Below, in pieces: positions 1 through 64,000 of a DNA stretch of 64,000 nt (within the stretch, counting starts at the first letter, position 1; each line of letters starts with the position of its first letter). This stretch comes from Tricholoma matsutake. Its lineage: Eukaryota; Basidiomycota; Agaricomycetes; Agaricales; Tricholomataceae. A program made the translations under genes and the position numbers. Where the stretch lies: positions 124,001-188,000 of the forward strand of contig AP026547.1 in the NCBI GenBank assembly GCA_026075535.2, in the 5' to 3' direction. Under the pieces are notes generated by a model, which saw only the letters and a program-made list of their open reading frames with translations, was not told the DNA's origin and searched no databases.

Positions 1-114
1 ATGATTTGCAACAGTTGTACTCCTCCTCGATTTCCTTTTCTGGTTTGCTCTGGGTTTCCTTGGATACTAATACATTGTAATGATTCTGTGTCACCAATGG
101 GGAAACCTTCACTG

Positions 115-1206
115 GGACTCTTCCACAACATTCTTTTGCTTGTCTTCCTCCTGCTTCACTTCCTTGAATATAGCTCCCCTGATCTTTCTCTTCTGCTTAC
201 AATTCCTAGAGATATGTCCTAACTGTCCACAGTTAAAACATCTAAGTGGGGGTCATTTCCCTGCTTGATCAATCTCCATTGCATCTGCTGGCGCCGCTGA
301 CTCTGCAACTATATGTGTCACTGCCATGGCCAGTGGCTGTGCCCTCGGAGTCTGCACCTGAGGTGCCTTTCCTTTCTCGGACTTTCCTCCTGATAGCTTT
401 CCAAATTTGGTACTTCTGTACATCAACTTCAATTCCACCTGTTCCTGCTGATATTGCTGGTCAAGGTGCATTGCCCAATTATACCACTTGTCCAATTTCT
501 CTGGCATGGAAGGTAGTCAGTAGATAGACTTGAATAAAGAGGGATTTAATCCTGCTTTCAAAAATTCTACCAACGTGGCTTCTCCCATATCCATTTGTGA
601 AGCTTCTGCTTTGAATTGCAAAATAAATTCATCCGCTGTTAGGTAACCTTGGCACATGGTTTTTAATTTGGCATTAGCTGTTGCCTTTGGATTAGGGTCC
701 CCAAACTGTGCCTCCAATCTCTCCAAAAATTCCTTGAAGGTTGCAAATGGTTTATTTCCCACAGCAATTTGATTGATAGCCTCATTTCTCCAGAACTGTG
801 CTTCCCCCCCCTGGATATACAAGAGAGCAAACATAATCCTTGACTCAGCTGTATGAAACTCTGGCTTCCTCCCATGGATGTACAATACTATAGAGCTGAT
901 GAAAGATTTTGTATTCTCCATGGTACCGTCAAAGATTTGTGGGGGCACATATTTAGGTAAGTGTGGTTTTCCATTTCCAGACTTCTCCCCCATCTCTCCC
1001 TCCTGTGACATCCACTCCATCATCTCCTCCATCTCATCATCTCTATCTCCTGTCGTCTCTAGCTGTACTTCTGCTTGTCTAGGCTGTGATGCGGTCAACA
1101 CTGTCACTAATTGGGAGATTTGTGCTGTAAGCACATCAATCTTCACTTCTAGTGCTGGCATGGGAACAGGATTAGGACCAGGATTAGAAGTTGAGGGTTC
1201 AGACAT
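115..1206 (-). pseudogene. Ty3/gypsy gag polyprotein, two in-frame stops
   Basis: Read on the minus strand from ATG at 1206, this is a retrotransposon capsid protein. The first 230 codons hold a Pro/Ser-rich head, an acidic stretch and a Retrotrans_gag-like core (motifs KYVPPQIFDG, QFWRNEA, FLERLEAQFGDPN, FILQFKAEA). A TGA at 517-519 interrupts the frame, which continues unchanged through MPEKLDKWYNWAM, meets a second TGA near 250, and then encodes a CCHC zinc knuckle (CFNCGQLGHISRNC, about 195-240) and a basic tail ending near 115. Both stops are TGA and fit CGA arginine codons lost by C-to-T change. No protease or RT follows because the window ends. A PBS-like GGCGCC string lies at about 1330-1336. 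Confident as gag; the element's own LTR is not certain. Confidence 0.88.
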
Positions 1207-1691
1207 AATTTTAAAATCTGTGATGAATCACTTCATCGACAATTCAAGACTTGTTCTTCGACACCTCTCCAAATGTTTATGGGTCACATGATGGTTTGTT
1301 GATTGTTTGTCAATGGTTCATCATTCATTGGGCGCCTAATTTGACACTTTGGATCAATACCCCTTCCAACAGTGCCTGATCTTGGAGATATCACTGAATT
1401 CGGCCTGTAACTAAAATAGTTGTCCAAATAGAGTAATCTAAATCGTAACTAAACCAGATCCAATTGGTTGTCTGGTTGCAGCTGTCCTAATGATGAGTAC
1501 TGCCTCTTGATCACTGGTGGTTGCAATGTAAGGTGAGGCCTGGCATCAGCTTACAAAAGAAAAGGTGGTTTATGTATGTACAAGTACTTCTGGCTTGTGC
1601 CAAAAGGATGAGTAATTGGATGTGGCACAGTGAAACAATGACGTATGCACAAGTAAGAGAAGGCACACTGATATGGGAAGTTGTGTTCTTC

Positions 1692-2082
1692 TGTTAGGGT
1701 GACACCAGCTAAGACCATGCAGGTTCTCTCTACAAGAAGGGGGTGGGATATGCACATGTGATGGGGGAATTGATGGTTTTGATGCAAGGGGTTATTTATA
1801 GATGAGTTTGTTGAGATAGGTTGTTCACACCACAAACATAGGTGGAATACCTAAGAGAACACAACTGGGGTCCCCTAGGTGTATATTTAGGGTTTATATA
1901 CTATGTTGCATAGATTGTACATTGTTGTTACCAATGTGTGCATACAGGCGCAAACATAGTGATGTGTGCAAGATAAAATTCTCATGCTATCAAAGTGTAG
2001 CGTTATTCAGTGTCATGTAGCATATTTCGACATAATAAAATGAAAATGAAATTTTATTAGGTAATGGGGCTGTTTCCTAACA
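1692..2082 (-). repeat. LTR of family L1 (about 400 bp)
   Basis: On the minus strand it starts TGTTAGGAAACAGCCCC at 2082 and ends in CCTAACA at 1692, so it has TG...CA ends. It matches the solo LTRs at 4820-5221 and 16093-16494 over most of its length, with a small deletion and changes at its 3' end. No 5-bp target duplication is visible, so it may be part of a rearranged element rather than a clean solo insertion. It is in the same orientation as the gag at 115-1206, but the 485 bp between them do not begin with a primer-binding site. Confidence 0.82.
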
Positions 2083-2084
2083 GG

Positions 2085-2232
2085 GGGGCATACTGGTTAG
2101 GATTGGTTAGGGTTGCCTTACACATTGCTGGGGGGCATACCTGTTAGGATCAGTTAGGGTTCCTTTATGTGCAGCTGGGGGCATGCCAGTTAGGACTGGT
2201 TAGGCTTAGGATTCAGTTAGCAGTTAGGGTCA
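2085..2232 (+). repeat. Tandem repeat with telomere-like TTAGGG units
   Basis: About three degenerate copies of a ~48-bp unit, each starting GGGGGGCATNC and holding two or more GGTTAGG/GTTAGGG words. The TTAGGG words are interspersed with unique sequence, so this is an internal telomere-like repeat rather than a telomere. Confidence 0.7.
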
Positions 2233-2974
2233 GGGATGTTGGAACTGCACAAACAAGGCTTTAGTGTACTGACACAGCTTGGGGGACCCCTGGAGCACAG
2301 CAAGGGAGGGGAGGGTCATTGAATGGTTGGCCTTCTTTGTCTGCATTAGGAAAGGCCAACATTCAGACTTAGGAAATGAGTCCATATGTTTACAGAATAC
2401 TCATTCTTATACCCACCATTCAATGAAAAGATCAGTGCTGTTTTACCTGTGGTTAGTAATTTGATTGAATGACTACAAATATCTAGTGACTTTTGAAACC
2501 ATGTGACTTAAATTTAGCTGAGATGTGGATTTTGATTCAATTAGGCAATTTTTGGGTGCTGGTTATACATTGCTGGTTATGTTGGGTCAGTTACAAGTCC
2601 TATGCTTCTTTATCATGTGACACCCCGTTTTGGGGTAGAACAGGCCATTCTGGATGCTGTTGATGTCCTGTACAATGTTGCTGCTGGTGCAGTCATGACT
2701 ACAGCATTGAGTATACATTGTAATGTACTGCAGATGGTGAGTGAAAATGGACTAAGAGTAAGAGTAGCATACTGTATCACCCTTGGTATGGGCCAGAAGA
2801 TGTATCATGTATGGTCTCGCATACATCTGCTTCCATGCTTGTCATGACGCATGTCTTTCCATCCCGCTCTTCAACTTCCTTGTTGAATCCAGCCCTCCAA
2901 GGGGTGGCACAAGTAGAAGTGATGTGTGTGCATCCGATGTTAGGATTGACTGGGAACATCCTTTGCCACTCCTC
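2233..2974 (-). pseudogene. Left part of an unidentified minus-strand ORF
   Basis: No recognisable gene on the plus strand. On the minus strand an open frame (about 2777-2974) reads into the target site of T1-a at 2975-2982. Across the 3.3-kb insertion the matching frame continues at 6301-6394 (LLTSADSPKVVNYNASLPA then, on this side, EEWQRMFPVNPNIGCTHI), which suggests one gene split by the element. I do not recognise the protein. The rest of 2233-2776 shows nothing I can support. Confidence 0.35.
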
Positions 2975-3220
2975 ATTGCTGGGAGGTCTTTACACTCCCC
3001 CCCCAATCCGAGCAGACTCCGCTCAGACACTCGGACTGTCCGAGGACTTTGCTTGGACTTTGCTTGGACTTCTTTGGCTGAAAGTCCTGCCAAACTAGAT
3101 GTCCAGTCTGAGCTGAGTCCTCAGACTGTCCGAGTGTCCGAGCAGAGTCCGAGTGGACCAGCACTTGTACAGTCCTAGGACTGTCTGAGTTGCTTATATA
3201 ATTGACTGAAAAATCAGTGG

Positions 3221-3297
3221 CTACCACAGGGATTGAACCCTCATAGTCACATGATAAAGTACATTTAAGGCAACAATATAACCATTAGACTAAAGTA
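3221..3297 (-). other. tRNA-like Pol III module, type B (T1-a left end)
   Basis: On the minus strand the A box reads TAGTCTAATGGTTATA and the B box GGGTTCAATCCC. The module points toward the nearer element end at 2983. Cloverleaf pairing is poor, so this is tRNA-derived rather than a working tRNA gene. Confidence 0.7.
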
Positions 3298-3511
3298 TCA
3301 TTACAGATAGATAGTTTTATCTCTCTATGTACCACCCTGGCTGTGATGACAAATCAACACAGCCATGTCACCAACAATGATGCCAGCTCATCGTCGATCA
3401 TCACCAACCACCACCACCACCACCACTTGATGATGATGACTCCCTCCCACGTCCCTCTGCCACCACTGCCCCCTGAACAACCCACAGTGATGGGCCCCAT
3501 GCCAGCACACG

Positions 3512-3935
3512 ATGAAATGGGCCCAAACAACAATAGAGTTGTTTGGGCCCCAGGTGAGTTTTTTCTTTTTTCTTTTCTCATGTTTTCTTTAAGCTAACAC
3601 ATTTTTTCATTAATTATAGGTTATATCTATACTGTAGGAGCAAAATGACCCCAAAACCACCAAACAAGGAACAATGACGAGACCACAACCCAGCACCCAC
3701 CCCCACCAGTGCGAGCAACTGCTCGCATGGGGGAGAGCGGCTGCTAATGATGATGATGACAACAGGGAACAACAATGACCAGGAACAACAATGACAAGGA
3801 ACAACAACACCACCCACCCCAGCCCTACAAGCCACTGCTCGTAGGGTGGACGATGGGTGGAATGACGATGATTAGGTCCTAGGTAAGCTTTTTTTTCTTC
3901 ATTTTTCGATGCTAACTAACTTTTTATAGGTACAA
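3512..3935 (+). repeat. Palindrome-plus-intron units (two)
   Basis: An inverted pair GGGCCC...GTTTGGGCCCCAG is followed by an intron-like segment at 3554-3619 (GTGAGT start, GCTAAC branch-like site, ATTATAG end, 66 nt). A second lies at 3883-3929 (GTAAGC start, GCTAACTAAC, TTTATAG end, 47 nt). The order donor, pyrimidine-rich stretch, CTAAC, AG is that of short fungal introns. The flanking exons encode no conserved protein that I recognise. Confidence 0.65.
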
Positions 3936-4215
3936 ACTACTACTGGCAACGACAATGATGGGGGGACACCACCACCACCACTGCTGTGAGCCCCTGCTTG
4001 CAGGGTGGAAGGTGAGGGTGAAGAGACAAGGGGGAAGGGAGACAAGGGGGAAGGGAGATGAGAGGGAAGGGAGACAATGACCCCACCCCATGCCTACAAG
4101 CATCTGCTCGTGGGGTGGTTTGGGGGGGAGAAGAATCGGGCCAGGAGAGCGAGACGGCCAGGGGATGACCCGGGGAGAGATGAATGCCACTACGAGCAAC
4201 AGTTGCTCATGGTGG
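3700..4215 (+). repeat. Cluster of five GAGCA/TGCTC palindromes
   Basis: Near-palindromes of the form GAGCANNTGCTC occur at about 3712, 3832, 3988, 4098 and 4193, most with CACCC before or GGGTGGA after. Between them are purine-rich GACAAGGGGGAAGGGA-type runs. The motif recurs in every T1 cargo and in T2. Confidence 0.75.
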
Positions 4216-4249
4216 GTGTTTTTAATTTATTTTTATTATTGATAGTTAC

Positions 4250-4345
4250 GGCCCCCTCCCCTCAAGCCTGCAAGGGGAGGGCTTAGTATTATACATACTT
4301 ACCCATATTAATTACCCCTTGCACAGATGCGAGGGGGTCAATTTA
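4250..4345 (+). repeat. CCCTC hairpin block of T1-a
   Basis: Two inverted repeats, CCCCTCAAGCCTGCAAGGGG and CCCCTTGCACAGATGCGAGGGGG, separated by AT-rich sequence. They correspond to the regularly spaced hairpins of the other T1 copies; this copy retains fewer. Confidence 0.65.
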
Positions 4346-4417
4346 ATAATCTATTCATGATATATATAAAAATTAGATTTCAGTAATAAATAGATATAAT
4401 GTATGTGACTTTGAATG

Positions 4418-4505
4418 ACTGCTTGGCTTAAGTGGTAGAGTGTGCATGTTTGGTCATCATGTGATCGTTAGTCCAGAAGTCTGTTGGTTCAATTCCTGCT
4501 GTGCA
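4418..4505 (+). other. tRNA-like Pol III module, type A (T1-a right arm)
   Basis: A box TGGCTTAAGTGGTAGAG, an internal TCATCATGTGATC that echoes the TGTCATGTGATT of other type A modules, and B box TTGGTTCAATTCC. TTTT follows within 15 nt. It points to the right end of T1-a. Confidence 0.7.
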
Positions 4506-4819
4506 CACATCATTTTGTGAGACTTATAAGAATTTCTGTAAGTCTGGAACTTGGACAATACTCAGCCTCCTACCCATGCCCTCTGGAAGAGTCCGTGATC
4601 ACTCACTGTGATTTTCATACTCACAATTTGATTGTCTGAAACCTTCTTTTTTGTAACTCTTCCAGAGGGCCTGGCACCAAACATTTGTCAATAGACATTG
4701 CCACCGTTATGAGTGACTGGTCAATGTCCATTTTAGTCGTATATTTGATCACCCGCTTGTATAATTACACAATCAATTTTGAATAAAATCATTTGCCACA
4801 TTCGGTTATACACCCTCGG

Positions 4820-5221
4820 TGTTAGGAAACCACCCCATTACCTAATAAACTTTCATTTTTATTTTATTATGTCGAATTACGCTACATGACGCCAAATGAT
4901 GCTACATTTTGATAGTGTGAGAATTTTATTTTGCACGCATCAAAATGTACGTGCATGTATGAGTGCGTCGGTAACAACAATGTACAATATATGTAACATA
5001 GTATATAAACCCTAAATATATGCCTAGGGGACCCCAGTTGTGTTCTCTTAGGTATTCCACCTACGTTTTCAGTGTGAAAGGCCTATCTCAACAAACTCAC
5101 CTATTAATAACCCCTTGCATCAAAACCATCAATTCCCCCATCATGAGCGCGGATCCCGCCCCCTTCTTGTAGAGAGAACCCGCATGGTCTTAGCTAGCAG
5201 ATAGTGGGTGTCGCCCTAACA
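4820..5221 (+). repeat. Solo LTR, family L1, with 5-bp target duplication
   Basis: A 402-bp LTR from TGTTAGGAAACC to CCCTAACA, flanked by perfect CTCGG duplications (4815-4819 and 5222-5226). The body carries a TATATAAACCC promoter-like box. It lies just inside the left arm of the MULE-like element, so it inserted later. Confidence 0.93.
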
Positions 5222-5420
5222 CTCGGCTCAGATTAGATCAAATAGCTACATCGATGGCCAGTACCAGCTCCTCCTACGTCACACCAATCCTATTGTATTT
5301 CCATCAAAATAATCTGCTCCTATCAGACTTTCTGTTGACTCTGCTATCCGATGTTCAGTTGTCAACCCTCCTTTGTCAGCTGCTCTGGGCTTGTAATGAC
5401 AGCCTGGTAATATAACCCCT

Positions 5421-5801
5421 CTATGGCCTATCCAAAAGGTAAGTTGATTGTTTTCCTAACACAATGGGATTGGCATTCAAACTCACTTGAAAATTTTTGG
5501 CAGTTGCAGAATCCCCTGAAATCATAAGTGCTTTGATCCCTACACACTTCAATGATAGCACATTCTGTGACCCAAGGAGGTTGAGTGGTGTTACAATAAT
5601 CTGGACACTGCCGGGTGGTCGGAAAAGTATAGGTATCCAAAAGACAAGTGTTTTGCCCATCCCCATTCCTGCTATGGACACAACATCATTCTTCTGTTGA
5701 AGGATTGATTGGACTATCTGTGACTGCCATAGACATGGATGGACACCAAAAACTTCATTAGTTCGTTTTTGTATTTGTTCAAATGAGGGAATGTCATTCA
5801 T
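5421..5801 (-). pseudogene. RecQ-like DNA helicase, N-terminal fragment
   Basis: A 126-codon minus-strand frame matching the start of a RecQ/DEAD-box helicase core: a glutamine motif region (HPCLWQSQIVQSILQQ, about residues 21-36), Walker A GMGMGKTLVFW (about 45-55) and motif Ia TPLNLLGSQN (about 71-80). The DEAH box and the second RecA-like lobe are absent, so no helicase activity is expected. It sits inside the long-TIR element, which suggests capture. RecQ-like fragments are common in basidiomycete repeat regions. The assignment to a superfamily 2 helicase is firm; RecQ rather than another DEAD group is likely. Confidence 0.8.
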
Positions 5802-6300
5802 AAAAGACGCGATGTGACACGTTGAGTGTGGGCTGTAGTATAACCGAAAATGATTTTATTCAAAATTGATTGTGTAATTATACAAGCGGGTGATCAAATA
5901 TACGACTAAAATGGACATTGACCAGTCACTCATAATGGTGGCGATGTCTATTGATAAATGTTTGGTGCCAGGCCCTCTGGAAGAGTTACAAAAAAGAAGG
6001 TTTCAGACAATCAAATTGTGAGAATGAAAACTACGGTGAGTGATCATGGGCTCTTCCAGAGGGCATGGGTAGGAGGCTGGACAATACTTTGAAGGTGTAA
6101 GTAAATGCACAATTGATGTTGTCCAAGCAAAGTCCGAGCAAAGTCCAAGTGCAGTCCTCAGACTTTACTCAGACAGTCCTAGGACAGTCCGAGTGTCTGA
6201 GCAGAGTCCGAGTGAAGTCTGAGGACAGTCTGAGTGTCTGAGTGTGTCTGAGCAGAGTCTGCTTGGACTGGGGGGGCGAGTGTAAAGTACTGATCGCTGG

Positions 6301-6560
6301 TGTGATAGTAGAGAATGGCAGACTCGGCTGGAAGACTGGCATTGTAGTTTACAACTTTGGGGGAGTCAGCACTGGTCAAAAGGTCACCTTTCACTCCAAC
6401 AACAACTCTGATGGCATTGTGGATCCATTTGTATGGCCTTTGTGAGAACTGCAGTGCATTGAAGGTCTCTATTGGGAGGGTGAGGCAATGTACCCAATGC
6501 CAATTGGAAGGATCAAGATTGGGCCAAGCACCATGGATGGAGTGTTCATGTGATGTGGTC
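6301..6560 (-). pseudogene. Right part of the unidentified minus-strand ORF
   Basis: This is the continuation of the frame at 2777-2974 on the far side of T1-a. The minus-strand frame reads toward the insertion from about 6520 and includes RVVVGVKGDLLTSADSP. I do not recognise the family and find no domain motif. Confidence 0.3.
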
Positions 6561-6748
6561 TCACGACCTTTGTTCCTATCTGTAGCCCTATTCCATTGCC
6601 TGATGAACTGCTACAAAGTCTTTAAGCATCAGCAAACTCAACACAGCCTCCAGACCTCGCAGCCAAGAATGCCAACACCCTTTCCCCACACTCCACAGCA
6701 AGCAGAGCCCCTTTTCTTAAGTCCACATCTGACCAAGCAGAGCCCGCT

Positions 6749-9700
6749 ATGAGTCTCAGTGATGACAATCTTCTGCTTTTTTGCATTATCAAAGGTGAAA
6801 CAGAGTTCTTTCTGATTGGTGTTGAAGGGTCATCATGGCACAATCCTAAGTTCATGGTAGGCGACCTGAAGGAGAAAATACAAGAGGAGTGAAAAGATGG
6901 TTCATTAGCTGGTGTTGGTGCCCACAGCCTAGTACTCTGGAAGGTGTGTGCTATCGAAGAGTTGCGATCTCAGATTATATGGCTTACTTTCCTGTCCTTT
7001 TAGCCCAAAGATACCAATCCCATCAATGTAAACCTGGATGACCTTGCATCTATTTGCTGTGATGAACAACTGGCTGAGAAATTATCCTCTGCTTGTCCCA
7101 TTGGCTATATTTTTCCAAACCAACCTCCACTCAATCATTTACATATTATTGTATGGAAACCAGATACTGGTGAGTGAGGGTGCTTTTCCATGGCAGAACA
7201 CTGCTGATAGTTTCTTGCTCAAAATCACTTACTGTTCCAATTGCCCTCACAACCACATTGTTTTTCCCATGGGTGATGACATCATTCCCCCTTTACTCCA
7301 TGTGTAATGACTTTGACTCCATGGTGTTCTTGTTCATCAACATTACCTTGCTCTCCTCAATACCTGCTGCCATCTTGATGAACTTGTGCATATTGATTCC
7401 ATCTCTTGTGCCTAACAAACTGAACATGAATTTGCTCACCAATCTGAACCATCTCTCCCTTCATGCATTCCCTCCTTCTCTTGCCATCTCTATGATCTGT
7501 CGACCTATCACTCCACATTTGCAAATTTCCAATGTTCCTCCTTGATCGCTTGATGCTATTATTTCTTCATCTCTCCTTCCCACCTCCTTCCTCATGTATG
7601 TCAAATGGGTCTCATTGCCAGTCTGGGCTGGCTCCTCACCCCGCCAAATTACAATGTCCTCCCACTTCCATGTCTCACCACTGTTTTCCCTGGTTTTACC
7701 AACAACCTGTCTCATTTATTGATTCGTTGCTCTTTTTGTTTCCACCTGTGCCCCACGGTGAGACCGCACAGCTGATAGTAAGCCATTATGTTCATCCTTG
7801 TGCTTTGCTGAAGGTGTGCAGCTGCGGACCGGAAAAGGAACATCACACCGAAAGAATGCATATTTGATATCAAGGCAATCGACAAAGAGATCAAGAAAGA
7901 GCTCAAATCACTTTGTGAGGTAATTTAGACATTTCTGAAAAATCCTGAGCCACCCACCTGGGTTCCTCTGAACTACGTTATGCTGAGCAACCATGAATAT
8001 CTTACAAACCTTTGAACACCATCTTATCACAATGGCAAGCCAAGTCTTTTACTTCACAATCTTGATGTGTGCAATGGTAATGAAATCACGGAGATGTTTG
8101 GACATGGTGAATGCCTGTATGTATTTATTAATTGTGCTTTGAACCCTTCTCACCATGGACTGCAGGTGCATTTGCAACACATCCAGATTGGGAAAAACCC
8201 AGTGCATAATGGAAGGCCTCATGAAATACTGGGGATTCTACCTTGTTGCAAGATTTGCAAGACACCTTGAAGGATATTGCTGACTATCAGGAATGGACAT
8301 CTGACCTTAGTCACCTCTCTTCTGGGCAATGGGTTCATCAAAATGATCTCAGCAGTCTGATTGCTTCTAAGCACCTCTGGAAAGTCCTGGCTGTGAGGGT
8401 AGTGATTTTCCAGTTGTTCCTATGGCTCACTATCATGGTTGACAGGAAATTGCAAGAGAAGCATAAGCACATTTGGTTGTTGTTCCAGTTGTCCAACCAA
8501 CTACCCTGTGGTGGAATCTTGCATCCATTTGTTCACATCATCAAGAAGTGTCTTCATTGTGCTTCAAATGAAGCTCTCATCACATTGATTGAATGCTTTA
8601 CTGGCATTTGAAAAATATTCACAATTGCACTTTAATGTTATGCTGGTTGAAGCACGGTGGGCCACCAGATTATATCCCCATTCCTTCATATCGTCTACCA
8701 GTGACAGAGTATATCAATCAATCATCTGCAAAATAGTTAAGGTCATCACCTGATTGCGGATGATGCTAGTGGTGTCAGGTACAGGTCTGTTGCTGGCAGA
8801 GCTAGAGGAAGCTATGGCCTTCAGAGTGTCAAAACCTGGAGCAGTTATACTGTTCCACTGGCTTGGGATGTTTGACACCTGGCCAAAACTGAAGCCATTT
8901 CTCGAACACTACATCCCTGCTTCCATTTTGGAAATCCCTTCTGGGTATCACCTGCAAATATGGATTTGGGAGTATCTTCTGGGTCAGTGAGTTGACATCT
9001 TTCTTTTCTACTGAGCCAGTCTAACTGAAAGCAGATATTGCTTCTCTGTATCCTTTCTGGAATTATTCTTGAGGAATGGGCTGGAATCACCACACAAATT
9101 GCTGAATGAATATATCAAAGAACACACCATTTGTCTCCCAGGCAATACTGGTGATCCCTTTACTTCATCTGAGCCTGAACTTCAATGTGAAGTCCAAGCA
9201 ACAAGTTTTGAGTGGGATAGACTCAAGTTAGGTAGGCCTGTCCTTCAGCTTGAGATTCCTCCTTTTGACATATGGCAGATTTGACCACGCTTCAAGAAAC
9301 AGTGCAGATTGTGCAATCTCACTTGACCAAGGGGAAATCTCTGACATTCGGACCCATTACTGACTTGTGAGTATGGGATAGCTCATCTCTGCAAGGGCTA
9401 CAAGGGTCAAATAGTTGAACCACTTGCATCTCTGTCACTGATGAAGTGGCTCCAGACTCTAGACCATGCCAATCTGGAGGAAAATATCTGATCACAACTT
9501 CCTTTGCAAGCTTCATGTGGAGATGGTTATGAGGAGCTGGTTGTTTTGTACCTGCTTCGAACACTGCCCTACCCAGTCCCCCTCAGCACAATTTTCAACT
9601 TTCACAACACACCTGTTTGGGTGAATGACATGGTCCAGATAATTGGGCACCTCAATGGGATTGATGTAGCTGTGGACATTCTAGGAGGAGAACCTGGGTC

Positions 9701-10306
9701 TTGGTGTAGTGCATTATGCAGTCAATATTGAAGATGTTATATGCTGGCTTGAAACCCCGGCCATCACTCCAGCAGTACTTATCACTACTCACCTCTTTTT
9801 GGCCCAGACATCATCATATGGTGCAGTTCACCTCTGTCAAATTTGACCATCACATCCAGCAACATCCTTGCAATGGGCCAATTTAAGTCCTACACAGGTG
9901 GTAACAAGGAATCTCTTGATGCAGGAACAATTACTGAAGCTCTCACTTCCCTGAATTGAGTCCACTGGTTTAAACAGATAGTGTGTTAGTTAGCTTTGTC
10001 ACTGACCTCAGTCCATTAACAATCTTGTGACAGCCATTGCATCAACATCAGAAACTCATCAATGCCATTGAAAAATATTGTGTCCTCTGCTTTGTTGGTG
10101 GTTACCCACTGCCTCCCAACCTGAATTTAAGTGCCATCTCTGTCAGACAGGCTATTGATGCACTTGGCCCAAACATCCCACTAGCATCAATAAATCTGGA
10201 CACATTCAAAGCCCACTTCATCTCAGAGGATGAGGCTAGGAATGTCCTTGCACTGTTGGAGCATCCTCTCACCCACAAGCGAAAAATAAATGAGATTGAT
10301 AGCTGA
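6749..10306 (+). pseudogene. Crinkler-type P-loop NTPase gene 1, decayed
   Basis: ATG at 6749 opens a CRN-like N-terminal domain: FCIIKGETEFFLIGVEG, VGDLKEKIQEE and HSLVLWKV. A TGA interrupts it at 6890. An intron follows at 6944-7003 (GTGTGT...TTTTAG), then exon 7004-7169 ends HLHIIVWKPDTG at a GTGAGT donor. The NTPase part is visible at about 8170-9290: a degraded Walker A (NTSRLGKTQ; the first glycine is lost), WGFYLVARF, a 122-codon frame at 8243-8611, a Walker B-like MLVEARWA near 8640, VVSGTGLLLAELEEAMA and GMFDTWPKLKPFLE. C-terminal pieces follow at 9504-9731 and 10037-10306, the last ending KRKINEIDS. Frames shift repeatedly. In this family the N-terminal header is linked to effector-like proteins; a role here is inference. 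Confidence 0.72.
7170..8160 (+). other. Middle of Crinkler gene 1, no clear coding frame
   Basis: Between the CRN header and the NTPase core the frame is lost. Short pieces such as NITPKECIFDIKAIDKEIKK near 7840 look like linker coding sequence, separated by pyrimidine-rich intron-like stretches. I see no independent gene. Confidence 0.4.
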
Positions 10307-10387
10307 TACCAATGAAATAATCTTGCAATGTGATTTTTTGTTTGTAATAATATAGTGTTTGTGTGAATACTTGACATGATGTAGACT

Positions 10388-10574
10388 TACTTTGATCAAA
10401 TGTTGAAGCAGTTGCCTGGTCATAACCCATGCCTTCCACAGTTACACTATAGCCCATCTCAAAAGAGTCTTTGGTCCATGGCTTGTACATCTCATCCTCA
10501 TCCTCTTTGGCAGATCCAGTCCACCAATATCCATGTTCTTGTGTGTTCTTGAGCCACCTCATTATCACCTCCAT
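10388..10574 (-). pseudogene. Possible minus-strand exon ending at a GTAAGT donor
   Basis: A minus-strand frame starting MEVIMRWLKNTQEHGYWWTG has codon use suggestive of coding sequence and runs to a GTAAGT splice donor near 10388. I cannot identify the protein or a following exon. The rest of 10307-11031 shows nothing else I can support. Confidence 0.25.
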
Positions 10575-11031
10575 GGCATATCATCTCCCTTTGGTTTGTT
10601 CATTTGTTACTAATTTACTCTCTCTGTTGTACTTTCCCTCATCTTCCATGTCCTATCCATGCTGAATATGACAGCTGTCACCCATTGTACTCTGCCACTG
10701 GTGAGTGAGAGTGAATATTGCTGATAAGATTCACCCCAAACCCTCTCTCATTTGCTGACTCATTGCTCTTTTGTTTCCACCACCCTCAATTCTTGTCATG
10801 GTTTTGAATCCTACATGCCACCCCTCATCCACCCCCATCTCCAGCCAATTGTTCTTGCATTCCCTGACTTTCACATGCTTCCATCCATTTGCCTTCCTGG
10901 CTTTCTGATCCCACATGTTCTCATCTCCTCATCTTATCTCTCTTCATCTGTCACTGTCCCTTCATCCCCATCCCAACTCTTCCTCCCTGGATCATTATTG
11001 TCCTTCATCCTCTGCATCCAATCTGTACTAA

Positions 11032-12033
11032 TGATGATACTCAACCCAGAAGCCCAAACAAGACACCTAAAAGAGTCCTATTTGGTATAACACAGGTCAG
11101 AGGAAGGTTGTGAGTCATTCTAAACTTTCAATGATCTCCAGAACTGATCGAAGAATTGATGCGAAGCTATTTTGGGATGTTTGAAGGTATTTCAGGATGT
11201 ACAATGGAGTTGTGAGATTTTTCAAAGATTTTCAAAGATTTTTTGAGAGCAGAAAATGCACTTTGATTATATTGGTGAGTGATGCAAAGCTTGATAAATG
11301 ATGGGAGAGGTGATTAGTGACAAATACGAGAGGATGACAATAATATTGGGAGGTGAAACAAGAATGAATGAGTCTCAATGAAATCTGAAGAATTTTCGGA
11401 CTGAAACTTCATGACTCACAATGAGAAGAGAGTTTTTAGCTCTCAACTTCTAATACTATATGAATGGGGGATGCTTCCCTTGTATTTCATTATAAATAAT
11501 ACAAGGTTATATATGTTTTAAAGAAATAATACCAAAAAGGAAAGTTGGCCATGAGGCTGACATGAGGCAAGGTATGAGACAATAAAGAAATATCCAAATC
11601 ACCAAATAAATGAGACATGATGTGAGGGGAAACATGTAGAATCATAATATATCAAAGATACTTAACCTATTGCTCCAATATATCAAAGAATTGTTGGAAA
11701 ACATTGCAATCTGTCCTAAAAAGCAAAAAGTCTTGTCTCCTCATGTCTGGTGTGCTCAGCATGCAATGTGGCAATATGTAGCAAGTGTGGAACATGTGTC
11801 TGAAGGTCAGGGGAACTGTATTACAGCAGCTGAAGGCATACAAAGAATTTTGAAATGTTGCAAAGTATTTTGAAGCATTTTTGTGACTTTGTAGAGGTTC
11901 ATACATGTTTGTAGAACTTTGGAGGGGTTCATATGGGTTCATAGAGCTTTGTAGAGGTCTGTAGAGACTCATAGAGCTTCAACAATGATTGTAGATGTGT
12001 TCTCCAAGCTTGAACAACAAGGTGGACCTATCA
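11032..12033 (+). repeat. Solo LTR, family L2 (about 1.0 kb)
   Basis: The start TGATGATACTCAACCC and end GGTGGACCTATCA match, in inverse orientation, the 996-bp insertion at 20276-21271. They share GGTATAAC...AGAGGAAGGTTG near the start and TATATATGTTTTAAAG in the body, the latter also found at 62070-62090. The ends are TG...CA. Flanking 4-mers are CTAA and CTGA, one mismatch. Inside are degenerate GGTTCATAGAGCTTTGTAGA runs. Confidence 0.72.
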
Positions 12034-13018
12034 CTGAATGATGGTCATCCTTCCTGACGCCTCCTAAATATGAATATGTTATCACATTGGCTGGCCTGAA
12101 CTCTCCCTCTGCCTTATTTCCTGCCACTCACACATTCTACAGTTTTGCATACAGATTCTCCAGCATTCCCCCAGCATCTTTCTAAACAACCTCATCTCAA
12201 TAGCACACCACCACAGACCCCACCTGCTGAGATACAAGTAGAAATGGTCAAAGCCAAATGTAGGTGGTGTACACCACCTTCAAATGTGGATGACTCTGTG
12301 AACAGTTCTCATTAGCTTCACCCCTGCACCTCACCCTCAAAGAGAGGAAGCTAACATGGCCACTGCACTTACAGGCTTTGAGCACTACATCAAATACTTG
12401 GCTACTGGGAAATTGGACAGATATCTCAACTTGATCTGACATGAAGACAAAGTTGAAGTCCCAGGGGTGCATCTGCCCCGTGACCTGATTCTTCTCATTC
12501 ATGACCTTGGCAAGCATCTAGACCAGGAGTGGATCAGAGACTTGTTTATCCATGATACAGTGTTTGTGTGGCTGGGATTATTGTGAAGATAATTAATTTT
12601 AATCTTGCTCTTTCTAGCCATCTATTTGGCATCTCTGGCTCAGGTAAAACACACCTTTCACTTGATGGTCTTTGCCAGAACTGGGGCCTTTATATCATGT
12701 GCAGGACCAAGTGAGGTCCCACATCTGGCTCTGACAACTTCAATGTAGCAATGGAAATGTTGCCATCTATGAGTACTTGGCACCAAGGCGTAAGCTCTGC
12801 CAGTACTTTACAGTCCCCCACCTGTCCTAGTGGACTCCAACCAGACTGACTGGAGTCCAAGTGGAGTCCAAGTGGAGTCCAAGTGGAGTCCAAGTGGAGT
12901 CCAACTGGAGTCCAAGGGGAGTCCATTTCAACCAAATGATAAGTCAATTAGATACTGAGCTCAAAGGACTTCAGACTTGGTGAATTTCATAAAGTACCAA
13001 CACAATAAATTTGTAGAG

Positions 13019-13094
13019 TGCAGGAATTGAACTCAAGACCTCACAATAAGCAATCACATGACAAATCAAACAAGTGTGCTCAACCACAGGAGAC
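13019..13094 (-). other. tRNA-like Pol III module, type A (T1-b left end)
   Basis: On the minus strand: A box TGTGGTTGAGCACACTTG, internal TGTCATGTGATTG, and B box TTGAGTTCAATTCC. It points toward the left end at 12801. Confidence 0.72.
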
Positions 13095-13184
13095 TTATTA
13101 GAGATTAATATAAGGTTTATTTATGACTCAACTTTTCATATTCTTCGAGGCATTTTTCAAGCAATTAAGATCAAAATTTTTTAA

Positions 13185-13395
13185 TTAACTACATCCCTTG
13201 TGTAGGACATGAGGGAGTGGGTATAATATAATAATAAACAAAAAAAAACCCTCTTGCATCTTGTGAGAGGGGGGGGATTACTACTATGTAGATAAAAAAC
13301 TAAACCCCTTGCATTCAGTGTGAGGGGGGGACAGAGATAAATTTAAAATAATAAATACCCCCCCCATGCAAAATGCGGGGGAGGGGGGGTTGGGT
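13185..13395 (+). repeat. Four CCCTC/GAGGG hairpins at ~55-bp spacing (T1-b)
   Basis: Inverted repeats start near 13195, 13252, 13306 and 13365 (for example CCCTCTTGCATCTTGTGAGAGG and CCCCTTGCATTCAGTGTGAGGG), separated by AT-rich linkers. The same four occur in reverse order in T1-e. Confidence 0.78.
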
Positions 13396-13469
13396 GATGT
13401 GGTCTCAGGTTGGTGTCATTGCCCACCCCTCCTCGCATGTGTCTGTTGCCGTAGCAAGCTGCACCTGTC

Positions 13470-13590
13470 ACCCACCCTATGAGCAGTTGCTCATAGGTGT
13501 GGGGATGGGTGTTGGTAGGCATTGTTGTTGTTGTTGTTGTTGACTGCACATGCTCACCATCCACCCTTCAAGCAGGGGCTCACAGGCATG
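13470..13590 (+). repeat. GAGC palindromes of T1-b
   Basis: Two copies, ATGAGCAGTTGCTCATAGG near 13480 and CAAGCAGGGGCTCACAGG near 13570, each preceded by CCACCC. Confidence 0.75.
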
Positions 13591-13629
13591 GGGTGGATGT
13601 GTTGGGTTGTCTTGTGTCCAGCTGTTGTT

Positions 13630-13935
13630 ACCAGTAGAGTAGAACCTATAAAACAAAAGAAACAAGTTATTTAGTTTATAAAAACAAAAAGCAAATGAAA
13701 AAAACTTATGTAGGGCCCAAACGATGCAGATCGCATTGTTTGGGCCTGGGTCGGCTCATTTGTGGGTGGCAGCATCATTACCAGTAGATTATAACCTACA
13801 AAACTAAAGAAACTGGTTAGTTAGTTTATAAAAACAAAAAGCAAACAAAAAAAAAACTTATGAAGGGCCCAAACAATGCGAGCTGCATTGTTGGGGCCCA
13901 TGTTCCATCCAGTCAGCTCGCTTGTGGGTGGTTGT
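13630..13935 (-). repeat. Two palindrome-plus-intron units of T1-b (minus strand)
   Basis: Read on the minus strand, each GTTTGGGCCCTACATAAG or similar palindrome arm is followed by a T-rich stretch, CTAACTAA and an AG before GGTTATAATCTACTGGTAA. The donor dinucleotide has become AT (ATAAGT) in both units, so splicing would be lost. Confidence 0.6.
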
Positions 13936-14136
13936 GATGGTGGATTGGGCATGGGAGCAGTGGTGGTGGTGGTGGTAGAGCAGAGAGGAGGGAGGGAGGC
14001 AGCATGGACGGTGGTGGTGGTGGTGGTGGTGGTGGTGGTGGTGAGTGATGAGCTGGCACATTTGATGACATGGCTATATGCTTTGTCATACACAGCCACA
14101 CCATGGTACCTAAAGCAAGTAGATGATACCTCATGC

Positions 14137-14213
14137 AAGGTACTGTTGTCTAACAGTTATGTTGTGTACTACAATTATATAAGCAAACCACAGGGAACTG
14201 GGTTCGATCCCTT
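14137..14213 (+). other. tRNA-like Pol III module, type B (T1-b right end)
   Basis: A box region TTGTCTAACAGTTATG and a consensus B box GGGTTCGATCCC, followed at once by TTTT, a Pol III stop. It points to the right end at 14450. Confidence 0.75.
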
Positions 14214-15054
14214 TTCTTACACACTTTTTCAGTGGAATCCTGCTGGTCTCCAACTGGACTCCAACTGAACTCCACTGGACCAGTCCGAGTGGAATCCAGT
14301 GTTTGAGTGGATTCCACTCGGAGTCTGGTCAGACTGGACTGGGACTGGACTGGCAACTTTGTAGGCAGTTGGCTGGTGACCAGTCCCAGTGGACTCCAGT
14401 CAGACTCCAGTCGGAGTCCACCAGGAAAGGTGGGGGAGGGTAAAGACCTCAGCTCTGCAGACATTTCCAAGAAGGTTGAAGCTGCTCACTGCACCTTTGC
14501 GATGTTGTTGTGTGTGCACATCTTTATCCTGAAGCAACTTGTGCAACACCTTTCTGTTGGCACAGATGTCATGGTGGCTTGACAGCAATGATTTCTTGCT
14601 GAAGTTGTGCCTCCCCATTTGAAGTGCGAGGATGATGACCTCTTCATCACATTGATGCAGTACCTTTGGTAAGGTGACACTAAGACCATGCTTCGCATTA
14701 CCCACTCCACAATGCATGACCTCATGAGATCTGTTTCCTGTGTGAAGTGATACACCTCTATTTGTTGTGATCGATGAGGCACAGGTAGCTGCTGACCATC
14801 TGGAGTTCTTTCACTCCAGCTCAGGGACTGATCTGTGCCCCATTCTCAATATTTTACACTCCCCCACAGATTCCTATCGGACTCCTAGGAGTCCGAGTTT
14901 TCTGATAGGAGTCCAATCAGAATGTATCTTGATAACCATGTACTTTTGTTTCCAACATATTCCTAGTAAATTCTGAGTAAATTCCTATGCAATTCCAACA
15001 TGGAGTCACATTTTGGAAGACTTAACTTGGCAAGTGCTTACAAAATAAATGGGT

Positions 15055-15135
15055 AGAGCAGGGATTGAACCATGGACCTTGGAATATAAATCACATGACA
15101 ACCAAACAAGTGCCCAACCAGTTGAGCCACAGGAG
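15055..15135 (-). other. tRNA-like Pol III module, type A (T1-c left end)
   Basis: On the minus strand: A box TGTGGCTCAACTGGTTGGGC, TTGTCATGTGATT, and B box ATGGTTCAATCCC. It points left, toward 14847. Confidence 0.75.
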
Positions 15136-15194
15136 AATTAATAAATTAATAATATAATGTCCATTTAAAGCACTTAGGGATAGTTCACTATTGA

Positions 15195-15600
15195 AAAAAA
15201 AAAAACTCCCCCCCACGCAAATGCATGGGGGGACAATCAATTATACTATTTAATTATACAATTTAAAACTAAACCCCCCCCCCCGCAAAATGTGTGGGAG
15301 GGCATGGTGGTGTGTCGCATCATGTCACTGCTGTCTTGTCGTTGCCCCTTCCCCTTGCCTCTTGTCTCCCCTCCCTCTTGTCTCCATTGTGCTGTCCCCC
15401 CATTGTCCTGCGGTTTCCCCCCCTCCCCATTGTCTCCCCTCCCCATCATCATTCCATGCACCATCCACCCCACGAGCAGTTGCTCATGAGGCTGGAGGTG
15501 CATCGTGCATTGTCTGTCATCCTTGGGGTTGTTGTTGTTGTCCTTGTCATCCCCGTGCTCTCACACCCCATATTCACCCTGCGAGCAGTGGCTCACAGCA
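15195..15600 (+). repeat. Hairpins and GAGC palindromes of T1-c
   Basis: Two short CCCCACGCAAATGCATGGGG-type hairpins (15208-15300) are followed by pyrimidine-rich CTTGTCTCCCCTCC runs and by GAGC palindromes near 15473 (CACGAGCAGTTGCTCATGAG) and 15580 (GCGAGCAGTGGCTCACAG). Confidence 0.7.
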
Positions 15601-15699
15601 ATGGTGGGGGGTGCTGGTTGTTGTTGGTGTCATGGGGGTGGTCTTGGGTGGTGTGCCATCATGATGTGGCAGCATTGGCATGGTCTCACGTCCATTCCT

Positions 15700-15985
15700 T
15701 GTTATGAGAACCTGGCAAACAAAAGAAATACATTAGTTAGTTTATGAAAAGAAACGAAAGAAGAAAAAAAGTTACTGTGGGCCCAAACAATGCAATCACA
15801 TCATTTGGGCCTGGATGATGTGGCACTGTTGGGTGCACATTGTTAGGTGTCATCAAGTGTCGTTACCAGTAGATGAGAACCTGAAAAAAAAGAAATACAA
15901 TTAGTCAAATTACAAAAATAAGAAATAAAACAAAAAAACTTACTATTGGCCCAAATGACAATTCACATCATTTGGGCCACATTGT
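15700..15985 (-). repeat. Two palindrome-plus-intron units of T1-c (minus strand)
   Basis: On the minus strand GTTTGGGCCCACA is followed by a GTAACT donor, T-rich sequence, AACTAACTAAT and a TTTGCCAG acceptor (about 15709-15775). A second, weaker unit lies at about 15870-15950. Confidence 0.6.
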
Positions 15986-16092
15986 GTGTCATGTGGCTTT
16001 TTTGCGGAGGCAGTGGTCATTGTGGGAGTGTCGGGTGATGTGGTTGGGGTTGTGGGAAGAGGGGGGAAGGGGGGGAGGCTGTGGTTGCCGTT

Positions 16093-16494
16093 TGTTAGGA
16101 AACAGCCCCATTACCTAATAAATTTTCATTTTCATTTTATTATGTCGAAATATGCTACATGACACCAAATAATGCTACACTTTGATAGCATGAGAATTTT
16201 ATTTCGCACGCATCATTAGGTATGCACCTGTATGCACACATCGGTAACAACAATGTACAATATATGTAATGTAGTATATAAACCCTAAATATACACCTAG
16301 GGGACCCCATTTGTGTTCTCTTAGGTATTACACCTACACTTGTGGTGTGAATGGCCTATCTCAACAAACTCATCTATAAATAACCCCTCTCATCAAAACC
16401 ATCAATTCCCCCATCACATGCACAGATCCCACCCCCTTCTTGTAGAGAGAACCCGCATAGTCTTAGCTAGCAGATAGTGGGTGTTGTCCTAACA
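16093..16494 (+). repeat. Solo LTR, family L1, inside T1-c
   Basis: A 402-bp LTR, TGTTAGGAAACAGCCCC to CCTAACA, with flanking CCGTT and CTGTT (one mismatch). It is the same length as the copy at 4820-5221. Confidence 0.92.
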
Positions 16495-16612
16495 CTGTTG
16501 ATGGTGGTGGTTGGGAGTGATGAGCTGGCAAGGTGTGGTGATGTGGCTATGTGCTTTGTCATCACACCCACAGGAACAGTATGTAGTGCAGTAAGAGTAC
16601 TTACCTACAATA

Positions 16613-16692
16613 GATGCTTAGTGTAGTGGTCTTCTTGTCACTGTATTCTTATGTAATCATCTCAGAGGTCCCGGGTTCAATTCCACTGTGCA
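16613..16692 (+). other. tRNA-like Pol III module, type B (T1-c right end)
   Basis: A box TTAGTGTAGTGGTC, which is close to the TAGTRTAGTGGTTA of tRNA-Asp/Glu/His; B box GGGTTCAATTCC; TTTTT at about 16700-16705. It points right. Confidence 0.75.
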
Positions 16693-17547
16693 GGTTTACT
16701 TTTTCTACTATTAATTACTAAGCAAGGCTGCTATTATTCCTATCGGAATCCTATGTTGTCCAATGTCTCTGCATAACCTCAGAATATTCCTATGTATTCC
16801 TATGGTCAACAATTCCTAGGAAATTCCAATGTTCCAATTGGATTCTGATCAGACTGCATCAGACTGGACTTGGACTGAACCTTCCATTTCATGTCAATTT
16901 GGCTGGTAAAAATGACATCAGAATATGGTCAGATTCCGATTGGAGTCTGATTGGAATCATTGGAATCATTGGATTCTGATAGGAATATGTGGGGCAGTGT
17001 AAAGACCTCCCCATTCTTCATGAAATGTATAGCTTCTTTCTGAAGTCTGGGCTCTTTGCTGGGATTATTCTTTTGGGAACTGGTCTGTTGATGAAAATGG
17101 TGAAAGATGCAGTGGGTTCTTTTTCTGCAAAACAGGTGGACAAGAGGGTGCAGCCCCAAGTCTTCACTAATATTGGGCATTTCACAAGGGACAGTTCTTC
17201 TCAAGTGGTGTATATTCACTGGTACCTCACTCTCTCTGACAATGACATCTCAGATCAGTGATTGTTGGAGCACATGGTGTACTGGTTTTCTGGCCAGTAT
17301 GTCTATTAATTGATGCTACAAGATTCCTTCTGATTGTTGATATAGTAACTGCCTAACAGTGAGCCTTATTGAGCTTTTTCTTTACTCCCACACCATTGTA
17401 TCCTCACCTTGTTTGCTGAACACTTGACTGGATTCAAAATTGCTGATGTAATTGAACTGGAGGATGGTGAACCCCCTGTTTCGCCTGGTTTGTCCTCGAA
17501 GATTGAACTTTATTGACCACTTACTGAATTGGACCAACTTTTCAATG

Positions 17548-18243
17548 TGGTAAGAACTGATCTGTAAGGGCTCGTCAGAATCCAGTCGGACCTGGCAGGT
17601 GTCGATAGCGGAAGATTGTTGGGTTGTAGTGGATTGTGCAGAGGGGAAACAAAAAGGACTTGGCTTCAGCTTATAAGAAGCTGCACCCTTCACCTCATCT
17701 GGTGTCCTAATTTCAAGATGAAGGTTTAGAGGTGGAAGTGGAGAAGTAGGGGGTAAATGCAGGAAGGAGTATGAAAGGACTTGGGTTAAGTTCAGAGGAG
17801 ATTAGAACTTCAGAGGGAGACTAGAGGTCGAGTCGAATGGAGTTCAGACTCTTAAAGAACAGAGGTAGGAGTAGAATGAGATTTAGATTGGCAGGTTAAA
17901 GTCGAGTCTATGTCAATATATGAACTGAGGAATACAAGGCAAAACTAACTAAGCTTAAATACTAGAGTCCAGAATAAAAGTGGAGCAGAAACAGGAGCTG
18001 CAGAAGTGTCTTGACTGTGTAGATAAATTACCTGGCAGAGCTGCACAGGAATCCATAGTCAAATTTGCAAAACTAGATGGCAGCCTTGGAAAGGCAGCTG
18101 TGGATGCTGTACAAGGCAGCCTGGTGCACAGCAGTGTGGGCAGTGCAAGGCAGCCGGGAATGAAGTGGAATAAGTTGACAAATGTCAGCAGAAAAGGGTC
18201 AGATAATTGCAGGTTCCAATTGGGTGAGGAATGGATCATGACA
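17548..18243 (-). repeat. 3' LTR of gypsy B copy 1
   Basis: A 696-bp LTR. On the minus strand it starts TGTCATGATCCATTCC and ends GATCAGTTCTTACCA. The inner TG...CA ends and body match the LTR of copy 2 (40907-44334 after removal of T1-h, about 684 bp). Confidence 0.85.
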
Positions 18244-18375
18244 GTATTTTGCCCTTAGTGCCAAGCCTATGAGGCATGTGAGTGTTTGATCTGAATAAGG
18301 AAGTTGGTTGGATTTCCAAATGTGGTAATTGGTTGAAAATTTTTACTTTGATTCCTACTCTCATCACCAATCAAG

Positions 18376-19245
18376 ATGTCCCCCCCAGCAGTCTCTGCTC
18401 AGACCAAATTGGCCACAATGAAGGCCCAACATGAACAGAGGGAGCGGGACTTGAAGGAGCAAATGGAATGGGAGATGAAGGAGTTGGAGGAAGCCGTGAG
18501 GGAGGAGGAGCATTGGGCATAGGAGGCGGAAAAGGCAGCAGAGGAGGCTGTGAAAGCAGAGGAGGTATGACAGGCAGAGGCACAGAAGAAGGAGGCAGCG
18601 GCCGCTTGATGAGTGGAAAAGAAGCAGGCAGCTGCGGCTGCAGGTTTGGAGGAGGAGGCTGAGGGGAGCAAGTCCCCAAAGAAGAAGAGAATCATCAAGT
18701 CGAAGGCGAGAGTGGGGTCAGAGGTACCCAAGGGGCAAGTGCGGGTTCAAGCCACCTTGCCCTGTAAGAGGTGAGTGTTGTATTCCCTTTGCCTGCTTGC
18801 CTTACTGATGAACTGCATAGGTGCAAATTCCAAAAAAGGTCTTGCTTCAAGATGGGCACCCGGGGGCGCATGTGCAACAACTGCATGTGCATCAAGCATA
18901 AGTGCAAGGAGGTGGTGTGGGAGGGGCAGGAAGCCCCCACAGAAAAATGGCAGGGTTCACACTGGGGATGATGGGCCTGGCGAGAAGTAATGGGGAGAAT
19001 GCAGAGCTACTGCGGCAGCTGACAAAGTGATGAAGAAAGGTTTTGGTGAGGTGGTGACTGCAATCCGGGAGTCAATGGAGGAGATTCAAGAAGCATTGAA
19101 CCTGGAGTGGGTGGAGGATGACAGCGCTGGGGAGGAGAGTGATGAGGACGATAAAGAAGTGGAGCGGGTGGTACAAGAATCCCGGTGAAGAGGGTGAAGT
19201 TGGGGGAGAGGGTGCCAGAGAGGGAGAAGCAGAGGTAGTGTCAGG
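18376..19245 (+). pseudogene. Antisense accessory gene of gypsy B: coiled coil plus Gal4-like zinc cluster
   Basis: ATG at 18376 (MSPPAVS) opens a highly charged Glu/Ala/Lys-rich coiled coil, with several in-frame stops relative to copy 2. A basic patch (SPKKKR, nuclear-localisation-like) follows. A short intron with GTGAGT donor and CATAG acceptor (about 18772-18822) joins LPCKR to a cysteine cluster: C-x2-C-x6-C-x9-C-x2-C-x6-C (CKRCKFQKRSC, CNNCMCIKHKC). That spacing is that of Zn(II)2Cys6 fungal transcription factors. An acidic C-terminal half follows. The gene is convergent with pol, about 80 bp away. Its function is unknown; DNA binding is inferred from the spacing alone. Confidence 0.75.
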
Positions 19246-19329
19246 ATCTGGTCGGATCCAAGAAAAATCTTTTTTGTAATATAAGTTTGTTTCTGAGTTC
19301 CAATTCAGTGAATAAGTAATGTGAATAGA

Positions 19330-22300
19330 CTTCTAAGTGGATAATGGACCTGGTTTCTGTGGGTAATGGGTGTGAAAATCTGCAAGGAGTTCTTGGGCGT
19401 AGTCAAGTTCCATAGCAGGCAACCAGGAGGTTTCTTTGTTGGTTCCCTGGTAGCCTTCCCATCAGACAAGGTAGAGAATCTTGCAGCGACATCAGTTGTC
19501 AACCTTGGAGTTGAGGACTTTGGCGATCTCATACTCGAGCTCATCATCAATAGTGATAGGAGGAGGTGGAGATTGTGTTCAATTCGGAATGGTGTTCAGG
19601 GAGTGTTTCTCTAGTTGAGAGACATGGAAGACAGGGTGGATGGCCCGCATGTGGTCTGGGAGCCGCAGGGTGACTGAGTAAGTACCCAGGCAGGCAATGA
19701 TTTCAAAAGGACTGTGGTTCTTTTCAGAGAGTTTCTTGGAGGGACGGGTGGTGCCAATATTTTCTGCAGTGATGTAGGCGAAATCACCAATGTTGAAGTT
19801 GGGTGCGGGTGCCCGATGTTAGTCTGCAGGACCTTGATAATGATCTTGAGCAGCTGCAAGCTGTTTCTGAAGTTCCTGATGAAGGTCATCTAAATTGACA
19901 ATGAACTCATGAGCACATTGTGAGGCTAAGTCGCATTCTGGAAGATGGAAATGTTCAGGTGATAGCCTTTGTTGGCAAAGAAAGGGGATACACCTGTAGA
20001 GGTGGCAGGTGCATTGTTGTAGGCAAATTCACCTAAGGGAAGGAGATTGGACCAGTTGTCCTGCTGGTAGTTACAGAAAATTTGGAGGTACTGCTCCAAG
20101 GTCTGGTTGAGCCATTCTGTCTGGCTGTCACCTTGTGGGTGATAACCAGAAGTGAAGTGGATCCGCATGTCAAGCACTTTTCCAAGGGAGCAGAAGAAAT
20201 GGGAGACAAACTTGGATCCCCAGTTGCAAGTGACGTGCAATGGGATGCCATGTTTGGAGAAGACATGGAGGATGATGATAAGTCCACTGTGCACTCTAAA
20301 CTCTGGGACCGTCTCCAGAGGCATCGACACATCAAAACGCATGCTCCCAATCCCTATGAACCCCGCGACACCGCTCCGAAACTATTTCGAATGACTTTGA
20401 ATGACTTTAAATGACTTTGAACAATCTCGAACAACTTCGAATGACTTTGAACGACTTTGAACGATATCACAGCACTTCAAATGCCTTCGGCCACTGTACA
20501 CCAATTGCACCGCCCTTTGGATACATGCAGCACACCTTGTAAGAGTTAGTGTGTCGCATATCGAGCACCACTGGACACAAGGAGATACAACGACAGGATT
20601 TTAGGATGTGATTGTGGTGCTTTGACACCTTGATGATATATTAGATCAATGGGGACAGGTACCAGTGATAAATCATGTCTCTAGATGTTTCCCTTCTTAT
20701 CATCTTTCATTTATTCTATAATTTGCAAAAATTCTCTATTGTTTTATATCTTGCCTCATGTATTCCTCATGTTTTATTTCCTTTTTTGTATCACTTCTCC
20801 CAAACATATATAGCCTTGTACTAGCTACTTAGAAGAGAAAAGAGATCGTCCTCTCACACCAATCGTCTGATTTAAGAGCTATTCTCTTGAGTCCAAGCAT
20901 CTTGACTTAGTCTTGAAATTCAGTGTTTTATGCTGAATTTCCTCGAACTCCTTGTGCTAGCTTCTCGAAACTATTGCATATTGTCTATCCTCTCTAGATA
21001 CCTTTCTACGTCCTCATAGTCTATCCTCAGTCACCATCAAAGGTGTCTTCATCTTTTATAAAGGCCTTTGAACTTCTTCCAACCTCATCGCACCTCTTTG
21101 AACCTCATTGCACCTCATTGCACCTCTTCGCACACCCTTTAGAGTTGTTTTCATACCCCTGGTTTACAGCAGTGATAGTTAGTACCACCTTGCAACCTTC
21201 CTCTAACTAGCGTTATACCATTCGAGCCCTTATTGTGGGTTTAGTTTGGGTTTCCTGGTCAAGTATCATCAATGAACAGGTTGGCTAGTTCTTGTGCTGT
21301 GATTTCATTGACAGTTGGGATGAAGATGCCTTGTTTGGTGAGTCAGTCAATGATGACCAGGATAGCAGTGTGACTGTCGGAGTCGGGTAGTTGTTCAATG
21401 AAATCCATGGAGATTGAGTTCCAAGGTCATTCTGGGACCGGAAGTTGCTGTAGGAACCTGTAGGGCTTGTGTCGAGGCAATTTGGATCGTTTGCAAGTGG
21501 TACAGGATTTGCAGAATTCCTGCACAAAGGTGCAGAGGTTTGGCCAGACATATTCCCAGCGAGAGAGGTGCAGATGTCACTGTGGAGTTTTTCAACATCC
21601 ATGATTACTGCTTGTCAAAGGATAGGTGTGGTGAGATAGGTGGCATGGAGGGAGGAGGTGAGTTGTTCCTGTGTGAATACAGGTCAGAAGTTGGTCGGGT
21701 TTATGGAGGTGAAGTTGCTATTTCCCCCTTTTCAGTAGATGTCCCAACATCTTGTGAGCGCGTCTGGCTTGGCCCCCAATTTTCCGGGGCAGAAGCAGAT
21801 GACAAGATTGAATTGGGAAAGGTATTCAGACCAATGGGCCTGGCAGCGGGTGAGCAACTTAGTAGTGCTGAAGTACTCAAATTTTTGTGGTCAGTGACCA
21901 CATCAACTGGGTTTGTGGAACCCTCAAAATACTGCTGCCTTTGTTTGAAGGCTTCAAAAATGGCTAAGAGTTCCTTATCATGGGTGTCATAATTTATTTC
22001 AGTGGGATTAAAGGAGCCAGAATGGAAAGCGACTGGATGGATTTCTCCATCCACAGTGTAAACCAAAAGGATAGCCACTAGGGCATAGTCAGAAGCATCA
22101 GTTTTGAGTACCATCTGTGAGTCAGGTACCCATTGAGTTAAGATGGGTGGGTGAGTGAATTCTTGTTTGAGCCTTTCAAAGGTGTTGTGGCACTTCTTGT
22201 TGAAGTCCCAGGGTGCAGATTTCCATGTCAAGTGGGTGAGTGGGATGACAATGTTTGAATAGCTGTTAATGAAATGGCAATAAAAGTTGCAAAAGCCTAA

Positions 22301-23034
22301 GAAGGATTGGATATGCTTAACTTTCCTAGGCTCGGGCCAGTCGAGCATGGTTTGACTTTATCTTTGGACATATGCAGCCCATCCAGTGAAAGGATGAAAC
22401 CTAAATATTCAACGGTGTCTTTGTGGAACTCACATTTCTGTGGTGAAGCATAAAGTCCATTCTTCTGGAGTCTCCAAACAACTTTTTTGATGTGAGCTCC
22501 ATGCTGTGATTTGTCATTGGAGTAGATTAGGATGTTGTCAAGGTAGATGATCACACAAACATCCAGTATGTCACTGAAAATGTTGTTCATAAACTGCTGG
22601 AAGGCTGTGGGTGCATTAGTGAGGCTGAATGGGACCACCAACCACTCGAAGGAACTGTAGTGGGTGTGGAAAGTAGTTTTCCATTTGTCACCATCCGCAA
22701 TGCAGACTAGGTGGTAAGTGTGCTGCAAGTCTATCTTGGTGAACAAGCGGGTTTTTTGGGGAGAGTTGAGGAGGTTGGAAATGAGAGGAAGTGGGTAGCA
22801 GTCTTTCTTTGTGAGACGGTTGAGTCCTCGGTAGTCAACACAAAGTCATAGGCTGCTGGCTTTCTTCTGGATAAAGAGAATAGGAGCACCGTGCGGGAAT
22901 TTAGAGGGGCAAATGAAACCTGAGCAGATGTTTTCATCAATGAAGACTTGTAAGGCTTCTAATTCAGAGGGAGAGAGGGAATACATGCGACCTGGAGGAG
23001 GGGGAGCATTATCCTCCATATCTATCTTGAACAA
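19330..23034 (-). pseudogene. Gypsy B copy 1 pol: RT, RNase H, integrase, chromodomain
   Basis: Minus-strand order: RT N-terminus (23034-22731, LSPSELEALQVFIDENI), RT core (22746-22297, FTKIDLQHTYHLV; the catalytic box reads YLDN, not YLDD), RT thumb and RNase H (22348-21701, LGFCNFYCHFINSYS, TDHKNLS), integrase zinc region (21602-21285), integrase core (20342-19926, VTCNWGSKFVSHFF, GYHPQGDSQTEWLNQTLEQYL) and a chromodomain near 19560-19340 with an in-frame TGA in YLV-stop-WEGYQG. A TGA also precedes the SISMDFI start of the integrase core. Frameshifts occur near 22740 and 22320. The loss of the second catalytic Asp and the many breaks make it inactive. Confidence 0.9.
20276..21271 (-). repeat. 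Solo LTR, family L2, inside integrase
   Basis: A 996-bp insertion, TGATGATACTTGACC on the minus strand to GGACTTATCA, flanked by ATGA on both sides (20272-20275 and 21272-21275). Comparison with gypsy B copy 2 (36830-36845) shows the empty site. Inside are TTTGAATGACTTTGAA runs and a TATATAGCC promoter-like stretch. Confidence 0.85.
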
Positions 23035-25019
23035 GCAAGTACTGGGCTAGAAACAATCAAAGTACTAATGCTAGTTAAAAAGAAGCTTCATTCTGCACAT
23101 GCTCAGTCCACAGCTGCACTGCATTGTTGACTATAGTACTGCAGGGCATTATATTCAATTTTGTGCATGATTTTATTTCTGTCAGCCATAATATGGCCAT
23201 ATTAGTACCTGTACCATACTGTTGGAGGTTATGGAAATTAGATATATGGACAGTATACAGTCAACCATATCCATCAACATACTGTGCATTGTACTGCTGT
23301 GGCCATAATATGGATGGTGCACAGCCCTAGTGCATTGTGAGAAAATCTTACCAGTGGTGTGACCTGTGTTACACCCTATTAGTGGGTATGTTCAGGGTTG
23401 GGGTTGTTGTTGGGCTTGGCTTAGTTCATATGTATATCAGTCAAATAAAATACAAAAGAAAAAATAATGAGCTTGTTGTTGGCATTGTTGTTGTGTTTGC
23501 TGATTGCATTGAAACTCAACTGCTAATTTAAACTCTGACACATGCAGTGAAAAATGGTACATGTGTAGATCACATTCCACAGAAAAAATTAGATATGCTT
23601 TATGTGAGGAAAAGTGTTCCAATTGATGAAAATGAAAAAGTCTTGGGAGTGGAATTTTTTAAATGCTCTCATTCTTCTAATATGGCAGTCTTGACCACAA
23701 GATCTCAACATTGAGAAATTTAAAAACAATTCTGCTCCCAAGAAATTGATTAGAAGTCTATGGAATGGTGTCCAGCTTTATTTCAGGAGAGGTGGTTGTG
23801 TGGAAGCCAATTTACATGATACAGTCATCCATGGTATATATCCATCCTAAAAAGGAAATAAATTGGATCAACCCTTAGCTTAAATGAGTAGGACAAATTT
23901 TTACCTTTATCTCTGTAGTGCTCACATGCTGGGGATGCCTAGATGCTCCCTGCAGCAGCAGACACACATATACAATGTATGTGAGTGCCTCACCTATGTA
24001 ATGGGGAGCTTGCCTTATCCTAGTCTTTCTCCAGATCATCCATCCCATGCATATCTAGAGTGAATCCCAATGCCTCTTGCCTTGTATTATCCTCTCTCAA
24101 CATTTTCATTGACTCTGTTTCTTCAACACACTGTAGGTGTTGGATTCCAAAGAGGACATGTTCACAAGAAAGTTAATTCCCAGATTTATCTTCCCATTGA
24201 GCAACACTTGTTCAATTGGGCTATGTCTAAAGCCTGGCATGAGCAAGCCTGGCATGAGCAAGTCCTTGATTTCAAAGTAACAAATTAAAGACTAATAATC
24301 AGGTGGAACAGGACCATACATGCTGACTGTAGTATCTATATTGTGTAGGTTCTTATTCCATAGTACTATATGTGCATATTGCAAGTCCATATCACAATAC
24401 ACAGTTACATTCAGCATACTATCATAAGCATCAGCAGACTACTGATACCTCATTTTAGCTTATCTGTAAGGGCAACCTTATGATCAGAGCCTGAGCTCAA
24501 TACTTGAGGAAAACCAAAGTGTTAGATATGTAAACTAATGGAACAAAGAAATATCTACACACCAAAGAGAAAAGTCTAAGGTGTTTCCCTGCAGAGGGTG
24601 CTCTCTATTTACCTGAGACCATGTGATGAAGTAAAATAGTTTGGTCTCCATGTGGAAGTGGGACTAAGGAAGCGAACGCCACCAGGGGCACATCAGTATG
24701 TCATTCCACTTCATCCTAATGTGTTCAAAAGTTATCCCATGACTTCTGTGGCATCATAAAAGTACAGGTGTGGTTGTAGGTGAGGGTGGAGTGGTTCAAA
24801 GTTGTTCAAGGTAGTTCAAAGTGTGTTCAAACTTGATGTTTGTGAACTTTGTGGTGTTTGTAGGGGTTTGTGAGTGCTCATTGAGGGTTCCCCTTGCATC
24901 ACACCCCACCCTTAAGCTGCAGCATCCCAATGCAAAAAACTCTGTGGTGACCAGACCTGTCATTGCAGTCAAAAACCCATGCAACCAAAAAGCAGGGCAT
25001 TGATACATTTAGGGGCAGT
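23035..25019. other. No gene seen
   Basis: No coding region I can support. The stretch 23140-23330 has several CCATAATATGG palindromes and TACTGTGCATTGTACTG words, suggesting a decayed small repeat. At 24780-24880 a GTTCAAAGTTGTTCAAGGTAG short repeat resembles the low-complexity parts of family L2 LTRs. A plus-strand frame at 24070-24288 has a duplicated AWHEQ but no known motif. Confidence 0.5.
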
Positions 25020-26709
25020 TGGGTGGGCTCTGTAGCAGTCCTTTATTAGCTCAGGAGCATCCAAGTCACCTTCCAAAATCCATGAATTTTCTTTGTGACC
25101 ACCTAACCAGGTACTGCAGTGTCCTGCCCCTCATCTGACTATCTATCACCTCTTCAATCTCATACCTCTGCTCTCCTCCTATGATATCTGGTGGTGATGG
25201 TGGACACAGTCATCGACCTATGGTTAGATCCAGTGGGGCTGGCATGAGTTTGATGATGTGGAAGACTGGGTGGAGTTGTGACATGAATGGTGGTAGTTTC
25301 AGACGGTATGCATGTGAACCTACAGGGCAAACAATTGGGTATGGGCCAAGATATCAATGTGCAAACTTTTTCAAGGGCCTGGTCATGCTAATTGAGAAAG
25401 ACTTTGTCACCCACCTTGAACTTTGGTGCTGGGGTTTGCTGTTGATTATAGTACCTTGCCATGTCATTCTTTGACTTCAAAAGGGCTGCCTGTGCTTCAT
25501 CTAGTGTGGACTTCATTCTATCCATGAATTCATTGACAGCTTCAAGCTTTGATGGACATTGATCAGGTTCAAAACCAATCCAGGGGTGTCTACCAGTATC
25601 GACCAGTATCGATAAAGAATGGGGAGTGCTGCATAGACAAGTGGATGTGGTTGTTGTATGCAAATTTGCCCAGGGGTAGGAGCATGTCCCAATCATTCTG
25701 TCATTTGCCTACAAAAATTTGAATGTACTGTTTGAGCTCTTGGTTAATGTGTTCAGTTTTACCATCTGACTGTGGGTGATATGCAGTTGAGGCTGAGATG
25801 GTGATTCCAAGTAGATGATACAATTTGCGCATGAATTTGGAAACAAATTGGGGTCCTTGATCTGACAGCATTGATTGGGGGAGGCCATGCAGCTTCCAGA
25901 TGTTTTGGAGGTAGAGTTGAGCTGAGCCCAGTGTGGTGCCAGTGGTGTGAGTGGGTATGAAATGGCTTTGTTTACCACTGAGTCCACCATGACCATTGCA
26001 GCATCAAATCCATGTGAATCAGGAAGTTCGACAATGAAATCAACACTTATGACATCCCATTGAGCTTCAGGCACTGGAAGAGGATGCAGTTCACCAAATG
26101 GTTTACATTTTTGTGCCTTCACTCAAAGACACATATTGTATGCCTTGCAGTACTGTCCAATGTAATGAGACATGTTCAGCTGCCAGTAGTTCCTTGAAAC
26201 ATGTTCAAGGGTCTTCCAATGTCCAGTGTGTCCCCCAATCTTTGAGTCATTGTGTTGTTCAGTGATTCTGCATCATAAGTCAGGGATCATCAGAACATCA
26301 AATTGGTCACAAAACCTTCATAGTCCATCCTCCTTTGCCCACTCAGAACTTTGCAGTGTCTTGCCCTTCAACCTCTCCAAATCCTTCATTGCTAACATCA
26401 CTGCATCTTCACTCCTTCCACCCTGAACTCCTCTTTAAATTTTGCAAAGTAAATTTCTCTCTGCTCCTTCAATGGTGATTCCTGTAAGTGCCCAGATGGT
26501 GAAGAACTCAGGTCAAAGTAGTGTGGTACTGTGGTTATCATTGGCACCACGGCTGTGATCTGCATGACACAAAAGAGTATCTGGCTTACCCATGCTCTTT
26601 CCTGGACAATGGTACATGACAAAATTGAATCTAGACAGGTAAAGTGACCAACAAGCCTGTCTGCAATTTAGTTTCTCCATGGTCATGAAGTACTCAAGGT
26701 CCTTGTGGT
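25020..26709 (-). pseudogene. Gypsy D: RNase H tail, integrase and chromodomain
   Basis: Minus-strand chromovirus remnant. It starts at the T1-d insertion within the RNase H motif DHKDLEYF (about 26690-26709). RNase H tail pieces lie at 26398-26622. The integrase core is at 26122-25709 ([26 protein letters not shown]), with its C-terminal region at 25696-25388 (GRHPWIGFEPDQC, FKVGDKVFLN). A chromodomain, YEIEEVIDSQMRGRTLQYLVRW, at about 25155-25090 shifts frame before the usual ENSW motif. RT is missing here; similar RT and gag pieces are at 44930-46550. Confidence 0.85.
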
Positions 26710-27200
26710 CAGTACTTTACAGTCCCCCACCTGTCCTAGTGGACTCTGACCGGACTGACTGGAGTCCGACTGGAGTCCAGTTGAACTGCATTAAGTCAAG
26801 TAGAGTTCAGTCCTCCACTGGAGTCCAACCAGAGTCCAACTGGAGTCCAACTGGATGAACATGTTCAATGCTACTTAAGCAATTATCCTGTTATGACTCC
26901 AGTCCACTCGGACTCCAGTCAGGTTGGACTGGGACTCAGAAATTATCACTCAAGCTTGCGTCTGAAAATATAAAATACCTGTATTTCCAAGACTTGAACC
27001 CTCAACCTCTGCTCTCCAGCTTAAATAAGCAGATTTCAAAGTGCTCTAACCACCTGAGCCATGTGCCTGACATATTTTTACCATATTAGGGTCATGAGAT
27101 ACAATTCACAAAGTTTATATTTGCTCTACATAGTCCAATCAGACTCCAACTGGACTCCAAGTGGAATTCAACTGGACTTCAAGTGGAATTCAATCACAAG
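26710..27200 (+). mobile_element. T1-d: left end of a T1 element
   Basis: Starts CAGTACTTTACAGTCCCCCA like T1-b, followed by GGAGTCCGACTGG repeats, a tRNA-like module and further AGTCCAACTGGACTCC repeats to about 27190. No right TIR or duplication is visible, and the hairpin/intron cargo is absent. Either a deleted copy or one rearranged with T1-e, which begins 70 bp further on after a (CATCAC)n run. Confidence 0.65.
26978..27067 (-). other. tRNA-like Pol III module (T1-d)
   Basis: Minus strand: A box TGGCTCAGGTGGTTAGAGC, a good match to consensus; B box GAGGGTTCAAGTC. The middle is too long for a simple anticodon arm, as if it held an intron. It points left, toward 26710. Confidence 0.75.
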
Positions 27201-27540
27201 ACCATAATATTACTATCAACAACTACCTACATGTCATCACCATCACCATCACCATCACTATCAACATTATTGAGGTCTTTACACTCCCCCACCTTTCCTG
27301 GTGGACTCTGACTGGAGTCCGACCGGAGTCCACTGGGACTGGTCACCAGCCAACTGCCTGCAAAGTTGCCAGTCCAGTCCCAGTCCAGTCCAACTGGACT
27401 CCAAGTGGAATCCACTCAAACACTGGATTCCACTTGGACTGGTCCAGTGGAGTCTGGTGGAGTCCAGTTGGAGTCCAGTTGGATTCCAGTCAGAGTCCAG
27501 TCAGAGTCCAGTCGGATTCTGCTGAAAAAGTGTGTAAGAA

Positions 27541-27615
27541 AAGGGATCTAACCCAGTTCCCTGTGGTTCACTTATATAATCATAGTACACAACATAACCA
27601 TTAGACAACAGTACC
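27541..27615 (-). other. tRNA-like Pol III module, type B (T1-e left end)
   Basis: Minus strand: A box TTGTCTAATGGTTATG; B box GGGTTAGATCCC, followed by TTTTC. It points left, to 27272. Confidence 0.72.
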
Positions 27616-27859
27616 TTGTGTAAGTAATCATCTACTTGCTTTAGGTACCATGGTGCGGCTGTGTATGACAAAGCATATAGCCGCATCATCAAATGTGCCA
27701 GCTCATCACTCACCACCACCACCACCACCAAACCATCGATGCCACCTCCCTCCCTCCGCTCTGCTCTACCACCACCACCACTGCATGGACACCCACTGCC
27801 ACTGCTCCCATGCCCAATCTGCCATCACCACCACCCACAAACAAGCCTACTGGATGGAA

Positions 27860-28085
27860 CGCGGGCCCAAACGACGTGATCTGCATTGTTTGGGCCCTAC
27901 ATAAGTTTTTTTCAATTGCTTTTTGTTTTTATCAACTAAATAACTTGTTTCTTTAGTTTTCTAGGTTATAATCTACTGGTAACAATGCTGCCACCCGCAA
28001 ACAAGCCGACCCAGGCCCAAACGATGCAAATCACATTGTTTGGGCCTTACATAAATTTTTTTCATTTCCTTTTTGTTTTTATAAC
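27860..28085 (+). repeat. Palindrome-plus-intron units of T1-e
   Basis: Two units: a GGGCCCAAACGACG...GTTTGGGCCC palindrome, then a T-rich intron-like stretch with AACTAAATAACT and TTTTCTAG before GTTATAATCTACTGGTAA. Donors read ATAAGT or ATAAAT rather than GTAAGT, so both have probably lost splicing. Confidence 0.6.
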
Positions 28086-28109
28086 ACTGACCCCCAAAAT
28101 GGACCACAC

Positions 28110-28250
28110 ACCCACCCCACACCTATGAGCCTCTGCTCGTAGGGTGGATTGTGAGTGTGTGCAGTCAACAACAATGACCCCAACAACAACAACACCTACC
28201 AATGCCCCCACAGCACCCATCCCCACACCTACGAGCAACTGCTCATAGGG
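28110..28250 (+). repeat. GAGC palindromes of T1-e
   Basis: Two copies near 28126 (ATGAGCCTCTGCTCGTAGGG) and 28230 (ACGAGCAACTGCTCATAGGG), both followed by GTGG. Confidence 0.75.
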
Positions 28251-28339
28251 TGGGTGATGGGTGCAGCTTGCTATGGTGACAGATGCATGTGAGGAGGGGT
28301 GGGCAACAACGCCCACCCGATACTGCATTGCCCAACCCC

Positions 28340-28585
28340 CCCTCCCCTGCATTTTGCATGGGGAGGGGTCTTTATTATTTTTAATTTATCTCTGTCCCCC
28401 CCTCACACTGAATGCGAGGGGTATATATATTGTAGTACTTATGAATCCCCCCTCATGCTGAATGCAAGGGGTTTAGTTTTTTATGTACATAGTAGTAATC
28501 CCCCCCCTCTCGCAAGATGCAAGAGGGGTTTTTTTTTGTTTATTATTATATTATACCCACTCCCTCGTGTCCTACATGAGGGATG
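28340..28585 (+). repeat. Four CCCTC/GAGGG hairpins of T1-e
   Basis: Hairpins near 28345, 28398, 28448 and 28505 plus CCCTCGTGTCCTACATGAGGG at 28562, each followed by a T-rich linker. They are the reverse complement of the series in T1-b. Confidence 0.78.
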
Positions 28586-28686
28586 TGGTTAATTAAAAAA
28601 ATTTTGATCTTAATTGCTTGAAAAATGCCTGCTCGAAGAATATGAAAAGTTGAGTCATAAATAAACCTTATATTAATTTCTAATAA

Positions 28687-28775
28687 GTCTCCTGTGGCTC
28701 AAGTGGTTGAGCACACTTGTCTGGTTTGTCATGTGATTGCTTATTGTGAGGTCTTGAGTTCAATTCCTGCACTCT
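28687..28775 (+). other. tRNA-like Pol III module, type A (T1-e right end)
   Basis: A box TGTGGCTCAAGTGGTTGAGC, TTTGTCATGTGATTG, and B box TTGAGTTCAATTCC, then TTTATTTT. It points right. Confidence 0.75.
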
Positions 28776-29062
28776 ACAAATTTATTTTGTGGGTACTTTA
28801 TGAAATTCACCAAGTCCAAAGTCCTTTGAGCTCAGTATGTAATTGAGTTATCATTTGGTTGAAATGGACTCCACTCAGACTCCACTCAGACTCCACTTGG
28901 ACTCCACTTGGACTCCAGTGGGGGATTGAACTCTACATGACTTAGTGTAGTTCAATTGGCCTGTGCTCATATCTCACACCATTGCACAACTTACAGAATT
29001 TTTCTGTGAGCTTATATAGTCCCAGCCACTATTGGCTTGTTTCCCGGTCCCTGCTAGGCCAT

Positions 29063-29733
29063 TCAATGTGGCTCTGGGCTCCAACAAACACTACCGCGAT
29101 GCATGTGATAGGTTGGTTGAATGGGATGGTCATCATCTGGATTGTTATACCACATGATCTTCAATGCATCAATCAGTTGGCCATTGGGTCCTAGAGCAGG
29201 CTGATATGCCATACTGAAGTGACAGTTCTGAGGTTCAAGTTGTTTCCACAAGCATTTTATCTTGTCTTGACCTCACAATAAAAATTTTCCTCAGAGACTC
29301 TGTGAGCCCTTGTGTATCTCCTAGTGTAACCACAAAAATACTGAAATTACGCCAAATTATGGTTTCAATGTAAAATGAATATATCTGAAATGGCTTCTAT
29401 TTTCTGACATCTCACCCTATTATTCCACCTGATTAAGAATAAAAACATGGGAGAGGGGTTGGCTGGCCAATCCTCTGAATATATTCTTATTTTTTGTCAA
29501 TTGTTTGTCAATTGTTCATGACCTATTTTTCCCACAATATTAAGTTTTGGACATATGCTGAAAACCATGATCCAGATCTTCTTTCCCTCAATGTGCTGCA
29601 TGAGCTGACCTGTGAGCCAGAAGTCTGTGTGGATGTATGTAATAGAACATGGAAGGGAAAGGGCTGTCCTCCATTGATCTGTGACCGCGTTGTTCCCAAT
29701 CCAGGCAGGCATTGTCAACCCACTCTTCCCCAT
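29063..29733 (-). pseudogene. JmjC-like / 2-oxoglutarate oxygenase fragment
   Basis: A minus-strand frame at 29733-29497 holds ITYIHTDFWLTGQLMQHIEG and then KKIWIM, which fits the HxD iron-binding motif and the following strand of JmjC-type oxygenases, including the common GKKLW string. A second frame at 29251-29063 (GQLIDALKIMWYNNPDDDHP) could be a downstream exon. The start and the distal histidine are not seen. The identification rests on one motif region and is moderate. In fungi such genes occur in repeat-rich, expanded families. Confidence 0.42.
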
Positions 29734-29976
29734 ACCTTTTTGGTTGCTGGTATAGAAAGAGGCACCCTCACTTTCATGTCATCCATGCTTCCCATCTCCC
29801 TCATCATTCCAGTGATAAGAGACATACCAGAAAAGGATTGATCCTAGGCAATAGCATGGGTATGGGTAACCCACACGGGTCACAGGTACGGGTATTGGCG
29901 GGTATGGGTACGGGTCACCCATCGTGTACCCATGACCCGCCTAGTACCCGTTGCTTACAGGTCTCTTTACACATTT

Positions 29977-29996
29977 CGGCACTCATATGAGTGCCG
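29977..29996. repeat. Perfect 20-bp palindrome next to a T1-like tip
   Basis: CGGCACTCATATGAGTGCCG, preceded by GGTCTCTTTACAC, which resembles the T1 terminal sequence GGTCTTTACAC. Confidence 0.8.
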
Positions 29997-30324
29997 ACAA
30001 TCTTTTATATACTTAAATACTATGTAATTAACTTAATATACATATTACTTAGGGGGAAGCGATGCCCCAGAAGAGAGGGGAGCTGGTGGAAGCAGGGTGT
30101 TATATATGAAATAATGTTTGTTACTGTTTGGTTCCAGTAAACGAATGTGAACACAACATGCCATTTACTAGATCACATTGTTATTTATTACTATTTGGTT
30201 CCAGTAAATGGCCAGAGCTGTTGGCGACGCCGCCTCTCCCTCATCCACCTACCACCACCCACCCCTTCAACTCCATTGCCACCACTCCCTCGCCCTTCAA
30301 TACACCAAACACAGCCATGGCCAA

Positions 30325-30440
30325 CAGACAGACAATGGGCCCAAACGCTGATGTATGGCATTTGGGCCCCATGTAAGTTTTTCTTTTCTTTTTTCTTCTT
30401 TTTACTAACTATTTTAATTTCATTTTTAGATTATAATTAT
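30325..30440 (+). repeat. Palindrome-plus-intron unit of T2
   Basis: GGGCCCAAACGC...GCATTTGGGCCCCAT is followed by an intron-like stretch with intact GTAAGT donor (30372), TACTAACTA branch site and TTTTTAG acceptor (about 30430), 59 nt. This is one of the best-preserved donors in the window. Confidence 0.7.
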
Positions 30441-30479
30441 CTTGTAACAATGGGCCCAACCCTGCTATCCTGCCCTATA

Positions 30480-31205
30480 CTGCCGCTGCGAGCCCCTGCT
30501 CGCAGGGTGGATCATGATGAACCAGGGGGGTAGGATGACGACGATAACGACAGGGCAACAATGACAGGGCACTGATGACAGGACAACAACAACAACAACA
30601 ACAACAACAGGACAATGGTGACCAGGACGATGACCAGGACCAGATGACGATGCTGCGGAACAAGGAGGGAATGACAGCACCAACCCAGCACCTGCCCCCG
30701 CCATGGCAAGCAACTGCTCATATGGGGGATTGCAGGTGCTAATGACGGTGACAATAACGACCATGACTGGATGATGACACCATGGGATGACAAGGAGGGG
30801 GACAAGGGGACGAGGAGAAGGAGGGGATGAGGGCAAGCATGACAGGCATGGGAATGATGGCAAAGGGGGAACAATGGTGAGGGGGGAATGATGGTGAGGG
30901 GGGAATGACAGCGAGGGGGGAACGATGGTGAGGGGGGAATGATAGCGAGGGGGGAACAGCGAGAGGGGGAACAGCAGTGAGAACAACAGCAAGGGGGGGG
31001 GAACGATGATGATGAACGATGGGGAATGACCCAGCACCCATGCCCAGCCCTGCGAGCCACTGCTTGTGGGGTGGATCATGGGTGCTAGCAGCCAACAACG
31101 AAGGGCAATGGAATGGGACAGGATGACGGGGATGACAATGGGGACGACAATGGCCCCAAACTCACAACCACCCCCTCTTGCTCACAAATGCGAGGTGGGG
31201 GTGGT
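30480..31205 (+). repeat. GAGC palindromes, G-rich runs and hairpin of T2
   Basis: Palindromes near 30487 (GCGAGCCCCTGCTCGCAGGG), 30707 and 31050. Between them are (ACA)n at 30588-30610 and a run of GGGGGGAACGATGGTGAG units at 30860-30960. A CCCCTC...GAGGTGGGGG hairpin lies at about 31170-31203. Long open frames on the minus strand here are products of these simple repeats. Confidence 0.75.
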
Positions 31206-31348
31206 TCTTAGTATAATTATATAGTTATCAATATAGTTTAAATAGAATTAATTTAATTTATATGCTTGGTACGAAACCCGTGCGGGTATGGGTACGGGTC
31301 GAGCTCTGGGTACCCACAGGAGTACCCGTGCCATTGCCTAATTGATCC

Positions 31349-31592
31349 TGTGACCTCAACCCAGTTGAGACATCGACAAAGTCTCCCTCTGCCCAATCCT
31401 CCTGGTTTGCAAGGTCTTCCAAGACCAACTCCAGAGATGGCCTTTGTGTCCTAGAGGTGTGGCTCAACCCCTTGCATATTTGTATTCCCATTTCTGGGTT
31501 GTGGTAATCCCCTTCTGTATACTCCAGGTGATCGATGGATTTTAGCAAAGCCTTGAGCAACATATCTCCTACATTTTTTCAATGGGAAAATC
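31349..31592 (-). pseudogene. Minus-strand ORF piece between T2 and T1-f
   Basis: Frame from 31563 downward (MLLKALLKSIDHLEYTEGD, SLELVLEDLANQEDWAEGDF). It may belong with 33769-33578 on the far side of T1-f and with the JmjC-like frames beyond T2, since all are on the minus strand and the insertions remove cleanly. I do not recognise this part. Confidence 0.3.
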
Positions 31593-31794
31593 CTGAACTT
31601 TACACTCCCCCACATAGTCCTGGAGGAATCCGGGTAGTCCTACCGGGAAGACCAGGAATCCAGTAGGACTAACCAGGATTCCTGGTATGTTACCAAACAT
31701 CCAACCATAATGGAAAGTCAATTTGATATCTTACGAGTTTAAGTGCCTCAACTTCAGAAATTTCACAATGTGCCCACAAAACGGATTTGTGCAA

Positions 31795-31876
31795 AGCAGG
31801 AATTGAACTCAAAACCTCATGATGAGGAATCACATGACAAACCAGACAAGTGTGCTCAACCAGTTGAGCCACAGGA
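31795..31876 (-). other. tRNA-like Pol III module, type A (T1-f left end)
   Basis: Minus strand: TGTGGCTCAACTGGTTGAGC, TTTGTCATGTGATT, and B box TGAGTTCAATTCC. It points left. Confidence 0.75.
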
Positions 31877-31999
31877 GAATTATTTGTTATCCATATAAAG
31901 TTTATTTATGACTCAAACTCAAACTCAAGCATGTAATCTCTCTCAAAGTCACTATTAAGATCAAATAATTTAATCAACTACAATTAACTACATAAAAAA

Positions 32000-32215
32000 G
32001 CCCTCCCATGCACCTTGTGCAAGGGAGAGCCCTAAAAATATTTACAGATAAAACTAAATCCCCTCGCGTCGAACACAAGGGGAGGGCAACAATTATGAAT
32101 AAATAGAGAAAATCCCCTCGCTGTTGTAAAATGTGGGCGAGGGGAGGGCATTAATATGAATGAAAGAAAATGAAAAAAACCCTCCCCATGCAAAATGCAG
32201 GGTAGGGGGTGGCCT
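32000..32215 (+). repeat. Four CCCTC/GAGGG hairpins of T1-f
   Basis: Hairpins start near 32005, 32058, 32113 and 32180 (for example CCCCTCGCGTCGAACACAAGGG), with spacing of 53-67 bp and AT-rich linkers. Confidence 0.78.
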
Positions 32216-32334
32216 GGTGGTGTCTCGTTGTGGTGTGGGTGCATGGGTCCCCCTCCCCATCCTCGTCCCCCTCCCCATCCTCATCCCCATCCCTGTCCCT
32301 GTCCCCATCTCCCCGTCGTCCCCATCCCAATGGT

Positions 32335-32615
32335 TCCCCGTTTCTGCCCCATGAGCAGTTGCTCGCAGTGGTGGATTGGGGTGCTGCTGTGGTGGTGGCC
32401 ATCATCGCCATTCCACCCGCAATCCACCCCACAAGCAGTGGCTCATGGGGCTGGAGGCGGGTGGTGTGTTGTTGGCCCCGTCATTGTTGTCCATCATGGT
32501 TGGTGGCCATGCTTCACGTTCTGGGGGTTCTGGTGCTGGTAGGCAGTGGCATCATCATTGTCATTGACTGCACACTCACAATGCACCCAACGAGCAGAGG
32601 CTTGCAGGCATGGGG
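32335..32615 (+). repeat. GAGC palindromes of T1-f
   Basis: Copies near 32350 (ATGAGCAGTTGCTCGCAG), 32430 (CAAGCAGTGGCTCATGGG) and 32600 (ACGAGCAGAGGCTTGCAGG), the last two preceded by CCACCC or CACCCAA. A (CCCCATCCTCGTCCC)n run precedes them. Confidence 0.75.
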
Positions 32616-32644
32616 TGGGTGTGTTGGGTTGTCTCATGTCTGGC

Positions 32645-33075
32645 CGTCATTACCAGTAGAGTAGAACTTATAAAACAAAAGAAACAACTTAGTTAGTTTA
32701 TAAAAACAAAAAGCAAACAAAAAAAAACTTACGTAGGGCCCAAGCGATGCAATCTGTGTCATTTGGGCCCGCATTCCATGCAGTCAGCTCATTTGCGGGT
32801 GGTGGCGTCATTACCAGTAGATTGTAACCTAGAAAACTAAAGAAACAGATTAGTTAAATTATCAAAACAAAAAGCAAACAAAAAAAAAACTTATGTAGGG
32901 CCCATGCAGTAGGCTCGTTTGCAGGTGGTGGAGTTGTTACCAGTAGATTATAACCTAGAAAACTAAAGAAACAGATTAGTTAGTTTATAAAAACAAAAAG
33001 CAAGTGAAACAAAAACTTATATAGGGCCCAAACGACACAGCAGGTTGCATTGTTTGGGCCCGCATTCTGTCCAGT
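32645..33075 (-). repeat. Three palindrome-plus-intron units of T1-f (minus strand)
   Basis: Minus-strand units end at about 32735, 32900 and 33030. Each is a GGGCCC palindrome, a T-rich stretch, AACTAACTAA and TTTTCTAG or TTTATAG before GTTATAATCTACTGGTAA. The donor nearest 32730 is ACGTAAGT-like and could still work; the others read ATAAGT. Confidence 0.6.
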
Positions 33076-33276
33076 CAGCTCGTTTGAAGGTGGTGGTGAT
33101 GGTGGAGTGGGCGTGGGAGTGGTGGTGGTGGTACAATGGAGAGGAGGGAGGCGGTGGCGTTGTTGAGAGTGGTGGTGATGGTTGATGAGCTGGCAGTGTT
33201 GATGATGCAGCTGTGTGCTTTGTCATGCACAGCTGCCCCAATGGTACCTAGAGCAGTTAGTGGACAAACTTTGTAA

Positions 33277-33348
33277 GTCTATGTGGTGTAGTGGTTATAT
33301 TGGCTGTGCTGAAATGTTGTTGTCCTAATGCCTAGGGTTCAATTCTGT
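33277..33348 (+). other. tRNA-like Pol III module, type B (T1-f right end)
   Basis: A box TGGTGTAGTGGTTATA, close to tRNA-Glu-like consensus; B box GGGTTCAATTC; TTTATTTTATT follows. It points right. Confidence 0.78.
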
Positions 33349-33827
33349 CTTGTGTCATTTATTTTATTACTTAGTAGTAAGGACTCCTACTGGATTCCTC
33401 ATAGTCCAAGTCCTGGGGAATTGCTGGAATGGTACCAGGAAGAGCCCAATTCACCAGGATTATACCAAGAATCCACCAGGAATCCTACTGGAAGAGAAAC
33501 TGCCAGGAATAAACCATTTGGTGGACAATGGCTGAAGCAGGGACTACCAGGAATACGTGGGGCAGTGTAAAGAGCTCGGAAAATTGGGAAGCAGACCAAA
33601 GGTTGATGAGTGATGTTATCTTTCCTTTTTGTTGTGATCCATCAGAGACGTCCAAGGAAGATCGATGATGAACAATATTACCTATTTTTTCCTCTGTGGT
33701 GTATACTCTAAGTACAGGACAGTGACGACATCTACTGGATGCAAGAAGATGAATCCTGTTTTGAAACAAAGAATTCCAGTAACATAATAACTCTAGTCAG
33801 AAGGACACTTCCAAAAGTCCTTCCCCA

Positions 33828-36800
33828 TTGACAAACCAAGCCTCTTCAAACTCTGCCCATGGTAACACCTCCAACCAGCAGCCTTCCATGACAAAGAACA
33901 CTCCCCGGGACAAGCCCAAGTCATCCATCTCTGATAAGTTGGGGAAGAATGGCAAGCTTACTGAGGAACAAGAATGTTGCATGAGAGAACGACTTCATCT
34001 CTACTGCGGTGAGGAAGGGCACATTGCAGGAAACTGCCTGAAATCCAAAGCTGCAAAAGCCCGTGCATCCGCTGTTGTTCCTGACACTATGGACTCAGAA
34101 AAATAATCTGCAACCCTCAGGAAACAGCCATTGGGGCTGGGGGTTGCATTGACCTTACCCATTTGGCTGCCTACATTCATCTCAATGTGTCCGCTCTTTC
34201 TGACCCCGACCTCCCTAACCATTCTTTTAACCCTTCCTGACTCTTCTGCTCCTGTCCGAACCCTTATCAACTTTGGCTCCTCCCCCTGCTTCCTTGACTC
34301 CTCTTTTGTGTTGGATAACCAACTCAGCACAGAATCCATTAACCTGATCGGTCTACGACTCTTTGATGGATCTTGCAACTCCACCATAACTCAGGTCATC
34401 AAACTTCTGGTCACCTTCCCTGCTGGTGAAGTGTTCAATTTGTCATTCTATGTAACCTCGCTCGACTCTTCCTGTTCCACCGTACTCAGTCATAACTGCT
34501 GAAGCAATACAATCTGTTGATTGACTGGTCTTCAAGCCAACTTGCTTTCCACTCTGCAGATCATAGAGGTCCAGCACCCCCAATGTCACCTTTGTCCCCA
34601 AACCTTCTGGTAGAAATCCTCGAATCCTCCGCACTTTCTGAACCCTCCATTCCTCCTAAGTTTACACCTCCTGACATCTCTTTCATCAATGCTGCCACTT
34701 ATGCATGTGCTAGCAAACTTCCTGGGGAAGTAGCTTTTCAGATGACCTTTGCTCCAGAAGGGTTATCCGCCTGCTCTGCCCAACCCACTAACTCATCTGA
34801 CAATTCCAATATTCCGCCCGAGTATCACAGATTTGCTGATGTCTTTAATAAGACTAAAGCGGGTACCCTTCCTCTGCATCAGTCTTACAACCTCAAGATA
34901 GAGACAGAAGACAATGCTTCTCCGCCTCCAGGCCACATGTATTCTCTCTCCCCCTCTGAATTAGAAGCCTTATGAGTCTTTATTGACAAAAATGTCCACT
35001 CAGGCTTCATCTGCCCATCGAAGTCTCCACACGGTGCTCTGATTCTCTTCATCAAGAAGAAGGATGGTAGTCTCCAACTTTGCATCAACTACCAAGGCCT
35101 CAACCGTCTCACAAAGAAGGACCACTACCCACTCCCACTCATTTCTGACCTCCTTGAATCCCCCCAAAAAGCCCGCTTATTCACTAAGATAGACTTGCAG
35201 CACACTCATCACCTAGTCCACATCATGGATGGTGATGAATGGAAAACCACTTTCTGCACCCACTACAGATCCTTCAAGTGGTTGGTGGTTCCCTTTGGAC
35301 TCACTAATGCACCCGCAGCTTTCCAGTGGTTTATGAATGACATCTTCAGCGACATGCTGGATGTTTGTGTTATCGTGTACCTCAATGACAAGTCCCAGCA
35401 CAGGGCTCACATCAAAGAAGTCCTCCGCCACCTCCGGAAGAATGGACATTATGCTTCACCACAGAAATGTGAGTTCCACAAAGACACCATTGAATATCTA
35501 GGTTTCATCCTTTCACTGGATGGACTATGGATGTCAGAGGACAAAGTCAAAACCATGCTCGACTGGCCCAAGCCCAGGAAAGTCAAGGATATACAATCCT
35601 TCTTAGGCTTTTGCAACTTTTACTGCCGCTTCATTAATGGCTATTCAGACATTGTCATTCCACTCACCCGCTTGATGCAGAAATCTGCACCCTGGGACTT
35701 CAGCAAGAAGTGCTGCAACACTTTTGAAAAGCTCAAACAAGAATTCACTCATGCCCCCATCTTAACTCAATGGGTACCCGACTCACAGATGGTACTCGAA
35801 ACCAATGCTTCTGACTATCCCCTAATGGCTATCCTTTTGGTTTACACTGCGGATGGAGAAATTCATTTGGTTGCTTTTCATTCCCACTCCTTTAATCCCA
35901 CTGAACTAAATTACGACACCCATGATAAGGAACTCTTGGCCATTTTCGAAGCCTTCATACACTGGCAGCAGTATTTTGAGGGTTCTGCAAACCCGATTGA
36001 TGTGGTCACTGACCACAAAAATCTTGAGTACTTCAGCACTACTAAGTTGCTCACCTGCTGCCAGGCCCATTGGTCTGAATACCTTTCACAGTTCAATCTC
36101 ATCATCCGCTTCTGCCCCAGAAAATTAGGGGCCAAGCCAGACGTGCTCACAAGACATTGGGACATCTACCACAAAGGGGAAAATAGCGACTTCACCTCCG
36201 TAAACCCAACCAACTTCCAACCTGTATTCACACAGGAACAACTCACCTCCTCCCTCCATGCCACCTATCTCGCCACACCCGTCATCCGACAAGCTGTAAT
36301 CATGGATGTTGAGAAACTCCATGACAACATCCACACCTCTCTACCCCTTGACCTGCTCTCATCTGCTCATCTCCCAACACCTGTCAACCCCAACTGGACT
36401 ATAGATGAGGCAGGTTGTCTCCACCACTTTGACTGGATTTATGTTCCGGACATTGTGGACCTCCACCTCAAGGTCCTTCAATACAAACATGACCATATCC
36501 TCTCTGGCCACTTTGGACAAAACAAAACCCAGCAGCTTGTCCACTGGGAATATGTCTGGCCAAACCTCTGCACCTTTGTGCAGGAATTCTGCAAATACTG
36601 TACCACTTGCAAACAATCCAAGTCACCTCGACACAAGCCCTACGGGTTTCTAAAGCAACTTCCAGTTATGGAATGACCTTGGAACTCAATCTCCATGGAT
36701 TTCATCAAACAACTACCCAACTCCGATGGCCACACAGCTATCCTGGTCATCGTTGACCACCTGACCAAACAAGGCATCTTCATCCCAACTGTCAACAAAA

Positions 36801-37762
36801 TCACAGCCCAAGAATTAGCCAACCTGTTCGTCCTCCACGTCTTCTCCAAGCATGGTGTCCTGTCGCACATCACTTGTGACCGGGGATCCGAGTTCGTCTC
36901 CCATTTTTTCTGCTCCCTTGGAAAAGTGCTCGACATGCGGATCCACTTCCCTTCCGGTTATCACCTGCAAGGTGATGGTCAGACAGAACAACTTAATCAG
37001 ACCTTGGAGCAGTACCTCTGGATTTTCTGCAACTATCAGCAGGACAACTGGTCTCACCTCTTACCCTTGGGTGAATTTTCCTACAACAATGCTCCCTCTG
37101 CCTCTACAGGCATATCTCCTTTCTTTGCCAACAAGGGCTACCAGCCGAACATCCCCAAATGCGACTTAGCCTCACAGCGTGCCCATGAGTTCATTGTTGA
37201 CTTAGATGACCTTCATCAGGAGCTTCAGAGACAGCTTGTGGCTGCTCAAGAGCATTATCAAGGCCCAGCGGACAAACATTGGGCACCTGCACCCAACTTC
37301 AACATTGGTGACTCTGCCTACGTCACTGTGGAAAATATCCGCACCACTTGTCCCTCCAAGAAACTTTCCGAAAAGAACCATGGTCCCTTTGAAATCATCG
37401 CCTGCCTGGGTACTCACTCAGTCACTCTGCGGCTTCTGGACCACATGCGGGCCATCCACCCTGTTTTCCCTGTCTCCCAACTTGAAAAACACTTCCTGAA
37501 CACAATTCCAAATTGAGCACAATCTCCACCTCCTCCGATCACCATCGACGATGAGCTCAAGTATGAGATTGCTGAAGTCCTTGACTCCAAGGTTGACAAT
37601 CGACATCGCTGCAAGATTCTCTACCTCGTCTGATGGGAAGGTTACCAGGGAACCAATGAAGAAACCTCCTGGCTACCTGTTACAGAACTTGACCATGCAC
37701 AAGAACTCCTTGCAGACTTTCACACCCGCTACCTGCAGAAACCCAGTCCATTACCCACTTAA
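33828..37762 (+). pseudogene. Gypsy B copy 2 gag tail and pol
   Basis: The gag tail has a damaged zinc knuckle (LHLYCGEEGHIAGNC; first Cys lost) near 34000. The protease near 34250 reads TLINFGSSPCFLDSS where the family has a catalytic Asp, so it is dead. RT spans 34840-35700: the 493-codon frame 35195-36676 has FTKIDLQH just upstream, LVVPFGLTNAPAAFQ and VIVYLNDKSQH; against copy 1 seven residues including the catalytic Asp pair are deleted in frame. RNase H (TDHKNLEYF), an integrase zinc region (CKYCTTCKQ near 36600), integrase core (36695-37516, SMDFIKQLPNSDGH, TCDRGSEFVSHFF) and chromodomain (YEIAEVLDSKVDN) follow. TGA stops lie before SISMDF and inside the chromodomain, both shared with copy 1. 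Confidence 0.92.
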
Positions 37763-38773
37763 AGTCTATTCATGTTAGTCAATCACACAGTTGGAACTCA
37801 GAAACAAAGTTTATTGCAAAAGGATTTTTTTTTTTTGGATCCAACTAGATCCCTACACTACCACCTCTGCTTCTCCCTCTCCATCTTCATCACCCTCTCC
37901 CCCAACGTTGCCCTCTTCTCCACCCTTGTCCTTCTCTCCACCCTCACCCTCATCTCCACTCTCACTCTCCTTCTTGTCATCCGCCCACATTTTCTCCAGA
38001 TATCTCTGGAAGGCTGCCCAGTCATCTCCAGACTTGCAGATCCCACATCTTTCCCGCTGGGACTCTTGCACCCCCCGCTCCACTTCTTCATCACCCTCAT
38101 CACTCTCCTCCCTGGTGCTTTTGTCCTCCACCCACTCTGGGTCCAATGGATCCTGGATCTGCCCTATCAATTCCCACACCGCAGTTGCCACCTCAGCGAA
38201 TCCCTTCCTCATCATCTTCATCATCTGCTGCATCATCTCCGCATTTTCCCCGCTAATCCCCATTGACCCTGTCATTCCCGCCGTTTTTGCTGCAGGGGCC
38301 TCCTGCTCCTCCCACACTACCTCCTCACACTTGTGTTTGATGTGCATGGAGTTATCACACACATGTCCCTTTGTGCCCATCTTGAAGCAAGCAATTTCTG
38401 GATACTTGCATCTAGGCCATTTGTCAGTAAAAGAATATGGAAAAAGAAGATAAAGACACACCTTTTGCAGAGGTCTTTACACTGCCTCATATGTTCCGCA
38501 TGGATCCATGTGGAATTGCATGGACTCCGCACGGATCTGCACAGACTCCGTATAGATTTACATCCCATCTAATGAACAGTTTTAGTTATGCAACAGGGGC
38601 AGACAGTCCACACAGATCCGCATGGACTAGCTTGGATTCCACACTTTTTACTTGGATTCCACGGATTTTGGCCATCCACATCCAAGATCAGAGACAGCAA
38701 GTATGAGCAAGGACCAGCAAGGACAGTCCGCATGCATCCGAGCAGACCATTTGAGCTTAGCAAAATAATGTCA

Positions 38774-38848
38774 TGAATGGTGTTTGAACTTGGAGCCTCA
38801 TGGTTAACTAATAAGTACAGATGCACATTACCGTTACACTACGCAGCC
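38774..38848 (-). other. tRNA-like Pol III module, type B (T1-g left end)
   Basis: Minus strand: A box TGCGTAGTGTAACGGTAATG, very tRNA-like; B box AAGTTCAAACACC, a weaker match. It points left. Confidence 0.68.
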
Positions 38849-39084
38849 ATTATTGTTTGTAGCCATTGATGCAACTACATACGACTGTTTGGCTTTGTAT
38901 GACAAAGCACACAGCCATGTCATCAACATTGCCAGCTCATCCCTCACCACCACCACCATCGATGACGACCATGCCGCCACCTCACTCCCTCCCTCCTTCC
39001 CTCTCTACCACCACCATCACCTCCACCCACTCCCAGCCCCATTCCATGGCCACAAAGAGCTGCCAACAAGCCGACCAGAAGCAA

Positions 39085-39495
39085 CGTGGGCCCAAACGAT
39101 GCAATTGCATCATTTGGGCCATAGGTAATTTTTTTTATTTGTTTCTTCTTTTTATCAACTAACTAATTGTTGTCTTTGTTTTTTAGGTTCTAATCTACAG
39201 GTAACAATGGACGACAATGCGGGCCCAAATGACGCAATTGCATTGTTTGGGCAGTAGGTAATTTTTATTTATTTGTTTCTTCTTTTTATCAATTAACTAG
39301 TTGTTTTCTTTGTTTTTTAGGTTCTAATCTACAGGTAACAACTCCATGGCCACGAAGAGCTGCAAACAAGCCAACCAGAAGCAATGCAGGCCCAAACGAT
39401 GCAATTGCATCGTTTGGGCTGTAGGTAATTTTTATTTATTCATTTCTTCTTTTTCTCAACTAACTAATTGTTTTCTTTGTTTTTTAGGTTCTAAT
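39085..39495 (+). repeat. Tandem array of three palindrome-plus-intron units (T1-g)
   Basis: Introns at 39125-39186, 39258-39320 and 39425-39487 (62, 63, 63 nt) each start GTAATTTTT, contain AACTAACTA or ATTAACTA before the acceptor and end TTTTTTAG, followed by the same GTTCTAATCTACAGGTAA. Each is preceded by a near-perfect palindrome around CGATGCAATTGCATCG inside GGCCCAAA...TTTGGGC. The 'exons' between them are 71 and 104 nt. This is the best-preserved array in the window. Confidence 0.82.
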
Positions 39496-39699
39496 CTACA
39501 GGTAATGACGGATGACAATGCAGGACGATGCAAACCCCCCCAAAACAGACAAAAACAAGCACCAGGGCCCCACCACGACCACCCATGGTGATGGATGACA
39601 CACCACCCTCCCCCAACCCCATGACACTGATGAAACTGACGCCAACCACAGAATGACACACCACCCACCATCCACCCCACAAGGACACACCACCCACCT

Positions 39700-39900
39700 C
39701 CAGCCTCGCAAGCCACTGCTTGTGGGGTGGATGGTGGGTGGAATGATGATGAGGGGATGGGAGACGAGAGGAAAGGGAGACGAAGGGGGAGGGGGAGGGA
39801 GACGACGAGGGAGGGGGAGGGAGATGACGAGGGAGATGGGACAGGAGATGACAGCACACCACCCCCAGCCTCACGAGCAACTGCTTGTGGGGTGGATCGC
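39700..39900 (+). repeat. GAGC palindromes and G-rich runs of T1-g
   Basis: Copies near 39705 (GCAAGCCACTGCTTGTGGGG) and 39872 (ACGAGCAACTGCTTGTGGGG), both followed by TGGAT. Between them are GGGAGACGACGAGGGAG runs. Confidence 0.75.
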
Positions 39901-41702
39901 GGGTGGAACAACGACAAGGAAGGGGGGTGCATACAGAGCAACAGGGAACGGTGAGGGGGGACAAGAGGGGGCCACAAGGGAGGGCCGATGATGAATGCAC
40001 CTGCCCCTGCCATCTCGCATGCTAGCGAGATGGTGGCTTATTTATTTTATTCTATAGTCTACTGCCCCCCTCTTTGGCAGGGGGGCAAGTTTTTTTGTAT
40101 TTAATACTACCAATAAAATGTCCCCCGTCGTGGGGCATCCTTGTTTTTTTTTGCCATCAACCCATGCCTCAATTCTTCATTTGGGTCACCACATGGTTGG
40201 AATCTGTGTGGACTTATGTGGACTTATGTGGACTCCACATGGACTTATGCAGACTTATGTGGACTCCACGTGGACTGGGGCGGAGTCTGCGGCAAAAGGG
40301 GTGTAATTTTTCATTTTGGTCACCAGATGGTTGGACTCCACATGGAGTCCGCACAGTCCGCATGGATCCGCGCAGAACATATGGGGCAGTGTAAATTACT
40401 GCTTTTGCAGGGCAATGCCACCTGCACCCACACCGGACCCTCCGACTCCTCTGACCCCACTTGCACCCTCGACTTGGTGACTTTCTTTTTCTTTGGGGAC
40501 TTGCTCCCCTCAGCCTCGTCCTCCAAACCCATGGCCACAGCTGCCTGCTTCTTTTCCACTTGTTGTGCGGCTGCTGCCTCTTTTTTCCATGCTTCTGCCT
40601 GGCGTGCCTCCTCCGCCTTTGCAGCCTCCTCTGCTGCCTTTTGCACCTCCTGTGCCTGGTGTTCCTCCTCCCTCACTGCTTCCTCCAGCTCCTTCATCTC
40701 CATTTCCATCTGCTCCTTCAGTGCCCGCTCCCTCTGTTCATGTTGGGCCCTCATCAGAGCCAATTTGATCTGCACAGAGACTGCTGGGGGGGACATAATT
40801 GATAGGTGATGGGGGTAGGAAAGAATGTGAAAAATTTTCAACCAACTTCCTTATTTGGACTCAAACACTCATGTGCCTCATAGGCTCGGCACTAAGGGGG
40901 AAATACTGTCAAGAACCATTCCTCGCCCAATCGGAACCCACATCCATCCAACCCTTTTCTGCACGTCAAACCTGACATTTGTCTACTCCTCCCACTTTTG
41001 TTCCTGCCCACCTTGCACTGCCCACACCAGGTCACCTTGTACAGCACCCACGGCTGCTGTCTCTTTTGCAAATTCAACTACGGATGCCTGTGCAGCTCCC
41101 ACGAGGTAATTTATCTACGCAGTCGAGACACTGCCGCAGTCTTTGTTTCCATTCTGCCTTTATTCCGGACAACCATATTTAAGCTTAGTTAGTTTTGCCT
41201 TGTATTCCTCAGTTCGTATATCCACATAGACTCAACTTTAAACCTGCCAATCTAAATCTCTTTCTACTCCTACCTCAGTTCTCTAAGAGTCTGAACTCCA
41301 TTTGACTCGACCTCTAGTCTCCCTCTGAAGTTCTAACCTCATCTGAACTTAACCCAAGTCCCTCTGTACTCCTTCCCACATTTATCCGCACTTCCCCGCT
41401 TCTACCTCCAAACCTTTGTCTTGAAATTAGGACACCAGACACTGAACTTTACACTGCCCCACATAGTCCTGGAGGAATCCTGGTAGTCCTACCAGGAAGA
41501 CCAGGAATCCTCCAGGAATCCAGTAGGACTCACCAGGACTCACCAGTCATCCAGTAGGACTCACCAGGACTCACCAGGAATCCAGTGAGACTCAGTACCC
41601 TAAAGTCATACCATAATGGAAAGTCAATTTGAGATATCTTACAAGTTTCAAGTGCTTCGGACTTCATGAATTTCACAAAGTACCTACAAAATAAACTTGT
41701 TC

Positions 41703-41788
41703 AGAGCAGGGATTGAACTCTAAAACTCATGATCAAGAATCACATGACAAACCAAACAAGTGCTTAACCGGTTGAGCCACAGGAGAAT
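41703..41788 (-). other. tRNA-like Pol III module, type A (T1-h left end)
   Basis: Minus strand: TGTGGCTCAACCGGTTAAGC, TTTGTCATGTGATT, and B box AGAGTTCAATCCC. It points left. Confidence 0.75.
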
Positions 41789-41884
41789 TTTTAGCTGCAA
41801 TATAAAAGTGTATTTATACCCTCAAACTCAAACTTAGCTATTTCTCTCTTGAAGCTCACAATTAAGATCAAATAAAATTTATTA

Positions 41885-42145
41885 ACTACATCCCTCACAT
41901 CCAACGCGAGGGATACACCATTAATTACATAATAAAAAAACCTCCCCCACACAAGGTGTGAGGGGGAGTCCTACAAATATATACATATAATACTAATCTC
42001 CCCTCACGTCGAATGCGAGGGGAGCACTACAATTATAAAGAAAAAGAAAGAAAAACCCCTCACCCACGTAAAACACGGGTGAGGGGGAAGGTATTACCAT
42101 AAATAAAAAATGAAAAAAACCACCCCACCCAAAATGCGGGGGCAG
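41885..42145 (+). repeat. Five CCCTC/GAGGG hairpins of T1-h at ~55-bp spacing
   Basis: Hairpins start near 41890, 41945, 42000, 42057 and 42120 (for example CCCCTCACGTCGAATGCGAGGG and CCTCCCCCACACAAGGTGTG), spaced 55, 55, 57 and 63 bp, with A-rich linkers. Confidence 0.8.
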
Positions 42146-42329
42146 CCTGGTGAGTTGTGCCTGTCCCCGTCATCCTGGGTGCTGGGCCTTTGTTGTCGCT
42201 GTCCTCGTCATTGCCATCCTGGGCATCATTTCCATGCTGCTCCTGGTCGCCATGCCCTTCCTGGTTGTCGTTGCCATCCTGGCCATCTCCTGCTGTGTGG
42301 TGGTGGCCGTCATCGCCATTCCACCCACA

Positions 42330-43210
42330 ATCCACCCCATGAGTAGTGGCTCATGGGACTGGAGGTGGGTGGTGTGTTGTTGGCCCTGTTGTTGTTATCC
42401 ATCATGGTTGGTGGCTGTGCTTTGCCTTCTTGGGGTTCTGGTGCTGGTAGGCGGTGGCATTGTCGTTGTCGTCGACTGCACACACTCACGATCCACCCTA
42501 CGAGCAGAGGCTTGCAGGCGTGGGGTGGGTGTGTTGGGTTGTCTCATGTCTGGCCATCGTTACCAGTAGAGTAGAACCTATAAAACAAAAGAAACGAGTT
42601 AGTTAGTTTATAAAAACAAAAAGCAAACAAAAAAAAATTACATAGGGCCCATCCAGTCTCATCATAGTCAGTAGCTAGTACTTAAAAAGTTTTCTCAGTG
42701 ACCAAAAAAATAAGAGAAAAAAAACTTACTTATGGCCCAAGACATGTCATCAACATCTCTTGGGCGTTCCCTGGTGCTGGTGTCCTGTTGTCGTTGCGTG
42801 ATCGTCTCTGTCCTCACACCCATTTGTTGTCCTGGCTTTGCTGTTGCTGTCCTGGCCATGTTGCATTCCCTGGTGCTGGTGTCCTGTCATTGTTGCATGG
42901 TCGTCTCCATCCTCGCACGCCTCCTTCCACCCTACGAGCAGTTGCTTGCAGCAGCGGTGCTGGGTGCTGGGTCATGCTTGTCATCCATTGTCCTCCCTGT
43001 CCCGTCGTTTTCATGGTCATCCATTGTCCTCCCTGTCCCATCATTTTCATGGTCGTCCGTTGTCCTCCCATCCTTGTCTTGCCACCCTGCTGCTCTCATT
43101 GTTTTGGGCCTTGCCATGCTGCTCTCGTCATTTGCAGCTCCTTGTCTCCGTCTCCATGGTCCTCATCGTCGCTCCCCATTTCCACCCCACGAGCAGCTGC
43201 TCACGGCGGT
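42330..43210 (+). repeat. GAGC palindromes of T1-h
   Basis: Copies near 42340, 42497, 42930 and 43190 (the last CACGAGCAGCTGCTCACGG), each preceded by CCACCC or TCCACCC. Confidence 0.75.
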
Positions 43211-43515
43211 GGAGGGTGCAGTGGTGGTTGTGGGTTGCATCATACAATGAGAAACTATAAAAATTCAAAAGAAAACTAATATTAATCAAAAAAGAATGAA
43301 ACGAACAAAAAAAAAACTTACCTGGGGCCCAAACAACGATGTACATCATTTGGGCCTGTTTCCTTATGGCCTTTTTGTCGTTTGGTGTCATCTTGTTGTC
43401 ATGATATAGTTAGAACCTAAAGAAGGAAAGAAAATATTAGTTAGTTCAATAAAAAAAAAGTAAAAAACATTACCTGGGCCCCAAATGACATCTGTCATCA
43501 TTTGGGCCCGAGGAG
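42555..43515 (-). repeat. Palindrome-plus-intron units of T1-h (minus strand)
   Basis: Minus-strand units end near 42645, 42735, 43325 and 43475. The one near 43320 has a GGGCCCCAG, GTAAGTTTTTT donor on the minus strand and a TAATATTAGTTTTC-rich stretch; that near 43470 reads GGGGCCCAG, GTAATGTTTT. These two are close to intact intron donors. Confidence 0.6.
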
Positions 43516-43660
43516 GGGAGGCGGTGGAAGGGAGGTGGCATCATCAAGAGTGGTGATGATGGGTGGATGATGAGCTGGCAATGTTGATATGCAGCTGTGT
43601 GCTTTGTCATGCACAGCCGCCCCAATGGTACCTAGTGCAGTAAGTGGACATACCTCATAA

Positions 43661-43732
43661 GTCTTTGTGGTGTAGTGGTTATATTGGCTATGCTAAAATG
43701 TTGTTGTCTCATGCCTAGGGTTCAATTCCAGC
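43661..43732 (+). other. tRNA-like Pol III module, type B (T1-h right end)
   Basis: A box TGGTGTAGTGGTTATA; B box GGGTTCAATTCC; TTTATTTTATT follows. It is nearly identical to the module of T1-f. It points right. Confidence 0.8.
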
Positions 43733-44334
43733 TCATGTTATTTATTTTATTACTTAGTAGTAGTAAGGACTCCTGGTTCAATCCTACTGGATTCCTGGTG
43801 AGTCCTGGTTCAATCCTACTGGATTCCTTGTGAGTCCTTGTGAGTCCTTGTGAGTCCTGATGAGTAGAGTCCTACAGGATTCCTGGTCAGTCCCCCTAGA
43901 TTCCTGAGAGTCCAAGTCCTGGGGAATTCCTGGAATAGTACCAGGAATATACCAGGACTGAACCAGGAATCCCACTGGAGGAAAAACAGCCAGGAATGCA
44001 ACATTTGGTGAACAATGGCTGTGGCATGGATAACCAGGAATCCTGGAGGAATCCTGGTAGTCCTACCAGGAAGACCAGGATTCCTGGTAGTCCTACCAGG
44101 AAGACCAGGATTCCTGGTAGTCCTACCAGGAAGACCAGGATTCCTCCAGGAATATGTGGGGCAGTGTAAAGAGCTCCACCAGACGAGGTGAAGGGCACAG
44201 CTTCTTACAAGCTGAAGCCAAGTCCTTTCTGTTTCCCCTTCCACAGAATCTGCCATGACCTGACAACCTTCTGCTATCAACACCCACAGGGTCCGATCAG
44301 ATTCTGACATACCTTCTAGGTTCAGTTCTTAACA

Positions 44335-44720
44335 AGCACCAACAATCCACCCTGCAAGCAGTGGCTCATGAGGCTGGATGTCAGTGCCACGTCGTTGTCA
44401 TCTCTGCCCCACAAGCAGCAGCTCATGAAGCTGGAATGGTGGGGTTGTTACATTCACATAAGTTAAGTTTAAACCTACAAAAGAAGCAAACAAAGATGTT
44501 AGAATAATGAAAAAATGAAACAACACCTTCTCCAAAATAAACAAACACATAGAACACGCATGACATGGCACATTTGCAGCCATGGTGTTGCCATTTGGGG
44601 TGGTTGAAGGGGCATGGCAGTTGTCAATGTATGAGTAAAGGAGGTGGTGGCCATTGTTGTTGTTGTTGTTGTTGTTGTTGTGCATGTTGATCAGTAATGC
44701 ATTACATGTGATTGATTGAT
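44335..44720. repeat. Cargo fragment: GAGC palindromes and (TTG)n
   Basis: Right of the gypsy B LTR lie two GAGC palindromes (44355 and 44410) and an intron-like stretch on the minus strand (near 44455-44530), then (TTG)n at 44655-44680. No TIR is seen, so this may be the remains of the element into which gypsy B copy 2 inserted. Confidence 0.55.
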
Positions 44721-44734
44721 CACTTACCTTAGCA

Positions 44735-44928
44735 ACAAAAGACTGGTTGTGGTTGGTTGTGGTCAGTTTTTGAGCAGTCTATTAATATATTTGATTGTGC
44801 CAGACTGGCAACCGGGTAATCACCAGACCTTCGGCAACCGCAACCAAAAGTCCAGTTGCCATCAGTCCAGTTTGGTTGGGTCCACAGTCTTTCTTCGGTC
44901 CTATGCACTGGACTTTCAAACACTATGG
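44735..44928. repeat. Dispersed repeat rich in GGTTGCGGTTG words
   Basis: GACTGGTTGTGGTTGG, CAACCGCAACCAAAAGTCCAG and CCAGTTTGGTTGGGTCCAC recur, in part, at 54925-55115 (GGTTGCGACCGG, AACTGGACCATCAGTTGCGG, ATATGGACTGG). It cuts the RT of the gypsy remnant at 44930. No clean ends are defined. Confidence 0.55.
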
Positions 44929-44929
44929 A

Positions 44930-46550
44930 AGAAGGAGTTCGTCATGTCCATCTTGCCAAATATTTTTCCCTTCCCACAGTCAGTGAGTATATTGTCTATG
45001 TGGGGTAGAGGGAAGTTGTCTCGTACAGTGTTACTGTTGAGTGCTCAGTAGTTGTTCACCCACCAAGGGTCAACTGTTAAGTCAGGTACCCCAGTGATGT
45101 ATTTCAGCATGCAGAATGCTGGTGAGGTGAATTCTGAGGAGGATGGCTGAATGCAGCCAGCCTTGAGGTGGTCATCCAGCAGTCTCTTCCAAGGTTCTTG
45201 GTATTTCTTGGGAGCTGCATATCCTTTGCCATTGTTGACCTTGGTGGGGTCTTTCAGTTGGATGCAGTGGAACATGTGGCTGGGAATATCTTTGGTGCTA
45301 TAAGGGAGACAAAGTGGGAAGCGGTCAGCGAATTTGAGTTTCATTTCTGCATCTTTCTCTTTGAGGAGTTCTTGGAATGCTAGGCCTTCAATGCAGTCTC
45401 ACACAGTGGCCATGATGGGTCCAGGGAGAAGGCTTCCAGCAAGTGCTGGTGCTCCAGAGTTCTCCAGTGTAGGTGGTTTTGGAGTCCAAAATTTCTTCGG
45501 TGTTGGTGGAGGTGTAACCCATTGTTTTCCCCAGAGCCGGGGTGTTTGAGGGGGTGGATTTAGGAGGTCAAAACCAGAGCATTTGTCAATGGTGGCTCAC
45601 TCATGGGTATCAATCACAATCTGTTCTGATGAAAGAAATGGCATTCCTAATATAATGGGGAATGATAATCCCTTATTTACTTTCATCTTGTGGACTCCTG
45701 ATTTCCATATCCCCTCCCCTGGTTTGATTGCAGCTCTAATTTGACATACTCCTCACAGTTGATTTTCTGCTGGGTCAACAATGACATGTTATTTTCCTTT
45801 TTAAGGAGAGGATAATGTTGGAGGCCAAGACACTTGCAGAGTTCAAGGCTAATCACTGTGCAGAGGCAACCAATGTCCATCAGTGGATAGATTTTAATGG
45901 GGAATTTGGTGATGAGGGGGCCAGTGGTGTAGAGGGTAGGAAATAGGTGGGATACAGTAAAGGGGACATCAGCAGGGGGAGGGACATATGAGTCGGGTTC
46001 ATTGTCCTCCACCACTGCCATTGTTGTCCTCCACCGCTGCCGTTGTTGCCGCCGCTGCCACCATGAGTGTGACATATGTCTCAGCATTGGGTCAGGTGTG
46101 GTCTGCCTTCATGGGACAGTCAGGGTTCTTGTGGCCAGCATACAATTTCTGGCATGGTGTGCAGCCAGCATGTTTTTCCAGAATTGCCTGTTCTTTGAGT
46201 GTGAGGGCAGGGAGGCACTTCTTCTCAACCTGTTTTGTTTTTCTGGGGCCAGCGGTGGGAGAGTTTCCCTTTGCCAGCAGGTCAGCGAGTCAAGAAAGTA
46301 GGTCTTTCTTCTTGCCACAGCATGGAGAGGCATCAATGAGTTTTTGGGTGTGTGCATCTTCTGCATGCATGTGGTCATTGTGTTCCTTTACCTCGAGGGC
46401 TCAGGGGGTAAGTTTGGTGGCCAGGACAGGCTCGAGACTGATGTTGAGTCTCAAGTCAGGGTGGAGGTTGGATTGGAGTTGGTTTTTGAGTTTGGCCTTG
46501 GTCAGGGCCTTGGCTGGTGCAGAGGTGGTGAGGTTTGCATTCAGGTTCTC
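44930..46550 (-). pseudogene. Gypsy D-like gag, protease and RT remnant
   Basis: Minus-strand order: a gag end with a zinc-binding CTPCQKLYAGHKNPDC-like string (about 46200-46130), protease (46087-45683, PLMDIGCLCTVISLELCKCL, where the active-site DSG reads DIG), a long linker, then the RT N-terminus (45344-45045, GYAAPKKYQEPWKRLLDDHL, GVPDLTVDPWWVNNY with TGA after it, then FGKMDMTNSFF). It stops at the repeat at 44928. It may be the missing half of the lineage at 25020-26709; that pairing is inference. Confidence 0.75.
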
Positions 46551-46562
46551 AATCTCAATTTT

Positions 46563-47191
46563 TGTTAAAACTATTGGTCTCGACTCAGTCTTGGGTCATG
46601 TGTCGCAGTTGGAGACTTTCTAACTGTATCGGTATTGCACTAGGATGCTTTCCTAGTGTATCAGGCTTCCTGCCTTCACTTGGGTACTTCCTCAAGTCGT
46701 TGCAGCTATCTGTACTCAGAGGCTTTCTGAGTAGACCATTCATTCATGTATCACAGTTGGAGGATTTCCAACTGTCGAGTTCGAGTTTATGACAGTCAGG
46801 GACTTCCTGAGCTGTTGGGTGTTCAGATGAGTTCTTAGACCATTGATTGAATTAGGTCAAGCTAAGGAATACAGGCAGTATTACTGTAGCTTATATACGG
46901 TTTCAGAGATGTCTATTGTCCAATCGGAATGCGAGATCCTTGTCAAGTAATAATAGAAAGAACAATAGAACAATAAGCATCATGCCGAGCATGAGGTATC
47001 CGATGTCGCAGACCTGATGTCAAGGGTCCGATGTCAAGGGATGCTGCAGCACAGCATGTCAAATGGTGGGAGTCAGGCATCAAAGCATCTCCTGTCAGAA
47101 TGAGTCAAGTCAAATGCAAAGGAGAAATGAAGTACCTGGTCTTGCTGGCATATGTCTGGTCATCCTGGGTTACGATAACAAAATCGTAACA
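46563..47191 (-). repeat. 3' LTR of gypsy C
   Basis: 629 bp. It contains short tandem words (GAGGCTTTCTGAGTAGACC, GGAGACTTTCTAACTG) built on GGAnnCTTTC. It lacks the ~90-bp duplication found in the other LTR. Confidence 0.88.
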
Positions 47192-47239
47192 TCACCCTCT
47201 CTCTATCTTCAAAGTCACTGACTTTGATCACTATCTTCT

Positions 47240-50200
47240 TTTCTCCATTCAGGAGGTGGGGCAGATCAGGGTCTGAGGAAATCGGTTGGAGCATAACAGT
47301 GTTCCCAGTTCTCTGTGTTCTCCGAGCAGGAGCCTCTTTGCCAGGCCATATCCGCTCTCTTGATCATAGTGGGCATTCCACTGGAGGTCAATCCACAGGG
47401 GTCTGCTCACATCCACTAGTGGCCTCATGCCTGGGCAAAGCCCTGTCCAGTCAACATAGAAGTCCTCCAAGATGTAGTCTTCCCTGTCCCGTTTTCTTTC
47501 AAAACACCACTCTTCATATTGGGTCCTCACCCAGGTGTAGTCCACTTTTGTGCTCCTCCAGGCAAAGAGGCAGCATTTTGGACAGGTCGAGGACACCCTT
47601 CTTATCCAGTTGTCCCTTGTCATCCAGAAGGGAATCCCATGTGGGCATATCCATGAGGGTCTGCCTGGGAGTATGTTTGTCAATGGTAGTTGGTCAACAA
47701 CTGTTCATCCAGTCCTTGCTGGGGTTTGTATTGGTCTGTGTAGTATCGATGGGATGGGGAGAATTCTGTGGTTTGTTTTGTACTTGGTTTGGTGGGTGTT
47801 TTCAGTCTTGCAGGTTCTACAGCTGTCATCGCTGTTTATATGCCCCTAGGATTCTCTTGGCATTAGTCAGGTTCCCCTTGGGCTCCCATGAGTTCTCTGA
47901 GGTTGGGTATCCGACCCACTTCACTAAGAAGTGCATGGTTCTCCCTTTTCTTTTGTGTCTGATTATTGCTTCCACTTTGTACTCCGATTCGCCTTCTATC
48001 AGATCAGGTGGTGGGTCTGGGAAGTTCAGTCTGTGTGTCTCGGTTTCTTTATATGGGGAAAGGAGTGCTGCATGGAATACCGGGTGTATTCTCCACTGTT
48101 CTGGTAACCTCAGTTGGTAGGAGAGACCTTCTCGATGGTGAACAGTCCTTCTCACTTTGGTGCGAGCTTCCTCATAGCATGTGTCATCTTGAGGTTCTTT
48201 GCTTCGAGCCATACTCTGTCTCCTTCTTTGAATGGGGTGAAGTGTCTTGTCATCCTTTCTGCCATCATCTGTCTGGCTAACTCATGAGTTGCCCTTGCTT
48301 CATCTCAGGCCTGTTGCAGTGTGACAATTTGCTTTTCTATGGCCAGTATGGTCGTTTTCAGGTAGGGGAGTGGGATTGCCTTGGGCTCATAGCCCATCAT
48401 GAGGTAGAACAGGGAGTTCTTCTGTATGGAGTGCATTCTCTGGTTGTGCGTGAACTCCACAGTTGGGAGGAGGTGCTTCCAATCCTCCTGGTTGTTCGAG
48501 CAGAAGATCTGCAGGTACACTTCTACTTCTTGATTCACCCGTTCTGTCTCTCCATCGGTCTGGGGGTGGTACGCCGTGCTCATTGCCAGCTTGATTCCAA
48601 GCAATCTTCCTAGCTCCTGGAAGAGCTGCAAGGCGAATCTGGGATCCCTATCAAAGATGATCTTGTCTGGGAGGCCAAATTGTTTGTAGACATTGTCTAG
48701 GTAGAGGGTGGCCGCTCCCAATGCATCCACGGTTTTCCTGCAAGGGATAAAAATTACCCCCTTCATAAGCCCATGGTCTACCACGACCATGAGTGCATCA
48801 TAACCATCGGACTCTGGTAGGTCAGTTATGAAATCTGTTGTCACCATTGCAAATGGTCTAGTCACTTCAGATTTGATCGGTTGTAGTGGGGGGTTGTCAG
48901 GTGCATGTTGACCTTCATCTGCTGGCATATTGTGCATGCAGCAATGTAGTTATTGATGTACATCATCATCCCCGGCCACCAGTAGTCTCTCCTGATCATC
49001 TTGGTCATTTGCCATTGTCCCAGGTGTCTGCTGGTTACTCCTTCGTGGTACTTTTGCACCAGCTTCTTTTGTAGATCTCCATTGTCGGGGACATAGCACC
49101 TGTCTTGGAAGAATAGAAGGCCATCTTCTATCTTCCAGTCTTCCAATGCTGATTTTATCAGCAGTGTTCCTTTGATCTTTAGCACCCCGATTGCACTTTT
49201 CACCAGGTTGTCTTTCATGATACTCCCTGTGAGTAGATCATGCATTTCTGTATCAATGAATTTCACAAATACCATTTCTGGCAGCATTGTGCCATCTTCA
49301 TTATCATTGTCTTCCACCGGTATGTGGTCCACTCTCCATGATAATGCATCGCTCTGCACCATCTGTGATCCAGGCATGTGGACGAGTTGCAAGTCGAATT
49401 CCAATAGGAATAAGCTCCACCTTGCCTGTTGTCTGTTCAGTTTCTGTGCTGTCCAGAAATATGTCAAGTTCTTGTGGTCCAACAGGATTACCACTGGGAG
49501 TCCTGAACCCAGTAGGTAGTGTCTCCAGGTCTCTAGCAATCATACTATCGCTAGTAGCTCCCTGTCGTAAATCTCATAGTTCCATTCCGTTGGTGTTAGC
49601 GCATGCGATATATATCCGCATGGATGCCAATCCCCATTTGTGTCCCTTTGTCTCAGCACTCCTGCTGTAGCATGTTTCAAGGCATCTGATTCAATCATGA
49701 ATGGTTTCATTGGGTCTGGCATCAGCAGTACCAGTGCTTCTGCGAATTTCCTTTTCAGTGTCTGAAAGGCCTGTTCGCATTCCATTGTCCAGTCAAACAT
49801 TTTGTTCTCATTCGTCAGTTCATTAAGCGGTCTGCTTGTCTCCACAAAATGTCTGATAAACTTCCTGTAGAAGTTCCCAAATCCCAGGAAGGATCTGACT
49901 GCCTTTATGTTTGTTGGGGTTGGCCAATCCTGTATACCTGCCAGTTTCATGTTGTCCATGGCAATTTCATTGGGTCAGATGATCAGACCCAAGAATTCCA
50001 CTTCATGGACGTCAAATTTGCATTTCTCTGGTTTCAAGTCTAAGTTGTTTTCTGCCAGTCTTTGCAGTACCATTTTTGTCCTTTCCTGGTGTTCATTCTG
50101 ATCCTTGGAGAATATCAGGATGTCATCCATGTAAATCATGAGCCATCCCTCTCCCATCATGTCACGGAATATCTTGTTCATCATTGCCTGGAAGATCGCT

Positions 50201-53010
50201 GGTGAGTTGCATAATCCAAAGAACATCACTGTTGGTTCAAACAGCCCCCAATTTGTCTTGAAGGCTGCCTTCCATTGATCTCCATCCTTGATTCTGATGT
50301 TGTGATATCCCCAACAGATGTCCAATTTTGTAAACCATTTCGCCCCTCTCAGTTTGTCCAACAGGTCTCCTACCAGTGGCAGCAGGTAGGGGTTCTTGAT
50401 CGTCCCATTGTTCAAGTACCTGTAATCTTGGCAGGGTCATAGCACGTCCAAGTCCTTCTTTGCGATGAAGAAGAATGGCGATTTTGATGGTCAAATGTAT
50501 CCTTTCTGCAGACTTTCATCGAGGAACTCATCAAGTTTCTTCTGTTCTGCTGGTGATAATGGGTAGACCCTGCAATCCTTTGCCATGAAGTCTGGTTTCA
50601 GTTCAATCGCATGATCCCAGGGTCTTGATTCTGGGAATCTTTCTGATGCTTCCTTTTTGAATATCTGTTGGTACTCCCTTTACTGTTCAGGGAGTAGTTC
50701 ATCCAGGGTTTTTTGTTTGGGGTCTCCTTCCTTCTTATGTGTCAGGTGCTGTGAGACTGATGTTTTTGCCCTAATCCAGATATTTTGTCTGTATGCATAT
50801 CGCAGTGATCCTTGTGCCTTCACAATGCGGGAGATTGTTTTCATTGCTTGGGAGTATGAGTACCTTGGCCCATTGTACTCTTCCATTAGTGGTGTCTTAG
50901 TCAGTTCAAATATTTTGATGATGGGTTCTCCTTGGATGTAGGAAACTAGTAGCTCATTGTCTGCGATCTCTCGTTTGGGTGTCCCTTCCATTTGTTCCAT
51001 TGCCTGTTCCATTGCCTGTTCTGTTGCCTGTTCATGGTTTGCCAGTGCTGGGTTTTCCTTCCCAGTGTCTTCTTTGTCCTGTGGCCCAATGGGCTCCGCA
51101 TTTTGAAGAGTTATGATCGCAACCTCTTCATCTTCTACTTCTTCAATTGTTGCTCTTTTTGTCTCGATGGGCATCTTGCTTCTTGGTTCAGCGTGGAGGG
51201 CTCCTCCCATTGATCTTGCCTTGGCAACAATTGTTTGGCACTGTATTAGCTGTTCTTTGTTCATTGGTTTCTTGTTCTTCAGGGCCATTCTTTCCCTTTC
51301 TTTCGTGACTATCTGGGCTACTGCCAGTCGTCCTTCTTCTTTCCTGGCGGCCAGCTTCTCCAGCTCTCTGGTGGCCACCTTTTTCCATCATGCCCATTCT
51401 TCCTCAGCAGTCTTCTTCTTGAGGGTGAGCTTCTCTTGTTCTTTGGTGACAATCCTTTGGCACCATGCCTGTCACTCTTCTTTTGTCATGTCTAGGGGGT
51501 TCTTTTTCTTTTCAGTTCCCCTCTGGCACCATGATAGGTGTCCTTTGTTGTGTTTGTCAGTTTGCACCCTCCCAATAAGGGTTTTTCCTTTCCCATATGA
51601 GAACTCTGGATAAGTCTTGTCCTTCATCCTGAACTGGAAGGTTCCAATCTTCCAGTTGATCTCTAGGTTGATTCTTCTGAGCCACGGTAGGCCTAGGATG
51701 ATTGATTCATTTCCCAATCCTGCAATGAGGAAGGTCATTGGGAAAATCCTTCTGTTGATCGTTAAGAGTCCCCTGGCATAGTGGGAGATCTCCCCTTTCT
51801 TGTTCAGGGTTCCATCCACATTCTTGACTCCGATTGTCTTCTCCAGGGGGTGCAATTTGAATCCGCTGCTTTCCACGAATTCATAGCTCATGAATATCCC
51901 TCCCACTCCTGAGTCGAGTAGGGCTTTGGTTTTGATGTCTTTTCCTCCGCCTGTCCCTGCCACTTTGACATCTAAACACATAGATTGATTTTTCAAAGTG
52001 GCTAGTAGTACAGAGCAGACGGAAAGTTCGGTGGTACCTGGCATCGAGGCAGGCCACCTCTTTAAAAACCCTTGTCCTCAATTGCGGCAAGAGCTCCCTT
52101 CCTTTCTTCTTCATCGAGTTCTCCTATGATTGCTTGGATCTTTGAATAGGCTTCCTTGCCTTTATTATTTGGGGATGGGGGATGGTCAGTCCTCAGTCCT
52201 CTTTTCCCCTTTCTTGTGTTCAGTCACTCTGTGTCTGGGCTGGTGGCACACAAAGCACAACCCTTTCTTCATATGTTTGGTCCTCTCCTGATAGGAGAGT
52301 CAGTTGATCTCAAGTGGTGTCTCTTTTGCTCTAGAGCTTGGTAGCTTCTTTGTCAAAGCCTTTTGCAGCCTTCCTGTTATGGCTTTTGCTCTCCTTTACT
52401 GTCCATCATACTTGGAGGCGGTGTTGATCATTCCTTCCAAGGTCGTCAGGATCATTTCCATATTGAAAACTCTTTTGAGGAGCTTGGGGTTTAGCCCATT
52501 TTGGAACTGCGCTATGTAGTCCTCCAGGTCCTGTCCCTGCTTCAATGTCTTCATCTCTGTCCTGGCTCTGACAGCTTCATTGATCAGCATGAATGCTGTC
52601 TTGAGCATTGATTCAAAGGTTGACCAGACCAGGTTTCTAGGTCTTCCTTCTCTGCCAAGTCTGTGCCCAGGGTGCAGCAGTTCCTCCATTCATGAAGGAC
52701 AATGTGAAGATGATTTTCTTCTCATCAGTGTCGTAGATTCCATGGTTCACTCTCAAATAGAGTTTCACTTCTTGTAAGAACTTTGCAGTTCTAGTTCGGT
52801 CCCCTGTGAAGTTGGAGGGGGTTTGTATTCTGATCTCCTTGGTCAATGTGGTGGGCTCGGTAGACATGTTGGCATTGTCGTTGGATAGGGAGAATGGATC
52901 TTGTTCTGGGGTTTCTTCTTTATCAAAAGATCTGAAATCTTCTTTGTCGAGGTATTGGGGTTCTTCGCCACTAGTTCTCTTTGAGAACCACTTCTGTGCT
53001 GGTTCCAAGT
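47240..53010 (-). pseudogene. Gypsy C gag-pol
   Basis: Minus-strand order: gag (53008-52396, IRIQTPSNFTGDRTRTAKFL; frameshift near 52690), a CCHH-type knuckle CFVCHQPRHRVTEH near 52250, protease (52044-51472, ALLDSGVGGIFMSYEF, ILGLPWLRRI), a charged linker (51378-50680), RT (50510-49975, intact YMDDILIFS), RNase H (49959-49300, DHKNLTYF), integrase zinc domain (CTICQQMK near 48925), integrase core (48937-48305, TTDFITDLPESDGYDA, FDRDPRFALQLF, TAYHPQTDGETERVNQ) and a chromodomain (48212-47826, YKVEAIIRHKRKG, LVKWVGYPTSENSWEP), with a tail to about 47250. TGA stops occur at YI-stop-PSKSP, VL-stop-PCQDYR and LII-stop-PNEI. RT and integrase catalytic residues are otherwise intact. Confidence 0.93.
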
Positions 53011-53151
53011 ATTGTACTAGTTGACCCTGGTATCTATACCACGGGGTTCTTCCTGATGATGATGCTCCTGTTGGAGGTCTGTCTGGGCTTTGTCTGAAAG
53101 ACGTTGTGTCTGCACCTAGATAGGTGGACCTAGTAGATCAGCTTGACCTTT

Positions 53152-53870
53152 TGTTAAGACTATTGGTCTTGACTCAATCTTGGGTCGCATGTCGCAGTTG
53201 GAGGCTTTCCAATTGTATTATTATTGCACTAGGAGGCTTTCCTAGTGTATCGGGCTTCCTGCCTTCACTTGGGTACTTCCTCAAGTAGTCATGGCTATCT
53301 GTACTCAGAGGCTTTCTGAGTAGACCGTTCATTCATGTATCACAGTTGGAGGCTTTCCAACTGTTGAGTTTGAGTTTATCACAGTCAGGGATTTCCTGAG
53401 CTGTCGAGTGTTCAGATGAGTTCTTAGACCATTGTTTGAATTAGGTCAAGCTAAGGAATACAGGCAGTATTACTGTAGCTTATATATGGTTTCAGAGATG
53501 TCTATCATCCAATCGGAATGTGAGATCCTTGTCAAGTAATAATAGAAAGAACAATAGAACAATAAGCCTCATGCTGAGCATAAGGTATCCAATGTCAAGG
53601 GTCCAATGTCACAGAGTGCTGCAGTGCAGCATGTTGAAGAACAATAGCAGATAAGCCTCATGCTGAGCATGAGGTATCTGATGTCATGGATCCAATGTCA
53701 AGGGTCCAATGTCAAGGAGTGCTGCAGCGCAGCATGTCAAATGGTGGGATCCAGGCATCAAAGTGTCTCCCATCAGAATGAGTCAAGTCGAATGCAAAGG
53801 AAAAATACAGTACCTGGCCTTGCCGGCATATGTCTGGTCGTCCCGGGTTATGATAACAAAAATCGTAACA
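53152..53870 (-). repeat. 5' LTR of gypsy C, with internal duplication
   Basis: 719 bp against 629 bp in its partner. The extra length is a duplicated block at about 53570-53735 (AAGCCTCATGCTGAGCAT...GTGCTGCAGYGCAGCATG twice). Confidence 0.88.
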
Positions 53871-53901
53871 ATATGTGACCAGCAGAAATTCCTCCTTCCA
53901 T

Positions 53902-54708
53902 CTATTTCTCTGAGCCCACGAGTGAAGCCAATGTACTCACCTGACTATCCAAGAAGTTCAGTGCAATGTGAATGAATAGCCACAAAACAGATATACATTC
54001 CCAGAATCGATCTGTGGGACCATGAAAGGAAATGGAAGTGGGAGTGGGAGCAGGTGCAGCATCAGGGAAGGCAGTAGTAATGCCAGTCCAAATGTGAGAA
54101 TTATGCCAAATCCAGGACAGACGTATATTAGTGGAGCCTGGCATATTTGGGTTCAGAATAACTGTGCTAGCGTTGAGGTCATCCTTTTTTAACTGTTGAA
54201 ACATATTTAAGGTGTCAGCGTCACAATCCAGTGCCACCAATCTGCTTCAACAATGGTTATACATTCGGGCATGCAAGGCAATTTTGTTAACCAACTGCTG
54301 GATGTCAGCTTGTGCTCATGTGCAAACTACCTTTCTTGGGGCTGCTCGAATAATGTGTGAATATTGAAATGATTTGTCCACAATGAGCTCCCACAGCCAA
54401 TGCAGCAGTCGCCTTGCCTGGATCTTCCTGAGCTGAATCTCCACCTCCGCCGGACAGCCATTAAATGGGAGGTATACTTGTTTCTCCTTGACTGGAATAG
54501 CATTTCTGTCAGCTGGAAGATGTGAAGGTCCTAATGATGTAGGTGTGTCTTCATCTGAAGGGTCTAAGTCATCAGAGTTGTCAACATTGTAATGGCTGAT
54601 TTGTGATGGAGCAATGTCATGGTCGGGAATATTGGCAGCACTTTGTACATTTGTTAAGGTTGCCATGTGGGATGCGAGAGCTTCTCTTTCCCTTTCAACA
54701 GATTGCAT
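53902..54708 (-). pseudogene. KDZ/CxC-type transposase, C-terminal fragment
   Basis: On the minus strand, frame 54708-54316 (EIQLRKIQARRLLHWLWELI, SFQYSHIIRAAPRKVVCT) is followed after a stop by 54240-53902 (LKKDDLNASTVILNPNMPGS, RLSWIWHN). The order of an S-x-YSHxIRxAPRK block, then a DLxASTxILNPNxPGS and LSWIW block, is typical of the C-terminal end of the CxC (KDZ) transposase proteins that are abundant in Agaricomycetes. The catalytic core and Cys clusters are absent. KDZ elements make 8-bp target duplications, so a complete relative elsewhere could move T1. That link is inference. Confidence 0.65.
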
Positions 54709-54924
54709 GCCAGAAATATTTGGTGATGTACCAAGTCAGTGGACTTTGTCTCATAATTCAATCCTGGTGTATGCCAACAATGGGTTGTGATATATGAATA
54801 TGTTAGGCAGTACTCACTGCATTTGTTGAATGATAATTGCGAAATCAATCCACTCTTTAACCACAGATTGAACAGGTGCCAGGGCCCATGCCGCTCTCTC
54901 TCCTGCCCCTGCTCCTGATTAGTG

Positions 54925-55390
54925 TTTAAAGGTCCAGTCATATGGACTGGAAAAAAAAACTGAAACCAAACCCAACCTAACCGAAGGCAACTGGACCATC
55001 AGTTGCGGTTGCTTCATTTGGAAGTCAGTGCAGTTGCAGGTTGCCTCACTTTGAAAATATTCAAAAACCAATCAAAGACTGGTTGCAATTGGTTGCGACC
55101 GGTCTTTTCACTGCATATAATATGTACCATATATACAGTTGAAGCTACATAAATATAGATAAAAAGAACTAATATAAGTACTAATTATAACTAACTATTA
55201 ATGAAGTGGGACAAGTCTATGATGCAAGTACTCATTTGGTGGGGTTTATATACCCTGTGGCACTGCACAGACCATGGGTCATGTTTGTGCTCCTCAAAAC
55301 ACAAGTGGCACCACTTCCCAACAACTTTCCATGACTGCAACAACAACATCAACAACACTGTGTCACCACCTTGTCCCCACCAATGACCAT
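54925..55390. repeat. GGTTGCGGTTG-type dispersed repeat, then no gene
   Basis: 54925-55115 is related to the repeat at 44735-44928. From 55116 to 55390 the sequence is AT-rich then GC-balanced with AACAACAACATCAACAAC, and no coding region is seen. Confidence 0.45.
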
Positions 55391-55404
55391 GCAAATGAAC
55401 GAAC

Positions 55405-55722
55405 ACAACACAGGCAGCCCAAATGATGCCAGTCTGTCATTTGGGCAGGGTATGTTTTTTTTATTGTTTTTATTGATTTATTATCACTTCTACTAACTGG
55501 TTTTGACTTCCTTTTAGGTTCTGTTCTTTTCTTAACAATGCAACATGAACGACACCAATGGAAATGACACTGCCAACATCAACAGGGGTGACACACTGCC
55601 CTCTCCATTCCCCACCTCCATTGACACCCATACCACCTAGCTCGGAACCTTGCCACCACAGACAAATGAACACAAAGTGCCCAAACAACGACTAGCATTA
55701 TTTGGGCCACAGGTATGTTTGT
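55405..55722 (+). repeat. Palindrome-plus-intron units cut by T1-i
   Basis: GCCCAAATGATGCCAGTCTGTCATTTGGGC is the palindrome; an intron-like stretch follows (GTATGT donor at about 55450, TACTAACTGG branch, CCTTTTAG acceptor near 55518), then GTTCTGTTC. A second palindrome (GCCCAAACAACG...ATTATTTGGGCC) and a GTATGT donor at 55712 follow; T1-i inserted 11 bp into that intron. Confidence 0.68.
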
Positions 55723-55895
55723 CAGTACTTTACACTCCCCCCCCCCAGTCCGAGTGGACTCAGCTCGGACACACTTGAACACTCGGACTGTCCGAGGACT
55801 TCACTCAGACTTTGCTTGGACACTCGGACTTCACTTGGACTCTGCTTGGACACTTGGACTGTCCGAGGACTGCACTCAGACTTTGCTCGGACAAC
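55723..55895 (+). mobile_element. T1-i: terminal fragment
   Basis: Starts CAGTACTTTACACTCCCCCC and continues with the CTCGGACTGTCCGAGGACT repeats typical of T1-a, then stops at GCTCGGACAACATC. No tRNA-like module or right end. Confidence 0.75.
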
Positions 55896-55958
55896 ATCAA
55901 TTTACTTACATCTTTAATAACTGACAAAATACTCGATATACGAAACTGTTGAGACCTG

Positions 55959-56210
55959 GAACAAACAGCAGATGTGTTAACAAAGGCATTACCAAGGCCA
56001 AAATATATCCAACATAAGGCAGAGATGGGAATTCAGTTGACGTGCAAACTCAGTAGCTTTCCTTGCATGTGAGTTGGTTTTTCCCATGGGGTTTTCCACC
56101 ACATAGAGGTTTTAACGCATCTGAAAGGCAAGAAATTTAACTTTTCAATTATTTATTTAATTATCCCTATGGACTCAACCGTGCTAGGCTTGAGGGAGAG
56201 TGTTGGGATA
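55959..56210 (+). pseudogene. Ty1/copia pol 3' end, polypurine tract and LTR start
   Basis: The frame 55959-56072 encodes the C-terminal end of copia RNase H: EQTADVLTKALPRPK and a short tail to TGA. After 115 bp of untranslated sequence a polypurine tract, TTGAGGGAGAG (56190-56200), directly precedes TGTTGGGATAGTC at 56201, the start of a 3' LTR. The rest of pol is missing to the left, where T1-i sequence ends. The LTR 3' end is not identified. Confidence 0.85.
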
Positions 56211-56384
56211 GTCAATTCTAGTGCATCATGTTAGCACATCACAAGCACAACACTAGTGCATCCAGCCTATTCAGTAGAAATCCACGATACATCCGTCCAG
56301 CGGATTTCTGCAAAACAACAATAGATCTGTCAGTAGTGGATTGGGCCTATAGCAGAAAAGACTCATGTGGGCCCAGTATACAGA

Positions 56385-56660
56385 TTCACTGCCAGCAATG
56401 ATTCTTCCTGGTGGTAATTGCTGAAAAATTCTTAGTGGTAGTAACATCTGAATCATGGTGCCAGCTAGCACGGTCACCATTTTAGTACATGGCACCAGCG
56501 ATGATTATTACCAGTGGTAATTGCACGATCCATGTGGGCCCAGTGAATAGAATTATAGCACCAGCAGCAACAATTGCCACCAGTAATTGCTAGAAAAATA
56601 TGGTCTACCATTCACCGGCGACAATTCTCGCCACCGGTAATTACTGAAAGGCTGAAAAAC
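56385..56660. repeat. Degenerate tandem repeat with ATTACCAGTGGTAAT palindrome
   Basis: About four copies of a ~70-bp unit combining GTGGGCCCAGT...AATAGAATTATAGCACC with AGCAACAATTGCCACCAGTAATTGCT-like sequence, near 56391, 56498, 56563 and 56613. It lies in or just after the copia LTR. Confidence 0.55.
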
Positions 56661-57114
56661 AGCGCTGGCTAGCACAATTGGCATATACATTAAGCAAAAT
56701 GAAAGAAGTTGCTAGTAATAATTTTACAATGTCCTTGGTCAAGAATTCATCATTGTCCTGCACTTCTGCTGCATTAATTGGGCCATCTGGCACATTGCCT
56801 CATCAAGGGTGGCAAGCTGCCAGTGAACAGTATGGTTTACTGCAATGTTGGACTTCACCATCTGGATGGCCAGCATCAGAATAAGTTGAAATTTACTGCA
56901 ATCATTATTCAGCAGCTCCCAGCCAAAGTTCAGGACTTACTTGGAGGGCCTGCTGGGATGTCACCAGTGTTGATGGAGTACAACCTGGGAATACTGGATG
57001 AATGTGGCTGGGTAATGAAAGGCAGACAGTGCATTGAGGAACATTTTGTGGAGAGCCAGGAGGGGAATGGACCTCATCTGAATCTCTCTGTGTCAATATT
57101 GAACTATAAAAAGA
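56661..57114 (+). other. No clear gene
   Basis: A plus-strand frame at 56778-57140 is open but shows no motif I recognise. It overlaps the end of the minus-strand repeat protein. Confidence 0.3.
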
Positions 57115-58215
57115 TCAAGGCAAGGACAATGTCGGGCTGACATGATCCAGCAGAGGTTCGATATAGGCCATAGAGACATCAAACTCCATGTCATTACCTT
57201 CAGTCACCTCAGTAAACTGAAAGTGTGCACTGTCTGCATCTGGCATGTCAAGATTGGCAGGGATATAAAGGGTGTCCACTGTTTGTAATTGTGATGGCGG
57301 TGTTGCCAAATGATTAGGACTGCCAGGAATATAAAAAGTGTCTGGGTCAATGGTATGGGTATGTACTGGCATTGGGGCTTCAAAATCAACTCCAGAACAA
57401 TCTGTGGCTGGCAAGTCAGGAATATGAAACATGTTCAAGTCATGGTGTGCCAGAGATGATGTCAAATGAGCAGTGGTGCTCACCACCGGTGAGTCAGGAC
57501 TACCAGGAATAGAAAATGCATCAGTGGGCGGCGAGTCAGGAATATGAAACATGTCTAGGTCATAGTGTGCTGGCAATAGTGTCAAATTAACAGTGGTGCT
57601 TGCCACCGGCTCAGGACTACCAGGAATATGAAATGCATCTGCAGCTGGCGAGTCAGGACTACCAAGAATATAAAACACATCAGCAGCCGGCGAGTCAGGA
57701 GTATGAAAGAGATCTAGGTCATGGTGTGCCGGCAATGATGTCAAATGAATGGTGCTCACTGTGGGTGAGTCAGGACTACCAGGAATGCAAAATGCAATCA
57801 AGTCAAAAGATTGGAAATTTTTGGTGGGTGGAGTTGCCAAATGGATAATATCTGCAGCTGCTTCAGGAATATCAAAAGCAAATGGGGAATATATCAATGA
57901 AAGTGGTATGGAAAAATGAAGAGTACCATCCACCGCCAGTGAATCAGGACATTTGGGAATATGAAAAGTGGCGAGGTCCAGATTATCTATATCCACTGCT
58001 GGTGAATCAGGACTACCAGGAATATAAAAGGCATTGAGATTCAGAGTGGGCATACTTGTTGGTGGCAAATTTGGCAAGTAAACTGATGAGCTGTCTGAAT
58101 ATTCCATAAGATGTGAAAATTGATCAACAAATGTGGTCACATAAATGTTGAATACAAAAATTGAAACTGATATTGCATTTATTGACACTATCAACTGCAT
58201 CCACTCTAAGTACAA
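57115..58215 (-). CDS. Hypothetical protein with IPGSPDSP repeats
   Basis: An unbroken 366-codon minus-strand frame, which is rare in this window. The N-terminus has a hydrophobic run (LIVSINAISVSIFVFNIYVT, about residues 8-27) that could be a signal anchor. The rest is built from about ten imperfect units of 15-45 residues around AFHIPGSPDSPAVD or MFHIPDSP, often with TAHLTSLPAHHDLD between. It is Pro/Ser/Asp rich, likely disordered, with many possible SP phosphorylation sites. I do not recognise a family. ATG at 58215 is the first in frame; an alternative start at 58101 (MEYSDSS) would remove the hydrophobic part. The intact frame over a repeat region suggests selection, but repeats can also keep frames open by chance. 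Confidence 0.5.
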   Translation of the reverse strand: MYLEWMQLIVSINAISVSIFVFNIYVTTFVDQFSHLMEYSDSSSVYLPNLPPTSMPTLNLNAFYIPGSPDSPAVDIDNLDLATFHIPKCPDSLAVDGTLHFSIPLSLIYSPFAFDIPEAAADIIHLATPPTKNFQSFDLIAFCIPGSPDSPTVSTIHLTSLPAHHDLDLFHTPDSPAADVFYILGSPDSPAADAFHIPGSPEPVASTTVNLTLLPAHYDLDMFHIPDSPPTDAFSIPGSPDSPVVSTTAHLTSSLAHHDLNMFHIPDLPATDCSGVDFEAPMPVHTHTIDPDTFYIPGSPNHLATPPSQLQTVDTLYIPANLDMPDADSAHFQFTEVTEGNDMEFDVSMAYIEPLLDHVSPTLSLP

Positions 58216-58348
58216 ACAGTTTTACCATGTCGTCTCAGTACACCGAATCCATGGAACACGCCCTCAATACATTTTTGGATGGTACTCAGACAACTACGGA
58301 TGCAAAACCCATGTTGGAAAAGTTGGTGTGTGATCTTTATTATGTCCT

Positions 58349-59700
58349 ATGAATATTTCTGAAAAGGCTTTGAAGTTGGATTATAGGAAAAAGCTGTTGG
58401 CAAAGGAAGTGGCACATGTGTTCAACATACTTCATCAGTGGAATAAGTCCAGTCTAACACTTTGGAAATCCATCGACTGGAGCATATACATTTGTCAAGC
58501 TTTGCCTGTTGCTGTGCCAAGCAGTACTTTGCTGGCTATGCATGTTACAGTTCAATCTCCCACCATGACTCCACCACCCATCGTTGCTCCAGGTTCTGCA
58601 GCTGCATCACTCGTTGCCATTTCTGCACCCGTTTCTACAACCATGCAAACTGCGATGCTGGAAGCTCAGATCAACCAAGCAGAAGCAGCTGCAAGAGGCC
58701 AGAGCAAGGGCAAGAGCAAGGAAAAGGAAAAAGAGGTCGTAGAACACCTGGCTCCACCTCAGTTGAAACACTAAAAGGTGTCGCATCACAAAAGAAAAAA
58801 CCATTCATCCACGCCAACATGGCAATTATGATGGCCACTCTTGCTCTACCTGAAGACAATATATGGAGATCCATTGTGGAATGGCCCACTCCTCTGTGTG
58901 ACACCTGTAGTTCGAGGGGCCTGCCAACCTGTCCAACGACAGGCATCCAGATTGCTTGCATGACATGCCACAAAGGTAAGACAAAATGCTCATATACAGC
59001 ATGATGTACAGCACAGCGGAATGAATTGATAGTGGCAGGAGAGCTCAAGGGGAGCAAAAAGGTCATTGGGAAGAAAAAGGTGAAGACAGAGAAAAGTGAA
59101 CAATGAAGAATGCAATCCCTGAGCCTGTCATGTCAACAAGCCTCATGATGCCCCAATCCCTCGACACCACAGTTCCTGCACCACCACCACCAGGTCATAT
59201 TGTGTGCCCACTGCTGGTGGTTTACAATGGGAGCTTCAAGACCTCCACATTCTCGTATCGGTCTTGGCAAAAAATCAAGGGAAATTGGATCAGGAAAGCA
59301 TGATGTTGCATGGATACATGAAAGTTCTCAACATGTTGAAGAAAAAGATGATGGTGAGCATTCCAGCATTGGAGGCTGAGATGAGTGAGTTGAGAGAAAA
59401 GGTGCTGGTGAGCATTCTAGTGCTGGAGGCTAAGATGAAGGGTTTGAGGAATGGAATGGAGTTGGAGAAGATAAAGCAGGAGGTTTTGATGTTGCATGAT
59501 CAATTGGCAGCAACAAACAAGCAGCTGGCCAAATTGGAGACCGAGGAAAGCTCTGAGGAGGAATCAGAAGACAAAGATCCACAGAATGCAGATGCCACAG
59601 CACTGTTGACGATCCATCTTCCAAAGTCGTCAATGTTTGTCAATTCAGCTAATTTGTGTGAATCGATTCACTTTCCACTGTTGCCTCTTCTTACTATTAT
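58349..59700 (+). CDS. Zinc-cluster and coiled-coil protein gene, probably with introns
   Basis: Frame 58349-58774 begins MNISEKALKLDYRKKLL and runs through a Pro/Ala-rich part to EAAARGQSKGKSKEKEKEVV. The coding frame then shifts to GKRGRRTPGS...KKKPFIHA and a cysteine cluster at about 58895-59000: C-x2-C-x7-C-x8-C-x2-C-x6-C (CDTCSSRGLPTC, CMTCHKGKTKC). A second shift leads to 59204-59640, a long coiled coil (LEAEMSELREKVL, LHDQLAATNKQLAKLE) ending in SSEEESEDKDPQ. This architecture is common in basidiomycete repeat-associated proteins and resembles the gypsy B antisense gene in mirror order. Whether the frame changes are introns or lesions is not resolved. Confidence 0.5.
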
Positions 59701-60480
59701 GACCACAGGTATATTGGCAATCCCTGATGCCAGGTCTTTCACCGATGCAGCTGCAGCTTCTTTAGTTTTTTGTTCTTTTGTTGTTTATTGGTTTTTTATA
59801 AAGTTCAGGTTAATTAAAAATTTTTCTAATCTCTCTTTATTCCTAATTGCTTTAATTAAAAAGATAATTTCATATATTTCAGTCTTATATTACAAAATTA
59901 AAATTTAATAAAAACAAAAAACCAAAAACAAATAAAGAATGAACTAATATTTATTATAGATATGTTACTATTAGCCAAATTAAATAAACATTTAATTTCA
60001 AATAGCTTATATATATTTAAAATATTTATTTAAAATAGAAATTAGAATTTAAATTCTTTAAATAGATAATTAGATTTTTTATTTTTTATTATTACATGAA
60101 AACTCTTATAACAGGTAAGGTTAAATAGGATTAGATCATAAACATGAAACAAAAAAATTATTCAATATTTAATATAATGGTTTAAAAAGGCTTTAAACAA
60201 AAATTTAACTTATATTAAGTAATCTTCAGCTTTATGATGTAATACTGAATCTAAATAATTTGTTTTTGTTTTTTTTAATGACAATACCACAACCAATCAT
60301 TTTTGCTGGTTGCAAAAATGAGTCAAAGGCAATATCAACTCCAATAAATTGTATAGAATTCTGAGAATATTTACATGCATAGAGAGCCCCAAAAGTCAAT
60401 GGGTCATTTCTCAACACTAAGCAGGCTGAGTGCATTGTGTCAAGTTATTTTAAAAATACAAAAATGCCCCAAGTTAGTCA
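59701..60480. other. AT-rich patch
   Basis: From about 59760 to 60260 the sequence is strongly AT-rich, with TTAATTAAAAA, AATATTTATT and poly-T runs, unlike the rest. A minus-strand frame at 60232-60435 (YACKYSQNSIQFIGVDIAFD) has a plausible protein look but no family I recognise. Candidate origins: organellar DNA transferred to the nucleus, or a mutated repeat. Confidence 0.5.
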
Positions 60481-60491
60481 AGGCAATACTA

Positions 60492-60525
60492 ATGCCACTG
60501 CCACTGCCACTGCCACTGCCACTGG
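60492..60525 (+). repeat. (CCACTG)n microsatellite
   Basis: About five and a half units of CCACTG/GCCACT. Confidence 0.95.
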
Positions 60526-60953
60526 TGCACCACACATAAAAATAGAACACAATATATTTATAGATCACAACATATGTACATCATAGTATAGGAGAATACA
60601 AGACATTCTACCTTGTCTTGAACATCCATTATTAAATTCCTATGAACTTCTACTCCACACCATAATTCCAATAATGTCTTCATTTCTCTCTCAAAGCTCT
60701 CACTTTTTTAATTCTCATTCCAGTACCAGTTCCAAATTACCCTCAATCCACATCTGTGGACTCTTAGGAACAACATTGGTGGCTGTCAAGAAGAACAAGT
60801 GGATTGCCAATAAACACATTGTGCTTTAGTGGTAGCTAAGAGAGTTCTTCTTGGAAGCTCATAGCTGCAGCTGGGGCAGACCAGGAGGCTCAATCAATCT
60901 CCATATTAGATTCTGGAGAGTGTCAAGGTGGATTTTTCTCGAATGCACTTATT
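60526..60953. other. No gene seen
   Basis: Ordinary composition with no supported coding region, RNA gene or repeat boundary. Confidence 0.5.
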
Positions 60954-61328
60954 GTGGAACATGCCCACGAGTTCATGATCACAGCCCCATGTTCCGCATC
61001 TGTAGATAACGATGGCAACCAAGCACTGCAACACCCCCACAATTTTGGGCCAGACAAGATAGTTATCCCTTCTCGCATCCTTCCAAAACTTACCCTTCAA
61101 AATGTTACAGATTGGATTTGTCAGTTGAGAAATGATATGGGGGGTACATACACTGCTGCCGATATCACATTTATTTCATGCACCCAGGATATACCCTACA
61201 CATTGCCGTTTCTTCCACTTGATGTGCCGACTGCAAATTTACATTGTCTACCATGCACTCTGCCATCACTATCCTCTGATCATGCTTTATTTTCAGCTCT
61301 ATCTGCTATTCTTCAACCACAGTTTTGA
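60954..61328 (+). CDS. Hypothetical protein fragment
   Basis: A 124-codon frame (MEHAHEFMITAPCSASVDND, FGPDKIVIPSRILPKLTLQN, VTDWICQLRNDMGGTY) with balanced composition that looks coding. After the stop at 61328 a similar-looking frame continues (LECWEVVHGPDHGW near 61440), so the gene is probably longer with an intron or a break. It ends near the L2-like repeat at 61554. No domain recognised. Confidence 0.4.
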   Translation: MEHAHEFMITAPCSASVDNDGNQALQHPHNFGPDKIVIPSRILPKLTLQNVTDWICQLRNDMGGTYTAADITFISCTQDIPYTLPFLPLDVPTANLHCLPCTLPSLSSDHALFSALSAILQPQF

Positions 61329-61553
61329 ACAGACCAACAAATGAAGTTGTCACCACTGGATGAACATGAACTTTTAACCAGAGCTGCAAGTCTGCTGCAA
61401 TCCAAGCCAATACAAACCACAAAGGAGACTTCGACAGTTCTTGAATGCTGGGAAGTTGTTCATGGCCCTGATCATGGCTGGATCCTCAACGATGCTACAA
61501 AGTGCCAACTTCTTGTGTGATTGAGGAATCGGGCACTTTACGAGGCATGCTAA

Positions 61554-62700
61554 TGATTCTCAACCTGGGAAAACCACCAAAACAGCCAATGAGGCAATCA
61601 ATAATATTTGCAACGAGTCAGAGAAAAGGTGTAAGTCATTCCAAATGTTTGTAGTTGAACCTATGGGAAGATAACTAGTTGGTACTAGTCACAAAGGTAG
61701 TGCTATAGAAGACGAAGGTATTTGATGCAGTCCAATCGAGTATTGATCAATATCGAGAACAATCGATGAGATTGACAGCAAACGAATTCTATTGTCGATA
61801 GTCAAAGTTTGAATTCCAAGGACCTTTCAATAGGTCGATAGTATATGAAGACTATAGCTGATGGCTAGGAAGTGTTGGAATGGTTTGCTAGTGCTAGCAA
61901 TCAGAGGATTAGAGGAAGATCAAGGACGATGATGGTCGCACAGGTTTCTCGTTGATTGAGAAAACTTATAGAAGCTTTAGATTGTTTAGAGGATAGATCT
62001 GGTTCTTAGAACTTAATACGAGATGATAGGCAAAGATGATTTCTTGTATTTCCAAGTAGATACTACAGAGTTTTATATGTTTTAAAGAAACTTCCTAAAA
62101 TGGAATGAGAAACATGTGTAGAACATGAGGCAAAAGATATGAGTTGAGGCACAAGGCCAAAAAGGAGACTGGAATCCAAACAAGAAAGATATATATCATA
62201 TGATGAAAGAGTAATAAAGGGTATAGAACTAACAGGGGACTGTCCTTTGTGTATAAATTGCGCTAAGTCTTGCAATAATTTGTCCAGCGGTTTCTGTGCA
62301 CGATAAGGACTTGGAACAAGGCTGACCTACTATCAGCAGGTTTGGGCATGAGTTGGAATCCTTTCTGGCACATGGTATTCTACCATATAGATAACAAATG
62401 CCATGCCTGATGTCGCTCATAGTCTCTTGATATTGATCGATGATGCTTGATGATGGTCGACAATGTTCGATCGAGGTCATGGTTTGTTCAAAGATGATCG
62501 GAGATGTTTGATGGTCATTTAGAAGGGGTCTTAAGGGCTTTCAACATAGTCCTAAGGTTGTGCAATGTAGTCTCTTGGTACGATCAATGTTGCTGGTGAT
62601 GTTTCAATGTGGTCGATATGATATTGCAATTAATAGACTGGATTGTGCTGTGTCTGGGACCTCGTAAGAGTTAGCTGATGTGATTAGAATGTGGTTAGAA
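61554..62700 (+). repeat. Diverged family L2 LTR-like repeat
   Basis: Starts TGATTCTCAACCTGGGAAAACC, similar to the L2 start at 11032, and shares GTTTTATATGTTTTAAAGAAA and ATGAGGCAAAAGATATGAG with it. Internal GATGATCGGAGATGTTTGATGG runs resemble the low-complexity parts of the other copies. The right end is not defined. Confidence 0.45.
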
Positions 62701-63239
62701 TGATGTATTGGCCTTTGAGCTAAGGAGACAACCTATCAATGCGCATTGAGGCTAGTGAAGATGTTAGGGTGGAATAGAGTGGCAGAAGAGCTGGGTACAC
62801 CACAGGGTAGACAAGAACTAATGTTTAGTTTGCAGCCACGGGTGGAGGCAAGTGGGTGTTTTGTAAAATTATTCATCATTAATGAGTCCCCACGTCGATC
62901 ATGGGTTAATATCACAGGTTGGCTGCCCAGAGTTTGGGAGAGCTCTGGATGTCTAGTGGTCAAAAAGGTTGAGTGGGAGGTGGCCCTCAGAGAGAGTTTG
63001 CACATAGATTAAGTAGCCTATAGAGATAACTTGTCATAAAGCATGTTTGTCTGCATCTTCCTTATAGAGCAATGGTTTCTATCTGTCATATATATAGTGT
63101 ATTGGAGTCAATCCATTATGTACAATAAATGCAGTTATTTCATATGGAAATAAAGGGTTAAAGGGTTATGAGACTCTTGTCCCTACCAATCCTAGCCTGA
63201 CCCTAGCAACCATATAATAACCCCTGCGGCTCTTGAACG
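62701..63239. other. No gene seen
   Basis: Overlapping open frames on both strands at 62736-63012 show no motif. Nothing else supported. Confidence 0.4.
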
Positions 63240-63395
63240 CATCAACTCTGCCCCATTTCCTAATAAGTTTCATTTTTATTTTACTATGTCCCAATTACAC
63301 CAAATGATGCTACACTTTGATAGCATGAGAATTTTATTTCGCATGCATCAAAATGTATGTGCATGTACGTGTGCATCAGTAACAACAACAACAAC
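63240..63395 (+). repeat. Partial L1 LTR
   Basis: GCCCCATTTCCTAATAAGTTTCATTTTTATTTTACTATGTC and ACACTTTGATAGCATGAGAATTTTATTTCGC match the first ~150 bp of the L1 LTRs; the TGTTAGG tip and the 3' part are missing. An (AAC)n run follows at 63382-63410. Confidence 0.8.
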
Positions 63396-63410
63396 AACAC
63401 CAACAACAAC

Positions 63411-64000
63411 TGTGGTAGGGTAACGAGATCTACCTGTAACCCCCACTCTTTCCCATTTGTATTTTGCACGTTGTCACATCGGTAACAGCTTTTCAATTTA
63501 TTCTTACCCTCTAGGTCATGTTTCTTGCTCACATGGGCTGATCATCTGGATGTGTAGGGTCAAGAGGTCTTGTTTGAGTGCTCTCTGCACTTGCTGGGGG
63601 CATGAGTCATGTTGCACAAATAGAGAGCCTCAATGGACCAATCCCCAAGCAATTCCCAGCCTGTGAAACTCTGAGATAAAGACTCAATGACACCACCTTG
63701 ACATTATCCACCATGTAAACACTGACCCTATCTTGAAGATTGACAATACTTTCCATACCCAACAATCTTGCTTTTTTATTAGTTTATCTTTCTGGTTGTT
63801 TTGACCTGTTGGCGCAAGAGAACGTGCACGATATGGCTTTTCATCAGCTGTACTATAATTTGTATATAGGTGTCTCCCCACCTTTCAAATGGGACAAGTA
63901 CTCTTTTGACTTGCTTTTCATGTTCCTCCCCATTAAGTCCCTTGATGTCCCACAAGACCTCTGTACAACAAGGTGTAGAATAAAGATAAGTCCACAAGTT
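63411..64000. other. No gene seen
   Basis: Short open frames only, no motif or repeat I can support. Confidence 0.45.

Follow-up and report, generated by a model that had tools for sequence, protein, structure and literature searches.

Can a DNA transposon carry a pair of RNA polymerase III (Pol III) promoters of its own, and are such promoters kept for what they do or simply by descent? The question is raised by a 64-kb stretch of Tricholoma matsutake chromosome 10 (C10:124001-188000; hereafter the window, with positions counted from its first base), taken from an assembly of 161,040,721 bases in 13 contigs. The initial annotation had described, at 12801–14450, an element with terminal inverted repeats (TIRs), an 8-bp target-site duplication (TSD) and tRNA-derived modules, each with an A box and a B box, facing outward at both ends. 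Chromosome 10 measures 10,915,969 bases in the telomere-to-telomere assembly of this species, and repeats are reported to make up 71.6% of the genome (PMC10211490).

The named element and its relatives

All of the parts described are present at 12801–14450, although the modules are decayed. The element, T1-c, is non-coding, lies on the plus strand between 8-bp duplications of AGCTCTGC at 12793–12800 and 14451–14458, and has tips that read CAGTACTTTACAGTCCCCCAC and, in reverse complement, GAGGTCTTTACCCTCCCCCAC. It is overlapped by no open reading frame of at least 200 amino acids and by none of the ten window reading frames included in a Pfam scan. Subterminal repeats of the GGAGTCCAA type, ~11–12 bp long and varying in number among copies, occupy 12820–12930. 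The left module lies on the minus strand, with a B box, AGTTCAATTCC, at 13023–13033 and an A-box remnant at 13076–13088 that has a 9-nt gap relative to the consensus. Towards the other end, an interior block found to be conserved in the family alignment (14047–14098; a hairpin region running from GATGAGCTGGCA to TTTGTCAT) precedes the right module on the plus strand, which consists of an A box mutated in this copy (14146–14159), a B box, GGTTCGATCCC, at 14201–14211, and a run of four T residues (T4) immediately 3' of it at 14212–14215. We scored modules out of 17 against general A- and B-box consensus sequences, with a strict cut of at least 16/17 and a loose cut of at least 15/17. Both B boxes of T1-c are recognisable; its left module, with the A-box gap of 9 nt, scores 14/17, and because the right A box is mutated the scorer chose another word there. 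T1-c is a decayed, poor example of the twin-module design.

Recognisable modules occur at both ends of six window elements, T1-c among them. The element at 2983–6292 (minus strand) resembles the T1 copy T1-a and has a right module with A box at 3292(-) and B box at 3239–3229(-) and a left module with A box at 4424(+) and B box at 4486–4496(+); it is probably interrupted by an insertion between the left module and the left tip. The element at 14847–17009 (plus strand) belongs to a divergent family (left A 15129(-), B 15071–15061(-); right A 16619(+), B 16674–16684(+)), and that at 27272–28959 (minus strand) is a T1 copy whose left tip is gone and whose right B box is altered at one base (right A 27608(-), B 27553–27543(-); left A 28695(+), B 28757–28767(+)). 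Two plus-strand elements represent a second family, with ATTCCTGG repeats: 31593–33577 (left A 31871(-), B 31809–31799(-); right A 33284(+), B 33336–33346(+)) and 41442–44176 (left A 41779(-), B 41719–41709(-); right A 43668(+), B 43719–43729(+)). A single module was found in two further pieces. At 26710–27130 (plus strand; inner limit approximate), a T1-type left tip with its nearby repeats is accompanied by a left module of another kind (A 27061(-), B 27000–26990(-)), and the right part of this piece was not found. At 38470–40401 (minus strand), an element of another tip family has a right module, with its B box at about 38790–38780(-), and no module was found in its left arm.

To place these elements among known transposons, we used the 40 T1 copies that a genome search had scored among 2975 first-look candidates. 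One stretch containing several elements (L055) was excluded from the arm alignments, leaving 39 left arms; a right tip was also recognisable in 29 of these 39 copies. Two of the 29 (L041 and L070) do not have the genuine left tip, and an inner look-alike serves as their left boundary; two copies (L058 and L067) are probably one duplicated insertion, since their flanks are identical. The flanking 8-mers were identical in 17/29 copies and matched at 7 or more positions in 21/29, compared with 15/5581 and 28/5581 mispaired flanks, an excess that fits the trace expected of cut-and-paste insertion when 8 bp are duplicated. T1-type elements thus have TIRs together with a TSD of fixed length, as non-autonomous, MITE-like elements do, and are TIR DNA transposons, non-coding and non-autonomous as far as examined.

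An origin from hAT or Zisupton transposons is possible. Both groups are described as making 8-bp TSDs (PMC12730594), although no transposase of either was linked to the matsutake tips at the eight loci checked, out of 316 transposase-domain matches: five of 151 matches to PF05699 (hAT) were followed by no T1-like tip in the next 1.1 kb, and three of 165 matches to PF18758 (KDZ/Zisupton) by none in the next 2 kb. A Plavaka source was rejected because both TSD length and termini differ, the matsutake elements having 8-bp TSDs and CAGTAC/GAGGTC termini and Plavaka elements being described with TSDs of 2–3 bp and TGT or CATCA termini (PMC12730594).

Outward Pol III modules across copies and families

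Read outward, the T1 left-arm consensus has an A box, TGGCTCAAGTGGTTGAGCAC, followed 62 nt on by a B box of GAGTTCAATTCC, and the right-arm consensus has an A box, TGGTGTAATGGTTA, followed 55 nt on by a B box of GGGTTCGATTCCTTTT. Judged by the general consensus, we take both pairs to be good A and B boxes. The left and right modules look like derivatives of different tRNA gene types. To these arms we added tips from other families, for which the genome holds 684 sites of a second type of right tip and 573 sites of further types of left tip (controls, 0 in each case); 20 tips were taken per set from the first 100 of each, one set being chosen to mix tip types.

At the strict cut, outward modules were present in 33/39 T1 left arms, 18/29 T1 right arms, 16/20 other-family right tips and 7/20 other-family left tips. 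The same cut was reached by 6/780, 3/580, 3/400 and 2/400 dinucleotide shuffles of these sets, respectively (14/2160 in total), and on the inward strand by 0/39, 5/29, 0/20 and 0/20 (5/108 in total). The loose cut gave 36/39, 27/29, 18/20 and 8/20 outward modules, and was matched often by shuffles (46/780, 45/580, 38/400 and 27/400; 156/2160 in total) and by inward strands (18/39, 13/29, 0/20 and 0/20; 31/108 in total), so that only the strict cut separates well. Both modules occurred in one and the same T1 copy in 15/29 cases at the strict cut and 24/29 at the loose cut, and for T1 the design thereby withstands the possibility, raised by the initial annotation, that most copies lack one module.

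The paired arrangement extends through the genome. The left A-box pattern has 1582 sites genome-wide (2 mismatches allowed) and the right A-box pattern 646 (3 mismatches allowed), compared with five sites for the reversed control in either case. Among the exact sites listed for chromosome 1 (58 left, 27 right) there are 20 pairs no more than 4 kb apart, every one of them oriented outward; the other 38 left and 7 right sites are without an exact partner among those listed.

Most modules are also followed by a predicted stop. As the initial annotation had suggested of T-run stops, T4 lies within 25 nt 3' of the B box in 82/89 modules scoring at least 15: 33/36 in T1 left arms, 27/27 in T1 right arms, 16/18 in other-family right tips and 6/8 in other-family left tips, compared with 21%, 7%, 7% and 14%, respectively, of random windows from the same arms. 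The annotation had also proposed outward transcripts that leave the element, and here the stops speak against it: T4 begins 0–19 nt past almost all B boxes, at a point still within the element, so that the predicted transcripts, which we estimate at ~75–110 nt, would end inside it. With A-to-B start distances of 47–64 nt in 18 arm types, the modules have, at the level of sequence, the A box, B box, spacing and T4 stop of a Pol III type-2 unit.

The cloverleaf of a tRNA gene is mostly lost from them. Searches of the window and ten copies with the Rfam tRNA model gave nothing at E<=10, and ARAGORN made two tRNA calls in 60 loci, one of them in register with a module (the right module of L052, called tRNA-Tyr); the finding therefore rests on boxes, spacing and stops and not on tRNA structure. 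The outer three T-stem pairs were formed in 16/51 cases over 17 modules, compared with 11/12 in four host tRNA genes, indicating that it is the promoter DNA that persists and not the tRNA fold. All Rfam matches in the window and the ten copies, including two weak tmRNA matches (L044 and L074), fell under the family cut-offs and were left unused.

Promoters of tRNA origin, one of them still called as tRNA-Tyr in register with its module, might suggest hybrid elements of a SINE-like kind, mobilised as RNA by way of these modules. SINEs move by RNA and have a single promoter at their 5' side. Like tRNA-derived SINEs, the matsutake elements have A and B boxes that descend from tRNA genes, and a high copy number; by contrast, they have two outward modules inside TIR tips, with stops within the element, and they are bounded by TIRs where a SINE would begin at the Pol III start and end in a 3' tail. 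The fixed tips and the 8-bp TSDs, exact in 17/29 copies, likewise argue against movement by RNA. When we followed 20 left-module sites that have no exact right partner among those listed, 15 reached a transposon tip (14 a T1 tip and one a second-family tip), two ended in subterminal repeats and three were tipless. On this sample of 20, a SINE origin, or free-standing modules, was rejected as the main explanation, and a SINE-like hybrid is highly improbable.

Conservation and exchange of modules

We compared box and linker identity across families in 12-column windows. In seven types of right arm, identity was.79 for the A box,.79 for the B box and.40 for the linker (F2b_L115, which has the same module as F2_L111, was excluded); in ten types of left arm the values were.77,.79 and.55. 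The box values are inflated, because types were picked by finding a module in them. From family to family it is the linkers that diverge and the promoter boxes that persist.

This pattern bears on the idea that the benefit lies in the short Pol III RNAs themselves, which might, for instance, act as decoys or regulate silencing. The joint retention of A box, B box and T4 stop, all in outward orientation, would be expected of such a product, as would a motif like ATAAATA that is kept ~38 nt 5' of the A box in left arms (exact in 5/10 types, within one change in 8/10), at a position that would fit a TATA-like element. By contrast, the stretch of RNA between the boxes differs from one family to another, and this divergence, together with the few outer T-stem pairs (16/51), leaves no common RNA sequence or fold in evidence. 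We consider an RNA product unlikely.

A test of rates within T1 is free of that choice of types by their boxes. In the left arm, non-CpG divergence was.013 for the A box (3/229) and.010 for the B box (3/312), compared with.027 for the linker (32/1204) and.027–.045 for the flanks; the boxes were slower than the linker (Fisher p.026) and the flanks (p.0006), and among 236 left-arm windows the A box ranks 6th and the B box 5th. In the right arm, the corresponding values were.017 (4/232),.024 (6/252) and.088 for the linker (66/751), so that the boxes were again slower than the linker (p 3e-7). Against the other parts of the right arm, pooled, they showed no lower divergence (p.44); these parts gave.010 after the B box,.012 on the tip side,.022 in the interior block,.032 in the repeats and.035 before the A box. 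Conservation is higher in the interior block preceding the right module than in the boxes, which rank 26th (A) and 27th (B) of 216 right-arm windows. With CpG sites included, the left boxes were still slower than the linker (p.019), and no difference was observed for the right boxes (.071 and.086, compared with.095 for the linker; p.12). All of these p values are rough, as the copies are related. The expectation that boxes are more conserved than their neighbours was thus borne out on the left, against both linker and flanks, and on the right against the linker; it failed on the right against the rest of the arm.

Families with other tips have the same outward layout. Most right tips carry a module at the strict cut (16/20), and left tips carry one in 7/20 cases. 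The modules in this slot are not all of one kind. Three right arms (L113, L117 and L118) carry another module type; the tip side of L115 is alike to those of L113 and L118 (.79 and.80), and its linker is not (.41 and.44; shuffle controls,.31 and.28). The linker of L115 instead resembles that of L103 (.89), whose tip side differs (.55), and the linkers of L113 and L118 resemble that of L116 (.67 and.61), whose tip side also differs (.62). The alternative module has 83 sites in the genome; 14 of them are no more than 900 bases away from one of the 100 tips listed, and each of the 14 faces outward. The T1-type tip with a different left module at 26710–27130 is a second case of exchange. Unlike modules therefore fill the same slot, in the same orientation, in two backgrounds.

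The design is not universal. No module was found in five left arms (L121, L122, L124, L125 and L127) of a related family that resembles the element at 38470–40401, and two derivatives without modules, of 79 bp (L105) and 151 bp (L101), have exact 8-bp TSDs (GAAGGATC and GAAGTTCA, respectively). These derivatives count against a direct role of the modules in transposition, in which they would hold the tips open during movement and act in synapsis, in timing or through co-option by the transposase, although deletion after insertion could also have produced them. Such a role would predict the position of the modules, which at each end of many T1 copies lie on the inner side of the variable subterminal repeats; no transposase was linked to the tips at the eight transposase loci checked. 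We regard this explanation as quite improbable.

The elements that lack modules also bear on passive ancestry, in which tRNA-like sequence was captured long ago, has no function, and owes the conservation of its boxes to shared descent, to recent spread or to gene conversion. T1 copies are alike, with means mostly of.82–.97 over 60-column blocks, the right boxes change no more slowly than the remaining right arm (p.44), no module was found in five left arms of one family, and TSDs flank derivatives without modules, all of which passive ancestry accommodates. It does not readily account for the non-CpG rates, in which left boxes change more slowly than linker and flanks, and right boxes more slowly than linker, within the same copies; nor for boxes that persist across families whose linkers diverge strongly; nor for a slot filled by modules with unlike linkers. 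Passive ancestry is somewhat unlikely.

Possible selection on promoter DNA and its significance

The explanation that we put forward, tentatively and at somewhat less than an even chance, is that the modules are kept by selection as promoter DNA, that is, as Pol III/TFIIIC sites, most likely serving as twin chromatin barriers near the ends of the element. Selection would then act on TFIIIC binding and Pol III assembly and not on a tRNA-shaped RNA. Placed a little way in from the ends, the two modules may form nucleosome-poor barriers that keep the ends accessible, and the pair may limit the spread of silencing between the element and its flanks, as at tRNA genes and B-box repeats in fission yeast. 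Insulation of the element by Pol III, which the initial annotation had proposed, would be a possible function. In accounts of that yeast, B boxes contribute to the boundary activity of IR elements (PMC4502379), and the barrier formed by a tRNA gene requires TFIIIC and Pol III (PMC2040200). The IR elements and the centromeric tRNA-gene barriers resemble the matsutake arrangement in that B boxes or tRNA genes, with TFIIIC or Pol III bound there, lie at the borders of domains (PMC4502379, PMC2040200); they differ in being host loci, whereas the matsutake modules sit in mobile elements. Barrier activity in fission yeast is also reported to be independent of tDNA orientation (PMC2040200), so that a barrier alone leaves the strict outward direction of the matsutake modules unexplained. 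That direction may stem from common descent, or from avoidance of transcription into the element. Several observations count against selection and a barrier role: the right boxes compared with their arm (p.44), the more conserved interior block, the arms and derivatives without modules, and the low proportion of other-family left tips with a module (7/20).

Among described transposons, the matsutake elements are most like MITE-type TIR transposons, with which they share TIRs, an 8-bp TSD, high copy number and, in the named copy, the lack of a long reading frame; they differ in reaching 2.7 kb and in having outward Pol III units inside their ends. We know of no described MITE with such units. 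The remark in the initial annotation that no such pairing is known for DNA transposons agrees with our search of open-licence PMC papers, in which the listed titles and abstract beginnings showed none. The nearest published hybrid that we found is MER6, a Tc1/Mariner-type MITE and thus also a DNA transposon with SINE-derived sequence, in this case a piece of V-SINE (PMC6887750). In the available part of that account, however, the SINE likeness excludes the tRNA-related head, the TSD is TA and no Pol III pair is described.

Taken together, the wider picture, to which we give rather less than even credence, is of DNA transposons that own a pair of Pol III promoters as working parts of their ends: modules of different tRNA origin, selected as TFIIIC/Pol III sites, swapped into the same slots, bounding the element that carries them and, at many hundreds of places in one fungal genome, shaping chromatin. 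Annotation is affected too, since modules of this sort can be counted as SINEs or small RNAs. If the picture is true, a cut-and-paste transposon would have recruited the promoter machinery of tRNA genes at its ends, joining two kinds of mobile DNA that are usually separate, and potential TFIIIC/Pol III sites would be spread, in their hundreds to thousands, through a genome of which 71.6% is repeats (PMC10211490). Whether transposons defend or moderate themselves by means of chromatin boundaries thereby becomes a directly testable question.

A block preceding the right module and additional B-box-like words

A block GATGAGCTGGCA ... GGCTGTGTGCTTTGTCATACACAGCC, at window positions 14047–14098 in the T1 copy T1-c, is also present in the right arms of other families, and it is more strongly conserved than the Pol III boxes themselves. 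In eight arm types, the right A box lies 61–66 nt downstream of this block.

The T1 left-arm consensus also contains, some 100 bp from the tip, an additional B-box-like word, GAGTTCAATCCC, that points inward. The inward score, which counts matches to the A/B consensus (out of 17) on the strand pointing into the element, was at least 15 in 18 of 39 T1 left arms; in individual arms, the match may or may not correspond to GAGTTCAATCCC. Another such word, CTGGTTCAATCC, occurs in the subterminal repeats of the second family (window elements 31593–33577 and 41442–44176).

Tip-only derivatives and a retroelement

Two derivatives, of 151 bp (positions 10–160 of locus L101) and 79 bp (positions 547–625 of locus L105), consist of little beyond two tips, each with an exact 8-bp target site duplication. 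ORFs at window positions 34976–37516 encode reverse transcriptase, RNase H, integrase zinc-binding, integrase core and Tf2-1-like SH3 domains, a set that we take to indicate a gypsy-type retroelement; an inverted, diverged copy lies at ~17.8–23.0 kb.

Host tRNA loci

An identical sequence was found in 16 of the 30 fetched tRNA loci (L009–L038), reading on the other strand in seven of these 16, and close variants occur among the remainder. The flank of one variant locus, L013, resembles the end of a copia-type element. These loci may represent a tRNA gene that lies within a repeat and has been amplified.

T1 interior and CpG variation

The T1 interior contains imperfect palindromes GGGCCCAAACGATGC..GCATCGTTTGGGCCC, for example at window positions 13714–13748 and 13866–13900, and a 126-nt repeat unit with these palindromes is common to several window elements. 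Many variable sites of the arm consensus (T1 copies L039–L078) fall at CpG positions, the pattern that methylation or a RIP-like process would be expected to produce.
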